Assembly: GCA_008330645.1 (NCBI GenBank)
Contig: VLTN01000065.1
Coordinates: 1 to 64,000, forward strand
DNA from: Cafeteria roenbergensis
Lineage: Eukaryota > Sar > Bigyra > Bicosoecida > Cafeteriaceae
DNA length: 64,000 nt
Direction of reading: 5' to 3'
Part shown: positions 1-64,000 of the stretch, in pieces
How the letters are laid out: the number at the start of each line of letters is the position of its first letter
How positions within the stretch are numbered: position 1 is the stretch's first letter
Made by a program: the position numbers and the translations under genes
Notes under the pieces: model-generated
Databases searched by the model: none
What the model was told of the DNA's origin: nothing
The model's input: the letters and a program-made list of their open reading frames with translations, nothing else

Positions 1-859
1 TCGCCTCTGTGCACGGCGCTGCTGTGGCATGGCTGAGCTCTGGTGGTGCCCGTGCCCGGTGCCGTGTTCCCGTTCCCGTGCCCGTGCCCGTGGTGTGATG
101 TGGTGCCCGTGTGGTGGTGGTGGTGCCCGTGGTGTGGTGGTGGTGGTGCCGGCGTGCAGTCGCGGCGCATAGCCAGCTCGTCAGAGTGGTCGTGACCGTC
201 GGAGCTGGAACGATCCCGACCAAAATCTGCCTCCATGGGACGATGTAAGAGCAGCCTTGCCGTGACAAGCGCCGCCCACTCAGCCTGGAGGCTGGCAACT
301 GGATCCGACCAACAGCAGCAGGACTGCAGACACCGCCAGCAACGCCACGTCGCAGAGCGCCAGGCAACTCGCACTGCCGTGTCCGTGTCCACGCAGGCGC
401 GAAGCAACCAGCACCCGCAGCATGCAGAGGCCCTCTTGGAAGGGAGGAGCTGCTGCCCGGCAGAGCCATGCTCGCTGGCGATGCGGCCGCCGTACTCAGC
501 CATGGCGATGTCCTCGAAGTCACCGCTCCAAGGGCCAGGGCGTGAATGGCTGCCATCTCCGAAGGGGTTGGCGACACGAAGCACGGCACAGCGGCCGGTG
601 CAGATGTACGCGCCGATCCCGCGCACCGGATGAGCAACCCATCAGCATCAGCGATCCGCAGACGAGAGACATAATGGAATCCCCACGCCAACCGCGCCGC
701 TGCCACCTCGCTAATGACGTGCACCTCCGTCTGCAAGACAGCCGATGCGGCGCCCACCGCAATGAGATGAACACACCGGCGCGCCAGAGCCGGGAGCGCG
801 ATAGCAAGTCGCCCAGCCGGCGCGACAAACCCGGCGCAGCCCGCCAGGCCGGTAGCGCT
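1..859. other. no gene recognised (left edge)
   Basis: No exon, RNA gene or conserved protein could be recognised here. The first 150 bases are a simple-sequence tract (listed separately). Several overlapping open frames exist on both strands, as expected in DNA this GC-rich, but none shows a domain. The stretch may be 3' flanking or 3' UTR sequence of the minus-strand gene to the right. Confidence 0.5.
38..152. repeat. CCCGTG / GGTGGT simple-sequence tract
   Basis: Repeated short units of cccgtg alternate with tggtggtgg runs and tgtggtg variants. The array is degenerate, with no single unit length holding across the tract. It contains no gene that I can support. Confidence 0.7.
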
Positions 860-1705
860 TCAACGCGATCCTGGCCGGCGCAGCCTGCACCTTGATGAAC
901 GGGCTGGCCCCGCCCCCCCCGGGTTATGCCTCTCAGAGGCGCTGTGCGATGGGCCACCGATGGCGGCCTTGGCGCTCTGCATCCCCGTCGCCCACCCGCC
1001 GCTGCCAGCCGCGGCTGGTTCAGCCTGCAGCTCAGCGGACAGCTCCTCAGCGCCGATTCGGCCGGCGCCGGCGCCACTGCCGTCAGCTCCGCCCTCGCAC
1101 CTGCCTCCACAGTCCTCCTCGTCGTCGTCGCCGTCGTCCTGGTCGTCATCGTCGCTGTCCGTGTCGTTAGCGTCCTCCCCAAACACGGCCGGCAGAGCCT
1201 CGGAAGAGCACCAGTCACCAGCCGCCGACCACCTGTCCCTAGCCGACCACCAGCACCGCCGCAGAGACTTGCACCCGCCACACGGCCTGCCCTGGGCGGT
1301 TCCCAGCCTCGCCTCCTCCTCCTCCTCCTGCTCCTGCTGACGCTGTTGCTGAACCTGCTGCTGCTCCAGTTCCAGCTCCTCCTCCTCTGAGTCGCTGAGC
1401 GACACATCGTCGCTGAACGCAGCCAGCAGCGCTCTCTCGCGCGCCGGGGCAGTTTCAGCGCCTGGTCCTCCGGCAGCCCGGCAAGCAGCGCCGCCCACGT
1501 CGTCGCGAGACAGGTCTCGCGCGGGATCCGGGCCGGACACGGGCGAGGCTGCGATGGGCGATCCTGGAAGGGCCGGATTCCGCCTGTGAGGACGGCACGT
1601 GCCTGGTCCGGACGCCAGCCGGAACCGCCGGCAGAGCCCCAGAAAGCCCCTTCGATGGGAAGGGGCGTGGCCGATCGACACGGACCCGCCCAGGGCCGCT
1701 TCCAC
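860..1705 (-). CDS. possible exon with acidic low-complexity coding (uncertain)
   Basis: An open minus-strand frame encodes acidic and Gln-rich stretches, including a run of Ser/Asp/Glu around 1390-1440, a Glu run around 1310-1330 and an Asp run around 1105-1165. It has no ATG at its left limit, so if real it is an internal or terminal exon. It is in the same frame as the last recognised exon of the MLO-like gene, which stops at 2210, and could be a further exon of that gene's disordered cytoplasmic tail. Opposite frames read as Leu/Val runs and are less plausible. No domain is visible. Confidence is low. Confidence 0.25.
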   Translation of the reverse strand: MEAALGGSVSIGHAPSHRRGFLGLCRRFRLASGPGTCRPHRRNPALPGSPIAASPVSGPDPARDLSRDDVGGAACRAAGGPGAETAPARERALLAAFSDDVSLSDSEEEELELEQQQVQQQRQQEQEEEEEARLGTAQGRPCGGCKSLRRCWWSARDRWSAAGDWCSSEALPAVFGEDANDTDSDDDDQDDGDDDEEDCGGRCEGGADGSGAGAGRIGAEELSAELQAEPAAAGSGGWATGMQSAKAAIGGPSHSASERHNPGGAGPARSSRCRLRRPGSR

Positions 1706-2209
1706 GGCAAGAGAGAGGCCGCCGGCGCCGCTTGGCGCGTCGCCGCCTCCGTGGTGGCCCCGCTCAGAGCCCGCCGGCGTGGCCTGCCACTGTGCCGTAC
1801 CCGACGAGGGACGAGCTTCGCGGAACGTTGATGGTGCTGTGCCGGTGGAAGGGCGGCCGTCATCGTCTCGAAGCCGCGAGGCGGCTGGAGGCCGTGGGTG
1901 TGGCCCGCCGGGGCTCGCACTGGCGGCGGCGCCAGAAGCCGACGGCGCCCGCCCTCGGCAAACCGCACTGCCGCGTCGCCCACGCCGTGGCCCACGCTGA
2001 GGGAGTGAGCGGGGATACCCACGCCAACGGCTGCAACGGGGGCGGAGCCGTGCGTGCGGTGCTCGCCGCTCCGATGAGCAGGCGGCAGAGCCAGGCCCAG
2101 GCCGAGGGAAGCACTCTCCGCCCCTGCCCCCAGTCCAGGGGGCTGGGACGCTGCCGACTCGCTAACAACGGTCGCTGACGCCACGGGCGATCCAGGAGGG
2201 GATCGGCCG

Positions 2210-5200
2210 TCAGCTGACGGTGCCGCCCCTCGCGGCAGGCGCGGTCCCTCTGAGAAGCGCCACTTGCTTGTGCAGGACAGGGCCTGCGAGGCTGGGGGCG
2301 GCGGGTGGCCGGGGCGGGCTGGCCCGCCGCGGTGGGAGACTGCGGCTGGGAGGGCGGCGCATCGTCGTCCGTACGGTGGAGCGCGCCGCCGCGTGATGAC
2401 GAGGCGACGGTCGGGGCACAGAGCGCCCATGCCGCGAGCTCTCCAGGCCCGAGGGGTCCGGGGCGGAGCTGTCGCGGAAATGCGCCGCCGGGAACCCCTC
2501 CGACACGCCAGGGGCCGACGAGGGCCCGCCCGTTCCGGGGCTGCGGCGTCGCCGCGGGCGCTGCCTGCGTCGTGCCACTGGGCGGCAGATACGGAAGCAG
2601 CCCCCGGGTGGTCTTGCTGGCTGTGTCGTCGTCGTCCCCGGCGGTGGAGGCGTGGCTCGCCGCAGCGATGGGCTCGCGCTTGCATCCGCCCTGCGTCGAC
2701 GCTCCGCGCGGGCGATCTTTCGAGCGACGCGAATGGCGTGCCTGTCGTCTGACTTGCGGAGTGCCTGCAGCAGGAGTCGCTCGTCAACGAGCTCCCCGAT
2801 GTGGGTGGTGAGCACGTACAGGGGCACGACGCGCTCGAGCAGCACCGCTAGGCCGAGCAGCATGAGGGCGATGGCCACGCCCACAGCGGTGAGCTCGGCG
2901 GCCGATGCGCCCTCTGAAGCGTACACGGGGCCGAACTGAATCACGAGCGCGAGCAGCACGGAGGCCACGAAGACCAGCCACGCATGAGGCGGACGATGAG
3001 TAGGTCCCGCTGGTGGAAACGCTCTCCCGCTCGGTGGCGGCCGGCGCAGCAGGTGGCCTCAGCCACGGGCGGAGGCTGGTGCTGCGACACGGTGTGCGTG
3101 ATGGCGGCGGGCGGCGCGGGGGTTCCGAGCCCGCCTGCTGCGCTCGTGACGACAGTCGTGTTGGTTGGGCTGGTCGCGACCGCGGCGGTAACTGCCGTGG
3201 CGCCGCTGTCCGACGTTCGCCCGGCGCTGTGCGCAGACGAGGCCCGATTGGCCGCCACCGCCGCCAGGGCCGCCTGCCTCCCAGCCTCCTCTCTGGGGCC
3301 GAGCTCTGTGAGGGTTACCGACCACGCCAGGCCGCGCCTGGGGGGCCTGATCGTTCCCCGGCCCGAGTGGCGGGCGGAGCCCGCGTAGCCGCCGGCGCCG
3401 CCTCCGCCCCGGGTGCCGACGCTGCCCCCGTCGCTGTCTCCGACGAAGGAGCGCACTCTCGGGGCGCGGATCCTTCCGCCCACGAGCGTCTCCGGGCGCC
3501 GGTGCGTGGTGGCTCGCCGCCGCACGGAGGTGCCCCCGCTGCCGGCGTCGTGGGGGGCGGCGGGCACGGTGATGGCCCTTGTGAGCGGGCCTGCCGCCGA
3601 GATGAGCGCCGGCATGGTTGCGTTGGCGGGGCGTGGCGGGGCCCGGGCTGAATCGTCGTACCGACGGCCGCGGGGCGGGTCCGGGCTGCCGCCGGGGGCA
3701 CCATGCCGCCCTGTCCCGGACCGGGGCGAGAGGGGGTGGTTGCTGCGCCTCGTGGGGCTATCGGCGTCGGCACTGGCACCGGTGCCCGCGTCGGTGGCTG
3801 GGGGATGGGGCGGGAGGGGAGCGCCGGCCGCTACGGCCGCGGGCACCGACGCCGTTGCAGCGGGCGTGGCCACGCGGTCAGGCGAGCCCGTGGCCACGCC
3901 CGCGGGCCGGACCCCGGTCAGGGCGCCCGCCGGCGCGTCGGCGCCTCCAGGTCCGCGTTCGCGGCGGCGCGCGGGCGCGGCGGCAGACTCGGACATGCGG
4001 CGACCGGAGGGCCTGTGGCCGATGGCCGCCGCCCCCTCGGCCTCTGCTTGGCGGCCGGGCGCGATGCGTCCTGCCTCGTGGTGGCGGTCATGCCATTGGG
4101 GGTCGGTGATGTCGACGTCGCCGTCGACGTCGCCGTCACGGTGAGCGTCGCCGTCGGACGAGCGGCTGCGCATAGGCGTGGCGCTGTCTCCAAGGGCGTC
4201 GCTGCGGGAAGCGCCGCTCTCCGCCGAGTGTCCAGCGCCCGCGGCCTTGATGCTGCTCAGCTTCCGGTCGACCATCCGCCAGGAGCTGGCGTCGCGAGCG
4301 ACGTCGGCGTCGATTTCCACCACCTGGCTGTGCATGATGGCCCAGTACACGGCGCGCACCTTGACGAACAGGGCGACGCACCCCAGGAGCACCACGCCGC
4401 AGGCCAGGGGAACGGCCACGACGAGGCTCACGCCCTCGCTGTAGACGGGCGAGTTGGACCGCACCAACAGGTCCACAAGCAGGATCGCCGCCAGCGCCGC
4501 CCACAGGCCGGCCGGGAGCGACCCCAGGTCGCGGAAGATGTGCTGCTTCGCCTTGCGAAGGTAGGCCGTGAAATGGAAGTGCGGCGGCAGGTGGTTGTTG
4601 CGCAGGAACCGCCACTTGAGCTCGTGGAAACGCACCAGCTCGAGCAGCAGTGAGTACTGTAGCGCGTCGGCCGCCCCGCAAAAGACGCGGAGCAGGCACG
4701 GGCGGGATGCGATTCGCGCCGACAAGGCAAACTTTTCTTCCTTCGCCTCGCGCCAGTGGCGGAAGTCGTGCGCCTCGATGCGCTCCCAGCGCTTCGAAAT
4801 GCGCATCGACAGGAAGACAAGCGTGACCACTACGATGGCGTGCACGATGGCGACAAGGAAGAGGGTCATGTGAACCGTCTGCGGGGCCGACAGTGGGCAG
4901 GAGTCGGGAGGGCCAGCGGGGCGTTCGCGCGGGAGCTGGGGCGCACTCCGGGCGTTGCGGCAAGCACGCGCGCCCACAAGCCAAAGAAGTGAGAAGCGGC
5001 CGGGCAGCCACGCTCGGGGCCGCGGGCTGCATGCGAGGCGGCGGGGCCCCTCACCTCGAACGAATGCCGCTGCGTCGGGCTGATGCCGTCCGTGGTCATG
5101 TCAATCACAAACAGCAAGAAGGCCACAATGCCGACGACCGCCAGTTCTGCGTAAGTGTGTCTGCGCAGGGCAGGAACGGCGCGCAACCCAGGGGCGAGGG

Positions 5201-5593
5201 GTGGGGGCGGCAGCCCGCATCAGCGCGCCCCAGCCCTCCCACACAGGCGGGGCCTCGGGACACGGGAGGGCGCTTCGCGGCGCGGCAAGGCCTCGGCGCG
5301 GCCGGAGTCGCTGGCGGCCAACGACGGTTGCCTCACTCAATCATCTGCTCGAGGTGCCTGTGGCGCTCGGTGAGCCTGCGAATCGCACTGAGCCCATACT
5401 GCGAATGGGGTTGGGCGGGGAGGTGCGGGGCGGGGGCGGCCCGTCGCGGCCAGCGCAGGGCGGCCCGAGCGCATCTTGCCTCGCTGGCGAGGCGAGGCAC
5501 GTGACCCCACGTCCTCCTCACCTGCAGCAGCAAAATCACGACGACGGTGAAGATGGCCAGAATCTCCGTCGTATTCACGGAAACTACGGCCAT
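2210..5593 (-). CDS. MLO-like seven-transmembrane protein
   Basis: MLO family membrane protein; plant members are calmodulin-regulated calcium channels or modulators at the plasma membrane. Exons run 5593-5522 (TM1), 5398-5337, 5160-5055 (TM2) and 4878 to about 2985, then on to a stop at 2210. All three introns start GTGAGG. Seven hydrophobic segments are visible: TM1 and TM2 in exons 1 and 3, three in the large exon (one directly after its start near 4860, then about 4500-4450 and 4435-4365), and two near 2960 and 2865. Family-like blocks include HFTAYLRKAKQHIFRDLG (residues spaced as in MLO loop 2), DLLIVRL before the sixth segment, and VVPLYVLTTHIG after the seventh, followed by a basic helix where plant MLO binds calmodulin. 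A disordered insertion of about 400 residues interrupts the loop before the sixth segment. The frame changes by one near 2985 with no visible intron. The C-terminal end is uncertain. Confidence 0.8.
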
Positions 5594-5920
5594 GGCTCCC
5601 CCCGCGGACGAGCCAGGCCCGGCACTTGTGGCCCCGTCCGCGAGGGGCGGCCCCAGGGGATTCGCCTGGGACGTGGTTGGTTGATGCAGAGCAAGCCCTG
5701 CGCCGGGTTATCGGGCGACTGACGGCAAACACTCCGGCCGGAGCGGCAGACGCCGGCCCGCGCCTCGGACTGCGCCGCCCAGCGGCGCGCACGGCCTCGC
5801 CAGCGAAGTCGCCGCGCTGCAGCGACCGTGGAGCGGTAACAGGCCCCCGGGGTTGGGCCGCGCTCGGTCGAGTGACGCCAGAACTGGGTGCGCACAAGGT
5901 CTCCCCCCCCCCAGCTGCCC
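5594..5920. promoter_or_regulatory. divergent promoter region, MLO-like / ATG4
   Basis: This 327-bp gap separates two ATG codons facing away from each other. It must hold the promoters or 5' UTRs of both genes. A C-rich run lies just upstream of the ATG4 start. No TATA box or repeated element was recognised. Confidence 0.45.
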
Positions 5921-8353
5921 ATGGACGGCAAAGAGCGGCGAGGATGGACCGTCCTTAGCAACGCATGCGGTGAGGCCGGGCTGTGCGCGACGCGCGGTGC
6001 CAGCCGCTGCGCGCCAGCGCGTGGCTCCCCGCTCGGAACTTGCGGAGTCGCGCTCGCATTGTCCGGGAACCCGGCGCCGTCCCGCGCGGCCTTCCGCGCC
6101 CGGCCGGCCCGCGTGCCTTGGCGGGCGCCGACTGGCGCTTCTGAATTGTCTCTGTTTGTCCCTTCTCGCTTCGTCTGGAGCGTCTGGTCGTCCCGGCGCG
6201 CAGAGTCGGAGGCGGATGCCCGGGCGTTGTTGCAGCGGCTGTTCTGGGTGTCTTACCGCAGCGGCATGCAGCCGCTCGGCGGGTCTGGGTGGACAACCGA
6301 TGCAGGGTGGGGATGCATGGTCCGCACTGCACAGATGCTGCTTGCCCACGCCTGGCAGCGCGCGCTGGGCGGCCCGGTGTGGGCGGACCTCAGCCTGCCT
6401 CCGACCGAGCAGCCGTGCCACCCCGTCGTCCTGCGGTGGTTTTCGGACCTGCCGATGGACTGGCACCCGTTTTCGATGCACCAGGTCGTCAACAGAGGCA
6501 AGGCTGCCTACGGAATGCGCCCGGGGGAGTGGTACGGGCCGCACAAGGTCGCGTTGGTGATGCGAGACCTCTTGGCGCGACAGGCACGCCAGGCGGACGG
6601 CTTCGTGCGCTGCGCCGTGGCGCAGGATGCCACCGTCTTCATCGACCAGCTGCACGAGCTCTGTGTCGACGCCTCCAGGGTGCCCACCGACCACCCAGCG
6701 CTGCCGGACGGGGCTGGCTGCCGCGACGGCACACTGCCGCTCCGTGGGCCTGACGCGCATCACTCCCGCGAGGACAGCTGCGACGACTGGGACGTGGCCA
6801 GCGACCGCGAGGGAGGACCAGACGAGCATGCTTTGGCGCCGCACACGCGAGCCGGTGCCGGTGCGGGCTCTGGAGACGTCGCTGGTGGCGGTGCCGCTGG
6901 CGGTGCTGGTGACGGTGCCGTTGCCGGTGCTGGTGCCGCCCCCGGCGGCCCCGCCCCGGAGGAAGGCTCCACCATGCAGTGGGAGTCCGCCCTGATGCTG
7001 TGGGTCCCCCTCCGCCTCGGGCTGGGCGCCACCATCGACCCGGCGTTCGTTCCGTTCGTCCGCCGGCTGCTCTCCGATGTGCCGCAGTGCGTGGGCATCG
7101 TGGGGGGCACCCCGCGGCACTCGCTCTACTTCGTGGGGGTGGATCCTTCCGGAAAGCTGCTCTTCCTCGACCCGCACACGACGCAGCCGGCACCCCGCGG
7201 GACCGGCCTCTCGGAGGGCGGTCGCAGCACGGGATCGGGGCGAGGCCAGCGGGCGCCGAGCGACGGATCCGGGGCGTCCACTCAGGGGTCGCTGCTGTCA
7301 CAGACGCGCGAGGCGGCGTCCCAGCTGGCCCAGCGCGCGGCCGCCGTCACCGGCTTCACGGGCTGGCTCGACGAGCCGGCTCAGGGCAGGGCCGGGTCCA
7401 AGGCCTCTGCCGCCACGGGCGACGCGCCCATTCACAGGAGCAGGTCCTCGATCACCGCTTCGTCGCCGCGGGCCGCGGCCAGCGAGGACGGCGGCGCCAT
7501 CGGCAGGTCCTCCAGCTCCCTGGGCCGGTCCAGCGTGGCCTCCGGCTCTGCCATGCCGATGCTGCCCCCGCTGCCCCTGGCCCCGTCGCTCACGTCGCGG
7601 ATCTGGAGACCCGACGACGACGCGTGGGTGAGCGACTCCTACCGCGAATCCTTCCATTTCAAGGGGGCGCGCGTGCCGGCCGCCGACGCGGGCGCTATCG
7701 ACCCCAGTCTCGCGGTGGGGTTCTTCTGCCGGGACGCCGAGGACTGCGAGTCGATGGCTCGCCACGTTGCCGAGGCGTTCAGGGCGGCGGGCCCCGGAGG
7801 GGGGCAGGGGGGCGGCAGCGGGGGCAGCGGGGGCAGCGGGGGCAGCGGGGGCGCCTCGTGCCCTGCGGAGCCGCCCTTTACCATCGAGCGACGCACCCCC
7901 GCCTGGATGCTGCGGCACGAGGACGTCACCGGCGAGTCAGCTGCTGGCGGTGTCGGGACGGCGGCGGGGGGCGGATTGCCCGGCGGCGCGTCGGCCGCCG
8001 CCGCTGCCTCTGCGATTGAGACCAGAGCGGGCGGTGGGGCCTGGGCGGGCCCGGCGTCCCGTCGTGCCGTGCCCACGTATCGGGAGGCCTTCGGTATGCC
8101 CCCGCTCTCCGCGCAGAGGGCCGCTGTTGAGCCAGCTGCCGCGTCGGGGGGCTCCCCCGGGAAGCCACCGCGCCGGCGATTCATGCAGCCTGGGACCGGG
8201 GCGGGATCCGCAGCACCGGCTGCGCATCGGGAGTCCCCGGCGGCGGTGGACAGAGCCGCCTCTGCCGGGGTGGCTGGCTGGGAGCGCGTGCCGAGGGAGG
8301 TGGAGGAGGACCCGGAATCGGGTTTTCAGGTCGTCAGCATGACGCCGGAGTGA
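5921..8353 (+). CDS. ATG4: ATG4 family autophagy cysteine protease
   Basis: Peptidase family C54 enzyme. It trims the C-terminus of ATG8 to expose glycine and later removes ATG8 from phosphatidylethanolamine, in the cytosol at autophagosome membranes. The ATG at 5921 is the first in frame; the frame is also open 11 codons upstream, but only from a GTG. The catalytic cysteine is C132 in DAGWGCMVRTAQ, and the Asp/His pair is D417 and H419 in LFLDPHTTQP. GIVGGTPRHSLYFVG precedes the pair, and a later ATG4-like block reads DPSLAVGFFCRDAEDCESM. At 810 residues it is about twice the animal and yeast length. The excess is Gly/Ala/Ser-rich sequence between C132 and D417, between the DPH motif and the last block, and at the C-terminus. 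A Gly-Gly-Ser run lies near 7800-7850. No intron was needed. It is head to head with the MLO-like gene. Confidence 0.93.
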   Translation: MDGKERRGWTVLSNACGEAGLCATRGASRCAPARGSPLGTCGVALALSGNPAPSRAAFRARPARVPWRAPTGASELSLFVPSRFVWSVWSSRRAESEADARALLQRLFWVSYRSGMQPLGGSGWTTDAGWGCMVRTAQMLLAHAWQRALGGPVWADLSLPPTEQPCHPVVLRWFSDLPMDWHPFSMHQVVNRGKAAYGMRPGEWYGPHKVALVMRDLLARQARQADGFVRCAVAQDATVFIDQLHELCVDASRVPTDHPALPDGAGCRDGTLPLRGPDAHHSREDSCDDWDVASDREGGPDEHALAPHTRAGAGAGSGDVAGGGAAGGAGDGAVAGAGAAPGGPAPEEGSTMQWESALMLWVPLRLGLGATIDPAFVPFVRRLLSDVPQCVGIVGGTPRHSLYFVGVDPSGKLLFLDPHTTQPAPRGTGLSEGGRSTGSGRGQRAPSDGSGASTQGSLLSQTREAASQLAQRAAAVTGFTGWLDEPAQGRAGSKASAATGDAPIHRSRSSITASSPRAAASEDGGAIGRSSSSLGRSSVASGSAMPMLPPLPLAPSLTSRIWRPDDDAWVSDSYRESFHFKGARVPAADAGAIDPSLAVGFFCRDAEDCESMARHVAEAFRAAGPGGGQGGGSGGSGGSGGSGGASCPAEPPFTIERRTPAWMLRHEDVTGESAAGGVGTAAGGGLPGGASAAAAASAIETRAGGGAWAGPASRRAVPTYREAFGMPPLSAQRAAVEPAAASGGSPGKPPRRRFMQPGTGAGSAAPAAHRESPAAVDRAASAGVAGWERVPREVEEDPESGFQVVSMTPE

Positions 8354-9008
8354 TGGCTGGGTCGTTCGCGCTGCTTGTATTCGTCCGGAAGCGAGGGTCC
8401 GGGGACCGGGTGGCGTGTGTGCTGATGGCGTGCGGCATGGCGGCAAGCGGCGCCGAGCTGTTTACGAGCCGATGGATTTGTTTCAGATGCATCGCGGAGC
8501 GCTTGTTTGGCGCGCGCAGCGCATCGGTACAACACGCGGACACGCTTCCTGCGGGCCAGCCACACGCGCTGAGGGAATGGCCCTCGTCGAGCTTCGCCGC
8601 AAAGGCGCCTCGCAAGCGTGCGGCCGTGGGCGCGGGCTGGCGGGGGTCGGCGGGGGCAGGGTCGTCAGCGGGCCCGGCCAGCAGCCAAGGCCGGCACAGA
8701 CGGCAAACGCTGTGCGCCCGCGCGCCCACCCGGGGCGCTGGGGCAAGCCGTGCCGCCTCAGGCAGCCACAGAGGCCGCGGAAGGCGGTCGGCCTCCCCGT
8801 GCAAGCGCGGCGACCGGCTCCTCCGCGGGCCTGGCCGCGGCGGCCTGCGTTTGGCGACGGCCCCTAGCAGCGTGCTGTCGCGAGTCCGCCTTCGTGGCCC
8901 GCTAGCGCCGGGCAGGGGCAGCGCACAATTCCGCGGGCGCGACCAAGCAGCCTCTCAGACCGGCTGCCGGCCAGCGCCGCCGGCCTTCGGTTGGTCGCCC
9001 AAGCAGCG
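8354..9008. other. convergent intergenic stretch, no gene seen
   Basis: This 655-bp stretch lies between the stop of ATG4 (plus) and the stop of a small minus-strand gene. Open frames on both strands lack domains and overlap each other. It probably contains two 3' UTRs. No tRNA or repeat was recognised. Confidence 0.5.
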
Positions 9009-9236
9009 TCACGCCCGGGACTCATCGCGACTGCTGAACGCGGGCTCGGCCGGGGACCCACTCTGCTCGTGCTCGCGCTTCTGGGCGGCTGCCTCGGTGG
9101 GAAGGGCCTCGTTGGGCTGGAGGAACTGGTGCGCGACGGTCTGCCCAACGAATGCCGCCGTTATCCCCGTGCCGTAGAACAGCAGCCAGTGCCCCAGCTG
9201 CCACGTGACGCTTCCCGCAGCGCGACGTCCGGACAT
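9009..9236 (-). CDS. 75-residue membrane protein, UQCC6/Brawnin-like
   Basis: Small single-pass protein. The ATG at 9236 gives MSGRRAAGSVTWQLGHWLLF, then a hydrophobic segment, GQTVAHQFLQPNEALP, and a charged tail. The order Trp, hydrophobic helix, Gly-Gln-x-Val-x-His, then Pro a few residues later resembles UQCC6/Brawnin (DUF4516), a mitochondrial inner-membrane factor needed for respiratory complex III assembly. The family is about 70 residues, matching this length. The match rests on a short pattern and is an inference from memory. The gene lies 255 bp downstream of RMI1 on the same strand. It could also be another short mitochondrial membrane protein. Confidence 0.5.
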   Translation of the reverse strand: MSGRRAAGSVTWQLGHWLLFYGTGITAAFVGQTVAHQFLQPNEALPTEAAAQKREHEQSGSPAEPAFSSRDESRA

Positions 9237-9491
9237 TCGCGCGTGCTGGGCGCTGCAAGTGATGTGGTTGGTTGGTCGGGCGCGGGCCACGGACCAGTTT
9301 GCTCTGCCCATTCTTGTGTCGCCGGCGCACTGCTCGTGCAGGTTGCCGGGAGAGTGCTGGCGGCCTGGGGAATCGAGGCGCAGCGTCGCATTGGTGCGTG
9401 AGACGAACCCAACGGTGCTCTGGGGAGCCTCGGTGCTGAGGCCCGCGGGCAGCAGCAGACTTGAAGCGTTTCGCAGTGCATGCAAAGGCGT

Positions 9492-11341
9492 TCACGACAA
9501 AACTTGCACCGGTTGCGAGTCGACTGCTTGCGTCCCGCGGGCGAAGAGCTCGCGCAGCAATAGCGGCGGGTCGGCGCCTCTCACCTCAACCAGCTCGGCA
9601 TCGCCGCGGAAGGCAGCCAGGCTCGCGGCAAGTCTGGCAACCAGCGGGAGCTCTGCCGGCTTTGGCATGCTGGCGATGCTCCGCAGCGCGTTCGAGGCGG
9701 CGGCCGCTGGCAAGCCAGTGAGCGCCGCCAGCGCAGCAGGGGAGAGGACAGCCTGTCTTGTGTCTGCGCCGCTTGCAATCGCGGCGGAGAGCTTGGCCAC
9801 GCCCCCGCCGGACACGTCAACGCGCAGCCCGGAAAAGGTGACCGCCCGCTCGGTCCAAGGCTGAGACGCGGACAGCGCTGGAGCTGCCGACGAGCGCCTC
9901 GGGTCGTCCGTGGCCCCGCTGAGCCGTCCGCCTTCGCCATCGTCGTCGGCATCGTCGGTGCCTTGCGCCGGACGCCCGCCGTCCCCGCCCGGCAGTTGCG
10001 GGTCGTCGTCCAGCGCGATGACTGGCGTGGCTGGGTCGTCATGTTCTTCCTCGTCGTCAAAGTCGTCCAGCGCCGCCCAGTCAACGTCCACGTCGTCCAG
10101 CCCGTCCTCCGCTCCCCCCGTGGCGCGAGCGAGGTCGCCGCCCCGACTGTCGTCGCCGGCATCGCCCCCGAGGCTGACTGCAGACGACGAGGACGACGAG
10201 GATGACGCCCCTCCGTGCCGTTGGGCTGTCGCAGTAGCCTCGGCTGCCTCCGCCTCAGCCAGCGCTGCCAGTGCCTCCGCGTCCTCGTCGTCCTCCTCCA
10301 GGTCAAAGTCAACATCTGGACCCGCTGCCGACGAGCGGGGCTGTGCCCCCCCCGCAGTGCCCCCGGGGGCGCGTATCGACGACGTGTGGGCGGTGTCACT
10401 GGGCGGAAGCACATCAGCGGCAGAGGCGGCAGCCGCAGAGCCTGCCGTACCGGCAGCGCTGGCGCTGGTTGCGGCCTGGGCAGCGCCATGTCCGGCTTGC
10501 GCGGGAGCCGCGGAGCTGCTGGACAGCCCAGTGGCAGCGCGGCCGAGGGGCGCGGCGGCTGGGCCGCCCAGCACGAGGCAGCACTCGGGCCGCAGCATCA
10601 GGACCCCCCGCCGCGATGTGGCACCGCGCACAAGCAACTTGAGCCCCACAGCGCTCGTGCCCGCACAGAGGCCAGCGACGGGCACCTGCCTGCGCGCTCA
10701 TTCGGCCGCAGCAACAAGGGAACATGACATTCGCGCATGGGAGGGGGGCGCACGGGCGTTCGAGGGGATCGCTGGCATGTCGGCAGCAGGTTTTCCTGGC
10801 ACATGCGATCGTGCAACGGCCTGCCGCCGTCGCGGCCACCAGCCAGCGCAGGCCGAACCAGCCCCACAATCACGCGCACACCAACCAGGCGCATTCTGCC
10901 GCTGTCTCACTCGATCGCAGCGCATCTCGTGCCCTTTGCGTCAACAAGCAGCAGCTTCAGCAGCCGCTGGTGGCTGTCGCCCTCGTCGCCGTCGCCCTGG
11001 TCATCCGCGCCCTCGCCAGCGGCGGAAAAGTTCGAGGTCTCGAGAAGCGGCGGTGCCCGAAGCTGGGGCTCCGAGGTGTTGACAGCTGAGAGCACCTCCA
11101 GCAGCACTGCAGGGCTGGGCGGCAGCACGCGCTTGAGCGCTGCCTCAAGCCCAGCGGGCAGCACCCCTCTGTCCCAGGGCGCCCACAAGGCAAGCGGGCT
11201 GCCGCACAGAACCGCTAGAACGTCTTCCCTGCTGGGCGGCGAGCGGGGGCGCTTGCGCCGAACGGCCTCAACGATGGTTGCGCGGGCGCTCTCCGGAATG
11301 CTGAGCCCAGCAGGGTCGAGGATGGACCAAACGTCTGCCAT
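9492..11341 (-). CDS. RMI1: RMI1, RecQ-mediated genome instability protein 1
   Basis: RMI1 is the OB-fold partner of topoisomerase III and a BLM/Sgs1-type RecQ helicase; it helps dissolve double Holliday junctions in the nucleus. Exon 1 is 11341-10911 and exon 2 is 10689-9492, with a GTGAGA donor and CAG acceptor. The join restores AAIEQVPVAGLCAG across the OB fold. The N-terminal helical region (DUF1767-like) is in exon 1. The OB strand signature is LKLLVRGATSRRGVLML then LRPECCLVLGG, matching the family's Gly-Val-Leu-x-Leu and Leu-Gly-Gly pattern. A long acidic region (about 10330-9940) follows, and the C-terminal part has no recognised domain. The total is 542 residues, near the animal length. 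The ATG at 11341 is preferred over an open frame reaching 11539, because a divergent gene starts at 11522. Confidence 0.82.
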
Positions 11342-11521
11342 CCCCGCCCAGCCGCTCCGCACGCGCGTCCCCGAAAACAGAAGCCGCGCGCCTGCCGGTT
11401 CTCTGGGTGTGCGCCGCCGCACCGCCTGGACGCGCTCGCCGGCAGAGCAGTTTGAATTGCAGTTGCGCAGCCCCGGCCCACACGCAGCCACTGAGGACGC
11501 ACAGTCCCCAGCCCCGCAGGA
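11342..11521. promoter_or_regulatory. divergent promoter region, RMI1 / NUDT15-like
   Basis: Only 180 bp separate the two opposing ATG codons, the shortest such gap in the window. A shared bidirectional promoter is inferred. No core element was recognised. Confidence 0.45.
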
Positions 11522-12271
11522 ATGCCCGGACAGGTCCACGTTGGAGTCGGGGTAGTGGTTTGGGCCCCATCAACGGGCGGGGCCGCCGTGCCTGGCCCGC
11601 TTCCCAAGCCAGACGACTTGGTGCTCGTTGGCCGGCGCAAGGGCTCCCACGGCGCAGGCCTCTGGGCACTCCCTGGCGGGTGGCTGGAGTGGGGCGAGCC
11701 GATTGACGCCGCAGGTGCCCGGGAGCTTGCCGAGGAGACGGGTATTTGCGTCTCAACGGCGGAATCGGCAGCCGAGGACATTCTTGCCGCAGCTGCCCCG
11801 GCGTGCGCGGACGCGCACAGAGCCGCGCTGGTCCGTGTTGGCGGTGTGAGCATGAGACCGCTCGCAGTTCCCGCGTGCGGGAACCTCTTCGGGGCCGATG
11901 GAGAGCCGACGAGCGGCTCGCTCGGCGGGCGAGGGCGCTCGGAGGTGAAGCTGCACACGGTGACCGTGTTCGCGGGCGTGGGGCTGCCTGGCGCAGTGCG
12001 CCCGGTCACGATGGAGCCCGACAAGACGGATGGGTGGCACTGGGTGCCGCTGCGGCGACTCGCTGCCGTGGGGACGGGGACTGCGCAAGGCCTGGCCCCA
12101 TGCACCGATGCACCATGCGGCGCTGCCTCGGCTGCGCACGGCGCTGCCCCTGCCGACGACGACGACGCCGCCGGCAGCGCGTTTGGGCCCGGTGCGAAGC
12201 TGTTCCCCGCCGCCGCGGCACTGCTCTCGTTCTGCATGTCGCAAGCAGCGGCCGAGCCCCCGAAGAGGTGA
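11522..12271 (+). CDS. Nudix hydrolase, NUDT15/MTH2-like
   Basis: The Nudix box is complete: GGWLEWGEPIDAAGA is followed by RELAEETGI, giving the GX5EX7REUXEEXGU pattern at about residues 47-70. Around it are VLVGRRKGSHGAGLWALPGG and, near residue 165, EPDKTDGWHWVPL. These are the flanking blocks of NUDT15/MTH2, which removes oxidised or otherwise modified purine nucleotides from the pool. The 249 residues exceed the roughly 160 of human NUDT15. The extra length is an insertion between the Nudix box and the EPDKTDGW block, and a C-terminal tail with a short Asp run (DDDDAAG). No intron is needed. Substrate specificity within the family cannot be settled from sequence. Confidence 0.88.
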   Translation: MPGQVHVGVGVVVWAPSTGGAAVPGPLPKPDDLVLVGRRKGSHGAGLWALPGGWLEWGEPIDAAGARELAEETGICVSTAESAAEDILAAAAPACADAHRAALVRVGGVSMRPLAVPACGNLFGADGEPTSGSLGGRGRSEVKLHTVTVFAGVGLPGAVRPVTMEPDKTDGWHWVPLRRLAAVGTGTAQGLAPCTDAPCGAASAAHGAAPADDDDAAGSAFGPGAKLFPAAAALLSFCMSQAAAEPPKR

Positions 12272-12671
12272 CTGCTCAGCGCCCATGCCCGCTTGCGCGC
12301 TTGTGACACAGCTGTGAAGGTGACGGGCGCGGCGGCGCGCGGGGCCGTTTTCCGTATTGATATGGGGCTCGCTGGCGCGCGGCCGCCGTGCACTGGTTGA
12401 AGGCGCGCGGCCACCTCTCCTCACAGACGAAACAAGCGTCCAAATTGCAGTCGTTCCCGGCCAATGCGCGGCACCTTGCAACCACAGGCGCACTCATTCG
12501 CGGGGCGCGTGGCCAAGGGGCAGTCACGCCCACGCGGACGCGTTCGACGCCGCGGCAGAGACTGGGCCCCCACTGGGCGGGCAGCTGACCGGGTGGCTCC
12601 ATGTCGGCGCCAGCCAGTGGACCAGCGCGCCAGGTGAGAGCCACGCCCGGCATCCATGCAGCCAGCCGCCG
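12272..12671. other. convergent intergenic stretch, no gene seen
   Basis: These 400 bp lie between two converging stop codons. Nothing beyond overlapping random open frames was seen. Confidence 0.5.
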
Positions 12672-14950
12672 TCAAGCAGCGGCGGAGGACCCTTGCGCGG
12701 GCTGTGGCTTCTCCTTCTCCGTCGCCAGAAGCGTGGCGAGGGTCGCCCGCACTGGGCCCGAGCGGGCCGCCAGCGTGTCAAGCTGCGCCTGGCTCATATC
12801 CCCCGCCGCCACACCGGCTCGCAAGCTGGCGACGAGCGCTGTCCACTCGTCCTCCGAGAGCCCGCCCAGGCTGCGGATCACATGCACGTAGTGATCCGCC
12901 TGCGCTGGGTTCATCGCGGCAAGCAGAGCCGGCAGCACCTCTTCGTGCGTGGCCTTGAGCAGGGCCAGGCACTTGCCCGCTGTGGCCTTGCGGACAGGAG
13001 GCGGCAGTTTCTGGAGGCGGGGGAAGAGGTTGGTCTCCTCGCCCACGAAGTGGTCCTCCACGTCGTCGCGACACTGGCGCACCTGCGCGCAAGCGGCCCA
13101 AAGCGCCGCGGTGGCCTGCGCGAGGCTGGCGGCGAGCGCGGGCGCGGCTTCGGAGGTCGAGGCGCTGGCGTCCACGTCAGACGAGCCGGCAACTCCAGCA
13201 GGGCTCTCGCTCCTTGTGGCGGGGGCGTCCGCCGGGGCGGGCGCTGCGGCGGCAGAGGCACCGGCAGCGGCGTCTGAGTCGCCCTCGGCTGCGCGAGCCG
13301 CCGCGTCGCTCTTCGCCTGGGCTGCCACTGCCTCCGCCTGCTTGGCCATGGCTGCGCGGTGCTCGACCGCAGCCTCCAGGGCTGCCGAGTGGGCCTTCTT
13401 GGCCTCGTCCACGGCGACGCGCACGTCTCCTGCTTCCGCCGCAACCGACGCGCTCTCGTCACTCGACGGCAGCAGCGCGCGCAGCGCCTCCGCCGCGGCA
13501 AGGAGACGCCGGTGGATGGCCCTGAACTCGGGGACCTCGTTCACGTGCTCGATGGTGTGCAGGGCGGTGCACCCGGGGACTGCGAGGCGGGGAGGGCAAG
13601 AGGGCTCCGGGGTGAGATGCCACGCAGGGTGAGTCTAGGCAACGGCGCCGTTATTGCAGGCAGCCCGGGCGGAGAGCAGTGACCTTTGTATGTCCCGGCA
13701 GCGACTGGGGGGCGGGTGGCGGTCGACTCACAGGCTCGCTCCAGCTCGTGGTAGATCAAGTCGTCCTCCATGACACTGTGCGCGTCGATCACAACGACGA
13801 AATGACCAAAGAGCCTGGCGAGCTTGTCCACCTTGTCGAGCGGGGGAAGGGGAGCCTTGCCGTCGGCGAAGGCGTCAATCTCGGCCAGAATGGCCTCCGC
13901 GCTGGCATGGCAGGTGGCCATTTGGCTGCGCATCGCCCCGTGCTGCATGCGCCCCACGCCGAGCGCAGGTGGCCGGGGCACCACCGAGGGCTTGGCCAGG
14001 TGCGCCACGAACGCGCTGCGGGGCATCTCGAGGCCCGCGGCCGCAAGCATGCGGTTGATGTCCGCAGCGACGGCGCTGCACAGCGGGAAGCTCCCGGGCT
14101 TGTCCATCACCTTGAACCAGCGGCAGTGGCTGGCAGCCGGGGCGAGCCACAGGAGCACCGCGGCTGCAGCACCCACCTCGGCCGCCGTCCATTCTGCGGT
14201 GCCGGTGGTCCCGCGGCCTTCCACCAAGGCTTCGACCCTGTTGAGCAGGGCCTTGGCCTGAGGGCGGAGGGCCTTCTGGGCGGGGGGCGCCGGCTTGAGC
14301 AGGATGCCGGCCTGCGCGGCGGCTCAGCGGCGAGGGAACGGGTCAGGCGGACTTATCGGCGAGGCGATGGCGTGTCCATCACGCGGCCGGAGCAGGCGCG
14401 GCTGCGTGCGCGCGCGCTTGCCCGCCCCAGGAAGCTAGGGTCGAGCGGCACTCGCTCACAAAAACGCTGGCCGCTTCACTGAGCGCCACGAGCAAGTCGC
14501 CCGGCGGGCCCCTGTCCGCCTTGGAGGTCCACTTGGCCAGCAGCTCTTTGTCCGCCGAGAGCTGCTCCAGGGTGGGCGGGGCCCGGCTGATGCCGCCGAG
14601 CGCGACGGAGGGGCCGGCGGCCTGCGACTTCGGGCGACGCGGCGACAACCAGTCTCGCGATCGCTACCACCATCAGGGCCGTGGCCTTCTCGAGGCCCCT
14701 CGCGCGGAGTCTGACCCCGCCGGGGCCTTCAGCGGCGGGCAAGCTGCGCGCTTCTGGTGCGGAGGTCACAGGCGAGGCCGCACCAGGCCGCCGCTCCCCC
14801 ACTCACGTCGGCGTTGTGGATGCACTCCACTCCAAGCTTGCTCGCGATGGCCGCCGCCGTGCGCGTGAAGAGGTCGCAATCGTGCAGGCCGGACACGGTC
14901 ACCGGCAGATGGGCGCCAGGCGACATGGGCTGAGAGGCGCAGATCCCCAT
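12672..14950 (-). CDS. hemerythrin-domain protein with N-myristoylation motif
   Basis: Four exons join in frame: 14950-14807, 14621-14460, 14311-13732 and 13579-12672. Donors are GTGAGT, GTGAGC and GTGAGT. The product is 597 residues. It begins MGICASQP, a good myristoylation signal (Gly2, Ser6) with Cys4 available for palmitoylation. Residues about 70-150 (ending TAAEVGAAAAVLLWLAPA) look helical and resemble a GST C-terminal fold, which is inference only. The hemerythrin part has HSVMEDDLIYHEL, then HTIEHVNE across the third splice, then after an Ala-rich insertion HFVGEETNLFPRL and THEEVLPAL. This gives two sets of His/Glu ligand helices, so either one interrupted domain or two tandem domains. 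Hemerythrin domains bind a di-iron centre and sense or carry oxygen or iron. A membrane-anchored oxygen or iron sensor is a guess. Confidence 0.75.
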
Positions 14951-15306
14951 GATGCTCGGGCGCTGCGGTGTGTGCAAGGCGATGTCGCAACGGCCGAAGC
15001 CGGGCTCTGTCCGCGTGGCAAACGCTCCCCGAGCTCCGCGTCGGCGACCGCTGCCGGGGCTGCGGGCGTCATCGCGGCCTCCCAGAGCAAGCACTTTGTG
15101 ATGCGGGGCCGCGCCCATGCCTGCCGCGGCGCCACCGCCAACGGGGCAGGCGCAAACGCAACTTATGCCCGCGGCAGCTCGCGCACGCAACGCAGAATCA
15201 CGGCGGAAAACGAGGGCGAATGCTAGCCCGCCCTGGTGAACGCAGGCTCCGTTTCGGGCGGCAAAGGAATCCGAGACGAGCGAGCAAAGACACTCAGATC
15301 GCAGCA
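14951..15306. other. intergenic, no gene seen
   Basis: These 356 bp separate the stop of the upstream phosphatase gene from the start of the hemerythrin gene, both minus strand. The stretch should hold the hemerythrin promoter. No element was recognised. Confidence 0.45.
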
Positions 15307-16836
15307 TTAAAACCCGGTGACGCTGTTGCGCCGCATTTGCCGTCGCCGGGTTGAGGGGCCCTCGGCACTTGCCCCGCTGGCGTACCAGAACGCGCCGTGG
15401 CGCTCCGCCTCAGGGTCCTCGTCGGGCTCCGCCAGGTCCTGAGTCGTTTGGGGCGACGCGGGGGGCGGCGGGGACGCAGCTGCACGGGCTCTGGGGGCCT
15501 GGCGCGGCGAGGACGAGGCACCAGCAGCCGGCGCGGTCAGCACGCCGGCGACCGAAGCCACGCGCGAGTGGGTTGACGCCCCGCCCGTCCCACGAGGGGC
15601 GACCAGGCTCCCTGCGACGGGGGTGCGCGGGTGAAAGGGGCGCACGGCCGCCGCTGGCCCCGCCGAGGGCTGCGTGGCCTGGGGCGCGCCGCTGCCCGTG
15701 ACGACAGCGACGGTAGGGGTCGCCGGGCGTCGCGAAAAGAAGGGCGCGGGGCGAGGGGGGCCCGCTACCGCCTGGGGTCCGTCACGCGCCGCCGCGGATA
15801 AGGACCGAGTGTGGTCCAGGCCGAAGCCGGGCAGCGCGGGGGTGCCCGGTCCTCCCCGTGAGGACCCTGATGTCGAGCCAGCGTGGGGGGTGGAGGGCGC
15901 AGGGGACGGCTTGCGGCGAGCGAAGAACGGCTGCGCCCTGCTGGAGCGCGCCGAGGCGGCCGGCGCGTTGCCGCCGGCATCGGGCGTCGGTAGCCCGCTG
16001 CGAAGACCTCGGCCGGCGCCGGCGCCCGAGCCGGAGCTGGCGGGGCTGGGCGGGCGAAGAGCCGGCGGGATGGTGGTGGCGATGCTGAGGCTGGAGGGCC
16101 GGATCGGGGTGGTCGAGCCCCGGGCCATGACCCGGCGAGGCCCTGCGCCCCTGCGGCCCGCTATGCCCCCCGTGGACTTTCCAGAGAGCTTGCTTCCGAT
16201 CCCGCCCTTGGCCTGGCTGCCGCTGCCTGCCGTCCCGGAGCCGTAACGGGCCTCCCAAACGTTGGGGTTGATGCAGCCGCTGGTTGCAGCCACCAGGCCG
16301 GTGACAGAGAGGGTGGGGAGGCACGCGGCGGGGTCCTCGCCGGGCCCAAGGCCGGCCTTGTCGTCGTCGTCGAGGTGGAGGAGGCCGTGCTCGTAGAGCG
16401 TCTTCTCGAACCGCTGGAGCTGGGCGAAGAAGCCGAAGTTGGGCGACACGACCGCCCGCCGCGCCCGGACGTGCGCAAACGAACGTCGCAGGCTCCACCC
16501 CGTGACGCGCATCACGAGCGCGATGACGATGGTGGCGCTTCTCGAGGCCCCGGCCTGACAGTGCACGAACACCGGGACGGGGAAGGGGGCCGGGAGCGGG
16601 GGCGCGCGGGCCCGGGGCGCGCCCGTCGCCTGTCCGTCGCGGCCGTCGCCCAGCGATGACTCCGCACGGCTGCCGTCAACGCTGGCCCACGAGTCTCCCG
16701 CGCTCGCCCGGGCGCCGTCCGCCGGCTCGGGAAGCACGCCCGGGGCTCCGTCGCCGCCAAAGAGCTCGCTGCAGTCAGATGGGGCGGGGGGCGTCTCGCC
16801 CTCGGCGCGAGCGCACACCGCAAAGCCTCGGTCGCT

Positions 16837-16883
<47 letters not shown>

Positions 16884-19800
16884 TGCCGCTGCGGGCGCGC
16901 GCCACGCCTCCATGCCCGCTTGACGCCGGGGAGCGCTGGTCTTCACGTGCAACGCAAGCTGCCGCTGCGATGCCGCCGAATGCAGCCATGCCTGCCTCGC
17001 TGACGCTGCGGCCGATTCGGGCGGGACCAGGGTGGCGAGCGGGCTTGGCGTGGCTCTGCCCCGGCTTCGTGCCCGCTACGCCGCCGGCACCTGCGCCGCC
17101 CGGCGCTGCGTTTTGGCCAAGGTCGTCCCCGCAGGTGGAGGGAACTGGACTCCCCGCGGGAGTGGATGCAGCGCCGCGCCCCGACATGCTCTTGCCCTCC
17201 CACGCGGAGCCAGCGGCCGTGGCGCTCTGGCTGGCAGCCCCCGGGAGGAGCGCGCTCGCCGCGCGGGAGCTGCCGCCGTCCTCGTCCGCGCCGCCTTCCT
17301 CGCACAGCTCCTCGTCGCCGTCACTGTCGCCGTCGCCGTCGTCCTCCTCGTCCTCGTCCTCGTCGTCCTCCTCGTCCACACTCTGTTCAACGCCTCGGTT
17401 CGCGCCATCGCCCGAGCGCGGCAGAGGCTCCGAGCCCCCACTCGATGCACAGGGCGCGCCAGCTCTGCCGGAGCCGCTCGGGCGCCGACAGCCCACATCG
17501 GCGCCGCCCCCCGTGCTGCTGCCAGCGGACCGGCCGTCCTCGCTGTCGGAGACCACCCCCACAGCGTCCGGCAGCAGTCCGCCGGAGGCCGCCGCCGGCT
17601 CCTCCAGCGCTGACATGCCCCCGACCCCCAGAATGGGCGCCGCGATGGAGGCTGCGGAGAGGGGCAGGTCGGCCTCCTCGGGCGCGAAGTGGGGCGTTGT
17701 GGCGCCCTCCATCGCGCCCGCTTCCGGTGTCGAGAAGGCCGACTCGCCGCCGTCGCTGCCCGTGTCGCCGTGCTCGCCGAGACCCACCAAGACGCGGCGG
17801 CCCACCGCGCGAAGGCGGTGGACCGACCTGTCGATGACGAACTGAAGCCGGAGCCGGGTGGTGTGGATTCCCGGGCCAGCGGGGGCAGGGCCGGGGTTGA
17901 ACGGGGAGCCCTCCCCTCCGATCGGGCCGGGCTGGCCGCAACAGCCGGGCCCGGATCGAGCTTGGGCCTGCCGCTTGCCAGCGCTGCCAAACGCCTCCAC
18001 GGCCCTTTTGGCCGCTGCAACGGCCTTGGGGCTGGCGCCGGGGAAGCCGCCTTGCACGAGGGGGGCGCCGATGGGCGATGCAGGGTCTGCCGCTGGATCG
18101 TCAGCGCGCGTCGCTCGCAGCCCGTCGAGCTGATCCCGCGCACCGGCCGACAGAGGCGGCAGGGCCGCAGCTCCGGCGGGCGTGCTGCTGGCGCTCCCGA
18201 CCGCTTCTGCAGAGCCTGCGGCCTTCGGCGTGCCAGCCGCCTGCGCGGATTGGGCAACGCTCGCTGCCGCTCTCTCGCTGGCTTCCGCTGCGGCCACCAC
18301 GGCTGTGCCGGCAGTGGGGGCTGCCCAGTCACCTGACATGGACAGCGAGAGCTGGGGAACCAGCGACGGCGAGGACGGGGCTCCGGCCGGCGTGCCGGCA
18401 GCGCTCGAGCCAGCCGCCGAGGAGAGCGGCGTGCCCGTGCCGGACACAGACCCCTCCCGCGAGCCGTTGGCAGCCGCCAGCGACGTGGCCTCGCTAGGCG
18501 TCGCGTCGCCCATCGACGTCAAGTCGACGTCTCGGCGACCGGATCTCGACGTCGACGAGGCCAAGGACGAAGGCGGGGCCGGCCGCGACAGCGACGCACC
18601 TCGTGAGCTGAGGGGCTTGGAGAGGGCGCCGCTGCCACGAGCGCGAGCAGAGGCTCCTGGCGGCGTCGCCGCCGCTGCCGATGCCGCTGCTGCGGCCGCC
18701 GCTGCCGCCTCCCCCTCCGGAATGTGGTCTTGGAGGCGCAGCCCGGCCACCGTGGGCTGCGCGTGGGCGGGGAGCATGGCGAACCTGAAGAAGTACGGGT
18801 CCGGGCACCGGCTGAAGGCCAGGGACTCGGAGGGGGCGTCCTTGATTGGGATGACCACAGTGTCCAGCCCCGCTCCTAGTTGCGGCCTGAGTTCGCAGGA
18901 CACCATGACAACTCTGTGAATTTGCCGGGCACGCAGCGCCTCGACGTTTCGGGCTGCCCGCGCGTCCCCCAGGTAGAGCCCTGGCAGGATCTGGTCCGGG
19001 ACGCCCGTGACGAGCTGCACGCCTCGCTTGGCCTTGACGGCGGCAGGCACGCGGGTGAGCGGGTTGTCCTCCACGTCCACGATCGTGAGCGCCGGCAGAT
19101 CGGCGAGCTCTGCCGGGAGGGACCGAAGCTGGTTGCGGTTGAGGCGGAGGCGCACGAGAGCGGAGAGCTCCGAGACGGTTGGCAGGAGCACCTCCACGCC
19201 GCAGCCGGTGAGGTCCACGTGGGCGAGGTTGGGGAGCAGGCGGGAGCCCGCCGCGGATCCGGCGTGCGACCCAGCGTAGGAGCCGGCGTAGGAGCCGGCG
19301 TGGGATCCCCCCGAGATGTGGCCCCCGCGCTGCTGGAGGCTCTGAGCGTGCGTCTGGGAGGAGGATGCGGCCGAGAGCGCCCTGGAGTGGGCGTTCCACC
19401 CGAGGGCGAACCCGGCCGAGCGGGAGGGCCTGTGCGCCGGGCCGACGGCGCGGTCGTCGCGGGCTGGGGGCGAGGTGGGGCGGGTGGAGGAGGGCGGGAG
19501 GGACCTGTGGGACACCCCTCCGACGACCATGGTGCTCCTGTCCGCGCTGGTGGAGTGACGCACGGCAGAGCAGCTCTCGTCCCTGCCGGCGCCGGCCGCT
19601 CCCACTGCGAGCCCTGCGGGGTCAGGGCCGCGACCGGGGGCGGCGGCGGCCTCTGAGGCGCTGCTCCTTGCGGCGGGGCTGCCGGCCGCAGACGCTGCGG
19701 CCGGCCGTTGCGAAGGCGGCGCACCAGCGCCGGTGCTGACGCCGGACCCGGCCGCGCGGCCATCCCGCCCGCCCGGCGTGCGACCGAAAGACGGAAGCGC

Positions 19801-21720
19801 CGTGGCATCGTCCCCGGGGCGACGGCTTCCCGGGGAGGCGTTGGCCCACCGAACGCCGGTCACTCGCTGCGCTGCGTGGCGCGGCGCATCAGCTCTGTCG
19901 GCGGCCGCGAGGGACGCAGAGCCCTCGGCGGGGTCAGACGCGCTCCCCGCTGAGTGCCCGGCCGCTGCCACGAGGTCACTGTCCGCGCCCTCGTCGCAGT
20001 CGGTCGTTGAGTCCCCGGCGGGGGAGGACGCCCTGGCACGCTGCACCGACTTGCCGTCGTGACGGCGCCGCTGCTGTTGCAGCTCGCGGTCCATCTGCAG
20101 CTGGAAGCGGTCGCCAGCGGCGCTGCCAGTGCGCAGTCGACGGGCGAGTGCCGGGAGCGCCCCGCTGCTCGCAGCCGCGTGCGACTCCGGCGAGGGCGGG
20201 CGCCGCCGCCGCAGGGGCTGGGCGGTCAGAGCCGACCGCACGGACCCGCTGTCCCCAGACGCGTGGCAGCCACTCCCGCCGCCAGAGCCGCTGTGGGCCC
20301 ACCTCCCCGAAGACGACGCCGCGAGCGGCAGGGACACCAGCGCGGAGGGCCCCGCATCGACGTCCAGCCCGGCCGCATCGGCCGCGGAGACGTGCACCAG
20401 TGCTGCCCGGAAGCCCTCCCCGTCAGCATCTGTCGCTATAGCTGTAGCTGTAGCTGACACCGCAACTGCGGCGGGGGCAACGGCGGAGTCGGCCCTGGCG
20501 CGGGACCCAAGTCCGCCGGCTCCAGCGTCGCCACCTCCGTCTCCGCCCCCTGGATGCGAGTCTCGTCCTGTCTGCCCCGCCCGCCTGGGCGACTGCGCAG
20601 CGTCGGCGGGGCCCCGCTCCGTCCCTGCCTTGGCCCCTGACCCGTCGACGACGGCTCTGCCCGGCGTTGCTGGCGCCGCCGGCACGCTGTCGGTGGGCCG
20701 ACCGTGGAGCCCGTGGAATGCGCCCGGGGCTGCTGCGGTGACGGGATGGCCGGCCTCGGTCACCGGGGCGGGAACGAGGCCGAAGGGAGTGGTGGCACGG
20801 CCCAGCGACGCCCGCGGTGAGACTGCGCTGGCCCCGGAATGGCCCGCCCCTATCGGCGCAGCCTGTCCGCGTCCCTGGGGCACGGCCGGCGTGGTTGTCA
20901 CTACCACTGCCGCTGCCGCTACCGCCGCCGCGGCTGCGCCCATGGCCACGGACTTGTGCGACCCCGCAGAGGGCGAGCCGGCAACGCCCCAGCCGACGGA
21001 ATCGGGATGCGGATCGCCGCCCCCTTCGTCGAGCAGCTCCTCGGGGAGAGGGGGTGGGAAGAAGCGCAGGCAGGTGCTCGTGGCGCCGCCCGACATTCGC
21101 ACCTGCGCCGCGGAGCTGGGGCCTCTCGTGGCGTTGCGACTGGTTGCCCGCTCCGGAATCGCCGAGTGAGTGGACGCGCGGCCCACGCCCACCAGGGCGC
21201 GCTCCGGGGCCGCCTCCCGCTCCCCGCACTGGAGCTCCAGCCGCCTGAGCGAGGTGCACAACCAAAAGGACGAGGGAATGCACTGCAGCCTGTTGTGGCT
21301 GAGGTTGAGGGCGGCAAGCGCTGGCAGCGCCGTGAAGAGCTCGTCCGGGAGCCACCGGAGGCTGTTGTTGCTGAGGTCGAGCGTGGTGACCACTTCAATG
21401 CTCCAGCCCGCCCTGAGAGGGCGCGGCGGCGAGTCTCCGCCGACGCCTTCCGGCACCTCGGGCCGAGGGATTACCAACGCTGCCAGACTCGCGCCGGCCA
21501 CGACGACCTTTCGAACGGCAGCTACCCCTCGGGCTTCCGAGAGCGTCTGCAGCACGTCCGGGCGGGCATGCCTGCGGCGTCCAGGGGCGGGGAATGCGCG
21601 GGGGGGGGGCGCGCCAGGGCGGTCGCAAGCGCAACGAGGCACTCTCCGTCACAGCGAAGGTGGGTCACCGAGGCGCCCCGCACACGAGCCAGGGGGGGCA
21701 GTGCTCACCCATTCTTCCAT
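15307..21720 (-). CDS. leucine-rich-repeat dual-specificity phosphatase
   Basis: Exon 1 (21720-21709) encodes only MEEW. A GTGAGC intron of 162 bp leads to exon 2 (21546-15307), for 2083 residues. Leucine-rich repeats appear twice: near 21380-21240 (TLDLSNNSLRWLPDELF, LNLSHNRLQCIPSSF) and near 19230-19040 (VRLRLNRNQLRSLPAELADL, VDVEDNPLTRVP). The second set runs directly into a dual-specificity phosphatase: ILPGLYLGDARAARN, then IPIKDAPSE with the likely general acid D907. The signature VHCQAGASRSATIVIA has nucleophile C1667, followed by a normal C-terminal helix region ending near FEKTLYEHGLL. About 760 mostly disordered residues, including a poly-Gly run, lie between D907 and C1667, where about 30 is usual. 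All catalytic residues are present. The target, probably phosphoproteins, is unknown. The C-terminal 430 residues are Ser/Pro/Ala-rich. Confidence 0.85.
16836..16883 (-). repeat. (GCC)n trinucleotide run coding poly-Gly
   Basis: About 16 uninterrupted GCC/CCG units lie inside the phosphatase coding exon. On the coding strand they give a glycine run within the insertion that splits the catalytic domain. Such runs are prone to length change between strains. Confidence 0.9.
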
Positions 21721-21972
21721 GTCGCAACGCGACTGGACACGGTGAAGCCCGCGGCCATGGGGCCGCGCGCGACAGGACCCGGTCGGCGCTGTTCTGCGCG
21801 GCTCGCCTCCGCCAGTGCAGCTTTGGACTCCGAGCAGCAGAGCGTCGGCTTGTAACGGCAGCAGTTCCTTCGGCCGGCGGGCCCGCCGCAGCCGTCCGCA
21901 CCACCGCTGCCGCTGCACCGCGGCCAGGGTCCCGTGCTGCATGCCTGCTGGACGGAGCATCGCGCAGCAGCG
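21721..21972. promoter_or_regulatory. divergent promoter region, LRR-phosphatase / KDM8-like
   Basis: This gap of 252 bp lies between opposing ATG codons at 21720 (minus) and 21973 (plus). A shared promoter is inferred. No element was recognised. Confidence 0.4.
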
Positions 21973-23742
21973 ATGCCGCAGGCCGGCACGGGATCGGGCG
22001 CAGCGCTTGCGACAGATGCACTTGAGGTGCTGAAGCGCGTCGTTGCCGGCCGCGACGCAGCTGCTGCCCTGGGCCCGGCGGCGTTGCGGCTGGCCGCCCG
22101 AGCGTGCACAGCGTCCGCACTGGGGCCGCTGGTGCCGCCGGTGGAGCGGGCACTGGCTGCAGCCTGCGCCGCGCTCCACGACAGGCTGCACACGGGCTCG
22201 TGGCACCTCACGCACCCCGCCACGCGAAGCGCCTTCGCTGCCGCGTCCGCGATGCACGCTGCGTGGCTCTGGGCCGCGGGGCTCGAGGCGCATGCCCTGC
22301 GCGTGGGCGATGTCGGCCTGATGCTGGGCGGACCGGACGCCGTGCCGGGATTCCCCGAAGCCATGGACGCCCTCCACGCCCTCGTCTTGAGCGCCGGCCC
22401 CGGGGCTGCGAGTTGCGACAGTGCCCGCAGGAAGCGCCCCCGGTGCAGGTCGCTGCAGCCCGCGGAGCGGGGGCCCAAGCGAGTCGCTGCGGCCGCCGAG
22501 TTCGCTGTTGCGCCGGCAGCAGCAGTCCTCAGTGGCGCCGCCGCTCCGCCGCCAGAACCGGCGGACAGCGCGCGCTCCCCAGTGTGGCTCACTGGCGACG
22601 AGTACCTTGGGGCCAAGGCGCTCCGCGACGCGCTCGGCGCCGGGGCAGCGGAGGTGGATGTGATTGACGCAGGCGACGTGGCAGCAGGCTTCGAGCGCGG
22701 CTGGTACAGGCCAGGGCTGCCCGTTGTGATTGGCAGAGGGCTGTTGGAGCACTGGCCGGCACGGGGGGCTTGTGGGGCCGCTCGAAGCTGGCGAAACGGA
22801 AGGCGGCTGTGGCAGTGCCTGGCTGAGCGCTCCGTGCCCGTGGAGGTGGGGTCGTCGTACATGGCGGATGACTGGGGGCAGGGGCTTATGCGGGGAGGGG
22901 CGTTCCTTGAGGAGGCGTTTGAGTCGGTATGCGCCGCCCTGAGGGCAGGCGCGTTGCTGCGCAGCGGGGGCGCAGGGCCGGCTGGCCGCGGGGGCGGCAC
23001 CTCGGCGCACGACGGAGGCGGCGGGGACAGCGATGCTTGTGGCGACTGCGGGGGGGGGGCGTCGTCGCCTGCGGGCTGTGCCGATCCCCCGAGCCAAGCC
23101 GGAGCAGCGGCCCCAGCCAGCGGAGCGCCAGCTTGGCTGCCTGCCGGGGTTGGGTTTGCCGGCAGGCGGAGGACGCTGTACCTGGCGCAGCACCAGTTGC
23201 TGGACCAGATCCCGTCGTTGCGAGCGGACGTGAGCGTGCCGGAGCTGTGCTCGCTCTCAAGGCAGGACGATGCGCCCCGCGAGCCCCCACAAGCAGGCGG
23301 TACCAGCGACGCGCGTGGCGACTGTGCCTCTGGGTCAAACACCGAGCCCGGAGTGCCTGCCGCGGATTCCGAGGCCCGGACGGCCGGCGCATGCCAAGCA
23401 GCGGCGCCCAGGATCAACGTCTGGATTGGGCCAGCAGGAACGGTAAGCGACTTGCACACGGACCCAATGGATAACCTGCTGTGCCAGGTCGTGGGAAGCA
23501 AACGAGTGCTGCTGTTGGCGCCGGCCCAAGGGGCTCGATTGCAGGCGCACGAGGGGCCGATGGCCAACACGGCGACCGCTGACCCCGAAGCCGCGGAGGT
23601 CGCTGCCACGCTTGCGCAGCAGGGAGCGACGCTCCTTTCGGCCGTCGTCGGCCCTGGGGAGGTGCTCTTCATTCCCAAGGGCTGGTGGCACCACGTGCGG
23701 TCCCTGACCCCGAGCATCAGCTTGAGCTTCTGGTGGTCCTGA
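21973..23742 (+). CDS. JmjC-domain hydroxylase, KDM8/JMJD5-like
   Basis: Fe(II)/2-oxoglutarate-dependent oxygenase of the JMJD5 group; animal members hydroxylate arginyl residues on proteins. The first in-frame ATG is at 21973, giving 589 residues. The metal ligands are visible: H495 and D497 in SDLHTDPMDN, and H573 in IPKGWWHHVRSLTPS. The C-terminus ends SISLSFWWS, the JMJD5 hallmark. LLCQVVGSKRVLLLAP is the strand after the first ligands. The N-terminal 150 residues are helical, as in JMJD5. Gly/Ala-rich insertions, one with several Cys (about 22975-23090), interrupt the region before the jelly roll. No introns are needed. A TYW5-type relative is less likely given the length and ending. Confidence 0.88.
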   Translation: MPQAGTGSGAALATDALEVLKRVVAGRDAAAALGPAALRLAARACTASALGPLVPPVERALAAACAALHDRLHTGSWHLTHPATRSAFAAASAMHAAWLWAAGLEAHALRVGDVGLMLGGPDAVPGFPEAMDALHALVLSAGPGAASCDSARRKRPRCRSLQPAERGPKRVAAAAEFAVAPAAAVLSGAAAPPPEPADSARSPVWLTGDEYLGAKALRDALGAGAAEVDVIDAGDVAAGFERGWYRPGLPVVIGRGLLEHWPARGACGAARSWRNGRRLWQCLAERSVPVEVGSSYMADDWGQGLMRGGAFLEEAFESVCAALRAGALLRSGGAGPAGRGGGTSAHDGGGGDSDACGDCGGGASSPAGCADPPSQAGAAAPASGAPAWLPAGVGFAGRRRTLYLAQHQLLDQIPSLRADVSVPELCSLSRQDDAPREPPQAGGTSDARGDCASGSNTEPGVPAADSEARTAGACQAAAPRINVWIGPAGTVSDLHTDPMDNLLCQVVGSKRVLLLAPAQGARLQAHEGPMANTATADPEAAEVAATLAQQGATLLSAVVGPGEVLFIPKGWWHHVRSLTPSISLSFWWS

Positions 23743-23994
23743 CCGAGGCCGCGCAGCAACTCCTCGTGGCTGATTGCAAGCCCTCGCTCCCCTGTGTTCG
23801 AACGTGTTCACAACCTGGCGCTCGGCCGTGCAGCCGCAGCACCCCCCGCACGCCGAAATGCATCGCTCAAACTCGCGACTGGGGTCCGAATCAAGCCACC
23901 ACAACAGGCCAGGGAAGTTCGGCCCGCTGACTCAGAGTTGGGCAGAGTCGATCGCACTGCAGCCGGCCGCCAGCACACCCGACCGCTGCAGCGG
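23743..23994. other. intergenic, no gene seen
   Basis: This is a 252-bp gap between two plus-strand genes. It should carry the promoter of the protease gene. Nothing was recognised. Confidence 0.4.
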
Positions 23995-26900
23995 ATGGCC
24001 GAAGGCGACAGCAGCGAGGATGACAGGTGGAAATCCGTCATCGAGCGCGTCAAGCCTGCCATGGTGACGCTCCACGGGGAGTCGTTGCTCAACCCTGACG
24101 GGGGGGGCGCGTTTACCGGCATTGGCAGCGGATTTTGTGTGGACGCCGATCTGGGCCTGATCCTCACCAACCGGCACGTGGTCACCCGCGGGCCGACGAC
24201 CATCCTTGTTGAGTGGGGCAGCTCTCGCGAGGAGCAGCTCGGAAGCGTGAGCAAAGCAGGCGCCGCCGCTCCGACCTCCTGAAGCCCTGTCGCTGCCGGC
24301 AAAGGGCGCGCCCCGCCCACAGCGGCATGCCTCGGACCCAGCGCTCTCCTCGCGCCTTCCCGATGCCGTCTTGCGCCGCAGGTGGTGTTTGTGGACCCTG
24401 TGCACGACTTTGCCTTCGTGAGGTTTGACCCGGCAGGCTTGAAGCGAACCACGCCGCTGGCTCTTCCTCTCGACCCTGAGGGCGCTCAAGTCGGCGAGCA
24501 GATCCGGCTCATCGGGGCCGACGCCGGAGAGCGGCTTCAGGTGCTCCAGGGCACGATCTCGCGTGTGGACCGACCCCCTCCGGCGTACAACGCGCACCAG
24601 TATCGGTGAGCACATCGGAGACCGACACTCGCATCGCCGGCGCGTTTAGCCGAGCCTCCCTGCCCCCTGCCCGTGCTACCAGCACCCCCTAGCGTTCGCC
24701 CTGGCTCACGGCTGCCTGAGCCGTGCCGCTCGTTTCCTTTCCGAGCCTCGCCCTGCCGCTGCAGGGACTTCAACACGGAGTACATTTCTGCCGCCACCTC
24801 GAGCTCCGGGGGGTCCAGCGGCTCCCCCATCGTCAACGTGCACGGCCGGGCAGTCGCCCTCAACGCAGGGGGCGCCACCCACGCTGCGGGCGCCATGTTC
24901 CTGCCCCTCCATCGCGTACAGCGGGCGCTGGTGGCGATTCAGGGCGGGGCGCGCTTCGTCCCCAGGGGCGACCTCAACGCCCTGTGCACCCACGTGCTGG
25001 CCTCGGAGGCGGGAAGGCGGGGCGCCCCTGACTCCGTGCTCGGCGTGGTCGCATCTGCCACGTCATCCGGGCTGGTGCTCACGGTGGGCTCCCTGCTTCG
25101 CGGCGGAATGTCCTGCGACGAGACACGCACGGCCAAGGAGGCGCAGCGTGCGTGGGGCCTGCCCGTGGCCGTGACGGGGCGCCCTGCCTGGGCGGCAGAG
25201 GCGGCCAAGGAGGCCGTGGCAGAGGCCACCGACAGGCTTCAAGCGCAAGCCAGAGCGGCGGCGTCGGGCGCTGCTGCAACGGACGCGGCGGCCGCGGGGC
25301 CGGCCGGGCGGCGCGCCCCCGCCTGCGCGACAGAGCCAGCGGCGGCCACCCACGCCAGCACCCACCTCTGCGAGGGCGACATCCTGATGCGGGTGAACGG
25401 GGCCCCCTGCACCTCGCTGGTGCAGCTGGACAAAGCGCTCGACGATGCGATGGACGCCGCCGTGGAGGCCTTCGGGCCCCCGCCCACGGGGCAGGCTTTC
25501 TCCCCCCCGCCGGCCTCCGGGGCCGCAAGCCTCGAAGCTGCGTCTTCGAAGCCCTTCGCAACCGAGTGGGAGCGCGAAACCGCCGGCCACCCGGCTGTGT
25601 CGTCGGTCAACTGGTCCGTAGAGCGCATCGGGCCCGCCCCGCGCCCCGACAGCGCGACCAGCGCCGCCGCCCGCACGGTGCCCGCGGCGGCGCTGCCTCC
25701 CCCGGCTGGCTACATCACCCTGGACGTGTGGCGTCTCGGGGACGACGCCCCGGCGCCCGGCCGCTCCCGGGGGGCGGGCGGCAAAACGAAGTTGCCAGCC
25801 CAGGCCGCTGGCCGCGCTTCTGCCGACTTCGTGAGCGTTTCCAACGGCCGCGTGGTGCGCGTGACGCTGCCCGTGGCTTGCGCGTACAGCCTGCAGCCGC
25901 GCCGCCTGTTCGAGGCCGGCGGGTCCGTCTTGCAGACGCTGCCGCTCAGCCAGTGCTTTGCTATGGAGATCCCCCCCGGCACGCCCGTGGTCTCCAGCTC
26001 TGGCCACATGCTGGCCGGGGCGCTCGGGTCGCCCGGGAAGGGCATGCACGACGTGTTCCGCATCCTCAAGACTCTGGAAGGATCGCAAATCAAGTCGCTC
26101 GCCGACGCGACAGCGTCGCTCATCGGCATGGCCAACGGGCGGACGTTCTCCATGGGCCTGGTGGGCCTGATATCGCCCGACGCCCCGCCGATGTTGAACA
26201 GCTTCACCATGACACGACAAGTCGGCGCCTGCCGAATCCTCGCCTACTCCAGCCCCGACGCGCTGGGCGGGGGCGGGCCGGCATGCTTCGACGGCTGGCA
26301 CCAGTGCCGCCTCCCGCGAGAGAGGGCCCTGTCGGCAGCGGGCGTGGCCGCGCTCCGTCTGGCGCTGCGCGGGGAGGAGCTGCAGCGGACGGCGGGGGCT
26401 CTGCTCGACGGCGAGGCAGACTCCTCCTCCAAGTCGGATGCCGCGCCGGCGGCGCCCCAGGCACCTCCCGACCAGCGGGCGGCCGCGCAGGGGGCCGCCC
26501 CCGGCTCGCAGAGCCCGCAGGTCCCGGGCGGCGACAGCGTTCCCAGAGCCACGCTTGCGGACATTCAAAAGGCCGACGCGGAGCCGGAAACTCCGCTGGG
26601 CACAGCGCTGCGGCTGGCTGCCGAGGCGCTCCGGCACCCGCCGGCGCTGGCGATGGAGGCCATCGCCCGCCTCCTGCTCCCCGAGGCGATGCAGGCGGAC
26701 TCCGACGGGGCGGCCGGCGCCTCGGTCGGCGTTGCAGAAGGCAGCGGCGCCGACGCCGGAGGCAGGCGCGGAGAAGGCGGTGGGTCGGGCGGCTGCGGGC
26801 GGAGGCGGCGCAGGGGCGACGGCGGGTCCCGCAGCCGCCTCGGCGGGGTTCCCCTCAAGCTGCTCACCAAGGAGGAGGCGGACGCCAGGCGGGATGCCAA

Positions 26901-29900
26901 GCTGCTGCTTCGCCGCCGCCTTGGGTCGACTCACTCGGCCCGGGAGCTGCACCCCGTGGTGAGCCGCGCGTCGCTCTGCCTGCTCGAGGTCACGTGCTGC
27001 CCGCAGCTGCCTGTGGACGGCATCATCCAGTTTCGGACCTCGTTCCGGCACCCGGGCATGGGCGTGCTGGTGCACCGGCGGATGGGCCTGCTGCTGGTGT
27101 CAGCGGGCGAGGCGCCGGTCCTGTTCTGCCACGTCCTCGTGGGCCTGGGCCCCCTGCAGGTCCCCGGCAGGGTGGTCTTCGTGCACCCGGAGCAAGGGTG
27201 GGCAGTGGTGCAGGCTGACATCGCAGCCCAGCCGTGGGCGGACCTCGTGGTGGAGGCGGCTGTGAGCCGAACGGGCATGCCCGTGGACGGCGAGCGGGCC
27301 ATGATGGGCTCTGCGGAGTACCGCCCCACGGCAATGGGCGCCATTGCGGCCGCGGGCTTCGCCCGGAGCGTCGTGCAAGTTCTGCCGCTGGGCCTGCTGC
27401 TCGCCACACCCATCGACTGGACGCTGCAGCGGCTGGCCAGGTCGGCGCTGACCCTCAGCGGGGCCACGCCCCTCACCTCCAGCCGCGCCCCCACCAGCTC
27501 CTTCTTCGCCCTGGGGCAGCGCCAGTCGCGCCTCCAGCTGCGTGTGGTGCCGCACATCCGCGGCCCCTTCGCCCGGTCCACGACCAGCATGTCGGTGCCG
27601 TCCTTCCAGTGGGGCTCCTTCAGCGCCCCCCGCGTCGTATCCCTTGAGTCAGTGGCGGGCCCGCAGGGCGTCCTCGACAACCACGCCGCCGGCGCCTACT
27701 TCGACAACAGCGGCAGCCTAGTGGGCCTCTTTCTACCCAACGTCGGCAGCCGCTTCGCGCTCTCCAGCGACCTCTTCGCCGACGCGCTGCACCAGATCAT
27801 CCTCAGAATGGGCGCCGCGCCGCTCCTCCGCCCGCCTTCGGGTGCCCACGGCGGCCCTGCGCTCTCCCCCGAGCACGCAGGCACCATTGGTGGCGGCGGC
27901 GGCGACGACGACAACGACGACGACGGCATCGGCGAGGACGAGGTCAGCGCGCGCGCCCCACTGCACACCCGGGTGCCCGACCTGGAGCTTCGCAGCCTCG
28001 GGGTGGTCCTGGGCATCATGCCAGCCAGGGACGCCCTGGCCATCCTGCGTCTGCCGCGTGACGTCAGGCGCCGCCTGCTCCAGTCGGGCACTGCACGGTC
28101 GACCAACATCGTCAGCGTGACGTCGGCCTCGCGCGACCACGACGGCGCCGCGCCCATCCCGCCCGGGTGCTCCGGCCAAATGATCCCTGGCGAGAGCTGG
28201 GGCCGCCTCCGTGACGGCGACTGCATTCTCGACATCCTCCCCTCCCCCCCGGGTATCGAGGACGTCGACCCTGCCATCGAGTCGTGCTGCCAGGGCGCCA
28301 AGGGGGGCCTGAGCGTGCGCTGGAAGCCCGCTGCCTCGGGCGGCGCCGCCAGGCCGAGCGCCACCGACGTGCTGCTGCCCGTCTGGCTGGCGGAGCGACA
28401 CCACAGCGCGCTCGACAACAGGCACGTCGACGCTAGCACGGCGCAGCTGGCACCTCGACCGGTGCAAGAAGCCGTCCGCCGCTCCGAGCGCCGCCTGCAA
28501 GTCGACGGCGGCGCTGCGCCGCTTCGGCCCGTGTCCGCTGCAACGGCCCTTCGGCTGGCGGGGTTGGACCCCTGCCCCGCCCTTCCCGTGCCGGTGCACA
28601 GCGTCCGAGAGCTCGCCATCCGCGCGCAGCGGGCCCCCTTCCTGCGTCTCAGGATCCTGCGGGAGGGCCGCGTTGCCGTGGTGCGAGTGCCCACGCAGCC
28701 TGTCCTGCCCCGGGGCGCCGACGTGAAGGACGTCCTCGTCTGGTCCGGCCTCGTCCTCCACGACGCAGGCCTGCCCCTGCGGCGCACGGCCCAGCCGCCC
28801 ACCATCGTGCTCCCGGACCCAACGGGGGCCCACCCCCGCGGCGTTCCAGTCCCCTGCCGCCTCGTCATCGCCCGGACAATCCCGGGATCCTCGGCCTCCA
28901 GGCTCGGAGGCACGCCGCTTGCGTGGCTGACGGCCATCGGCGGAAAGCCCACTCCCGACGTCCGCACCGCCGCCCGCATCGTTGCGGCGCTGCCGGACAG
29001 GGAGGCCGTTCGCCTCGACAGCGTCAGCTGCGTGGGGGGCCAGCGGCACACCCACAGCGTCCGCCCCTGCAATTTCACCCACCCCCCGCAGCGCATGGTG
29101 CAGACGGCGCCTCACTTCGAGTGGGTCACGGTGCCCCTCACTGCCGAGGTGGCAGGGTCGGGCAGCCACCCCGCGCCGCTGGGAGAGGCCCGGTCCGCTG
29201 GCCCCAGCGCCGACCGGCTGGAGGCAGCGAGGGCGGCCCAGGCAGCAGTTGACGCCGCGGCGCGCGCGGCGAGCGAGGCGGCGGCACAGGCCAGCGTGGC
29301 CGTGCCCGGCCCGGCGGCCCGACCTGCACCGCAAGCCGGCGGAGACTCTGCTGCCGCGAGCGGCGGTGCAGACGCCTCGGCCGCGGCCGAGGGCGACGCC
29401 GAGGGTGAGGGCAAGGGCGATGGCGAGGTCGCCCCCGCCCTGGTGCGAATGAGCAGCTTGAGCTACGCGCCCTCGCCGACCTCGCACGCCGTGGCCGTGC
29501 GGGCGGGGCCGGGGGGTCTGCCAGCGGCGCGCAGCGGCGTCCGCTCCCTGCGGGAGGTGACCGTCGCGGACGTCGATCCCTCCCGGCAGCGGATCGTGGT
29601 GCTGCCCTGCGGGGGGGGCGGGTACCAGGTCCTGCTGGCCACCGGGCCGACGGCGTCGGCCGTGCACGCCGCGTGTCGCCTGCTGTCCTTGCCGCTGGTG
29701 GCGGTCGCCTCACAGGCGGGAGTTCGAGCGGCGCCTCCTGCCTGGCTGCTGCAGCAGGGCGAGGGGCTGGCGGACACATCGCACCTCTTCAAGGTGCGGC
29801 CCCGCCTCGTCGCGCGCGATGACGGGGCCGACTGGGAGCCAGACGCAGCGCGCGGCGACTGTGCCGACGACGACGCTGCCGCGGCCGCTGACTGGGCCGC

Positions 29901-30255
29901 GGAGGGCGGAACCCTCATGGTGGTGGGCGGCGTCTCCGTGGAGCAGGTCTCCCTGGTCGAGCCGCCGGCCGCGCCTCCCGCCCGCATGCGCAGCAGCGCT
30001 GCGCGTGAGCTTCAGGAGCTGTTCGAGCGTGCCCAGCGGCAGGCCTCTCCGGAGCAGCTGCGGGCAGTGTTCAGCTCCGTGGCGGTGTGCTGCACGGGGG
30101 CTGGAGCGGTGCTTGCCTGGTCGGGGCTGGTCTACGGGGCCTGGCTGCTGTCTGACAAGCACGCCACGACTCGCAGCGCGAAGCTGTGGCTCGTGAACAC
30201 TGCGCGCAGCGCGGCACTGTGGTTTGCGGACGAGGTGCGCGCGCTGACGGGGTGA
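23995..30255 (+). CDS. Nma111-type HtrA/DegP serine protease, double-length
   Basis: Exons are 23995-24246, 24382-24605 and 24765-30255. Both introns start GTGAGC, and the joins rebuild YRDFNTEYISAA. The product has 1988 residues, against about 1000 in yeast Nma111, a nuclear pro-apoptotic protease. The triad is complete: H61 in LTNRHVV, D93 in DPVHDFAFVRFDP, and S177 in SGGSSGSPIVN. The order of blocks after the protease domain follows Nma111: PDZ-like regions, then a second degenerate protease half (near 26950-27790, with GVLVHRRMGLLLVS and DLFADALHQIILRMG), then more PDZ-like sequence. The extra length is Ala/Gly-rich sequence within and between blocks. A hydrophobic segment near the C-terminus (30085-30150) could cross a membrane, which yeast Nma111 lacks. 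Confidence 0.88.
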
Positions 30256-30732
30256 GCGCCGCGTCGGGCCACCCGCGAGCATGCGCGCTTTGCGTGGGGA
30301 CAGCCGCCGAGACCCGCGCCATGCAAACGTTGTGCAGCGAGCCAGCGAGCCGCTTTCGCACCCCGCTCCCCTGTTCGGCGCGGGCGCGGCGGCGCAGTTG
30401 TTGCTCAAAGAAGCCGCACGCGACTTGAGCACCGAAGGCACGCGCAAGCCGGCACTTGCGCTGCCTGCGCACGAGCCGCGCTCGTCCGGGGGAGGTCGTT
30501 TGCGCTCCTCTCGCCCGGGCCTGCCGGGCGAGAACTTGCTGCGGGAAGCACGCCTGCGCCTTCGCCGGCAAGGCGCCGGAGCGGCGCGGAGCTCTGCCAG
30601 CGGCGTTGCACTGCAACCACAACCTCGCTGGTTGCGGAAAGTTCTGCCTCGCAACCGACCGAACCACACCCCGGCTTGGAAGCGTCGCTTCTGGCAAAGG
30701 ACCCCAGCAAGACTTCACAGCTCCCCCCACCA
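30256..30732. other. intergenic, no gene seen
   Basis: This 477-bp stretch lies between two plus-strand frames. The downstream frame is open from 30676 but has no ATG before 30733. No RNA gene or repeat was recognised. Confidence 0.45.
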
Positions 30733-33732
30733 ATGTCCCATCAGTCGCTTCCGGGGCCGCAAGGTCCCGCAGGCGTCGGACCGGAGCGCAGCTTCGACTC
30801 GGCGCCCCGGCCAGGTCCGAGCCGCCGCCGCAAGCGCCGCGCGAGCCAGGCGGTCTCGCCCGCGCTCTCGAGCGCATCGTCTTCGAAGGCCCCCTCGTCG
30901 ACTAGGCGCTCGGCAGGGCGCTCCCGCGCTCGCCGCTCGGGCCTGGCGACCAGGCGCAGCAGCGCCAACTCGTCCGGCGTGTCACGCGAGCGCTCGCGCT
31001 CCAGCCACGACCAGGACGACCTGGCGCCGCCACCGAGCGCGCGAAGCGACGCCCGCAGCGAGTCCGCAGGGCCAAGCACCTGCTCTCCAGGCGGGGAGTC
31101 GGCCTGCCGGCCTCGTCGCGGCGTGGCCAGCGGCCGCTACCTGGCAACTGCCCGGCACACGGAAGGCCGCTCGACGCGCCGGCGCCTGGCCTCTGCGTGC
31201 AGCCCGAGCGGGGTCCCTGCCGGGCTTGCCATGGGCGGCTCCGCAGCGGATGCCGCTGCCGCTGCTGCCCTGCGCCTTGGGCTGAGCGGTTCGGGCTCGC
31301 GGTTCGGGTCGAAATTGGCCAAGGCCGCTGCTGCTCCGCGAGCGGCCACCGGCGGCGGGTGCGCCCTCTCCTCCACGGGCATGGCCGGCCCGGAGCGGTG
31401 CGCGTACAGGGCACCCAGCCATGCCGACGCTGTGGCCAGCGGCGCCCCCGGGCGCGCGGAGGACGCCCTTCTCAGGCACGTGCACCGGCCGCTAGACTCG
31501 GCAGACCTGGCGGCCATGGGGCTCCCCGACGGCACCAATTCGTCCGGGCGCGGCAGGCGCGCTTCGGCGCTCCCACTGGCAGGCTTCAGAGCATACCTGG
31601 AGGGCTCTGCCCTGCGTGGTCAGCGAACAGTCACCGCGCAGCCGTTTGGCGTTGCGAGGCCGGTCACCGCGACAGCGGCCGAGAGCACCGCCCCCGCGGC
31701 CGCCGGTGGCAACCACAGCAGCAGCAGCAGCAACAACAACAACAACAACGGCAACGCGACCGCCGCCGCCGTGGCCGCCGACGCTGCCAACGCAGCATCG
31801 TCGTTGGCGCACGTCGCTCCTTCCACGCAGGCTGCAGGCGTCATCCTCTCGCCCCCCCCGGCCCCCAGGCACGGTCGCAGCGGCTCTGGCAGCACGGCCG
31901 GATTCGCTGCCACCACGCTCCCGGCCAATCCCCCGGCGGCGCCGACCTCGTCGTCCTCCTCCTCCTCCTCGGCTGCGGCTGCGCCGCGGCTCGCCGACAC
32001 GCAGCCTGTCACGAGGCCATCAGCCGGAACCAGCAGCCGCCCGCAGGCACCGTCGACGTCGGTGCCGTCCGCAGCCTCGTCCTCCTCCGCCTCCTCCTCC
32101 CCCTCCCCGTCGCTCTTCTCAGCCCCCCCCGCCCCGCTGCCCGGCCCCGACCCCCTCATGGCTCTGCTGGACAGCCCCACGGAGGGCGGCTTTGGAGCCG
32201 ACGTCCCGGTCACCCCGACCGGTGTGCCGGGAGCGTCGCTCACCGGCATGCCGCTCCTCTGCCCGTTTCGCGAAGACGCCGCCCCGGGACACAGCGAGGC
32301 CGGCAGCCTGGGCCCCGGCCCGGCCGCCGCCGTTTCCCACCTGGGATCGTTCGACGCTTGCCTCGTCAGGCAGATGTCTGGGCTCTCCATAAGCGACGGC
32401 GGCACTCCGTCGGTCGCCGATTCCGCTTCGGCGACGGGCACCTGGAACGACCTGCCTGTGATGACGGCCGGACTCGCGCACGGTGCGCTGGCTGCGCGCC
32501 CGGTGCCCGGGACTGCGGCCCCGTCCCCGGGGGCTGCTTGGCACGCGGGCCGCCATTGCCGCGCAGGGGCGCCGCCCGCGCCGCTGCCGCTGCCGTTGCC
32601 GGAGCAGCGGCAGCGGCAGCGGCAGCGGGCTGCAGCCGTGGCCGGAGCAAGGCCGTTCGCAGCCGTTTTTGCCGCGGATGCTCCGTCCTCGGCCAGCTCT
32701 TCGGCCGCGCTCTCCGCCTCCTCCTCGTCGGCGGCTGCTGCTGGGGGCGGGCGCCACCACTCTGCGATGCCTCCGCCCACCGTGCCGGTGGCGCTGCCGC
32801 CCCAGCCTCGGCCCCACGCGCTGCCCGGCCTTGCTGCCAGCCTCCACCCAGTGGGCATGCGGGTCGGCGACTGCGCCGCCGCGCGGCGCAGCTCGGAGCC
32901 GCCCAAGCCGCTTCCCCGGCGCTCCGGCAGAGGAGCCGCGGCCGGGGCAGCCGCCTGCAGCAGCGGCATCGGTGCCAACGAGCGCAGCGTCTCCCCCTCG
33001 AGGCGCGTCGCTCCCGCGCCGTCGCTCCTCAGCCTCGGCTCCACCCAAAGTTGGACCTCCTCCTGGCAGCCTCACGCCCAGAACCCTGACCCCGAGCCCT
33101 CGCCCGGGTCTGTGACCAGCGCGGTCGACGAGGCGCCAGGCAGCTCCCGCTCTCAAACGGCGGCGCCCGCGCTCGCGCCAGCGCCAGCGTTGCTGTTCGC
33201 CCATGAGCAGAGCCGGCTAGCCCGCCTGGGAATCGGGTCTGCCGGAGTCGCTCGCCAGCGCAGCTGCGAGCACCTGGCGGGACTGGGGTTGCCCATGGGC
33301 TCGCCCGACTGCGGGAGTGTGGCCGCCTCTGAGAGCAGCGACGGCGCCATGGGCCTCGGTGCCCCGTTCGACTCGCGGTTCGGCGTGGCGGCCGCGGAGG
33401 GCCACGACGCTGTAAGCGGCCCTGCCAACGCGTGGAGGGCGCAGCCGCCTGCGCGGCTCCGGGAAATGAGAAGCGCTGTGATTTGGAGCGCATCGGGGCG
33501 CCACGCCACGCCGGCGTCGGCGCAGCCTGACTCGTGCGACTCCCGGGCCCACTGCCCCGACAGTGCAGACGGCCGCAGCGGCATCCCGGCCAGCCTCGTG
33601 ACGGCGGCGGACGGGCAGGTGTACATCGTGCCGGGAAGCGGGCGAGGGCCCCGCATGTACAGCGTGTTCGTGGACCCGCCCTCGTCGGACAGGGACCGCG
33701 AGCGGGCGCGGCGGGCGCTGGCTTCCCCGTAG
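30733..33732 (+). CDS. long disordered protein of unknown function
   Basis: An open frame of 999 residues from the first ATG. Composition is Ser/Ala/Pro/Gly/Arg throughout, with no recognised domain, signal peptide or membrane segment. The N-terminal 150 residues are Arg/Ser-rich and could be nuclear. There is a Ser-then-Asn run (31715-31749), Ser runs near 31950 and 32085, and a Gln/Arg run near 32600. The final 80 residues are the least repetitive and include VTAADGQVYIVPGSGRGPRMYSVFVDPP, which may be the only folded part. The frame's length over 3 kb supports coding, but in this GC-rich DNA length alone is weak evidence. It may contain unrecognised introns. Confidence 0.5.
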   Translation: MSHQSLPGPQGPAGVGPERSFDSAPRPGPSRRRKRRASQAVSPALSSASSSKAPSSTRRSAGRSRARRSGLATRRSSANSSGVSRERSRSSHDQDDLAPPPSARSDARSESAGPSTCSPGGESACRPRRGVASGRYLATARHTEGRSTRRRLASACSPSGVPAGLAMGGSAADAAAAAALRLGLSGSGSRFGSKLAKAAAAPRAATGGGCALSSTGMAGPERCAYRAPSHADAVASGAPGRAEDALLRHVHRPLDSADLAAMGLPDGTNSSGRGRRASALPLAGFRAYLEGSALRGQRTVTAQPFGVARPVTATAAESTAPAAAGGNHSSSSSNNNNNNGNATAAAVAADAANAASSLAHVAPSTQAAGVILSPPPAPRHGRSGSGSTAGFAATTLPANPPAAPTSSSSSSSSAAAAPRLADTQPVTRPSAGTSSRPQAPSTSVPSAASSSSASSSPSPSLFSAPPAPLPGPDPLMALLDSPTEGGFGADVPVTPTGVPGASLTGMPLLCPFREDAAPGHSEAGSLGPGPAAAVSHLGSFDACLVRQMSGLSISDGGTPSVADSASATGTWNDLPVMTAGLAHGALAARPVPGTAAPSPGAAWHAGRHCRAGAPPAPLPLPLPEQRQRQRQRAAAVAGARPFAAVFAADAPSSASSSAALSASSSSAAAAGGGRHHSAMPPPTVPVALPPQPRPHALPGLAASLHPVGMRVGDCAAARRSSEPPKPLPRRSGRGAAAGAAACSSGIGANERSVSPSRRVAPAPSLLSLGSTQSWTSSWQPHAQNPDPEPSPGSVTSAVDEAPGSSRSQTAAPALAPAPALLFAHEQSRLARLGIGSAGVARQRSCEHLAGLGLPMGSPDCGSVAASESSDGAMGLGAPFDSRFGVAAAEGHDAVSGPANAWRAQPPARLREMRSAVIWSASGRHATPASAQPDSCDSRAHCPDSADGRSGIPASLVTAADGQVYIVPGSGRGPRMYSVFVDPPSSDRDRERARRALASP
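31715..31749 (+). repeat. (AGC)n(AAC)n microsatellite coding Ser-Asn
   Basis: About five AGC units run directly into about six AAC units inside the disordered ORF, encoding a serine run followed by an asparagine run. The adenine-rich strand composition stands out from the GC-rich surroundings. Confidence 0.9.
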
Positions 33733-33997
33733 TGCGCCCTACAGCGCTGTTTGGTGTTGAGTGCGCCTCGCAACGCAGCCGCGTGGCGGTTGCCAGGTGC
33801 AATGGTTGTTGAGTGGCAGCGTCCGCGCACCGACCGTGCGCTTTTGCGTGCGCTGCGCATAATGGCCCGAGTCTTGCGCGAGGAGGCCAAGCAACCACGC
33901 AAACAAAATGCAACTCGAAAAAAAACTGCGCCGGCAAGTTGGATTGCTCGCCCTTCCAACAGTGCTCTGGGTCACAAGGCGGCGCCCCCCTGCGTGC

Positions 33998-34865
33998 CTA
34001 TTCACGAGCGGCTGGCGGGTCCGCAAGCCCTGGAACCCGGCCAACGGGCGCGCTGTCGTCCGGGGCCGCCCCAGCTGCGTCCCGGCAGCGCTGGAACACG
34101 AGGAAAAAATTGTTTGAGGGCATCTCATCGGCGGCAACCAGCGAGAGCCCGCGAGCTGCGGCCTCCCGGCGGACCGCCGCAGCGTCGCGGATGCCCCACT
34201 CCGGGTTTCTGCTTCGAAGTGACTCGTCAAAGGCGCCGTTGCTCTCCGTGGTGGGGCGGCCGTCAATCAGAAAGGGCCCGTACAGAGCGAGCAGGCCCCC
34301 GGCCCGGAGGACGTGCGCAGACCCTGCCATGAGCCCCTCCGTCACGCGCCAAGGCGAGATGTGGATCACGTTGGTCGCGAGCACAACGTCGTACGACGCG
34401 GCGGGAAGTCCCCACGCGTCGGGCTTTGCGTCCGAGGCTGCTCCGGCATCCAGCAGCACCGGTTCCTGAACCGTGGGGGTGTCGGCTGACCACGCCTTGA
34501 TGGACGCAAAGTTGCCGCCATCAAAGTCCGAGGGCGTCCACTCTACATCTGGCATCGCCGCGCCGCAGTGGGCGGCATGCTGGCCCGACCCGGACCCGAC
34601 CTCCAGCAGCCGCACAGCCCCGCCGTCGAGCTTGGCCAAGTGGCGCTGGAGCGCGGCCAGGATTGCACCCTTGTTCCGCTCGGCAGCCGCGGCAAAGACA
34701 CTGAGCAGACGGGGGCAGCGAGAACATGGCGAGGCGCGGGGGCTGGAGCTCCAGCAATCGGGCCCAGTCTCTGGGATCAACCGCCCTGCGCGCCCGCGAG
34801 CCTCCGCAGACTCACCGGTGTGCGTCTAGCTTGGAAACGGGCGCGCCGTACCGCAGCGCTGCCAT
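33998..34865 (-). CDS. METTL26: METTL26/DUF938 SAM-dependent methyltransferase-like protein
   Basis: Exon 1 (34865-34816) joins exon 2 (34700-33998) across a 115-bp GTGAGT intron to give AHRVFAAAAERNKGAIL, the start block of the DUF938 family. The product has 250 residues; human METTL26 is about 204. The SAM-binding glycine motif is LLEVGSGSGQHAAHC (motif I). WTPSDFD, TNVIHISPWRVTEGL and LALYGPFLIDGRPTTESN follow, with RNPEWGIRD and the ending PSNNFFLVFQR typical of the family. The reaction and substrate are unknown for the family as a whole. The C-terminal 30 residues after that block are extra. It is divergent from the glycosyltransferase gene. Confidence 0.93.
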
Positions 34866-35266
34866 CGCAGCGCGAGCGGCGACTGTGCGCCGAGCCACAG
34901 TTGCCGTGGTTGCGGAGCGCCGGGCTCTGCGACTGGCGTCAGACGTGGCAGCGGCGCTGGCCGCTCAGCGCAACCGCGACCGTGGGGTACCCTTGCTGCC
35001 ACGCCCAGAAAAGCATGCGGCCCGGTCAAGCGCGACGCGAAATGGCGCGGGAAGCGGCCGCGCCCCGAGCAGATTCGGGCGCAAACATCTGGCCTGAGGC
35101 GGGCAGAGCCCGGACGCCGCATCGTCGACACTCGCCCCGCCGGAGTTGGGGGCGCGAGACCAACGGCGCAACCTAGGAAACCCCGCCCCGCCGTCGGCTT
35201 GCTGGCAGGAGGGCCTTGACGGGGCCGGAGCGGGCCCGCTGCCGCCGGAGGAGCGGCTCCTCCCCA
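34866..35266. promoter_or_regulatory. divergent promoter region, METTL26 / glycosyltransferase
   Basis: This 401-bp gap lies between opposing start codons. The plus-strand frame is open from 35216 but the first ATG is at 35267. No element was recognised. Confidence 0.4.
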
Positions 35267-36610
35267 ATGCGGCGCGCGGCCCCGCGCAGCGGCTCGGCCC
35301 CCACGGGTCCTGGCTGCCGGCGACCTGGCGCAGCGGCGGTGCGGTCGGCGCTGGTCGCAATTGTCTGCATGGCGGCTGGGATGGGCTTTGGGCTGATGCT
35401 GGCCGGTGGGCCCGGCCGCGAAGCCGCGCCTCTGCGAAGCGGCTTCGGCAGGCGGGTCGACTGCCCCGCGTGCGCTGGTCGACAGGCAGGCGCAAACTTC
35501 ACGAGGGCGCGCGTTGCAGCGCTGCTTGCTGCCCAGGCGGACCGGCTCCGCGCGCGGTTCGAGGTGGCCGGGCCCGCGCGAGGCGAAGCCACCCGGATCA
35601 ACCCGGCGACCCCAGAGGACGTGTTGGCAAGAACACTTGTGATCGGCGTGGGCATTTCGTCGCAGGTCGACCGCGCTGTGGCCGCGCACCGAGCTTGGGG
35701 CAAGGACATTCCCGGCATGGTGTGGGTGATGGAGAAGCCCTGCCCGGAGCTTGAGGCGGCCGGTGCGCGAGTGGAGGTCGTGACCCACGCTGGGTTCGAG
35801 CCGACTTACGATCGAATGGCGTGGCGGATGCTGGATGTGTGGCACCACGCCTGGAACCGCCTGGCGGAGCCCCGGCACGACTGGTTCGTGAGGGTGTGGG
35901 ATGACTCAGCGGTTTGGGTTGAGGGCATGCGGCGCGAGCTGGCGGGGTCGGAAATGATGCCTTGTTGCTCGAGCGACCGGGCCGTGGCCATATCGCAGCC
36001 GCCCACGATTGGGGAGCAGTTTCGGGGCGGAGACTTGCCGTACGTGCATGGCGGCGCAGCGCTGGTGCTGTCCAGAGAGGCGATGAGAAGGTTCATGAAC
36101 GGCGACGCGGGCTCGTCCACCAACGGCACGGCGCTGCACCGGGACTGGGCCCTGCGGCGCTGCAGCCAGCGACACGTGAACCCCGTGATGTGCAAGCACG
36201 CGGAGGACATCCTCGTCGGCTTCGCCTTGCTTCGGTCGGGCGTGCGCTTTCGGTACTCGACCGGCATCTCCGCTCACTCGACGCTTTCCCGCCACGGCGA
36301 TCGTCTCAACGGTGACGCCGTAGTTGCTTGCGAAATTCCAATTGCGGGGCAGTACTCGCGAACGGGGGAGATTGCGGGTGTGTGGAGCGTGCACTACGTC
36401 GACGCCGCGCGGCAAGCGGACTGGGTGGCAGCAATGCAGAGCGCCTGCCTGCCAGGGCTGGCGTCGGAGGCCCAGGAGGTGTTCGACGCGCTTCGGGCAG
36501 AGGCACCCATGGTGACTCCGAGCGACTTCATCGGCGCAGACGAGGCCAGCCCCGAAAGCGAGGACAAGGCTCGGCCCGGTTGGTTCGGCGTGCTCTCTGG
36601 GCAGCCTTGA
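35267..36610 (+). CDS. GT31-like type II Golgi glycosyltransferase (C1GALT/fringe-like)
   Basis: 447 residues. A short basic N-terminus is followed by one membrane anchor (VRSALVAIVCMAAGMGFGLML), the topology of a Golgi enzyme with a lumenal catalytic domain. Family blocks: WHHAWNRLAEPRHDWFVRVWDD aligns with the acceptor/metal region of C1GALT and fringe, YVHGGAALVLSREAM with the GGAGYVLSREAL block, and CKHAEDILVGFAL with the ED-x-x-x-G block. The metal motif reads VWDDS where C1GALT has ADDDT, so the first of three Asp is replaced by Trp. The donor would be expected to be a UDP-sugar (galactose or GlcNAc), but the exact reaction is not predictable. No introns are needed. Confidence 0.72.
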   Translation: MRRAAPRSGSAPTGPGCRRPGAAAVRSALVAIVCMAAGMGFGLMLAGGPGREAAPLRSGFGRRVDCPACAGRQAGANFTRARVAALLAAQADRLRARFEVAGPARGEATRINPATPEDVLARTLVIGVGISSQVDRAVAAHRAWGKDIPGMVWVMEKPCPELEAAGARVEVVTHAGFEPTYDRMAWRMLDVWHHAWNRLAEPRHDWFVRVWDDSAVWVEGMRRELAGSEMMPCCSSDRAVAISQPPTIGEQFRGGDLPYVHGGAALVLSREAMRRFMNGDAGSSTNGTALHRDWALRRCSQRHVNPVMCKHAEDILVGFALLRSGVRFRYSTGISAHSTLSRHGDRLNGDAVVACEIPIAGQYSRTGEIAGVWSVHYVDAARQADWVAAMQSACLPGLASEAQEVFDALRAEAPMVTPSDFIGADEASPESEDKARPGWFGVLSGQP

Positions 36611-36910
36611 TGCTGGCCTGCCAGCAGCGGGGCCCCTGCCAGCCGCGCCGCTGGCAGAGGCAAGGCGGTTGTCATCAGGGCGACCGAGCTGCCAAGCCCT
36701 GGAACCCTCCAGGGGGCCGCAGCCCCGGAATCGGTCCACAAGATGGAGTTCCGCGCGTGGCACATGATGTGCAAGCGAGCCAGCCTTGGCGGCGTTGCCG
36801 TCGACGCCAACAGCTCTGCGCGCAGAGCTCGACTCGCGCCGCTTGCGTGGGCGCCTGCACTCGAGAGACCAGCCTCTCACAAACCACCCCAAGCCGCCGC
36901 GAACCTGAGA
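36611..36910. other. intergenic, no gene seen
   Basis: 300 bp between two plus-strand genes; should include the SOUL gene promoter. Nothing was recognised. Confidence 0.4.
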
Positions 36911-38100
36911 ATGAAGACCATTGCCGCTTTGGCTGCGCTTGCCATCAGCCTCGGAAGCAGGGTGAGGAATTTCGCCGACTCAGAGTTCGGTTGCGCTTAC
37001 GTCAGCGTCACCGCTCTGGTCGCGCTGCCGACACCTGCCCCCGCCCTCGCCTCTCTGCCCCGAAAACCGCGGCCATTCACCGTGCAGGTTCAAGCCCAAA
37101 CCCTTCCCACCGCGCCATGCTTCATCTATGACGACGACAAGGTGAGGGGGCCGCGAGGAGGCTGCGGCGCGCAGGTCGCGAGCCGGTTCGACACGTCAGT
37201 GTTCTTGCGCTGCATTGCAATCCTTCTGTGCGCCGGAACTACCGCGCCAGGCCCCGCCCTCCTTGCCGAGGGGGGCGGATGTGCTTGCCGCTGCGCACGC
37301 GCACGGAAGGTTCCCGAAGCGCGAGGGGCAATTTAGCGCTGACGTGTGCTGAGTTTTCGCTCGGCCATCGCAGATCGAGGCGCCGTGTTCGGTGTCAGTC
37401 AAGAACACGTCATCCTACAGCATCCGACTGTACGGGGCCGATGCCGAGCCGGAGTTTTGGTCCACGGCGGCCGTCAACGGTTCCTGGGCGGACGCCCAGG
37501 GCCGCGGCTTCAACAAGAACTTCCTGTACATCACCGGCGCGAACAAGGAGGGCGTCAAGATCCCCATGACCCACCCCGTCCTTGCCCGCCACAACGACAG
37601 CACGCCAACACAGTGGCAGGTCAGCTTCTTCGTGCCGTCCGCCTTCTCCCGCAACGAGACGAGCGTGCCAACGCCCACTGACAAGGACGTTACGATCCAG
37701 CGCGCGCCTCTCTTCAAGGTCGCGTTCAAGGAGTTCCCCGGATTTGCCACCGAGAAGGACTTTTTGTCCTGCGAGGCTGATCTTCGCGCAGCCCTCGCCG
37801 CTGACGGCGTCGCGACATTGGGCGGCACCGACTGGTCTCGCGTGTGGGCGCAGTACGACGTGAGCAGCACTGCCGCAAGTTCGCCCCCCCCCCCCCCCCC
37901 CCGCCCCGCCTCGCTGGCTTCGCCGCCACGCGCTCAAGTCGGGGGGCTCTCTCTTTCGGGCCTTCTCCCGCGCGATGCTTCCTCTCGGTTGCCCAACGCG
38001 CTCCACTGCTTCGCGCTTCTCCGCCCGCCTCCCCCCCCGCGCGCAGAGCCCCTTCACGCTGTTCGGCCGCCACAACGAGTGCTGGGTTCGGGTGCAGTGA
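36911..38100 (+). CDS. secreted SOUL heme-binding family protein
   Basis: Four exons: 36911-36961, 37088-37141, 37374-37859 and 38047-38100; donors GTGAGG, GTGAGG and GTGAGC; all joins in phase 0. The 214-residue product starts MKTIAALAALAISLGSRVQAQ, a signal peptide with a plausible cleavage site after AQA. The SOUL fold is shown by YSIRLYGADAEPEFWSTA, the block WQVSFFVPSAFSRNETSVPTPTDKDV (written here only as a label for positions near 37615-37690), FKVAFKEFPGFATEKDF, and the ending FGRHNECWVRVQ, where the family has N-E-[IVC]-W. SOUL proteins bind heme or tetrapyrroles; secreted members are known in plants and algae. Very small exons 1, 2 and 4 would be missed by ORF-based annotation. The exon 4 join is strongly supported by the family ending. 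Confidence 0.88.
37884..37902 (+). repeat. 19-base poly-C run in SOUL intron 3
   Basis: An uninterrupted run of 19 C lies in the last intron, followed by further C-rich sequence leading to the acceptor at 38046. It may serve as an extended pyrimidine tract, and its exact length is error-prone in sequencing. Confidence 0.85.
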
Positions 38101-38309
38101 ACGAGCGCGTTGTGCCTTGAGGCTTCTTCCGAGTGCATGCTTTGCGCGGTTTGCGTGTGATGACGCTGGCGAGCCGACAAGCCCGTGGGGTGCCGCCGGC
38201 CGCTGCCAGTTTCGAAAGCTCTTTCGAGGGCAAGGAGTCGCCCCTGCGGCGGAGGCTGCTCACAGCGCACTTTCACAAGGCCTGGTGCGCCCCACACGAG
38301 GTCGATCCG

Positions 38310-40298
38310 CTACGCGACCACACCGGTGATGCGGATGTGGGCGCCGCGATCCACCGGCACCCTTCCGACAACGACTTCGGCGACGGACGCAGCGCCACTG
38401 GCGGCAGGCAGCCCGCTTTCCCCGACAGCGGGGTGAGAGGACCACGCCGATGCGCAGAGCCCCTGGGCCGACGGCGCCTCGGAGGCCTGCCGCTGGGCCG
38501 GCATCGGCGCCGGCGCGGGCTTGTACGGGACCGCTGCGGGTCCGAACACGGGGTGGCTCGACCCTCGCGCCAGCAAGCACGCCGCCGTGGACTCGCCGTC
38601 CCGAACCTCCACAGAGCTCGCCTGGGCGTCGCGCACGATGACGATCACATCGCGCCCAAGCGGCGACACCTGCACGTCCATGGTGGCGCCGCTTCCGTCG
38701 GCGCCCGGCCGGCAAACGTACGAGGCCAGGGCGGAGGGGCCGTCGAACGCGCGCAGCTCGGCCGACACGGCAGAGCCGTCGCAGCGGGGACCGTGCACGA
38801 GAAGGGTGAGCGCGCCGGCAGAGGCCTCGTCCCCGTTGCCAAGGAGGGGCGTTGAGACGTGGAGTGGGAGCAAGGCGCCCCTCCGCCCGAAGGCGGGGAT
38901 GGTGCCCAGCGGAGCCTGCACCACCGTGGTGCGGTTTCCGGGAAAGGTCGCGGTGCGGTCGAAGACGCTGAACCAGCCCGCCGGGTTGGGGGGCAGGGTG
39001 AAGGTGGCGTTGGTGGCGTTGGCCTTGTACACGGGCGACACGAAGTAGTCGGGGCCGAGCATGTAATCGAACGTGGTGTAGTCGTCGGGCTGGATGATGC
39101 CGAAGGGGTCGGCCGGCATGGGCATGATTGGCCGCATGATGGACACGTTGGACTCGAACGCTTGCGCCCCGGTGGTCAGCAGGTACTGCTCCAGCTCGTA
39201 GTGCGCCGCCACCAGCCTGCGGTAGGCGTCCACGTGCAGCGTCGAGCCAGGAGCGTCGAACTTCCAGGGGCGGTGCTCCTTGTCGCCGCCGTTCTCCATC
39301 AGGGAGCAGAAGGCGCCCACGGCGGCCCAGCGCAGCAGCAGCTCGCCCGTGCGACCGAGCTGGCCGTGGCCGGAGCGGTACCCTCCGATGTCCGAGCCGA
39401 AGCCGACGTAGCCGCGCCACGCAGAGTGGAGCATGTTGCCCAGCGCGTCCACGAGCCCCGGGAACGTGGGGTCCTGGTCCCCCACCCACCCTGAGAACAC
39501 GGCGTAGCGAGGGCTGAACTCGAGGTAGGCTGACACACCGTCGAAGAGGTTGAAGCTGTCGACGGGTCGCGACATGATGAGGGCTTCGGGGTTGCGCTCC
39601 CGGCTGTAGTTGAAGAAGGACCCGTAGTAGGCGTCCGCGTAGTCGCGGTAGGTCACCACGCCCTCGTGGTACGGGCTCTGCGGGAAAATGTACTCGGCAA
39701 TGAACGGGTCGGTGCCGTCCGTCTTGAAGCCGTCCACACCAATGTCCAGGACGAGGTCCAGCTGCGAGTTCCACCAGGCCGTGGCCTCGGGGTTGAAGTA
39801 GTCGAGCAGGATGCCGTGCCCGTGCCACCACTTGATGGGGTCGGGCGTGGACTCGTTGAGGCCGTTTCGCACGAAATAGCCCTTGGCCGCGGCCTCGGCG
39901 TAGTTTGGCGAGTCCGTATCGATCATCGAGGTCGCCCAAAGGATCACGCGGACAGACTTGGCGTGCATCTGGTCGACCAGCCCCTTCATGTCCGGGAACT
40001 TGGTCGTGTCCACGACGAAATTGTTCACGCCGGTCGACCACATGCTGTCGATGTCAACCGCCCCCACGGTGATGTTGTGCGCCGCGTACTCCTCCACGTA
40101 GGCCGTCACGTTGGCTTGGTTGGACTGGTCAGAGCTGAGCCACACCCAGTGGTGGTGCGCCCAGGGGGCGTACGGGGCGGCCGCGAGGCTCGACGGGCTG
40201 CGGAACGCGGAGCGGCCGGCTGGCGCCGCGGCAGCGGTGGCCCACGCGGCCGCAAACGCCGCTCCGGCCGCAGCCAGAACGACTGAGAGCGACCTCAT
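38310..40298 (-). CDS. secreted glycoside hydrolase family 31 enzyme
   Basis: 662 residues from the ATG at 40298. The first 27 form a signal peptide (MRSLSVVLAAAGAAFAAAWA then Ala-rich). GH31 blocks follow: HHWVWLSSDQSN, VGAVDIDSMWSTGVNNF, FPDMKGLVDQMHAKSVRVILW, and the nucleophile region IGVDGFKTDGTDPF with the likely catalytic Asp in KTD. SGWVGDQDPTF carries the likely acid/base Asp, then YVGFGSDIGGYRSG and LLLRWAAVGAFCSLMENG. Members hydrolyse alpha-glucosides, alpha-xylosides or sulfoquinovosides. The substrate here is not clear, and the missing GH31 N-terminal domain (short for the family, about 650 rather than 800-950) suggests a compact subgroup. Asn-Ala-Thr glycosylation sites are present. 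Convergent with the SOUL gene, 209 bp apart. Confidence 0.9.
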   Translation of the reverse strand: MRSLSVVLAAAGAAFAAAWATAAAAPAGRSAFRSPSSLAAAPYAPWAHHHWVWLSSDQSNQANVTAYVEEYAAHNITVGAVDIDSMWSTGVNNFVVDTTKFPDMKGLVDQMHAKSVRVILWATSMIDTDSPNYAEAAAKGYFVRNGLNESTPDPIKWWHGHGILLDYFNPEATAWWNSQLDLVLDIGVDGFKTDGTDPFIAEYIFPQSPYHEGVVTYRDYADAYYGSFFNYSRERNPEALIMSRPVDSFNLFDGVSAYLEFSPRYAVFSGWVGDQDPTFPGLVDALGNMLHSAWRGYVGFGSDIGGYRSGHGQLGRTGELLLRWAAVGAFCSLMENGGDKEHRPWKFDAPGSTLHVDAYRRLVAAHYELEQYLLTTGAQAFESNVSIMRPIMPMPADPFGIIQPDDYTTFDYMLGPDYFVSPVYKANATNATFTLPPNPAGWFSVFDRTATFPGNRTTVVQAPLGTIPAFGRRGALLPLHVSTPLLGNGDEASAGALTLLVHGPRCDGSAVSAELRAFDGPSALASYVCRPGADGSGATMDVQVSPLGRDVIVIVRDAQASSVEVRDGESTAACLLARGSSHPVFGPAAVPYKPAPAPMPAQRQASEAPSAQGLCASAWSSHPAVGESGLPAASGAASVAEVVVGRVPVDRGAHIRITGVVA

Positions 40299-40722
40299 TC
40301 TCGGGGGCACGCTCACTTGTGGGGAGCGAGTGCGCAGCGGGCGCGCGGGGCTCAAGGTTCAAGGTTCAAGCAGAGCTCCACGAGCCTTGCTCGCGCCACG
40401 TCTTGAGCGAGTGCAACATCGGCCTCAAGCCGCCCCAGCCGCCCCAGCCGCGGCGGCGGAGGCGGCGGCAGTCCCCGCCGCACCGTCGCGGTCGCGTGCG
40501 AGCGGGCTCTGCGTGCAGGCTCTTTGACTGCGCCGCGGGGCGCTCGTTGCGGCCCGAGCTGGTTCACACAGCAATCGGTGTGCCAATCGCAATCGCAGCA
40601 GATACTTGCGACCTCCACGCGCTGCAAAGAGCAGCGGGGCTAGCGTTCCACGCGGCACTCGAGCGCGAGCGCACGCGTTTCGGATCCAGTCGATATCGAG
40701 GGACGCGGATCCAGTCAATACA
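40299..40722. other. intergenic, no gene seen
   Basis: 424 bp upstream of the GH31 start. A short direct repeat (aaggttcaaggttcaagc) lies near 40350-40370. Nothing else was recognised; the GH31 promoter should be here. Confidence 0.45.
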
Positions 40723-41745
40723 TCAAAAGTGGCATTCGTCGTCTAGCTTGAACGAAACTCTCTTTCCAGCCTTGCGCGCGAAACTCGAGGGCGCTTCGCT
40801 CCCGCCTCCGAGCGGGCTGTCGACGGGACCGGCGACCCCCGATCCCCACGGGTCGGGCTCGTCGCTGGAGCCATGCTCCCCGAATTCATGTCGCAGCGGC
40901 GGCCGGGCCTCTCCTGTCCTGTTCCGAGGGCCCGGCACGCGCCGCACCATCCCACGCAGCGATGGCGGCCCTCCGCTGGACCTGCGCCGCAGTCGGGGAG
41001 TGGTGGGCCAGCTTGCGCGCGCTGGTGCCGCGAGGCGGTCCGTCGGCGGGGACCCGGGCCCGGAGTGTGCCATCGTAGCCATGGAACGTGGCGGTGGTGA
41101 CTGCGCGCACGTCGCGGCCGCGTGGGCCCTCTCCAGAAGCTGCGCGCTCTCAGTCAGGCGCAAGGGCCGCATGCTCGGCACCGAAACCGGAGATAACTGC
41201 AGCGGGGCCGGCTCGTCCTTGACCCGCGCTCGCCATGGCGAGGCCACCGCGGGCGTTTCTGAAGGGGCAGCGCCGGCTGGCGGCAACAGCGACGACGGCA
41301 CGGGCTGTTGCCTGGCCGAGAGCGCGCCCTTCCTGGCGCCAGAGTGTTGCGGCGCCCGAGCCACGGGCGGGATGCGCCTCAAGCTTGGCGGGAGGCCGCG
41401 GCGCCCGAGAGCGGAGCGGCGCCGCGCTGGCTGGTGAAGCGAAAGGCTCCGCTGCAGGCCGCCGGCCAGTTTGCCGGTTGGGGCGCGCCCCGCGCCGGCC
41501 TCGTGCAGCACAGGCGGTGAGGACATCCTTGAGGCAAGCCGGGCCGGTCCTGCCTGCTCGGTTGAGGGACGCTGGCTCGCCGCGAGTGCGGTCACGTGCG
41601 ACGTTGCAGTGGTGTTTTCAACGATCCCGTCATCGCCTCGGCCTGCCCGCAACCGAGGACTCGCTTTTTCTCGCCGCGGCCTCGGCGGCCTCCAGCTTGC
41701 CACGCGCTGCAAGCTGCCACCGCTCGCCTCCGCGGTCCTCGCCAT
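40723..41745 (-). CDS. uncertain ORF ending in an RVxF-like motif
   Basis: A minus-strand frame, 340 residues from its first ATG (41745), with the frame open further to 41949 without an ATG. Arg/Ser/Pro-rich and disordered, no domain. It ends GKRVSFKLDDECHF; KRVSF fits the RVxF docking motif for protein phosphatase 1, and RSLSLHQP and similar Arg-x-x-Ser sites occur. It lies downstream of the STRA6-like gene on the same strand, so it could be a separate gene or a tail exon of that gene. No GTGAG donor was found near the end of the STRA6-like frame to support joining. The coding status is doubtful. Confidence 0.3.
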   Translation of the reverse strand: MARTAEASGGSLQRVASWRPPRPRREKASPRLRAGRGDDGIVENTTATSHVTALAASQRPSTEQAGPARLASRMSSPPVLHEAGAGRAPTGKLAGGLQRSLSLHQPARRRSALGRRGLPPSLRRIPPVARAPQHSGARKGALSARQQPVPSSLLPPAGAAPSETPAVASPWRARVKDEPAPLQLSPVSVPSMRPLRLTESAQLLERAHAAATCAQSPPPRSMATMAHSGPGSPPTDRLAAPARASWPTTPRLRRRSSGGPPSLRGMVRRVPGPRNRTGEARPPLRHEFGEHGSSDEPDPWGSGVAGPVDSPLGGGSEAPSSFARKAGKRVSFKLDDECHF

Positions 41746-42094
41746 GCTTTGCCGCCCGCGCTGCCGGCCCGGCACCCGCAGAGGCAAGCTGCCAGGAGCT
41801 GTGTGCAAGACGTGCCGGACCAAAAGCGCTTTCCACGAATTGTGCGCGGCGCAGCTCTGCCAGCACGCGATCACCAGCGCACGCCCGCGCGGCCAGCCAG
41901 AACCGCCCCTGGGCAGCGGGGGCGAAGAGGGCCCCGCCCTGTGGGGCAACAGTGGCGGCGGATCCGCGGCACGCGGCGTGGCCGCGTGCCGCGTCGCCGA
42001 ACAGCGAGCGAGCAGCCTGCGTGCTGCATGTGATGTTCATTTTCACGCACGGTTCGCCGGGCCAAGCCGTCGCGCAAGTTGCACGCGAGCAAGG

Positions 42095-44911
42095 TCACTG
42101 ACTGGGATGGGCGGCGCCTTGCGAAGCAGCGGCGCGGCGCGTGTGCGCGGTGCTCGACGGCAGCTGCGACGGGCCAGCAGCTGCAGCCAAGCCGGCGCAC
42201 GCGCCGCGGAGCGGGCCAGAATCGACCCTCGAGGCCCTGAGCGACCAGTCCTTGCGCCAGCGCCGCACTCCGGGGTTCCGAAGCAGCGTGAGCGCAAGCG
42301 CCCAGCGGAACCTGGCCTGCCGCCGTCGCCGCAGCGCGCGCCTCGCCTCCGCCCGCTCCAACTCGCCGCCGGCTCCAGGCGCCCGCCCAGGACCAGGGGG
42401 GTGATAGCAGCGACAGGCGTGCCATGCCGACGAGGCACCCCCTCGCTTCCACCCAGGGGGGCTTTCGGTGCTCCACACGTCAGGGCGTCTGGTCCAGGCA
42501 GATGCGCAGGGCTGGGCTGGCGGCGCAGGTGTTTCTGGGCTCGCAGGGGAAGCGTGCAGCGCCACAGTGTCGTTGCCCACAGGTGTGCCTTGCGTGCTGG
42601 CCAGAGCGGCTGCTGCGGACCCAACGAGCGGCGATGGCTCCGAGCTGACCCGTGTCGGGAAGGCTTTTTCTTCCGCCCTGCGCGCGTCCAGCAGGATGGC
42701 GGGGCAAACGTCCTCGCAAAACACTCGCAGCACGGGGTTGTTGTGCCTGTGCTCGGCCAGCAGGGCGCTGATGAACGGCGCATGCACGCTGTCGAACGAA
42801 GAGAGAGTGGGAAACAGCTGCATGTCGGGACGAACCGACACCAGGAGCGCCGTCCCGATTCCAAGCAGCATCCGCGTGGTGGCCACAATGGGCCCCGAGA
42901 ACCCGTTGATGCCGATCGAGGCGAGCTCGTAGAGGGCAAAGCACCGCGGGCGGGACAGCCGCGTTCCTTCCTCGAAGAACGGCCGCACCACGCAGTACCG
43001 CAGGACCAGGTCCACGGCCACGAGAATGAGCGACGTCACCATGGCTGGAAGGGCGCGAACGAGCAGCAGCATGGTCGGCTGCCACGTGACAACAAAGACG
43101 AGCAGCGTGAGCACTGCGCTCAGCAGAATGGAGCTGAACAGAGCATTGTACACCGATGTGGTGACGAGGAGCACGGACAAGTCGTTCACATACCAGCCGG
43201 AGGGAACGTGGAGCTCGCGGAAGCCCTGGGAGGATGCACTGGACGTGGAGAACCTTCCCGGGACGACCCCGACGCCCGTGCTCAAGGCCCCTGCCTCGGT
43301 CAGCTTCGCCGCAAGCACGCGGAACTCGAGCATCTCCTGTCCAGTGGCGGCCCCGACCCCCCTGCCCTGCCTCAGCGCCGCAAGCATCCGCCTGAAGCGG
43401 GGGAGCACGTTGGCCCAGTGCAGGAGCAGGCTCACCAGGACGACAGACGTGGAAAAGTCGTATGCAGCGCGGAGGGCGTCCGCAGCCACGTCGACCGAGG
43501 AAAAGACTGCGTCGAGCCCCCCACCAGGTGCGGAAGCGCTGTTGATCTGGTCGACCAGGCGCTGCGTGTCTTGCAGCACTGCGCACCCACAGTGGATTGC
43601 GTACATTCCAGGCGGGGCCCCGGGGTCGGCCTCCGGGACGCAGCTGCTCATGTTGAGCGGCTGGGGGTCGCCAAGCGTCGACGGGTTCCGGAGCGACGGG
43701 TCCGCGATCACGGCACGGACTGCCTGCGTGGCGTTGGCGCACACCTGCGCCGAAGCACTGGCAGGCCCGCCGACGGCTTCCGCAACGATTGCCGCGTTGT
43801 CAAGAGCGACTGTCAAGGTCTGCTGCACGACCGAGAGCTCTGCTGAGATGCGCTTGAGGCCAGCCACGAGATAGTCGCCCGACTCGCGAAAGACCACGAA
43901 TGCGACGATTGTTGAGAGGATCCCCGCGAAGACGCAAGCTAGCACGCGTTGCGGAAATCGAAAGCCCGCCGGCTGCGAATGGTCAAACTGCCGGAAGACC
44001 TCCGCCCCTGCCCTCCAGCAGCATCCAGCGATGCCACGGGCTGGGACGCAACGTGAATCACTGCGGGGCTTGCCCCAGGTGGCGCTGGTGGCGGATGGCG
44101 CGACGCACCGGCTGCTCGACACTCCAGCCTGCCCTGTTGCCCTGTGCGTCGCCGTGGCGGTCGCAACGGGGACGTCGCCGGCCTGTGCAATCGGGCTTGC
44201 GCTCAGGAGGCCGGCGTGCCCGGGCCGGCCGCGCAGCAGGGCCGCGACGTGGAGCCGGCAGCCCTTGGAGAAGTCCACCTCTGCCTGCCACGGCTGCCGG
44301 CTCCAGCACAGCAGCTCGACCATGTCCCAGGCCGCAATCAGAACGGCCGCGGACATGACTGTCGCGGCGGAGTACAGAGCCGTGAGCGTGGCGGCGCTTC
44401 GCCTGCTCGTGTCCAGCGCCCCGAGCAAGGTCGCAAAGACGGCAAGCGCGGCGCCAGCCAGAGCGAAGCCAATCGCACGCGCCGCAGGCGACTGGTAGGC
44501 GGACGTCGCGGTCAATACCCCCAGCGCGCACACCGCGTAGCACGCAATCGAAGCTTCGTACCAAAATGGCGAGGCTGCCTCCGTCCCGTCCCCGGCAGGC
44601 TGCTGCTCCCCGCCGGCGGCGCCGCCGCCGCCGCTCTGCAGCAACCGTGCGGCCACTGGCGCAGAAGTTGTGGCGTTGGGCTGCGCCCTCTGCGTCTCTA
44701 TGTCAGCCCCAAGCGTGCCAAAGTACACGCTGGCGAGCAGGCCGCACAGGACCGGGAAGGCCAGGCGAGACGAAGCCCGGTCTGCCACCAGGTCCACGAG
44801 CTGCGGCAGCGCACTGTCAATGCGGCCCAGAATCGAGCTGCAAGAGCAGCTCGCGCGGCAGCCTGGCATCTGAGCGACTGCAGGCGAGGGGGCGCGCGAT
44901 CCCTGGGCCAT
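42095..44911 (-). CDS. STRA6-like retinol-uptake receptor homologue
   Basis: 938 residues, many membrane segments. STRA6 in animals binds retinol-binding protein and moves retinol across the plasma membrane. The first in-frame ATG is at 44911. N-terminal segments lie in FPVLCGLLASVYFG and through the region 44560-44310; a central cluster is near 43460-42870. The C-terminal cytosolic part carries the family ending: SVRPDMQLFPTLSSFDSVHAP, then LLAEHRHNNPVLRVFCED, and after a variable linker RWALALTLLRNPGVRRWRK (42320-42260). From memory, human STRA6 has the parallel blocks LSLLPPRAATLDPGY, HPAMTAFC and RWGLAYTLLHNP. An extracellular insertion of about 180 residues with Cys (43860-43500) is unusual. 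Ligand cannot be inferred; a protist may transport another lipophile. Confidence 0.82.
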   Translation of the reverse strand: MAQGSRAPSPAVAQMPGCRASCSCSSILGRIDSALPQLVDLVADRASSRLAFPVLCGLLASVYFGTLGADIETQRAQPNATTSAPVAARLLQSGGGGAAGGEQQPAGDGTEAASPFWYEASIACYAVCALGVLTATSAYQSPAARAIGFALAGAALAVFATLLGALDTSRRSAATLTALYSAATVMSAAVLIAAWDMVELLCWSRQPWQAEVDFSKGCRLHVAALLRGRPGHAGLLSASPIAQAGDVPVATATATHRATGQAGVSSSRCVAPSATSATWGKPRSDSRCVPARGIAGCCWRAGAEVFRQFDHSQPAGFRFPQRVLACVFAGILSTIVAFVVFRESGDYLVAGLKRISAELSVVQQTLTVALDNAAIVAEAVGGPASASAQVCANATQAVRAVIADPSLRNPSTLGDPQPLNMSSCVPEADPGAPPGMYAIHCGCAVLQDTQRLVDQINSASAPGGGLDAVFSSVDVAADALRAAYDFSTSVVLVSLLLHWANVLPRFRRMLAALRQGRGVGAATGQEMLEFRVLAAKLTEAGALSTGVGVVPGRFSTSSASSQGFRELHVPSGWYVNDLSVLLVTTSVYNALFSSILLSAVLTLLVFVVTWQPTMLLLVRALPAMVTSLILVAVDLVLRYCVVRPFFEEGTRLSRPRCFALYELASIGINGFSGPIVATTRMLLGIGTALLVSVRPDMQLFPTLSSFDSVHAPFISALLAEHRHNNPVLRVFCEDVCPAILLDARRAEEKAFPTRVSSEPSPLVGSAAAALASTQGTPVGNDTVALHASPASPETPAPPAQPCASAWTRRPDVWSTESPPGWKRGGASSAWHACRCYHPPGPGRAPGAGGELERAEARRALRRRRQARFRWALALTLLRNPGVRRWRKDWSLRASRVDSGPLRGACAGLAAAAGPSQLPSSTAHTRRAAASQGAAHPSQ

Positions 44912-45226
44912 GCTGCCGCCGGGGGGCTTGCACGGGGTGCGCGCTCGCTCGCTCGCTCGCAAGCACGAGGAGTGCGCTTGGGCCAGATGTTGGTGACGCG
45001 CAAACTTTCATTGATTGGCCGGCAGCGTGTCGCCTCGGCTTCACTGCGCCAATCAGCTCTCGGGAGCCTGCTTCAGCGGGCTGACGCACCAACGCACGGC
45101 ACGCAGGCTGCGACACACAGACACACAATTTCACACGCACATCCGCGCGCTCGCGGAGCGGGTCAACGAGGCGCCCTCCCCTTGCGCCACTTTGAGGCTG
45201 CCGACCTCGGAGCCACGCCCAGCCAG
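44912..45226. other. intergenic, no gene seen
   Basis: 315 bp between the stop of the giant EGF protein and the start of the STRA6-like gene, both minus strand. A gctcgctcgctcgc run lies at 44943-44960. Nothing else was recognised. Confidence 0.45.
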
Positions 45227-48200
45227 TCACGCCAAGGCCGTCATTCGCGAGCAAGACGCCCCCTCAAACCCGGCAAAGCACTGGCACCTGCCAAATTGTC
45301 TATCGCACTGTCCCCGGCCGGAGCACTCGATCGCCTCGAATCGCGTGTGCGGCGGGCGGAAGAGCGAGGCGGCGCTGGCCACCGCACTGATGCGAAAGAC
45401 GTAGAGGCCGGGGTCGGGATGCAAGGAGCTGAACCGGAGGAGGATTCCGTTGCCGACGGGCACGACGAGCGGGCGCATGCCGGGACCAGGGGCGGATGCA
45501 AGGTCCGAGTCCGCGGACAGCGTGCCCGTTGGCCCCGTCTCCTCATCAAGCGCCGAAGATGGCGACCTGGTGGAGACCCTGTAGGTGCTGTACGGCGAAC
45601 CTGTCTCAACATGAACCATTAGCGTTGTGTCGAACGCCACCGTTGGCGAGCTGGGCTGCGAGAGCGGACGAAACGCCGTCGCTGCATCGACGGAAACGTG
45701 CCCCGGCGTCCCAGTCGTTCCCGAGGTGTCTATCGCAAGCATCTGGCGAACCCTGGGGACGCATCCGGCCTCACCGCAGCCAAGCGGGAGGCTTGCGATG
45801 GAAACCCTGTCTCCGCTATTGCTCGGGGACGTGAGAGTCACAAGCCACGCCCGGTCCCGCTGGCCAGCCGCCACTCGACGAACGCTGGCGGACGGCACCA
45901 GCTGGTCGGGCAGTCCCACAAGCGCTCTGCGGATCGCTTCCGACGTCTCAGGCCCGGTGCCGGCCCAAAGTGCCGAAACAGGAGTCGTGACAAAGGTCCC
46001 GAGCTCTTTGTCCGTCACGCGGAATGCGATCTCGTCGTGCTCGATCGGAACCGCAGCGCCCTCTGTCCACAGCGTCAGGCGAATCTCCCAGACGGCACCG
46101 TGCAGCTCTGGCCGGCAGGGGACCTCTCCGTCGCCGCAGTGAGTTACGGGGTCGTCACCGAGCGGGCAGCCGCGAAGCGAGCAGTCCGGGCCTTGGTAGC
46201 CCGGATCGCACCGACACACGGTCAGCCGTGGGGCCTGAAATTCGCGACGGAATCGGTGCAGCTCGTCCGCTTCACCAGGACTGGCGCCGGGAGCGACTCC
46301 GCCGTCGCTACTCGGAGCGGGGAGGAGCGCCATGGGCACACATGTTCCTTGGGCGGAGCACCCCCGCGGGCAGTTCAGGCGCTGACAGGCAGCGCCTTCG
46401 AACCCGTCAAAGCAATGGCACTTCCCGGAGTCTCTATTGCACACCCCCTGGGCCGAGCATTCTGCCCACTCCAGAAGTGGGACGGTGGCGTCCCCGTTTG
46501 GCCAGGCCTGACTCTTTGGGCAAGTTCGCAGGCTGCAGTCTCGTCCAGTCCAACCCTGGAAGCAGTTGCACGCCCCGTGTGCCAGACACTCGCCGTTGCC
46601 GCTGCAGAGTGCGGGGCAGCCACCCCCGGCGTGCCTGGATACGAGGGGAGGCCGGATCAAGGGTGCGAACGGGACGATGGCGGGCACGGCAAGCGAAAAG
46701 TGGTCGACCAAGCACTGCACGAATCCGCCCTCCCCGGCAGAGTACGCGCACGATCTGGCAGGAGCCGGCGGGCCGTAGGCTCCTGGGCCGTCGGTTTCGC
46801 CCTGAGCGTGTCCAAGCTCACTGGCAAGCAAGATCACTGCAGAGGTGTCGGGTGGCAGCTGGCCAATGTACAGTCGCAGCGCCAGAGGTGGGTCGAACGT
46901 TGCGCCCGCAGGGCCCAGGAGCACGGCGGCATCAACAAGCACATTTGCCGCCTTGCTGTCTGAGGCTTCAAAGCTCCGGAGCGCCGAAGCAGCAGCGAAA
47001 CCACCCCTGACTCTGATACTCGTGATCTCGCCTCCGCCGCTCCCTTGCAAAGCAGTGACGCCAGCTGCAGCGGTGAGCTCCACTGCACCCGCCCCCTCGG
47101 GGTCGCCTCCTGGAGCCGGGAGCCGCACTCGAACGCGTTCTCCTCCCGCGGAGGCTGGCGACAAGGGAATGTCGGGAAACACGCAGACGGGCCGGGGAAG
47201 CGACGCAAACGGGTTGTAGTTCCCGTGCGGGTGCGAGACGGCGTGCCAGGCGGCAGACGGCACGGTACACCCCGCGACCTCCACTTCGATCGACACGTAG
47301 GCGATCGCTACGCTGTTGGCTCGGTCACGAGCAATGACACGAAGCTGCAGAGTGCTGGCACGGGGCGATTGGGGCGAAGGCGATTGAAGCCGGAGCGGCG
47401 GCCCGTAGAGCGGGGTGCCGGAGAAGACCAGCTCGCCCCGGAACGGCAGCTTGCTCGGCGACACGACGCTCAGAGTGTAGTTGAACAAGTTGGCGGACAG
47501 TTCGTCGAGCGACTCGTATGCCGAAATCGCCGGGTTCAGCCAGGACACCTCGTAGCCAAGCGAGTCCATGCCTGGCTGCCCATCGGCCTGATCTGCCAGG
47601 TCGCGGTCTTGAAAAATATCCTGGACCGGAAGCCGAACTGTCGAGAACTCGCCGTGCACCATGCGGCGCTGGGCCACGGACATGATGTCGTTTGGAGCCG
47701 CCAACAGCAACGGCTGCTCCTGCACGTCGAGCACTTCAACGATGAGCGAGGCCGTGGCGTGCGCGCCACTGAGTGCATCAGCCCGAACGGTGAGCACGGC
47801 AGGGTTGGGCAGTGCCTCGTCTTCGTAGTCCAAGGGCTGCCGCCGATCGGACGGGCCGACAGCGATGCGGAGAACAGACGGGTCTGGCAGCACGAACCTG
47901 GTCTCCGGGCTGATTCCGCTCGGAACGAGGGAAAACGCCACTGGGTCCCCAGCTGCAAGCATCGCGGCTGCGTTTGAAAAATTGCCCAAATCGGCGAGGA
48001 CATAGTCGCCGGGGCTGGCTGTCTCGTTGACAGAGAGTGTCGCAATCTGGCTCGTAAACTCTGGGCGAAGCAGGGGCACGGAAGGGACGCAAACGCGGCG
48101 CCCCGGAACGGCGGTGAAGCCTTCAGAGCAGTCCACATGGCATGCCTGGCTGTCCGGGCGAAGCAGCATCCCCTTCGGGCAGGCAAGCTCGCACGTTCCG

Positions 48201-51200
48201 TTTGCCAGGTTCGGCGCGAATCCGAACTCGCAGCTGCTCACGCAGTCCGCCGTCGTTGCCAAGTCGAACGAGGCCACCTTGCCTCGCAGAAACATGCCTT
48301 CTCCGCAGCGGTGAGCGCACGCGCGCGCCACAAAGTCCGCCCGGAGGTGCGGCGGACACGTTGCCGAGCACGTCCTGGTGGCGGGCGTGAAAAACCATGC
48401 ATCGCCGCACACATGCCGGCACGTCCTGGTGATCTCGTCCGGAACCGTGCCCTCCGGGCACCGGACCGTGCACAATAGAGTGCTGTTCGCAGCAGGCGGC
48501 AAGTACGTTCCGGGTCCGCAGAGGGGCGCGCAGGTCCGAACGCCATCCTCCCGAGCCCGCTGGCCCGGCGGGCATGCAGACGCGGCGACGCAGCTTGCAG
48601 CCGAGCTGGGGTCGACGGTGCGCCCCAGGGGCAGCACAGTCCCTGCTCGGCAAAGCTGCGCACACGCACGGGTGTGGCTGTCAGCGATTTGACCCCGCGG
48701 ACAGGCTTCGGCGGCCGGCAAGCACGAACTGGCCTCGGCGGCAGCGCCAAGTGGCAGCGCCTCGTGCTCTCGGCAGACCGGATCGCACACGCGGCTGGTG
48801 CTGTTCGCGCGAGTGCCCCGCGGGCATGACGTCACGCACGCAGCGGCGGCTCCTGGGTGGCGGAGATAGGTCCCCGCCGCGGCCGGGCACCGAAACTCGC
48901 ACGTCCGTGTCGTCGCGTTGTGAACCAGCCCAGCGGGGCACGGGAGCCGGTGGCAGTCGCCAAGCCCCGCCTCAGCAGCCTCGTGGCCGTCGTCCGGCAG
49001 CAGTGCGAAGCCAGGCGGGCATGCGAGGTCACATGTGCCGGAGCTAATGTTGCCCACAACTCCCCAAGGTTCAGCTTCTCGGCAGGACTCGACACACCTT
49101 CCAGAATCTTTCCCCGTCAGGAGCGGGAGGAATGTCCCATTCGAACAAGCTGGGGTGCATGCCCTCAGCTGCGGGTGCGCCGAAAGGCCTCGCGGGCAAA
49201 ACGCCTGGCATGCTCCGCCGCTGGCGCTTTCGAGGAACACACTTCCCGGAGGGCATATTGCTTCGCACGCCTTGGTCCAGTTGCCCGGCACAGTGCCGGC
49301 TTTGCAGACTTCGGCGCACCCTGCTGGCAGGGTGGGACTTGCCAGCCCACCGCGGGCTACCTCCCAAGGCACTGAAGACGGCGCGTCTGCTTGAAGAAAC
49401 GTGCCCTCCGCGGGACAGGTAGGGGAGCACAGCCTGCCTGCGGCATCGGCGTACGTCCCCCACGGGCACCAGTCAACGCAGCGGCTGGAGTTGCCGCTTG
49501 TGAGGAGCAGGTGGCCCTCGACGGGGCACAACACGGGCAAGCACGACCGATGGGGGCTCCAAGGTGCCTGGCCTGGCGGACAAGCGTCCGCACAGACGAG
49601 GTCCATGGTTGTATTCTGGCCCAGCTCGTCGACCTCCAGCGAGTCCCAGCTGGCTCCGACTTCGAGGGACGCGCTGGCGTTGGAGGAGCTGTTTTGGTGC
49701 CAAGAGCCGCCGCCAGTTTCATTCGTACCTCTTGAGCTGTTGCTGCTGGCGGGAAACGGCAGCAAGGCTCCATGCGGGCACACGTAGCCGCAGGTATGGG
49801 CGGCGTGGTCCGGCACCAAGCCGAACGGGCACGCGCTGACGCACTGCCGCCAGGATCCACTCGCACCTGCCGTTTCAGGCAGCAAATATGTCCCGTTTGT
49901 GCACACAGGCTGGCACTCCCGCGTGGTTTCGTTGACCTCGTAGCCGAAGGGGCACCCGACGTCGCACCCTCCTCGGATGCCCGCTACAGCTCCGCCAGGC
50001 TGCAGAGCTTCGCCCGGGCCGCAGATGGGTGAGCACACGCGGCGCCTGGAGTCGCTGCGGAGACCCATTGAAACCTCCGAGCAGTTGGAGGTGCACTCGA
50101 AGTCCGACGGGTCGAAGGCGGTGCTGCCAGGCACCAGGAAGCTGGCGTTCGCGCAGGCATGCACGCAGACGCCCTGGAGGTCGATGAATCCAAAGGGACA
50201 TGGCGCTGGCGTGCAGGAGGCCACTTGGGCCGAAGCGAATGGGGGAAGCCTGAGGGAGAGCTCCACTGCTTCTGGTGTGCCTCTGCACACAGAGCGACAG
50301 GCTCTGGTGGCCCCGTCCTCAACGAATCCGGGGAGCGACGCGCAGTCTGTTCTGCAGAAACCTGCGAACGGGTCCGCAAACGTGCCTGCGGGGCATGTCG
50401 GGGTGCACGTGCCGTTTCGGGTCTCTGCGCGGGTGCCGGGAGGGCAAATCGCGACGCAGGCAGCTGCCGAGGTGTCCGGAGCGCCCGGCGGCAAAAACGT
50501 CCCGGCTTTGCAAACCAGCTCGCAAGCTCCGGTTGTGGAGTTCCCAAAGAACCCCCGACCGTCTGCACCTTCGGCCTCGCAGGCCGGGACGCAGATTTCC
50601 GATGCATTTGCCGTCGCGTCTGCGCGACCAAGCAGGTACTTGCCCTGCTCCTGGCAAACTCGGGAGCAAGAACGTGTGGCAGCGTCGGGAACGCTGCCCC
50701 TGGGGCACGCGGGGACGCAGATGAGGGGGTCGTTCGCATTCCAAGGCGCCCAGGGTGGCAAGAACGTGCCCTCGCGGCACACCGGCTGGCATGACTGCGT
50801 CGCCATGTCTGGAGCCAGTCCCCGCGCAGCCTCGGCGCACGTGGGCACGCAGGCCGCTTCCGCCACCAGAGGCGGGGCGACGAAAAAGCGACCCGGCTCC
50901 TGGCACGCAAGCCGACAGGTGCGGGTGTCGTTGTCGCGCACAAGCCCTGGGAGGGAGCTGCAATCGGAGACGCAGCTTGACAGCTGTGGCGGCGTGGCAA
51001 CCCCAAAGGAGTCGATGACGGGGAAGAAGCTGCCATCCCAGCAAAGAGGCTCGCACGTCCGACCAAGATCCGAGCGAACGGTGCCGACAGGGCAGGACAG
51101 GACGCACGAGGCTGCAGGGTTTGCGGCGGCCTCGTCCGGGTCAGCGCCCGGCACAAGAAGCAACGGTTCTGGGCAGGCTGGCTCGCATCTTGAGGGGCTG

Positions 51201-53583
51201 GTCTTCCCAACGAGGCCGTGCTGTGTATCGCCGCAGCTTGCGACGCAGTCCGAGGCGTTCGCCGGGTCCGGCCAGCGAAGAAACAGCCCGAGGGCGCAGC
51301 TGGCTGGCAGGCACGCCTGGAAGTCTGCAGCCACCTGGCCTGCTGGACAAGCTCCGGGCACGCAGCTCCAGGGGTCCGGCGACGACAAGGCCGACGCGGG
51401 CAGTCGCTGGCCTGGCGAGCACACTGGATCGCACCCTCCGGTGACGTCGTTGCCCACAGTCCCAATGTCGGAGCACGAGTCGACACAGCCCGAGTCATTG
51501 CGCGAGAGGAACCTTCCAGGTTCGCACTGGCGGACGCACACCGTTCCCGACGCGCGGCTCGGTGCAACGGAACCGTGCGGGCAGGTCGCGAGGCAGTCGT
51601 GGCCGGCTGGCGAAGGCTTGGGAATGCCCAAGGGCAGATATTGGCCCGGCGGCAAACAAGCTTGGACGCATGCGCCGGACCGGGAGTCTTCCGTGAACCC
51701 ATAGCCAACAGCAGAGCTGCAAGAGTCAACGCAGACCGGCGCCGCCGACCCAGCCTGATTTAGCTGCGTTGCATTGCATCGCAGGTGCGCTGCGCCGTCA
51801 GTTGACAGGTTGACCAGAAGAGTGACGTTCGGGTCCAGCCGCGCAGCCGCCGCCGCTCCGTAGCACTCCAACGTCGGCGCCGGAGAGCCGTGGTGCTCCA
51901 GGCTGCAGTTTTGCAGCACATCTTCAGCTGCAATCGAGGCGTTGCCATCCACGCCCATCGCACCCTCGGAAGTCACGTTGCAGACAAAGCGAAGCCCGGG
52001 GGCGGCGGAGCTCTCCTGGGCACAAACTAGAAGTGCACCCTCTTGGCAGCTGGGCGGTGGGGCTTCGAACAGATCCGCGCCGCAGGCGCGAATGCAGGCG
52101 TGCCTTTCAGCGACTGGACGAGTGCCCAACGGGCAGGAAGCCTCGCACCCGGGAGGGAGAGGCCCAATCCCAGGGGACCAGAGCGTGCCGGCTGGGCACC
52201 GGGGCCTGCAGGTGCCAGAGAGGACGTCGGACCAGAACCCCACCTCGTGCTCCTCGCAGCTGGTCACGCACTGGCCTCCAGCGCCGCCCAAGCCAGCAAG
52301 CCAAAAGGACCCCGGCTCGCAGAGCACTTCCTCTTCTTGCAGCAGCCTCCTCGCGTCTCCCGCCTTCACACCCTGTAGCTCCTCCCGCTTTGCCGGAGCT
52401 GGGCCAGCAGCGCCAGCCAGGGTCACCAGCGCCGAACGCCCAGCCTCGTCCAGCTCGTCCAGCCACTGCGCTTTCCATTCAACAAGCCATTTGCCGAAGT
52501 TGGATCGGGTTGGCTGCAGCTGGGCTGCACGCGGCACCTCAGGCAAGGCTGCTCCTGGGTCTCGGCCAAAGGGCAAGAGCTCCGGCTGCAAGCCGAAGTG
52601 GCGCCACAGCGCTTGTAGCGCGCTCGCAGCGGACCTTGCAACCGCCCGCCCAGGCCTATCTCGAAATCTCATCAGTTCGCGCTCGAGCTCTGGCCGACAG
52701 GCCACGAGCGCAAGAACGTCGCCTGGCGCCGGCGGCCCTGACACGCCCTGCGGAACACGGCATGTTCCTGCCCAAAACGTCGGAAGCCTGTCGTGTGCGT
52801 TGGCATCAAGGGCGTCGGCGGGCGCCCCGCAAATAGATTCCCCATTGGGTGCGACCCCCGCAACGAAAGCAAAGTCGGCGTCTGCGACTCCCGACTCCTC
52901 TTCGTCGGTCAGGCCCGTGCAGCCTCCAAGTCGAAACTCGCCGCTCGAAGTTGGAGAGCAGACTTGTGGCAGTTCCACCAGCTCCGCAGGCAGCGCGACC
53001 TCGGTTCGCTTGACGCGACAAGACGGAACGATGGCTGCGTGCTTGCATGCACCGTCAAATAGGGCTGCGAACGGGTGCGCAGGGCCGAATCGCCATTCCC
53101 CGCCTGCGTCGCAGCGTCCGGGCACCGAAATTCGAGCCTGGGCCGGCGGCCGTCCGACCAAGCCAAACGCCCGCGACATCACTCGAGCGGCCTCCGCCAC
53201 TGCGGCGAAAGCCAGACGGTCAGCCACTCCGGCAGAGTCTGCGATGGAATCATCAACGGGGAGCGGGTCCTCGGGTCGTTGCGCACAAAAACCTGTGGTT
53301 CTCCCCAGCTTCCCACCCCCTCCCCCGCCTTGACCGAGTCTGCTGGCCCGGGCATTCATCCGGCGGGCGAGCAAGTCGATGGCAAGGCGCACGGCTTTCG
53401 AGCTGGAGGCCGCTCTTTCGCTGGCCCGGCCCGCAGCAGCGGCGCTCACTCACCAGAGGGCGCCGCGAGGACCTTCAGTCGCAGGGGCTGGCTTTGCTCC
53501 TGGGCATGCCCCGCCTTGCGGGAGCTCTGGACAGTGCGTGCCAGCACACACACAAGGAGGGAAAGCAGCACGACGAGCCGCAT
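45227..53583 (-). CDS. giant secreted cysteine-rich / cadherin-like / EGF-module protein
   Basis: Exon 1 (53583-53454) encodes a signal peptide (MRLVVLLSLLVCVLARTVQS). A 161-bp GTGAGT intron leads to exon 2 (53292-45227), total 2731 residues. Order: N-terminal region of about 330 residues with a few Cys; roughly thirty Cys-rich repeats (about 370-1770) of the form C-x-P-x-C...G-x-F/Y-L-P...C-V-x-x-C-P-x-G, like ephrin-receptor/GCC2-GCC3 modules; one cadherin-like repeat near 48070-47690 (LDYEDEALPNPAVLTV, then VEVLDVQEQP) and a second beta-rich domain (47480-47280); then EGF modules (46620-46200) with CSGNGECLAHGACNCF and FDGFEGAACQRLNC, a beta domain, and a last EGF (ECSGRGQCDRQFGRCQCF). No membrane anchor is seen, so probably an extracellular matrix or cell-surface component. 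Confidence 0.88.
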
Positions 53584-54117
53584 CACTGCAGCGTTGCCGG
53601 AACGCCCACAGCGAGTCCCGAATACACAGCGGAGTTGAGGGCTTTTCGCAATGGAGCTGGCGGGCACTGAGGCCCCGCTGCAAGCCCGCGTTGCGGAGGG
53701 CGGGGCTGAGGCTCGCCGCCAGGAACGGGGTTTCGCACGCTCCGAGGGCGCTCTTCGCGGAATCGCGCGTGCAGGCAATGCCGGGGCCAGCACTTCCAGC
53801 CCAACCCAGGATTAAAGGCGGGGCGGGGGATGCCGGCCAGGCGAGGCGGTGGAAGGTGCGTTTTCCCAACCCAAACGTCACGTGTTCCCCCGGCAGAGCC
53901 GTCTTGCAACAACGCCAATCTGCAGCACCCCAGCCTCCGAGCAAGCCCCGCGCGACGCAGGGGGACAGCACTGCCCGCACCTGCTCGGAGGCAGCGTGGG
54001 GCGCGGCCCAATTCCCCGCTTTCCGCGACGCGCAGCCCGGGCAGAGTGTGGCAGGCCTCGGGGCGCACGGGCTCGCCGCGCAGTTCCGCCGGGTTCGCCC
54101 TGCCCCAGACAGCACGG
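53584..54117. promoter_or_regulatory. divergent promoter region of the two EGF paralogues
   Basis: 534 bp between opposing start codons of two related secreted proteins. Shared control is likely. The plus-strand frame is open further upstream (from 53830) but the signal peptide fixes the start at 54118. No element was recognised. Confidence 0.45.
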
Positions 54118-55512
54118 ATGTTGCTGCAGCTGAGTATCCTCGGTGCCCTCGGGGTCCTTGCTTCGGCGTCCTGCCCCGGCATGTGCAGCGCGCAAGGCAA
54201 GTGCGGCGAGAACGACGTGTGCGAGTGCGACCGCGGGTTCTTCGGCGCGGACTGCTCGTTGCGGCGGTGTCCGTCTGGACCGGCCATAGGGGACGTGGTG
54301 ACCGGCGACCTGAACCACGACGGCGTGGCGGCTGCTGGCACCTATGTCGACGTGCAGTGGTCGTCGCTCCAGGTGCCCGAGCGCATGCCGGCACCGGACG
54401 GCAGTTCGCCGTCCAGCACGGCTCCCGGGCATGACCGCGCGGGCCTGACCGCTCGGCGGGGCGTGTCACATTTTCCAGCGGAGTGCTCCGGGCGAGGCTC
54501 TTGCGACTACTCGTTGGGCCAGTGTCTGTGCTCCGATGGATTCGAGGGCAGCGCCTGCCAGCGGGTGAGCTGCCCCTCGGGCTGCAGCAAGCACGGAGAG
54601 TGCCGCACAGCAGCAGAGGTGGCCAAGCTCGCGCTGAACCGGAGGCGCGTCAGCTTTTTCGCGGGCGCAGAACTCACCCGCGGCGTGCGGGAGCCCTTGA
54701 GCGAGCCGCTCCGGCTGTGGTCGGCCAACGCGTCGCGAGTCTGCGTTTGCGACCCCGGGTTCCGTGGCCACGACTGCTCGCTCAGGGCTTGCCCGCGCGG
54801 GCCGGATCCGATGGCGACGGCGCAGCGCCACTGCGGCGACGAAGGCTGCGTGGACGAGGTGCAGCGATTCGAGATTGCACCAGACGAGCCAACCCTGTTC
54901 CGGTTCGCGCTGGCCTCGTGGGAGGGCCAAGACCGCCATGCGCTGGTTTCGCTCCACACCGGAGCCAACGGCGGCCAGGGGGGCGCGGCGAACGCAGCCC
55001 TGATCGAGCACGCGCTCGGGCTCGGCATAGCGGACCACGAGCTCGAGCGGATTGCCGTGACGGGCGCAGGAAACCCTGGCTCGACCCAGGAGTTTCAGGT
55101 CACGTTCGTCAACAACCCCGGGAACCACCCGCTGTTGAGCATCGAGCATGTCGCCGGCCCCGCCCGCGTCGTCCCGGGGTCCCTGGCTGCGCTCCGAGAC
55201 GGCACCAGAGCTGAGCTAGAGTGTAGCGGCCGCGGCATTTGCGACGAGCTGTCGGGGCTGTGCAGGTGCTTTGAAGGGTTCGGGCGTGAGGACTGCGCGT
55301 CGCAGATGTCACCAACCGCGCTGCTCGAGCTCAAGCGCGCGGAGCAGGCTCGTCAGAAGCGGAAAGACAGGCGCAAGCTTGAGCGCGCCAGGAGGGAGGC
55401 GCCCGATGGGCATGCTCGACTCCAGGCCGAAGTGGATGCGCTCTCTGGTGACGCGGGCGGCGAGCGCCTGGAGCAGGCCAGCTTTGTCGAGTCTTGGGGA
55501 GCGGAGGAGTGA
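54118..55512 (+). CDS. secreted EGF-module protein, paralogue of the giant's C-terminus
   Basis: 464 residues starting with a signal peptide (MLLQLSILGALGVLASASC). Module order: EGF (CPGMCSAQGKCGENDVCECD, GADCSLRRCP), EGF (ECSGRGSCDYSLGQCLCSDG, SACQRVSCPSGC), EGF (CVCDPGFRGHDCSLRACPRG), a beta-rich domain of about 130 residues (FEIAPDEPTLFRF to VVPGSLAALRDG), a final EGF (ECSGRGICDELSGLCRCFEG) and a basic coiled tail (ALLELKRAEQARQKRKDRR). The same order of modules, with matching spacing, ends the giant protein on the other side. It lacks that protein's Cys-rich repeats and cadherin part. The start was chosen at the signal peptide. Function is unknown; extracellular. Confidence 0.88.
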   Translation: MLLQLSILGALGVLASASCPGMCSAQGKCGENDVCECDRGFFGADCSLRRCPSGPAIGDVVTGDLNHDGVAAAGTYVDVQWSSLQVPERMPAPDGSSPSSTAPGHDRAGLTARRGVSHFPAECSGRGSCDYSLGQCLCSDGFEGSACQRVSCPSGCSKHGECRTAAEVAKLALNRRRVSFFAGAELTRGVREPLSEPLRLWSANASRVCVCDPGFRGHDCSLRACPRGPDPMATAQRHCGDEGCVDEVQRFEIAPDEPTLFRFALASWEGQDRHALVSLHTGANGGQGGAANAALIEHALGLGIADHELERIAVTGAGNPGSTQEFQVTFVNNPGNHPLLSIEHVAGPARVVPGSLAALRDGTRAELECSGRGICDELSGLCRCFEGFGREDCASQMSPTALLELKRAEQARQKRKDRRKLERARREAPDGHARLQAEVDALSGDAGGERLEQASFVESWGAEE

Positions 55513-55746
55513 CGGGGCGCTGCGGCGAGGCCGCAGCGGCATGGTTTGGGTGCGTGAGGCCAGGTGCTCCAAAGTAGCGCGCGCCCCGCCACGGGATCGT
55601 TGCGTGCTTGCACAGTGCCATTTTTTTTGTTCCCTCGAGGCGGGCCCGCTTCGCAGGCAGCAGACACTTGGTTTCGCCATGCACAATCACCGAGAGCCAA
55701 GCAGATGCGGCTCTTGCTGGCGCTTCGAGGGCTGCGCCGATCCAAG

Positions 55747-58700
55747 TCAGTGGCCGCCGGCGCCGTTTCCCGCGCGGAGCCCGCGGCTGATGTGCGCCAC
55801 GTGATCAACGATGATGGCTGCCACGCCATGCTCCTGCTGGAGCTTGACGCATTCGATCTCGTTGTTGCGCTTGCCGAACGTGGCGAGAACGAGTCCTGCT
55901 CCGCGAACGGCGTCCATGAGCACCGGCGCCTCCAGCAGCGGCTTGCTGTGGCTCACGATGCCGAAGAGGCCGACAGACCGCGCGAAGCGGATGGCCTCGC
56001 GAAGGCTGTTGCGGCGCGGGTCCGCGTCGACCTGGGTGCCGGCGTCCGTGAGCAGCAGCACGGGGTAGGTGCCCTGCTTGCGGTGGAGCAGCAGGCACAC
56101 GTCCGGGTCAAACGACGAGAAGATGACGCCGCGGGATCCGGCGTTGGCGAAGGTGCAGTCGAGCACGCGGTCGACGTAGGTGTTGCGGTCCGGAACGATG
56201 AGGCGGCCCTCGGCCACCTCGGCGGGGGACGGGTACTTCATCTCGATGTTGAAGCCGCAGCTGACGGGCACGCGCTGGAAGGTCTCGGCGAGGGAGGTGA
56301 GCTTGTCGCGCAGGCCGTAGTAGAGGGAGCTGCGGTTGCGGTGGCGAACGGGGTCCAGGCCCATCGCCTTGAGCGTGCGCTCGCTGGTGTGGCCCGAGGC
56401 ATGCGGCGCAGGGGGCGCCGTGCGGTCGGCGGCCTGAAGGTCCGGCGAGGACGACGCGCCGACGAGGGCGGGGCGAGGGGCCGGGGCCGGGGCGCCCGTT
56501 GAGGAGGCGTCGGACGCGGCGGTGAGCGGGGAGCTCGGGCGCCCGACCATGGCGGGGGTGGCCGCCGGGGACGCCGCGCCCGTCACCGCGCCGGCGCCGG
56601 CGCTGCTGCCGTTGCTGAGGCGGGAGCGGTGGCGAGGGCGGGCGAGGAAGTCGTGGTCGGTGAGCGGGGCGACGCGGTTGAGCTGGTCGGCGGTCATGTG
56701 CGACACCGGCACGCGGATGCCTCCGGGGAGCCGCACGCCAAAGTCGTGGTAGACGACGGGCACGCCGTCGGACGACAGCTGCACGTCGAACTCGACGTAC
56801 TCGGCCCCGAGGGAGGCCGCCGTGACGAAGGACAAGACGGTGTTCTCCATCACGTGGGTGCGCCAGCGGCGGGTGCCGGCCGGGCCAAGCACCTCCGCGG
56901 CGTTGTCCGCCCCGGCGCCGCGGTGGCCGACGACCCGGGTCTGGCGCCAGTAGGCGCGGACCGCGTTGCCGGTCATCGCCGAGGGCACGGCGCCGAGGGG
57001 CGGCGTGTACGGCCGCGCGAGCACGAACCGCACCGTGACGGTGCCCATCACCGCGCCGCCTGCCGCCAGCAGGGGCGCGCTGGCCTCGCCCTCGAGCCGC
57101 AGGCCGCAGGAGGAGTCCCAGCAGTGCTGCGCAAGCACCGCATGGGCCTCCCGGATGCCCTGGGCGCCCGGCCGGTCGGCGGGAGGGGGCGGCAGGCCGT
57201 CGCACAGCAGCGCGATGGCTCTGCCGACGTCAACCGGACGCATACCCTCGATGACGTCATCGGGCACGCGGGGCGCGGCTCCGCCCGTGCCGAGCAGCAG
57301 GGCGGGCGGGAAGACGGCCCGGCCCACCACCACGCCGACGCCCGAGGAGACGCTGACCGCGAGGCCGAGCCCGAAGGGGCCTCGGCCCCTGGAGGAGAAG
57401 GTGTGCGACGTGTTGAGCTCCGGGTCGTCGGCGGGCAGCGCCGTCTCCCAGGTGGCGGGGGCGCCGTCGGCGGCCTCCTCGGCCGCGGCCGCGTCGGAGG
57501 CGGTGCGGTGGTGGCCGCGGGCCGCGCGAGCACCCGCCGCGCGGCGGGCCGTGAACCGCGCCGGCGATCTCTCGCTGGCGCCGGCGCCAGCGCCTTCGGC
57601 CCTGCCGCCGTCCGGGCTTGGGAAGCCCGGGGCGCCCGCCGCCCGCGTGCCGGCGCCCGGGGAGTCGGACTGAAGGGCCAGCGGCGGGGGCGTCCAGGGC
57701 TCGTCGGCCGCCTTGAGCGCGGCGTCCCAGCCGGACCCACGGCGCCGCGTGCGGGCAGCCGCGCCGCCCGAGGAGGACTCGCTTCTGCCGCGGCGGGCCC
57801 CCGCCAGCGGGCTGAGCACGGGGCTGGGAAGGGTCTCCGCGTGGTCGGCGCCCTCGGCCCGGCCGTGGGCCTTGCCGTCGTCGTCGATGTCCAGGCCGGC
57901 TTCGTCCTCGCTGAGGTCGCTGTTGCCGGTGTCGCTGGGGGCGTCGATCGGGTGGGTGGCGAGCTCGGCGGCCGCTGACGAGGCCGAGGCCTCGGCTGCC
58001 AGGGCCTCGTCGTCGTCGCTGTCGGCGGCCGCTGACGCCCTCAGGCCAGCGGCGCGGAGCAGGCGAGGGCCGTGGCGGCGCCGGAGCGGGAGCGTCACCA
58101 TGACGGTCTCCCCAGCTGCGGTTTCGAGGGCCTCCGGGTCGAGGTCGACGTCGGCCGGGGCTGCCTGCGCCGACGCGCTCGAGAGCCCCCCTGCCGCCGC
58201 GGCAACCGCAGCCCTGTGCTGGGCGGCGCGCTCCAGGCCGACGGACCAGGGTGCGAGCTCCAGGCGCATCCGCCGGGACGGAAGCCGCTGCCCAGGCGGC
58301 GGCTGCAGGCTGACCGCGGGGCGGGGGCGTTGGGTGCCCTTTGGCCCGTCGCCCGCGCCGCCGAGCATGACGTGGAGCTCCCACTCGTCGCTCTGCATCA
58401 CGGGGTGTCCCTCCTCCACGCGCTCGGCGGCGGCGCTGGCGTCGCTGGCTCCGCCCTCGGAGCCGGCCGTGGCTGCGTGCGTCGCCGCCTGCGCGGCGGC
58501 GTTGGGCTCGTCCCCGCTGCTCGGCTCCGCGTCCCCGCTGCCGGAGCTCGCCGGCGGCGGCGAGGCCCTGGATGCGCCCGCGTGGCCCGACGCCGCCCGG
58601 CGGCTGGCCGTCACGCCGGACCGGCTGAAGCGGATGGGCTCGTCCTCCTCGTCGTCGTAGCCGCCCACGCTTCGAACGCTCTTGGGCGCGCGGGCGGCGG

Positions 58701-61592
58701 ACTGCGACTGGGGGCCGAGGCCGGGGCCGGGGCCGGCCGAGGCTGGCGCGGGCGGAGCCGGGGGCGGCGGCGACGGCGACGGCGACGACGACGGGGCGGC
58801 AGCGGTCTCGGAGGCGGTGCGCGGCGCTTTGGCGACGTCCGCGTCGCAGGCATTAACGCCCTGCGCGGCGGCCGCGCGGCCGGCGGCCGACGCCTCGGCC
58901 AAGGCCCCAGAGGGGCGCTCGGAGGCGGCGCGGCCCGGCGCGGTGGCGGCGGAGGCCTCGTCCCGCCCGCAGGCGCAGGCGATGGCGCCGGCCAGCTCCG
59001 GGTGGAGGCCGCGGAGGCGAGTGGCTTCCCGCAGCGCAGCCGCGACGCGGCGGCGGCCCGAGAAGAGGGCGAGGGCGAGGGCGGACCACCCGGCGCAGTC
59101 CTTGGCGTCGGGGTCGGCGCCCGCGCGCCCGAGCACCGCGCAGCAGTCGGGGCTGTTGGCCTCCACCGCCTCGTGCAGCAGCGGCACCCACAGGTCGGGG
59201 CGGAGGAGGGAGTCTGCCGGGGGCGCGGGGGCCGCCTCGGGGCTGGCGGCAGGGGCTGGCGCGGGGGCGGGGGCAGGGGCGTCGATGCTGAGGGCGAGGG
59301 CGGGCGACGGGGTGCCGCTCTCGGCGCCGGTTGCAGAGCCGTCCGGCGCGGCGCCCGCCCCGCTGGGGATGGTCGCGGGGAGGTCGGCGGGCGGGCTGGC
59401 GCCAAGCGCGGGGGCGGCCACGTTGGGGAGGCGGGCGCATAGGGCCCAGGCGGGCGTGCGCTTCAGCATCATGGCCAACACGCGGGCGCGGCCGCCCCGG
59501 GCGGCGAGGTGGAGGGGCGTCTCCGAGTAGGCCGAGGCGGCGGCCGGGTCGGCCCCGCCGCGGAGGAGGCGGCGCACGCAGCGCGCGTAGCCGCGGGAGG
59601 CCGCCTCGTGGAGGGCGGTGGTCGCCGCCGCGCCGACGCGGTCGTCCACGGCGCAGGCGCCGCCGCACGCGAGCAGGGCGGCCACGCACTCGTGGGAGCC
59701 CGCCTGCGCCGCGGCGTGGAGGCAGGTCCAGTGGAGGCCGGCGGTGCCGCCTCGGCGGAGCAGGCCGTGCACGGCCCAGACGGCGGTCCACACGTCGTTG
59801 GGGCAGGGACGGGCGTCGGTGCCGCTGGAGGCGCCGGTGCGGGAGGCGGAGACGGTGGGCGGGCGGCGGTTAGAGGGCGAGGGCGAGGGCGAGGGCACGG
59901 TGGGGAGGCCGTGGCGGGAAGTCCTCGCCTCCACGGCCTTGCTGGCGGCGTGCAGGAGCGTCTGGAGGCAGCTGGGCCGGCCGGCCACCGCGGCGAGGTA
60001 CGCGGCCGAGTGGCCGTTGCGGTCGCACGCCGTGAGCGCTTCCAGGACGGAGTCAGCGGCAGCGGCGCGGCGGAGGAGGACGCTGACGCAGCGGGCGTCG
60101 CCCGCCAGGACGGCGTGGTGCAGCGGCGTTCGGCGGGAGAATGACGCGACGGAAGCCCTGCCCGTCGCGTCGGCTCCGGCCTCCAGAAGGGCGTCCACGA
60201 CCCCGCGCCAGCCGCCGCGCACCGCCACCTCGAGCGGCGACCGCTCGGCCGCGTCCGGGCTCTCCGCAGGCACGCCCAGCCGCAGGAGGACGCGGACGGA
60301 GTCGGCGTCGCCCGAGCGGACCGCGGCGTGAAGCAGGGGCGCCCCGAGCGAGAGCAGCGTGGCGGCCGGCATGCCCGAGGAGCGGAGAAGGAAGGCCATT
60401 CGGCGCCCGTCCTCGGCCCGGATCGCCGCGCGGATGGCTTCGTCGGCGGACGTGGTGGCCAGAGTCATGGGGCGGGGAGCGCTGCCCACGGCCCAGGCAG
60501 CGTCCGAGCTGGAGCCGCTGCCCGTGCTCGCCCGCCACGCAGACAGGCTGCGGACTCGGGCGCTGGCGGAGTCCGCCTCCGCGGTCGCGCGCCGCGCGGC
60601 ATCGTCCAGAAGCGCGGTCGCGCTCTGGCAGGCGGACACCGCCGCGTCCACCTCGGTGCAATGCCAGAAGCGGCGGCACGGCAGCTGGCGAGTGGTCAGG
60701 TCCGAAAACCGGTCCGAGCTCGTCCGCTTGTCGAGCTTCTTGGCGGCCTTGCGGAACCCCTCGCTGTTCACGCTTGCAAAGTCGCGGAGGTCCTGCAGCC
60801 TGCGGGCGGCCGGGGGAGCGCGAGCGCCAGGGCGCACGGGCGGGACCGTCAGCCGCAGTCGGGGCGCACGGGCGGGACCGTCAGCCGCAGTCGGGGCGCA
60901 CGGGCGGGACCGTCAGCCGCAGTTGCATCTGGAAAGGTTGCGTGACCGTGATGGCCTGCGCCTTCCTGCGGCGGCCGCTTGCGCAGCGGAGCGGGAAGCT
61001 CCGGCGCCCGGCAGCTGCCCTGCAAGCCAGCGCGCGCGCCGACCTGCTCGATCCCGCCCGGGGGGAGCGCTGGGCGCGCGGGCGCGAGGCGGGCGGAGGT
61101 GCCGCTGCCAGATTCGGAGTGCGAGCGGGGCGGACGAAAGGGGACTCACTTGCGCACGATGGACGCGAGCGCCTCCGAAAGCGAGGCCAGGCCGCTGACG
61201 CAGGCGATGTCCGACCCCGCATAGTCGGCTGCCCGCTGGACGAGCAAGTCCGTGTGGTCAAGCGCGTCTTGGAACTCGGGCTTGAAAAACGCATCGACGC
61301 GGTCGGCCTCGGCCAAGAAGGCCCGCACGAAGTCGTCGGTCGACGACAGGCCCACCTCGACCCGCCGAATCTCGTCCTTGAGCACTGAAGGCACACGGTG
61401 GCAGCGGGGCAGCGGAGGGGGAGGCAATTCGCAGGCAAGGTCACTTGCTTCCTGTCAGGGGGAGCGCGCCCCAGCGCGGCGGCAAAAGTCAGTGCAGCAG
61501 CATCCCGGTCGCCGGCGCTCACGCTTGTACCGGAGGTAGCCCTCGCCCCAGACAAAGACTTTCAAGAAGCGAAGCTTCTGCCCGAACTTCAT
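55747..61592 (-). CDS. SPX-ankyrin-glycerophosphodiester phosphodiesterase (GDE1/Pho81-like)
   Basis: Exons 61592-61523, 61384-61150 and 60799-55747; donors GTGAGC and GTGAGT; 1785 residues. The first join gives YKLLKDEIRRVE, the second SIVRKLQDLRDF. SPX domain: MKFGQKLRFLKVF, FFKPEFQDALD and NSEGFRKAAKKLDK, the Lys-rich surface that binds inositol pyrophosphates. Ankyrin repeats (from about 60440 to 59000) include LLHAAVRSGDADSVRVLL and TPLHHAVLAGDARCVSVLL. A long disordered region follows, then a GDPD domain: VVGHRGAGADN, ENTVLSFVTAA, VEFDVQLSSDGVPVVYHDF, and NIEMKYPSP, giving the catalytic His, Glu, Asp and His set. Known relatives cleave glycerophosphocholine (Gde1) or regulate phosphate starvation (Pho81). 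With catalytic residues intact, an active enzyme is likely. Confidence 0.93.
60832..60923. repeat. 32-bp tandem repeat in GDPD intron 2
   Basis: Nearly three perfect copies of a 32-bp unit (gcgcacgggcgggaccgtca plus 12 more bases) lie just upstream of the exon 3 acceptor at 60800. The copies are identical over the aligned parts, implying recent duplication. The repeats are inside the intron, so the protein is unaffected. Confidence 0.9.
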
Positions 61593-62105
61593 TTCGGGCG
61601 CGGGGAGCGGGGAGGGGAGAGGGGCGGGCGACGAGCGCTGTTCCTGCCGGCAGTCGGATTTGCCGCTGCCGAACAGTGCGTCGGCGGTGCCAGCAAACGC
61701 GCTGCCTGGCAGAGCAGCGGCTTGGCCGCGCTTGGGGCCGAGGAGGCGCGCGCAGTGACGGGCGCACAGCGCAGGAGCAGCCGGCTTGCGGGCATGGGAG
61801 CCCGAGGGGCCGAGCGCCGTGGCGGTGGGCACTGGTTTGGGCGCGGCGTTTGTCGACAGCCTGCAGGCGGAGTGCCGCGCGCTCATTGCCCAGCCATGGT
61901 GCGCACGCTCTCCCCACGCACCCCCCCCCCCATGGGGGCGCGAGGGCGCCTCGCGCGACGAAACAAACAAGAAGACACGGTCGAACGAGGGCAAAAGCAC
62001 GCGCAGCTTCCGCTGCCGTCCAATCCCTGAATGCAACCAGCCGAATTCAGCCCGAGCAGCGCGCGGCGCCAGCCAGCTGCAGAGGCGCCGGCCCGCACGG
62101 GAGAG
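61593..62105. other. intergenic, no gene seen
   Basis: 513 bp between the NCBP2 stop and the GDPD start on the minus strand. Open frames on both strands lack domains. A run of ten C lies near 61921-61930. The GDPD promoter should lie here. Confidence 0.45.
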
Positions 62106-62909
62106 TCAGTCCCGCCTTCCCCGGCCCGGCCCTGTGTACGGCGTGTACGGGCCGGTGGGGGCCGGGCCGCGCCCAGCGTCCTCGCCGCCGAACAGCGGGG
62201 GCGGCGGGCCGCGGCGGGCCGGCTGGCCGTCCCAGCCGCCTGCGGCCCCTCCCCCGCCGGGGGACCTCGAGTAGCCCCCCCCCGGCGCGCCCCCGCCGCC
62301 GCTGTGCCTGCCCCGCCCTCCGGCGGAGTGGCTGCGCCCGCCACCGTAGCCTCCGCGCTGCTGCTGCCGGCCTCGAGACTGGGCTCTGCCAAAGCCCCTG
62401 CTGCCGGACCTGCCGCCCCCGCCCCCTCCACCCATCGCTGCTGCGGCTGCTCCAGCAGCTGCCGCTGCCGCACCGTAGCCGCCGCGGCCCTCGTCGAAGC
62501 TAGCCCGAAACTCGTCCCGCATCTGCCCGCCGCCGGCGCCGCGGCCCCAGCGCCGCCACTCGCGAAAGCCCTTGTCCATCTCCAAGCGAATGACCCGTCC
62601 GTCGAGCACTGCGCCGGTGAGCAGCGACACTGCGGCCACGGCGCCAGCGCGGTCGACGAACTCGACGAACGCGAAGCCGCAAGGAAGGCGAGTGTCGCGG
62701 TTCAGGCCCATGACCACGCGGTCCACTGGCCCCGCACGGGACATCAGCGCGTGAACCTGCGGTTCGGTTGTGGCGAAGGAGAGGTTCCCCACGTACACGG
62801 AGCGGGAGACTGTTGCCGCGCGAAAGCGGTTCGCCTCTGTATTGAACCGCTTGCGGTCGGCGCCAAAGGGCGCCGCCTGGGGGCTGACGACCCGCAGCAG
62901 CGTTGCCAT
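62106..62909 (-). CDS. NCBP2: nuclear cap-binding protein subunit 2 (CBP20)
   Basis: 267 residues. The small subunit of the nuclear cap-binding complex; it binds the m7G cap of nascent RNA and works with CBP80 in splicing, export and 3' processing. RNP2 is SVYVGNLSFATTE and RNP1 is LPCGFAFVEFVD; between them MSRAGPVDRVVMGLNRDT. The cap-binding tail is nearly invariant: WGRGAGGGQMRDEFRASFDEGRGGYG. Tyr residues used for cap stacking are replaced in part: YVGN is kept while the human N-terminal Tyr20 region reads RFNTEANRFRAATVSRSVY. The C-terminal 110 residues are an Arg-Gly-Gly-rich extension absent from the 156-residue human protein and likely to bind RNA. No intron. Divergent from the SMP-30-like gene. 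Confidence 0.97.
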   Translation of the reverse strand: MATLLRVVSPQAAPFGADRKRFNTEANRFRAATVSRSVYVGNLSFATTEPQVHALMSRAGPVDRVVMGLNRDTRLPCGFAFVEFVDRAGAVAAVSLLTGAVLDGRVIRLEMDKGFREWRRWGRGAGGGQMRDEFRASFDEGRGGYGAAAAAAGAAAAAMGGGGGGGRSGSRGFGRAQSRGRQQQRGGYGGGRSHSAGGRGRHSGGGGAPGGGYSRSPGGGGAAGGWDGQPARRGPPPPLFGGEDAGRGPAPTGPYTPYTGPGRGRRD

Positions 62910-63205
62910 GCTCTCTTGCCACAGCCCCGTAACTGGGCTCGGGCAGGGCGCGAGTGCGCAGGCCGCCGGGCCCGCGTCCCATGGCGCAGGTTTTTGTTTG
63001 GCCAAGCAGTGGCAGCTCTGCCGGGCGGGGCCGGACTTGCAACCCGGGCGGGCGCGGTTGCGGCTGGCGCGCACAGACGACCGCACAAGCGGCAGGGCCT
63101 CGGCGCTCCCGCTCGAGACCACTCGCTGCTGCTCGACCGCGGCCGGCGCTCGCGGGGGGCTCGTCTGCACCTGCGGCCGCATCCAGCTCGGCTCGCCAAA
63201 CGGCC
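62910..63205. promoter_or_regulatory. divergent promoter region, NCBP2 / SMP-30-like
   Basis: 296 bp between opposing ATG codons. A shared promoter is inferred; no element was recognised. Confidence 0.4.
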
Positions 63206-63750
63206 ATGGCAGCAGAATTGGTGGCAACTGGCAGCCCGGGAGTCTGCTCGCCGGCATTCCGCGACGACGGCCAGCTCTTCGTTGCCTCAACTCCCGAGGG
63301 GTCAATCTTTCGGGTGGACATTGGCGAGAGGGCGCTCGTGGAGGTCGACAGCACCGGCGGCCAACCGTCTGGCATTGCCTTTGACGCGGCCGGCGCCCTT
63401 CACGCGGCAGACCTGGCAGTCGGCGCAATCATGCAGCGAGAGGCGGTTCCCGACGCGGAGAGCGGCGGTGCCGCGGCGGGGGGAGCGGGCGCACACTCCG
63501 GCGCGTGGATTTCCTCGGTGGTCGATTACGAGGGCGAGCCGATGCGCGGGCCGACCAGCCTGGCCACAAGCCCTGACGGGACCCTCTTCTTCACCGACTC
63601 GGGACCCCTCGGGGAGGCCACTCTGGACTCCCCCGTCGGAAGCGTCTTCGCGGTGGTGGGCTCCGGCGGGGGCCGGTTCCTCAAGCCGATCCTTCTCAAG
63701 AGCCTTGCGCACCCCTGCGGCGTGGCGGTGGGAGCCGGAGGCAAGGTCGT
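63206..63750 (+). CDS. SMP-30/NHL-like beta-propeller protein, first exon (partial)
   Basis: Exon 1 runs from the ATG at 63206 to a GTGAGT donor at 63751; the rest lies beyond the window. 181 residues are visible. Repeating propeller-blade patterns are seen: SPAFRDDGQLFVASTPEGSIFRVD, PSGIAFDAAGALHAADLAVGAI, TSLATSPDGTLFFTDSGPLG and HPCGVAVGAGGKVV. This is the pattern of SMP-30/gluconolactonase and strictosidine-synthase-like or NHL propellers. Enzymatic residues cannot be judged from the partial protein. A Gly/Ala insertion lies between blades two and three. Codon phase at the donor leaves two bases of a codon. Confidence 0.65.
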
Positions 63751-63934
63751 GTGAGTTCTTGCGCGGCAGCCGACGTCCCCGGACCGCCAGCGGTCGGTCG
63801 TCTCCTGCCGGAGCCGCTGGCCTGACGCCTGGCCGTCTCATGACTTGCCGCGCTCCCCCCCGCCACCTTATCCGCGCCCACCAGCGCTCGCCAGCGCACC
63901 TCTGACCGAGGACATCGCGCAAAGCCGCCGCGCG

Positions 63935-64000
63935 CCACCGCCGCCCCACGCTACCTCCGCCCCACGCTACCGCCGCCCCACGCTACCGCCGCCGCCCCGC
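63935..64000. repeat. 16-bp tandem repeat at the right edge
   Basis: At least three copies of a unit containing gccccacgctac followed by ctcc or cgcc, with 16-bp period, run to the window edge. It lies within the presumed first intron of the SMP-30-like gene and may continue outside. Confidence 0.85.

Follow-up and report, generated by a model that had tools for sequence, protein, structure and literature searches.

A probable divergent member of the STRA6 family, with a counterpart of the calmodulin-binding peptide CaMBP2, in a Cafeteria roenbergensis contig

STRA6 and its described relatives

The closest described systems are vertebrate STRA6, considered here through the human protein and the zebrafish protein of structure 5SY1, with nine transmembrane (TM) helices and one intramembrane (IM) helix, and RBPR2 (STRA6-like), the second vertebrate RBP4 receptor, which we take to be a multi-pass membrane protein of the same family. 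The RBP-docking motif of STRA6, Y336/G340/G342, lies in the TM6-TM7 loop, and RBPR2 carries an SYL site for RBP4 binding (PMC9992173). Zebrafish STRA6 is described as having a conserved and disease-linked Arg-Asp pair, R511-D539, and as modelled without residues 575-597, a cytosolic loop; cholesterol is suggested there to occupy STRA6 binding sites and the outer cleft of the zebrafish protein, and the role of calmodulin in STRA6 is called enigmatic (PMC5954442). The peptide CaMBP2 is defined as making the most extensive calmodulin contact (PMC7154012).

Regarding distribution, STRA6 has been called animal-specific (PMC5977736) and absent in invertebrates (PMC5133064); since a rotifer protein carries PF14752 (PMC12220480), the family is wider than the latter statement. 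Among the open full-text papers listed for STRA6 in protists, other unicellular organisms, algae or amphioxus, or for RBP_receptor or PF14752, no title names a member of the STRA6 family from a protist, while automatic UniProt/InterPro annotations may exist.

The gene and its coding signal

The window analysed is a stretch of 64,000 nucleotides of contig VLTN01000065.1. On its minus strand, which also carries every feature of the gene given below, a single open frame starts with the ATG at 44911, ends with the TGA at 42095-42097 and encodes, over 938 codons (42095-44911), a multi-pass membrane protein of 938 residues with likeness to STRA6 (PF14752). Along with the Pfam match, the gene is supported by the codon-position GC of the stop-to-stop frame, which is gene-like (0.68/0.59/0.79). 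The GC content reaches 71.5% in the window and 68.6% in the gene, and the long plus-strand frames that overlap the latter would accordingly be expected by chance.

The codon signature is absent at residues ~261-320, i.e. the cytosolic TM5-TM6 loop by homology (43952-44131), and again from residue ~741 onward. These stretches are possibly introns or disordered linkers, the loop itself being either a linker or an intron, and since introns are possible the true length of the protein may fall short of 938 residues. The second stretch includes the CaMBP2 block described below, which may have its own exon.

Membership in the STRA6 family

Searched against Pfam, the whole protein matched RBP_receptor (PF14752) at E 6.3e-8 and 32.2 bits, above the gathering cut-off of 25, and this was the only family listed for it at E up to 10, a listing from which program filters remove the bulk of matches beyond about 0.1. 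Two stretches, in order, make up this match. The first, profile positions 397-550 on residues 596-749 (42665-43126), spans TM8, TM9, the intramembrane helix and the juxtamembrane loop; the second lies at the extreme C-terminus, where the tail fragment alone aligned residues 858-887 with profile positions 575-604 of 605, a weak match below the cut-off (15.7 bits, E 0.0062). Taken alone, residues 550-938 gave 35.6 bits (E 6e-9) and the core, residues 550-760, matched at 6e-7, and zebrafish STRA6, as a positive control, scored 901.7 bits over positions 1-604. The coverage of the full profile (1-605) is limited to positions 397-550 and 575-604; a whole-profile match is typical of the vertebrate members and is not demanded by the curated PF14752 cut-off.

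In PMC9333335, RBP_receptor matches confined to positions beyond 400 were discarded as non-TM, a warning by which the score alone is not to be relied on; the present match spans positions 397-604, though the protein is clearly multi-pass. The same judgement on this region of the model could be invoked to regard the match as due to chance or to the composition of a hydrophobic protein, as could the weakness of a vertebrate-only profile built from two sequences, zebrafish STRA6 (5SY1) and a human STRA6 sequence that is, in all comparisons, a provisional one: on the full protein it scored 3.1 bits, a value exceeded by 4 of 1000 shuffles and thus not separated from them. Such an effect, already disfavoured, appears highly improbable, as the two stretches match in order, as none of four control copies of the core 550-760 (one reversed, three locally shuffled) matched RBP_receptor, and as the CaMBP2 block, which is not a membrane helix, still ranks first by a wide margin among 127,864 six-frame positions of the window (53.5, the next scoring 28.5).

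With the vertebrate-only profile weak, the case for homology stands on the Pfam model and on the ordered blocks. Direct comparison of residues 300-760 gave a score of 64 with the provisional human sequence, where local shuffles averaged 41.6 (sd 5.9), 1 of 300 reached 64 and the reversed sequence scored 39, and a score of 61 with zebrafish STRA6, where 3 of 300 local shuffles reached 61 and the reversed sequence scored 43. Judged from its sequence, the protein is almost certainly a STRA6-family homologue, in keeping with the Pfam check suggested for the first-pass annotation, which returned RBP_receptor above cut-off and listed no SLC44 family.

In the SLC44 choline transporter-like proteins, too, TM helices are numerous and an extracellular loop bears Cys residues. 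They differ from the present protein in that no SLC44 family came up for it in the Pfam listing at E <=10, and an SLC44 identity was dropped.

Two AlphaFold2 models made without an alignment reached pLDDT 42.0 and 43.6, too poor for fold comparison, and Foldseek with the first of these low-confidence models returned 52 matches, none at E <=0.001 and with no STRA6 among the 50 listed. A STRA6 match was not found with the protein among PDB sequences. Within bacterial, archaeal and viral contigs, whole-protein searches gave 21 and 5 pattern matches and mixed-alignment searches of prokaryote and virus collections gave 38, 80 and 38, none of either kind being confirmed, with little bearing on protists.

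The C-terminal part, from TM8 to CaMBP2

Seven STRA6 blocks, each made from the provisional human and the zebrafish sequences, were scanned ungapped over the six-frame translation of the window, with some 127,800 positions per block. For three of the seven the highest score in the window falls where it is expected, and for a fourth the expected place scores second highest. The block aligned to TM8-TM9, residues 602-647 (42971-43108), is first of 127,726 six-frame positions (16.0 vs 14.0); the one aligned to the horizontal IM helix, residues 654-701 (42809-42952), comes second (14.0 vs 14.5 elsewhere); the juxtamembrane loop with the NPVLRVFC block (the latter at residues 725-732), residues 705-732 (42716-42799), is first (33.5 vs 22.5). 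Identities in these three blocks amount to 6 to 12 over 28 to 48 positions, human and zebrafish sharing 19 to 21.

Within this part, the aligned zebrafish partner of R680 (codon from 42874) is R511 and that of D707 (codon from 42793) is D539; in the 5SY1 chain numbering these partners lie within IWRVV and AFDPGY, respectively. The Arg-Asp pair between the IM helix and the juxtamembrane loop is kept in the sequence, and a salt bridge between R680 and D707 is predicted.

The remaining block, residues 865-887 (42251-42319), is the counterpart of CaMBP2, as supported by the tail Pfam match, the block scan and the identities, which number 12/23 with the provisional human sequence and 10/23 with zebrafish, where zebrafish and human share 13/23. 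The first-pass annotation had quoted two blocks in this frame, NPVLRVFC and RWALALTLLRNP, the latter beginning at residue 869; both are present and each ranks first in the six-frame scan, and since the calmodulin peptide is defined at this place in PMC7154012, the second of them corresponds to CaMBP2.

It had also been proposed that these blocks follow human STRA6 in order and spacing. The order holds, and the first stretch is near gap-free, R680 and D707 being 27 residues apart where the provisional human sequence and zebrafish have 28. The spacing does not extend to the linker between the two blocks, which from C732 to W870 counts 137 residues, where the provisional human sequence has 53 and zebrafish 5SY1 has 45. 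The greater part of it, residues 733-864 (42320-42715), is a low-complexity linker and a possible intron that, by alignment, would fall at about the place where the cytosolic loop is missing from the 5SY1 model.

The N-terminal region and the enlarged loop

A Kyte-Doolittle scan delineated nine hydrophobic segments at >=1.48; in a hydropathy scan applied alike to all three proteins, segments number 11 in this protein, 11 in the provisional human STRA6 and 12 in zebrafish. About eight TM helices and the IM helix can be assigned, one N-terminal TM helix of the STRA6 set being not identified. Residues 1-595 alone had no RBP_receptor match in the Pfam search, and the six-frame scan did not locate the TM6, TM7 and RBP-motif blocks where they would be expected; the TM6 block scored highest inside this very frame but at the wrong place (residues 133-164).

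The absent Pfam match and the misplaced TM6 and TM7 blocks would both be expected if descent from STRA6 were limited to a C-terminal module, from TM8 to CaMBP2, fused to an unrelated N-terminal membrane part and an extracellular Cys domain. Such a fusion is nevertheless rather unlikely, given that the hydrophobic segments and loops follow broadly a STRA6-like series, that FRFP at residue 317 was aligned with the FRFP of the zebrafish TM6 start in all three MAFFT modes tried, and that the N-terminal part has no other Pfam family above cut-off, its sub-threshold matches being to the unrelated T6SS_Tsi2-like (E 0.2 and 0.057) and DUF5693 (E 0.85) families.

The TM6-TM7 loop was placed by the order of hydropathy segments, by the FRFP start of TM6 and by counting back from TM8. 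Flanked by the hydrophobic segments 323-341 and 486-504, an enlarged loop, residues 342-485 (43457-43888), stands where the RBP-binding loop would be; it has ~144 residues vs ~44 in the provisional human STRA6 (~3x), with cysteines C391, C424, C441 and C443 and sequons at N393 and N420. As regards the Cys-containing extracellular insertion of the first-pass annotation, the Cys-bearing stretch is indeed there, and its extracellular side is inferred from homology.

The name of retinol receptor is not supported, with residues 1-595 unmatched by RBP_receptor and the vertebrate RBP-docking motif not recognisable in the frame, where the RBP-motif block had no match among its best six in the window. 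A true retinol receptor, taking retinol in the vertebrate manner from prey or from an environmental lipocalin-like carrier, could claim the RBP_receptor homology itself and the YLVAG at residue 347, which resembles the YLLAG core of the vertebrate RBP site and is possibly a remnant of the motif. This YLVAG, however, lacks the second Gly and stands 6 positions past the end of the TM6 segment, where the provisional human sequence has 16 and zebrafish has 20, within a loop about three times the human length; together with the missing block match, this makes a vertebrate-style retinol receptor distinctly improbable. Neither was the SYL site described for RBPR2 seen in the present protein. The frame is better filed as a divergent STRA6-like family member than as an RBP receptor.

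A possible calmodulin-regulated lipid exchanger

This divergent STRA6-like protein resembles vertebrate STRA6 by its Pfam family, the order of TM8-TM9, IM helix and juxtamembrane loop, the Arg-Asp pair and CaMBP2, as well as by a variable cytosolic linker ahead of the latter; it differs by the unrecognisable RBP motif, the enlarged loop with its cysteines and sequons, the longer linker before CaMBP2, the N-terminal TM helix that was not identified and the stretch 1-595 left unmatched by the Pfam model. Taken together, it is rather probable that this divergent member of the family has a lipid-binding cleft and acts as a calmodulin-regulated mover of a hydrophobic lipid independently of RBP. Considered separately and by analogy with vertebrate STRA6, lipid transfer by the protein is somewhat favoured, and its control by calmodulin may be held plausible to the same degree.

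By analogy with zebrafish STRA6, two protomers would dimerise around paired intramembrane helices and so form the lipid-binding cleft. A hydrophobic molecule, such as a sterol, a retinoid, a carotenoid or another isoprenoid, would enter it from outside and, once bound, would pass down its own gradient to the inner leaflet or the cytosol. In view of the cholesterol suggested in PMC5954442, a sterol is in our view as likely a ligand as a retinoid. Calmodulin, clamped on the C-terminal helix, would hold or gate the intramembrane helices depending on Ca2+. At the outer face, the longer Cys-bearing and probably glycosylated loop would replace the RBP-docking loop; it may form a lid over the cleft or receive another carrier, and any docking of a carrier would have to use it.

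A protein, probably from outside animals, in which the calmodulin peptide and the core of the lipid cleft are kept but an RBP site is not recognisable, sets a possible old function of the family apart from the vertebrate one, and this separation makes it testable which lipid is carried and what calmodulin is for. There are hints that lipid transfer preceded vitamin A delivery. More tentatively, and held with less than even confidence, STRA6 might not have originated in animals: non-animal eukaryotes would have had a calmodulin-clamped lipid exchanger with an intramembrane cleft, with RBP docking acquired later and the calmodulin grip as the most conserved part.

Neighbouring genes

Pfam matches were obtained in 20 other open reading frames of the window, including Atg4-like, RMI1-like, KDM8-type JmjC, SOUL, GH31, EGF_Teneurin and ankyrin-GDPD families, of which the Atg4-like, RMI1-like and KDM8-type JmjC neighbours are eukaryotic genes; no tRNA and no Rfam family was found in the window. 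A prokaryotic or animal origin was accordingly set aside, the GC content and the long open frames looking unlike those of animals, and base composition and architecture make a protist plausible. The Atg4-type peptidase (C54) frame, 5876-8350 on the plus strand, has a 276-position profile spread over 510 residues and would therefore have large inserts or unspliced introns. Hemerythrin matches at 12675-14323 (minus strand) are split over two overlapping frames in different phases, both just below cut-off, which makes introns possible in the window, a frameshift or two copies being the alternatives. Further along, a 2113-residue frame at 15310-21648 (minus strand) combines leucine-rich repeats with a dual-specificity phosphatase domain.

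Beside the STRA6-like gene, Teneurin-like EGF repeats occur in two frames, 45230-53449 on the minus strand (2740 residues) and 53710-55509 on the plus strand (600 residues), whose products are perhaps large proteins, secreted or at the cell surface. Beyond them, the frame at 55750-60912 (minus strand) has ankyrin repeats and a C-terminal glycerophosphodiester phosphodiesterase, together with a sub-threshold SPX match, and resembles the SPX-Ank-GDPD architecture of fungi. A perfect 32-base tandem repeat of 2.9 copies, at 60830-60923, lies at the start of this ankyrin-GDPD frame.

Follow-up and report, generated by a model that had tools for sequence, protein, structure and literature searches.

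A divergent STRA6-family membrane protein in the heterotrophic protist Cafeteria roenbergensis and its possible role in retinoid uptake

We identified a 938-aa protein of Cafeteria roenbergensis, a unicellular predator of the marine plankton, that, judged from its sequence, belongs as a genuine but divergent non-animal member to the STRA6 family and is a distant relative of the vitamin A receptor of animals. It is encoded on the minus strand of the window, the whole stretch of 64,000 nucleotides analysed here. The protein matches the Pfam family RBP_receptor (PF14752) with 32.2 bits against a curated cut-off of 25 (E 6.3e-8), and no other Pfam family, SLC44 included, at E up to 10. A preliminary description had proposed a STRA6-type homologue and suggested this very search; the score above the cut-off bears the proposal out, and the same search leaves no candidate in SLC44 or another transporter family. 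The genome encodes rhodopsins and has no recognised route to their pigment, so this relative of STRA6 may help the cell to take vitamin A from its food. A bicosoecid member would carry the family well outside animals.

By profile comparison, the homology to STRA6 is recognisable from about residue 596 onward. Residues 586-755 score 28.5 bits against RBP_receptor in isolation, and the match is gone in all nine local shuffles of this stretch, made window by window with the hydropathy profile preserved; two of the nine weakly resembled other families (E 0.011 and 7.4), in each case below the cut-off of that family. A 94-aa C-terminal piece by itself matches this profile and no other, under the cut-off, at positions 574-604 of 605 (16.9 bits, E 0.0028). 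The two separate pieces, the first matching at profile positions 397-550, are therefore collinear along the C-terminal half. Towards the other end, a Pfam search by pieces left residues 1-560 without an RBP_receptor match, and hhalign and a gapless scan likewise yielded no N-terminal match. A profile of two STRA6 sequences, zebrafish (5SY1, the sole STRA6 sequence found in the PDB) and human, points weakly to the same two places, with 0.2 and 6.5 bits and E-values that refer to two sequences only. There, hhalign with this profile gave probabilities of 8.0% and 2.6% (P 0.0043 and 0.018), the alignment at P 0.0043 pairing residues 666-733 with zebrafish 497-565 in 5SY1 numbering. NCBIfam had no match for the protein or its paralogue, and no PDB chain matched the protein up to E 10.

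The preliminary description had singled out two blocks, NPVLRVFC and RWALALTLLRNP, as following human STRA6 in order and spacing past the membrane region. Both are present, at residues 725-732 and 869-880, beyond the last hydrophobic segment. We scanned the protein without gaps with 11 STRA6 segments, whose limits were set after the alignment had been seen, using 200 local shuffles for each. The juxtamembrane and C-terminal-helix segments of zebrafish and human STRA6 found their best matches at residues 710-734 and 864-887, and none of the 200 shuffles equalled the score in either case. The order of the blocks is thus that of STRA6, and the likeness goes beyond hydrophobicity, as had been argued, given these scores and the loss of the Pfam match on shuffling. 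The conserved spacing is contradicted: the linker between the blocks has 129 residues (735-863), against 37 in zebrafish STRA6 (567-603). An intron as the cause of this long linker is unconvincing, the single in-frame candidate being weak and 69 bases long. Within residues 864-887, 10 of 24 positions are identical to zebrafish STRA6 and 12 of 23 to the human sequence, and a motif search derived from RWALALTLLRNP found a single occurrence in the six frames of the window. The C-terminal helix of STRA6 is what we take to be its second calmodulin-binding site (BP2). The Cafeteria genome encodes a near-human calmodulin, with 98% identity over residues 2-46 and 90% over 45-145, in two pieces.

A STRA6 protomer is reported to have nine transmembrane helices and one intramembrane helix (PMC12225734). 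The Cafeteria protein probably has about eight hydrophobic helices and one candidate intramembrane helix, which would correspond to TM2-TM9 without TM1 (Table 1). The stop of a neighbouring same-strand frame (45227-53449) lies only about 315 bases from its ATG, so that an exon with TM1 would have little space upstream. If both ends are cytosolic, the sequons at residues 79, 393 and 420 and the cysteines at 391, 424, 441 and 443 would lie outside. The RBP-binding region of STRA6 has been placed between TM6 and TM7 (PMC8595884, PMC3546623), and the outer loop would sit at that position. With 139 residues, against about 36 between TM6 and TM7 in zebrafish STRA6, it is about fourfold longer. A Cys-containing extracellular insertion had been noted before, and four cysteines and two sequons do lie between two helices; their assignment to the RBP-binding region is a prediction from helix order. 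In the gapless scan, the intramembrane, TM9 and TM3 segments found their best place where expected, at scores without significance (reached by 38, 97 and 76 of 200 shuffles). TM8 landed near its expected place with a score that 179 of 200 shuffles reach, and TM2, TM4, TM5, TM6 and TM7 landed elsewhere, zebrafish TM6 matching best at residue 586, where about 313 was expected (2 of 200 shuffles). Structure models were of low confidence, both the single-sequence model of the whole protein (pLDDT 42.0) and the two-sequence model of residues 561-760 (pLDDT 46.1). Foldseek gave no match at E 0.001 with either, and zebrafish 5SY1 was absent among the matches listed.

Table 1. Features of the Cafeteria STRA6-family protein, with positions in the window.
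Feature	Residues	Positions	Strand	Basis or remark
STRA6-family protein (P0001), single open frame from ATG	938 aa	42098-44911	-	
Four hydrophobic helices, by order STRA6 TM2-TM5	~50-69, 116-138, 142-168, 174-203	44303..44764	-	Hydropathy and low-confidence model; putative placement
Long loop, putatively cytosolic	204-317	43961..44302	-	Predicted topology
Hydrophobic helix, by order STRA6 TM6	319-345	43877..43957	-	Hydropathy
Expanded outer loop	346-484	43460..43876	-	Cys 391, 424, 441, 443; sequons N393, N420
Candidate TM7 helix	485-505	43397..43459	-	Below hydropathy cut-off of 1.6; within helix 465-514 of low-confidence model
TM8-like helix and intramembrane-helix-like segment	578-612 and 613-646	42974..43180	-	Hydropathy; partly within Pfam match
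Segment matching RBP_receptor profile 397-550	596-749	42665..43126	-	Last membrane segments and juxtamembrane block
TM9-like helix	657-693	42833..42943	-	Above hydropathy cut-off only at 675-693; within Pfam match
Juxtamembrane block ending in NPVLRVFC	694-733	42713..42832	-	Gapless score at 710-734
Basic C-terminal helix with RWALALTLLRNP, counterpart of STRA6 C-terminal helix	850-892	42236..42364	-	Weak Pfam match and gapless score

The gene lies in a minus-strand frame that is open for 970 codons from stop to stop (42095-45007 in the open-frame listing of the window). Of 18 overlapping 100-codon windows along the 938-aa frame, 17 have a third-position GC of 0.72-0.87; the remaining one, residues 751-850, has 0.67, a weak coding signal in the linker; the GC content of the whole 64 kb is 67-78% in 4-kb bins. 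No Rfam match was found in the 64-kb window and no tandem repeat at 40000-46000. Searches of the genome covered an assembly of 36,303,456 bases in 167 contigs, translated in six frames and searched exon by exon. They revealed a second, divergent copy on another contig (C8), in an open frame of 1116 aa, 985 of which were analysed. This paralogue matches the same region of the RBP_receptor profile as the 938-aa protein, with 26.2 bits in the genome search. Searched as a whole protein it scores 23.7 bits, under the cut-off; its C-terminal piece alone reaches 27.6. The two proteins are 31% identical in their best segment. Two long loops divide the hydrophobic segments of the paralogue into three groups, and 8.1 kb of its locus yielded no C-terminal helix motif. 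The Pfam model was the only way to reach it: a protein search of the genome with the 938-aa sequence returned that sequence alone at E up to 1. Scans seeded by six short peptides per protein found no close relatives of either protein in viral contigs, and none of the 938-aa protein in prokaryote genomes, where such a scan reaches close relatives only.

Rhodopsins are potential users of a retinoid in this cell. The Bac_rhodopsin family is matched over its cut-off at six places, some of which may be exons of one gene. Two of these loci, when translated, read ...DLVSKN... and ...DLFAKN..., with the helix-G Lys taken by eye as the retinal site. Three Cafeteria channelrhodopsin homologues have been reported to give photocurrents in HEK293 cells (PMC8406140), and a fourth rhodopsin, from strain BVI, to give currents characteristic of proton transfer within the molecule (PMC9765531). 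In the exon-by-exon searches, which could miss divergent enzymes or lipocalins, no RPE65-type oxygenase (PF03055) was found in the genome; 2 of 14 control genomes were positive. Blh (PF15461) had no match either, nor did it have one in any control genome. Of two places matching PF00494, one is squalene synthase (TIGR01559, 380.6 bits against a cut-off of 286.75) and the other lies below every equivalog cut-off, so no phytoene synthase was found; we take the other place to be an NDUFAF6-type protein. A single place matches PF05834 with 27.2 bits against a cut-off of 23.4. A lycopene cyclase is not credible there, since the match covers only profile positions 1-45 of 380 and the stretch is hit by ten further families, most of which bind FAD or NAD; it is presumably the start of a squalene monooxygenase. 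The expectation that a protist would have no RBP agrees with the lack of a recognisable lipocalin (PF00061) in the genome, where a very divergent one could escape a search positive in 2 of 14 control genomes. No light-harvesting proteins were detected (1 of 14 controls positive), which fits the heterotroph Cafeteria and the earlier assignment of the DNA to a protist.

We see close to an even chance that the protein is an RBP-independent, Ca/calmodulin-regulated lipophile carrier of the STRA6 family, whose cargo would most likely be prey retinoid for the cell's own rhodopsins. Such a carrier might sit in the plasma or phagosome membrane, with about eight predicted membrane helices, a C-terminal helix that may bind calmodulin and a large outer loop with cysteines. 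Controlled by Ca/calmodulin, it would move small lipophilic molecules between an external donor and the membrane or cytosol, and the most likely cargo would be retinoid from bacterial prey, taken up without RBP and used as the rhodopsin chromophore. On the side of observation stand the C-terminal family membership, the calmodulin and rhodopsin genes, and the null searches for oxygenase, synthase and lipocalin. In a cell with rhodopsins and no detected route to retinal, a lipophile importer of STRA6 ancestry would have an obvious possible job.

Alternative explanations, partly compatible with each other, concern both what the protein does and how much of it is related to STRA6. It could carry another lipophile from digested bacteria, such as a sterol, hopanoid, quinone or tocopherol, retinoid use then being an animal specialisation. 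We consider this somewhat unlikely. That the recognisable part is the C-terminal part with its helix, and not the RBP-binding loop, would suit such a carrier, as would the lack of a lipocalin in the genome, and the existence of two divergent paralogues could point to several cargoes. However, rhodopsins without a detected retinal route make retinoid import a plausible need, and a need for sterol is less obvious because squalene synthase is present. It is improbable, in our view, that the protein is no transporter and acts as a calmodulin-coupled surface receptor or signalling protein, whose Cys-containing loop would sense an outer ligand. The size of that loop, its four cysteines and two sequons, and the fact that conservation is strongest at the C-terminal helix are consistent with a receptor, and STRA6 has also been described as a signalling receptor (PMC12953553, PMC5549806). 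No signalling domain was matched in Pfam, however, and STRA6 itself is reported to carry retinol in both directions (PMC8595884).

More doubtful still is a homology limited to the C-terminal part, in which a fusion or a convergent arrangement would have put a STRA6-like C-terminal module after an unrelated membrane domain. The N-terminal signal is indeed absent by Pfam, hhalign and gapless matching, but the order of the helices and the sides on which sequons and cysteines would fall fit STRA6 TM2-TM9 with both ends predicted to be cytosolic, and the hydrophobic segments of the paralogue are likewise arranged around two long loops. It hardly seems credible that a hydrophobic frame in high-GC DNA matched by chance, or that the gene is animal contamination. 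High GC does keep many long frames open in the window; against these readings stand the failure of all nine shuffles to match, the two collinear matches from separate pieces, the third-position GC of the frame, the size of the contigs that carry the two genes (189 kb and 750 kb) and the divergence of the paralogue, with the identity given above even in the best segment.

Compared with STRA6 of zebrafish (5SY1) and human, the Cafeteria protein is alike in its C-terminal membrane segments, juxtamembrane block and basic C-terminal helix, which come in the same order. It differs in having no counterpart of TM1, an N-terminal half unrecognisable by sequence, an expanded outer loop and a longer linker before the last helix, and, as regards the role of STRA6 as RBP receptor, no lipocalin partner was found in the genome. 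RBPR2/STRA6-like proteins are other animal members of the RBP_receptor family and share this Pfam family with the Cafeteria protein. The LMBR1/LIMR lipocalin receptors and SLC44 are also multi-pass membrane proteins, and neither is matched in Pfam at E up to 10. In the rotifer Adineta vaga, a STRA6-like protein has been annotated with PF14752 (PMC12220480). STRA6 has been called animal-specific (PMC5977736), and a review describes it as seemingly made 'from scratch' with the emergence of the RBP/STRA6 system (PMC3546623). We found no protist STRA6 among the papers listed in searches of the open-licence PMC literature; protein databases of protists may already list members.

A broader scenario, which we put forward as possible and hold tentatively, is that the STRA6 family predates both animals and RBP, that its member in this bacterivorous stramenopile imports prey retinoid for the cell's rhodopsins under Ca/calmodulin gating, and that RBP binding was added later on the outer loop in animals. 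A bicosoecid member would point to the calmodulin-type C-terminal helix, and not to the binding of RBP, as the ancestral core of the family. The protein would also be a candidate for how heterotrophic protists with rhodopsins, and without known retinal synthesis, obtain retinal. For heterotrophic MAST stramenopiles a dietary origin of retinal has been proposed, with RPE65, which was detected there, as an alternative source (PMC8163842), and PMC9418006 cites a report of retinal scavenging by a choanoflagellate. In the Cafeteria genome, the LRAT domain, which is a broad one, is matched over its cut-off at one place.

The Cys-repeat-rich frame that adjoins the STRA6-like gene carries teneurin-type EGF and EGF_2 matches near its C-terminal end (Pfam), and its product is a large protein, probably at the cell surface. 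Elsewhere in the window, the 1881-aa frame on the forward strand gave no match in a Pfam search at E 0.001.

Features of the window and of loci L004, L006 and L010 on contigs C2, C35 and C18 of the genome assembly containing it (G000)
Feature	Position	Strand	Remarks
1881-aa frame	window 24610-30255	+	serine-protease-like stretch, read by eye
Glycoside hydrolase family 31 protein	window 38310-40358	-	PF01055, E 1.7e-40
Cys-repeat-rich open frame, 2740 aa	window 45227-53449	-	adjoins STRA6-like gene
1721-aa frame, ankyrin repeats and C-terminal glycerophosphodiester phosphodiesterase domain	window 55750-60912	-	domain matches
Channelrhodopsin-like frame	L004, G000:C2, ~741 kb		extends past locus end
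Squalene synthase	L010, G000:C18, ~148.4-149.3 kb		over its cut-off
Rhodopsin exon	L006, G000:C35, ~326.4 kb		

At L004, the ~500 residues that follow the channelrhodopsin-like part returned no family with Pfam at E 0.01, in a frame that continues beyond the locus. The frame adjoining the rhodopsin exon of L006 resembles, as judged by eye, a histidine-kinase region; this locus might encode a rhodopsin-kinase fusion.

At L010, a NUDIX domain and the squalene synthase lie within a single open frame. The likeness of this NUDIX domain to isopentenyl-diphosphate isomerase, at 94 bits, falls below the cut-off of 105.8.
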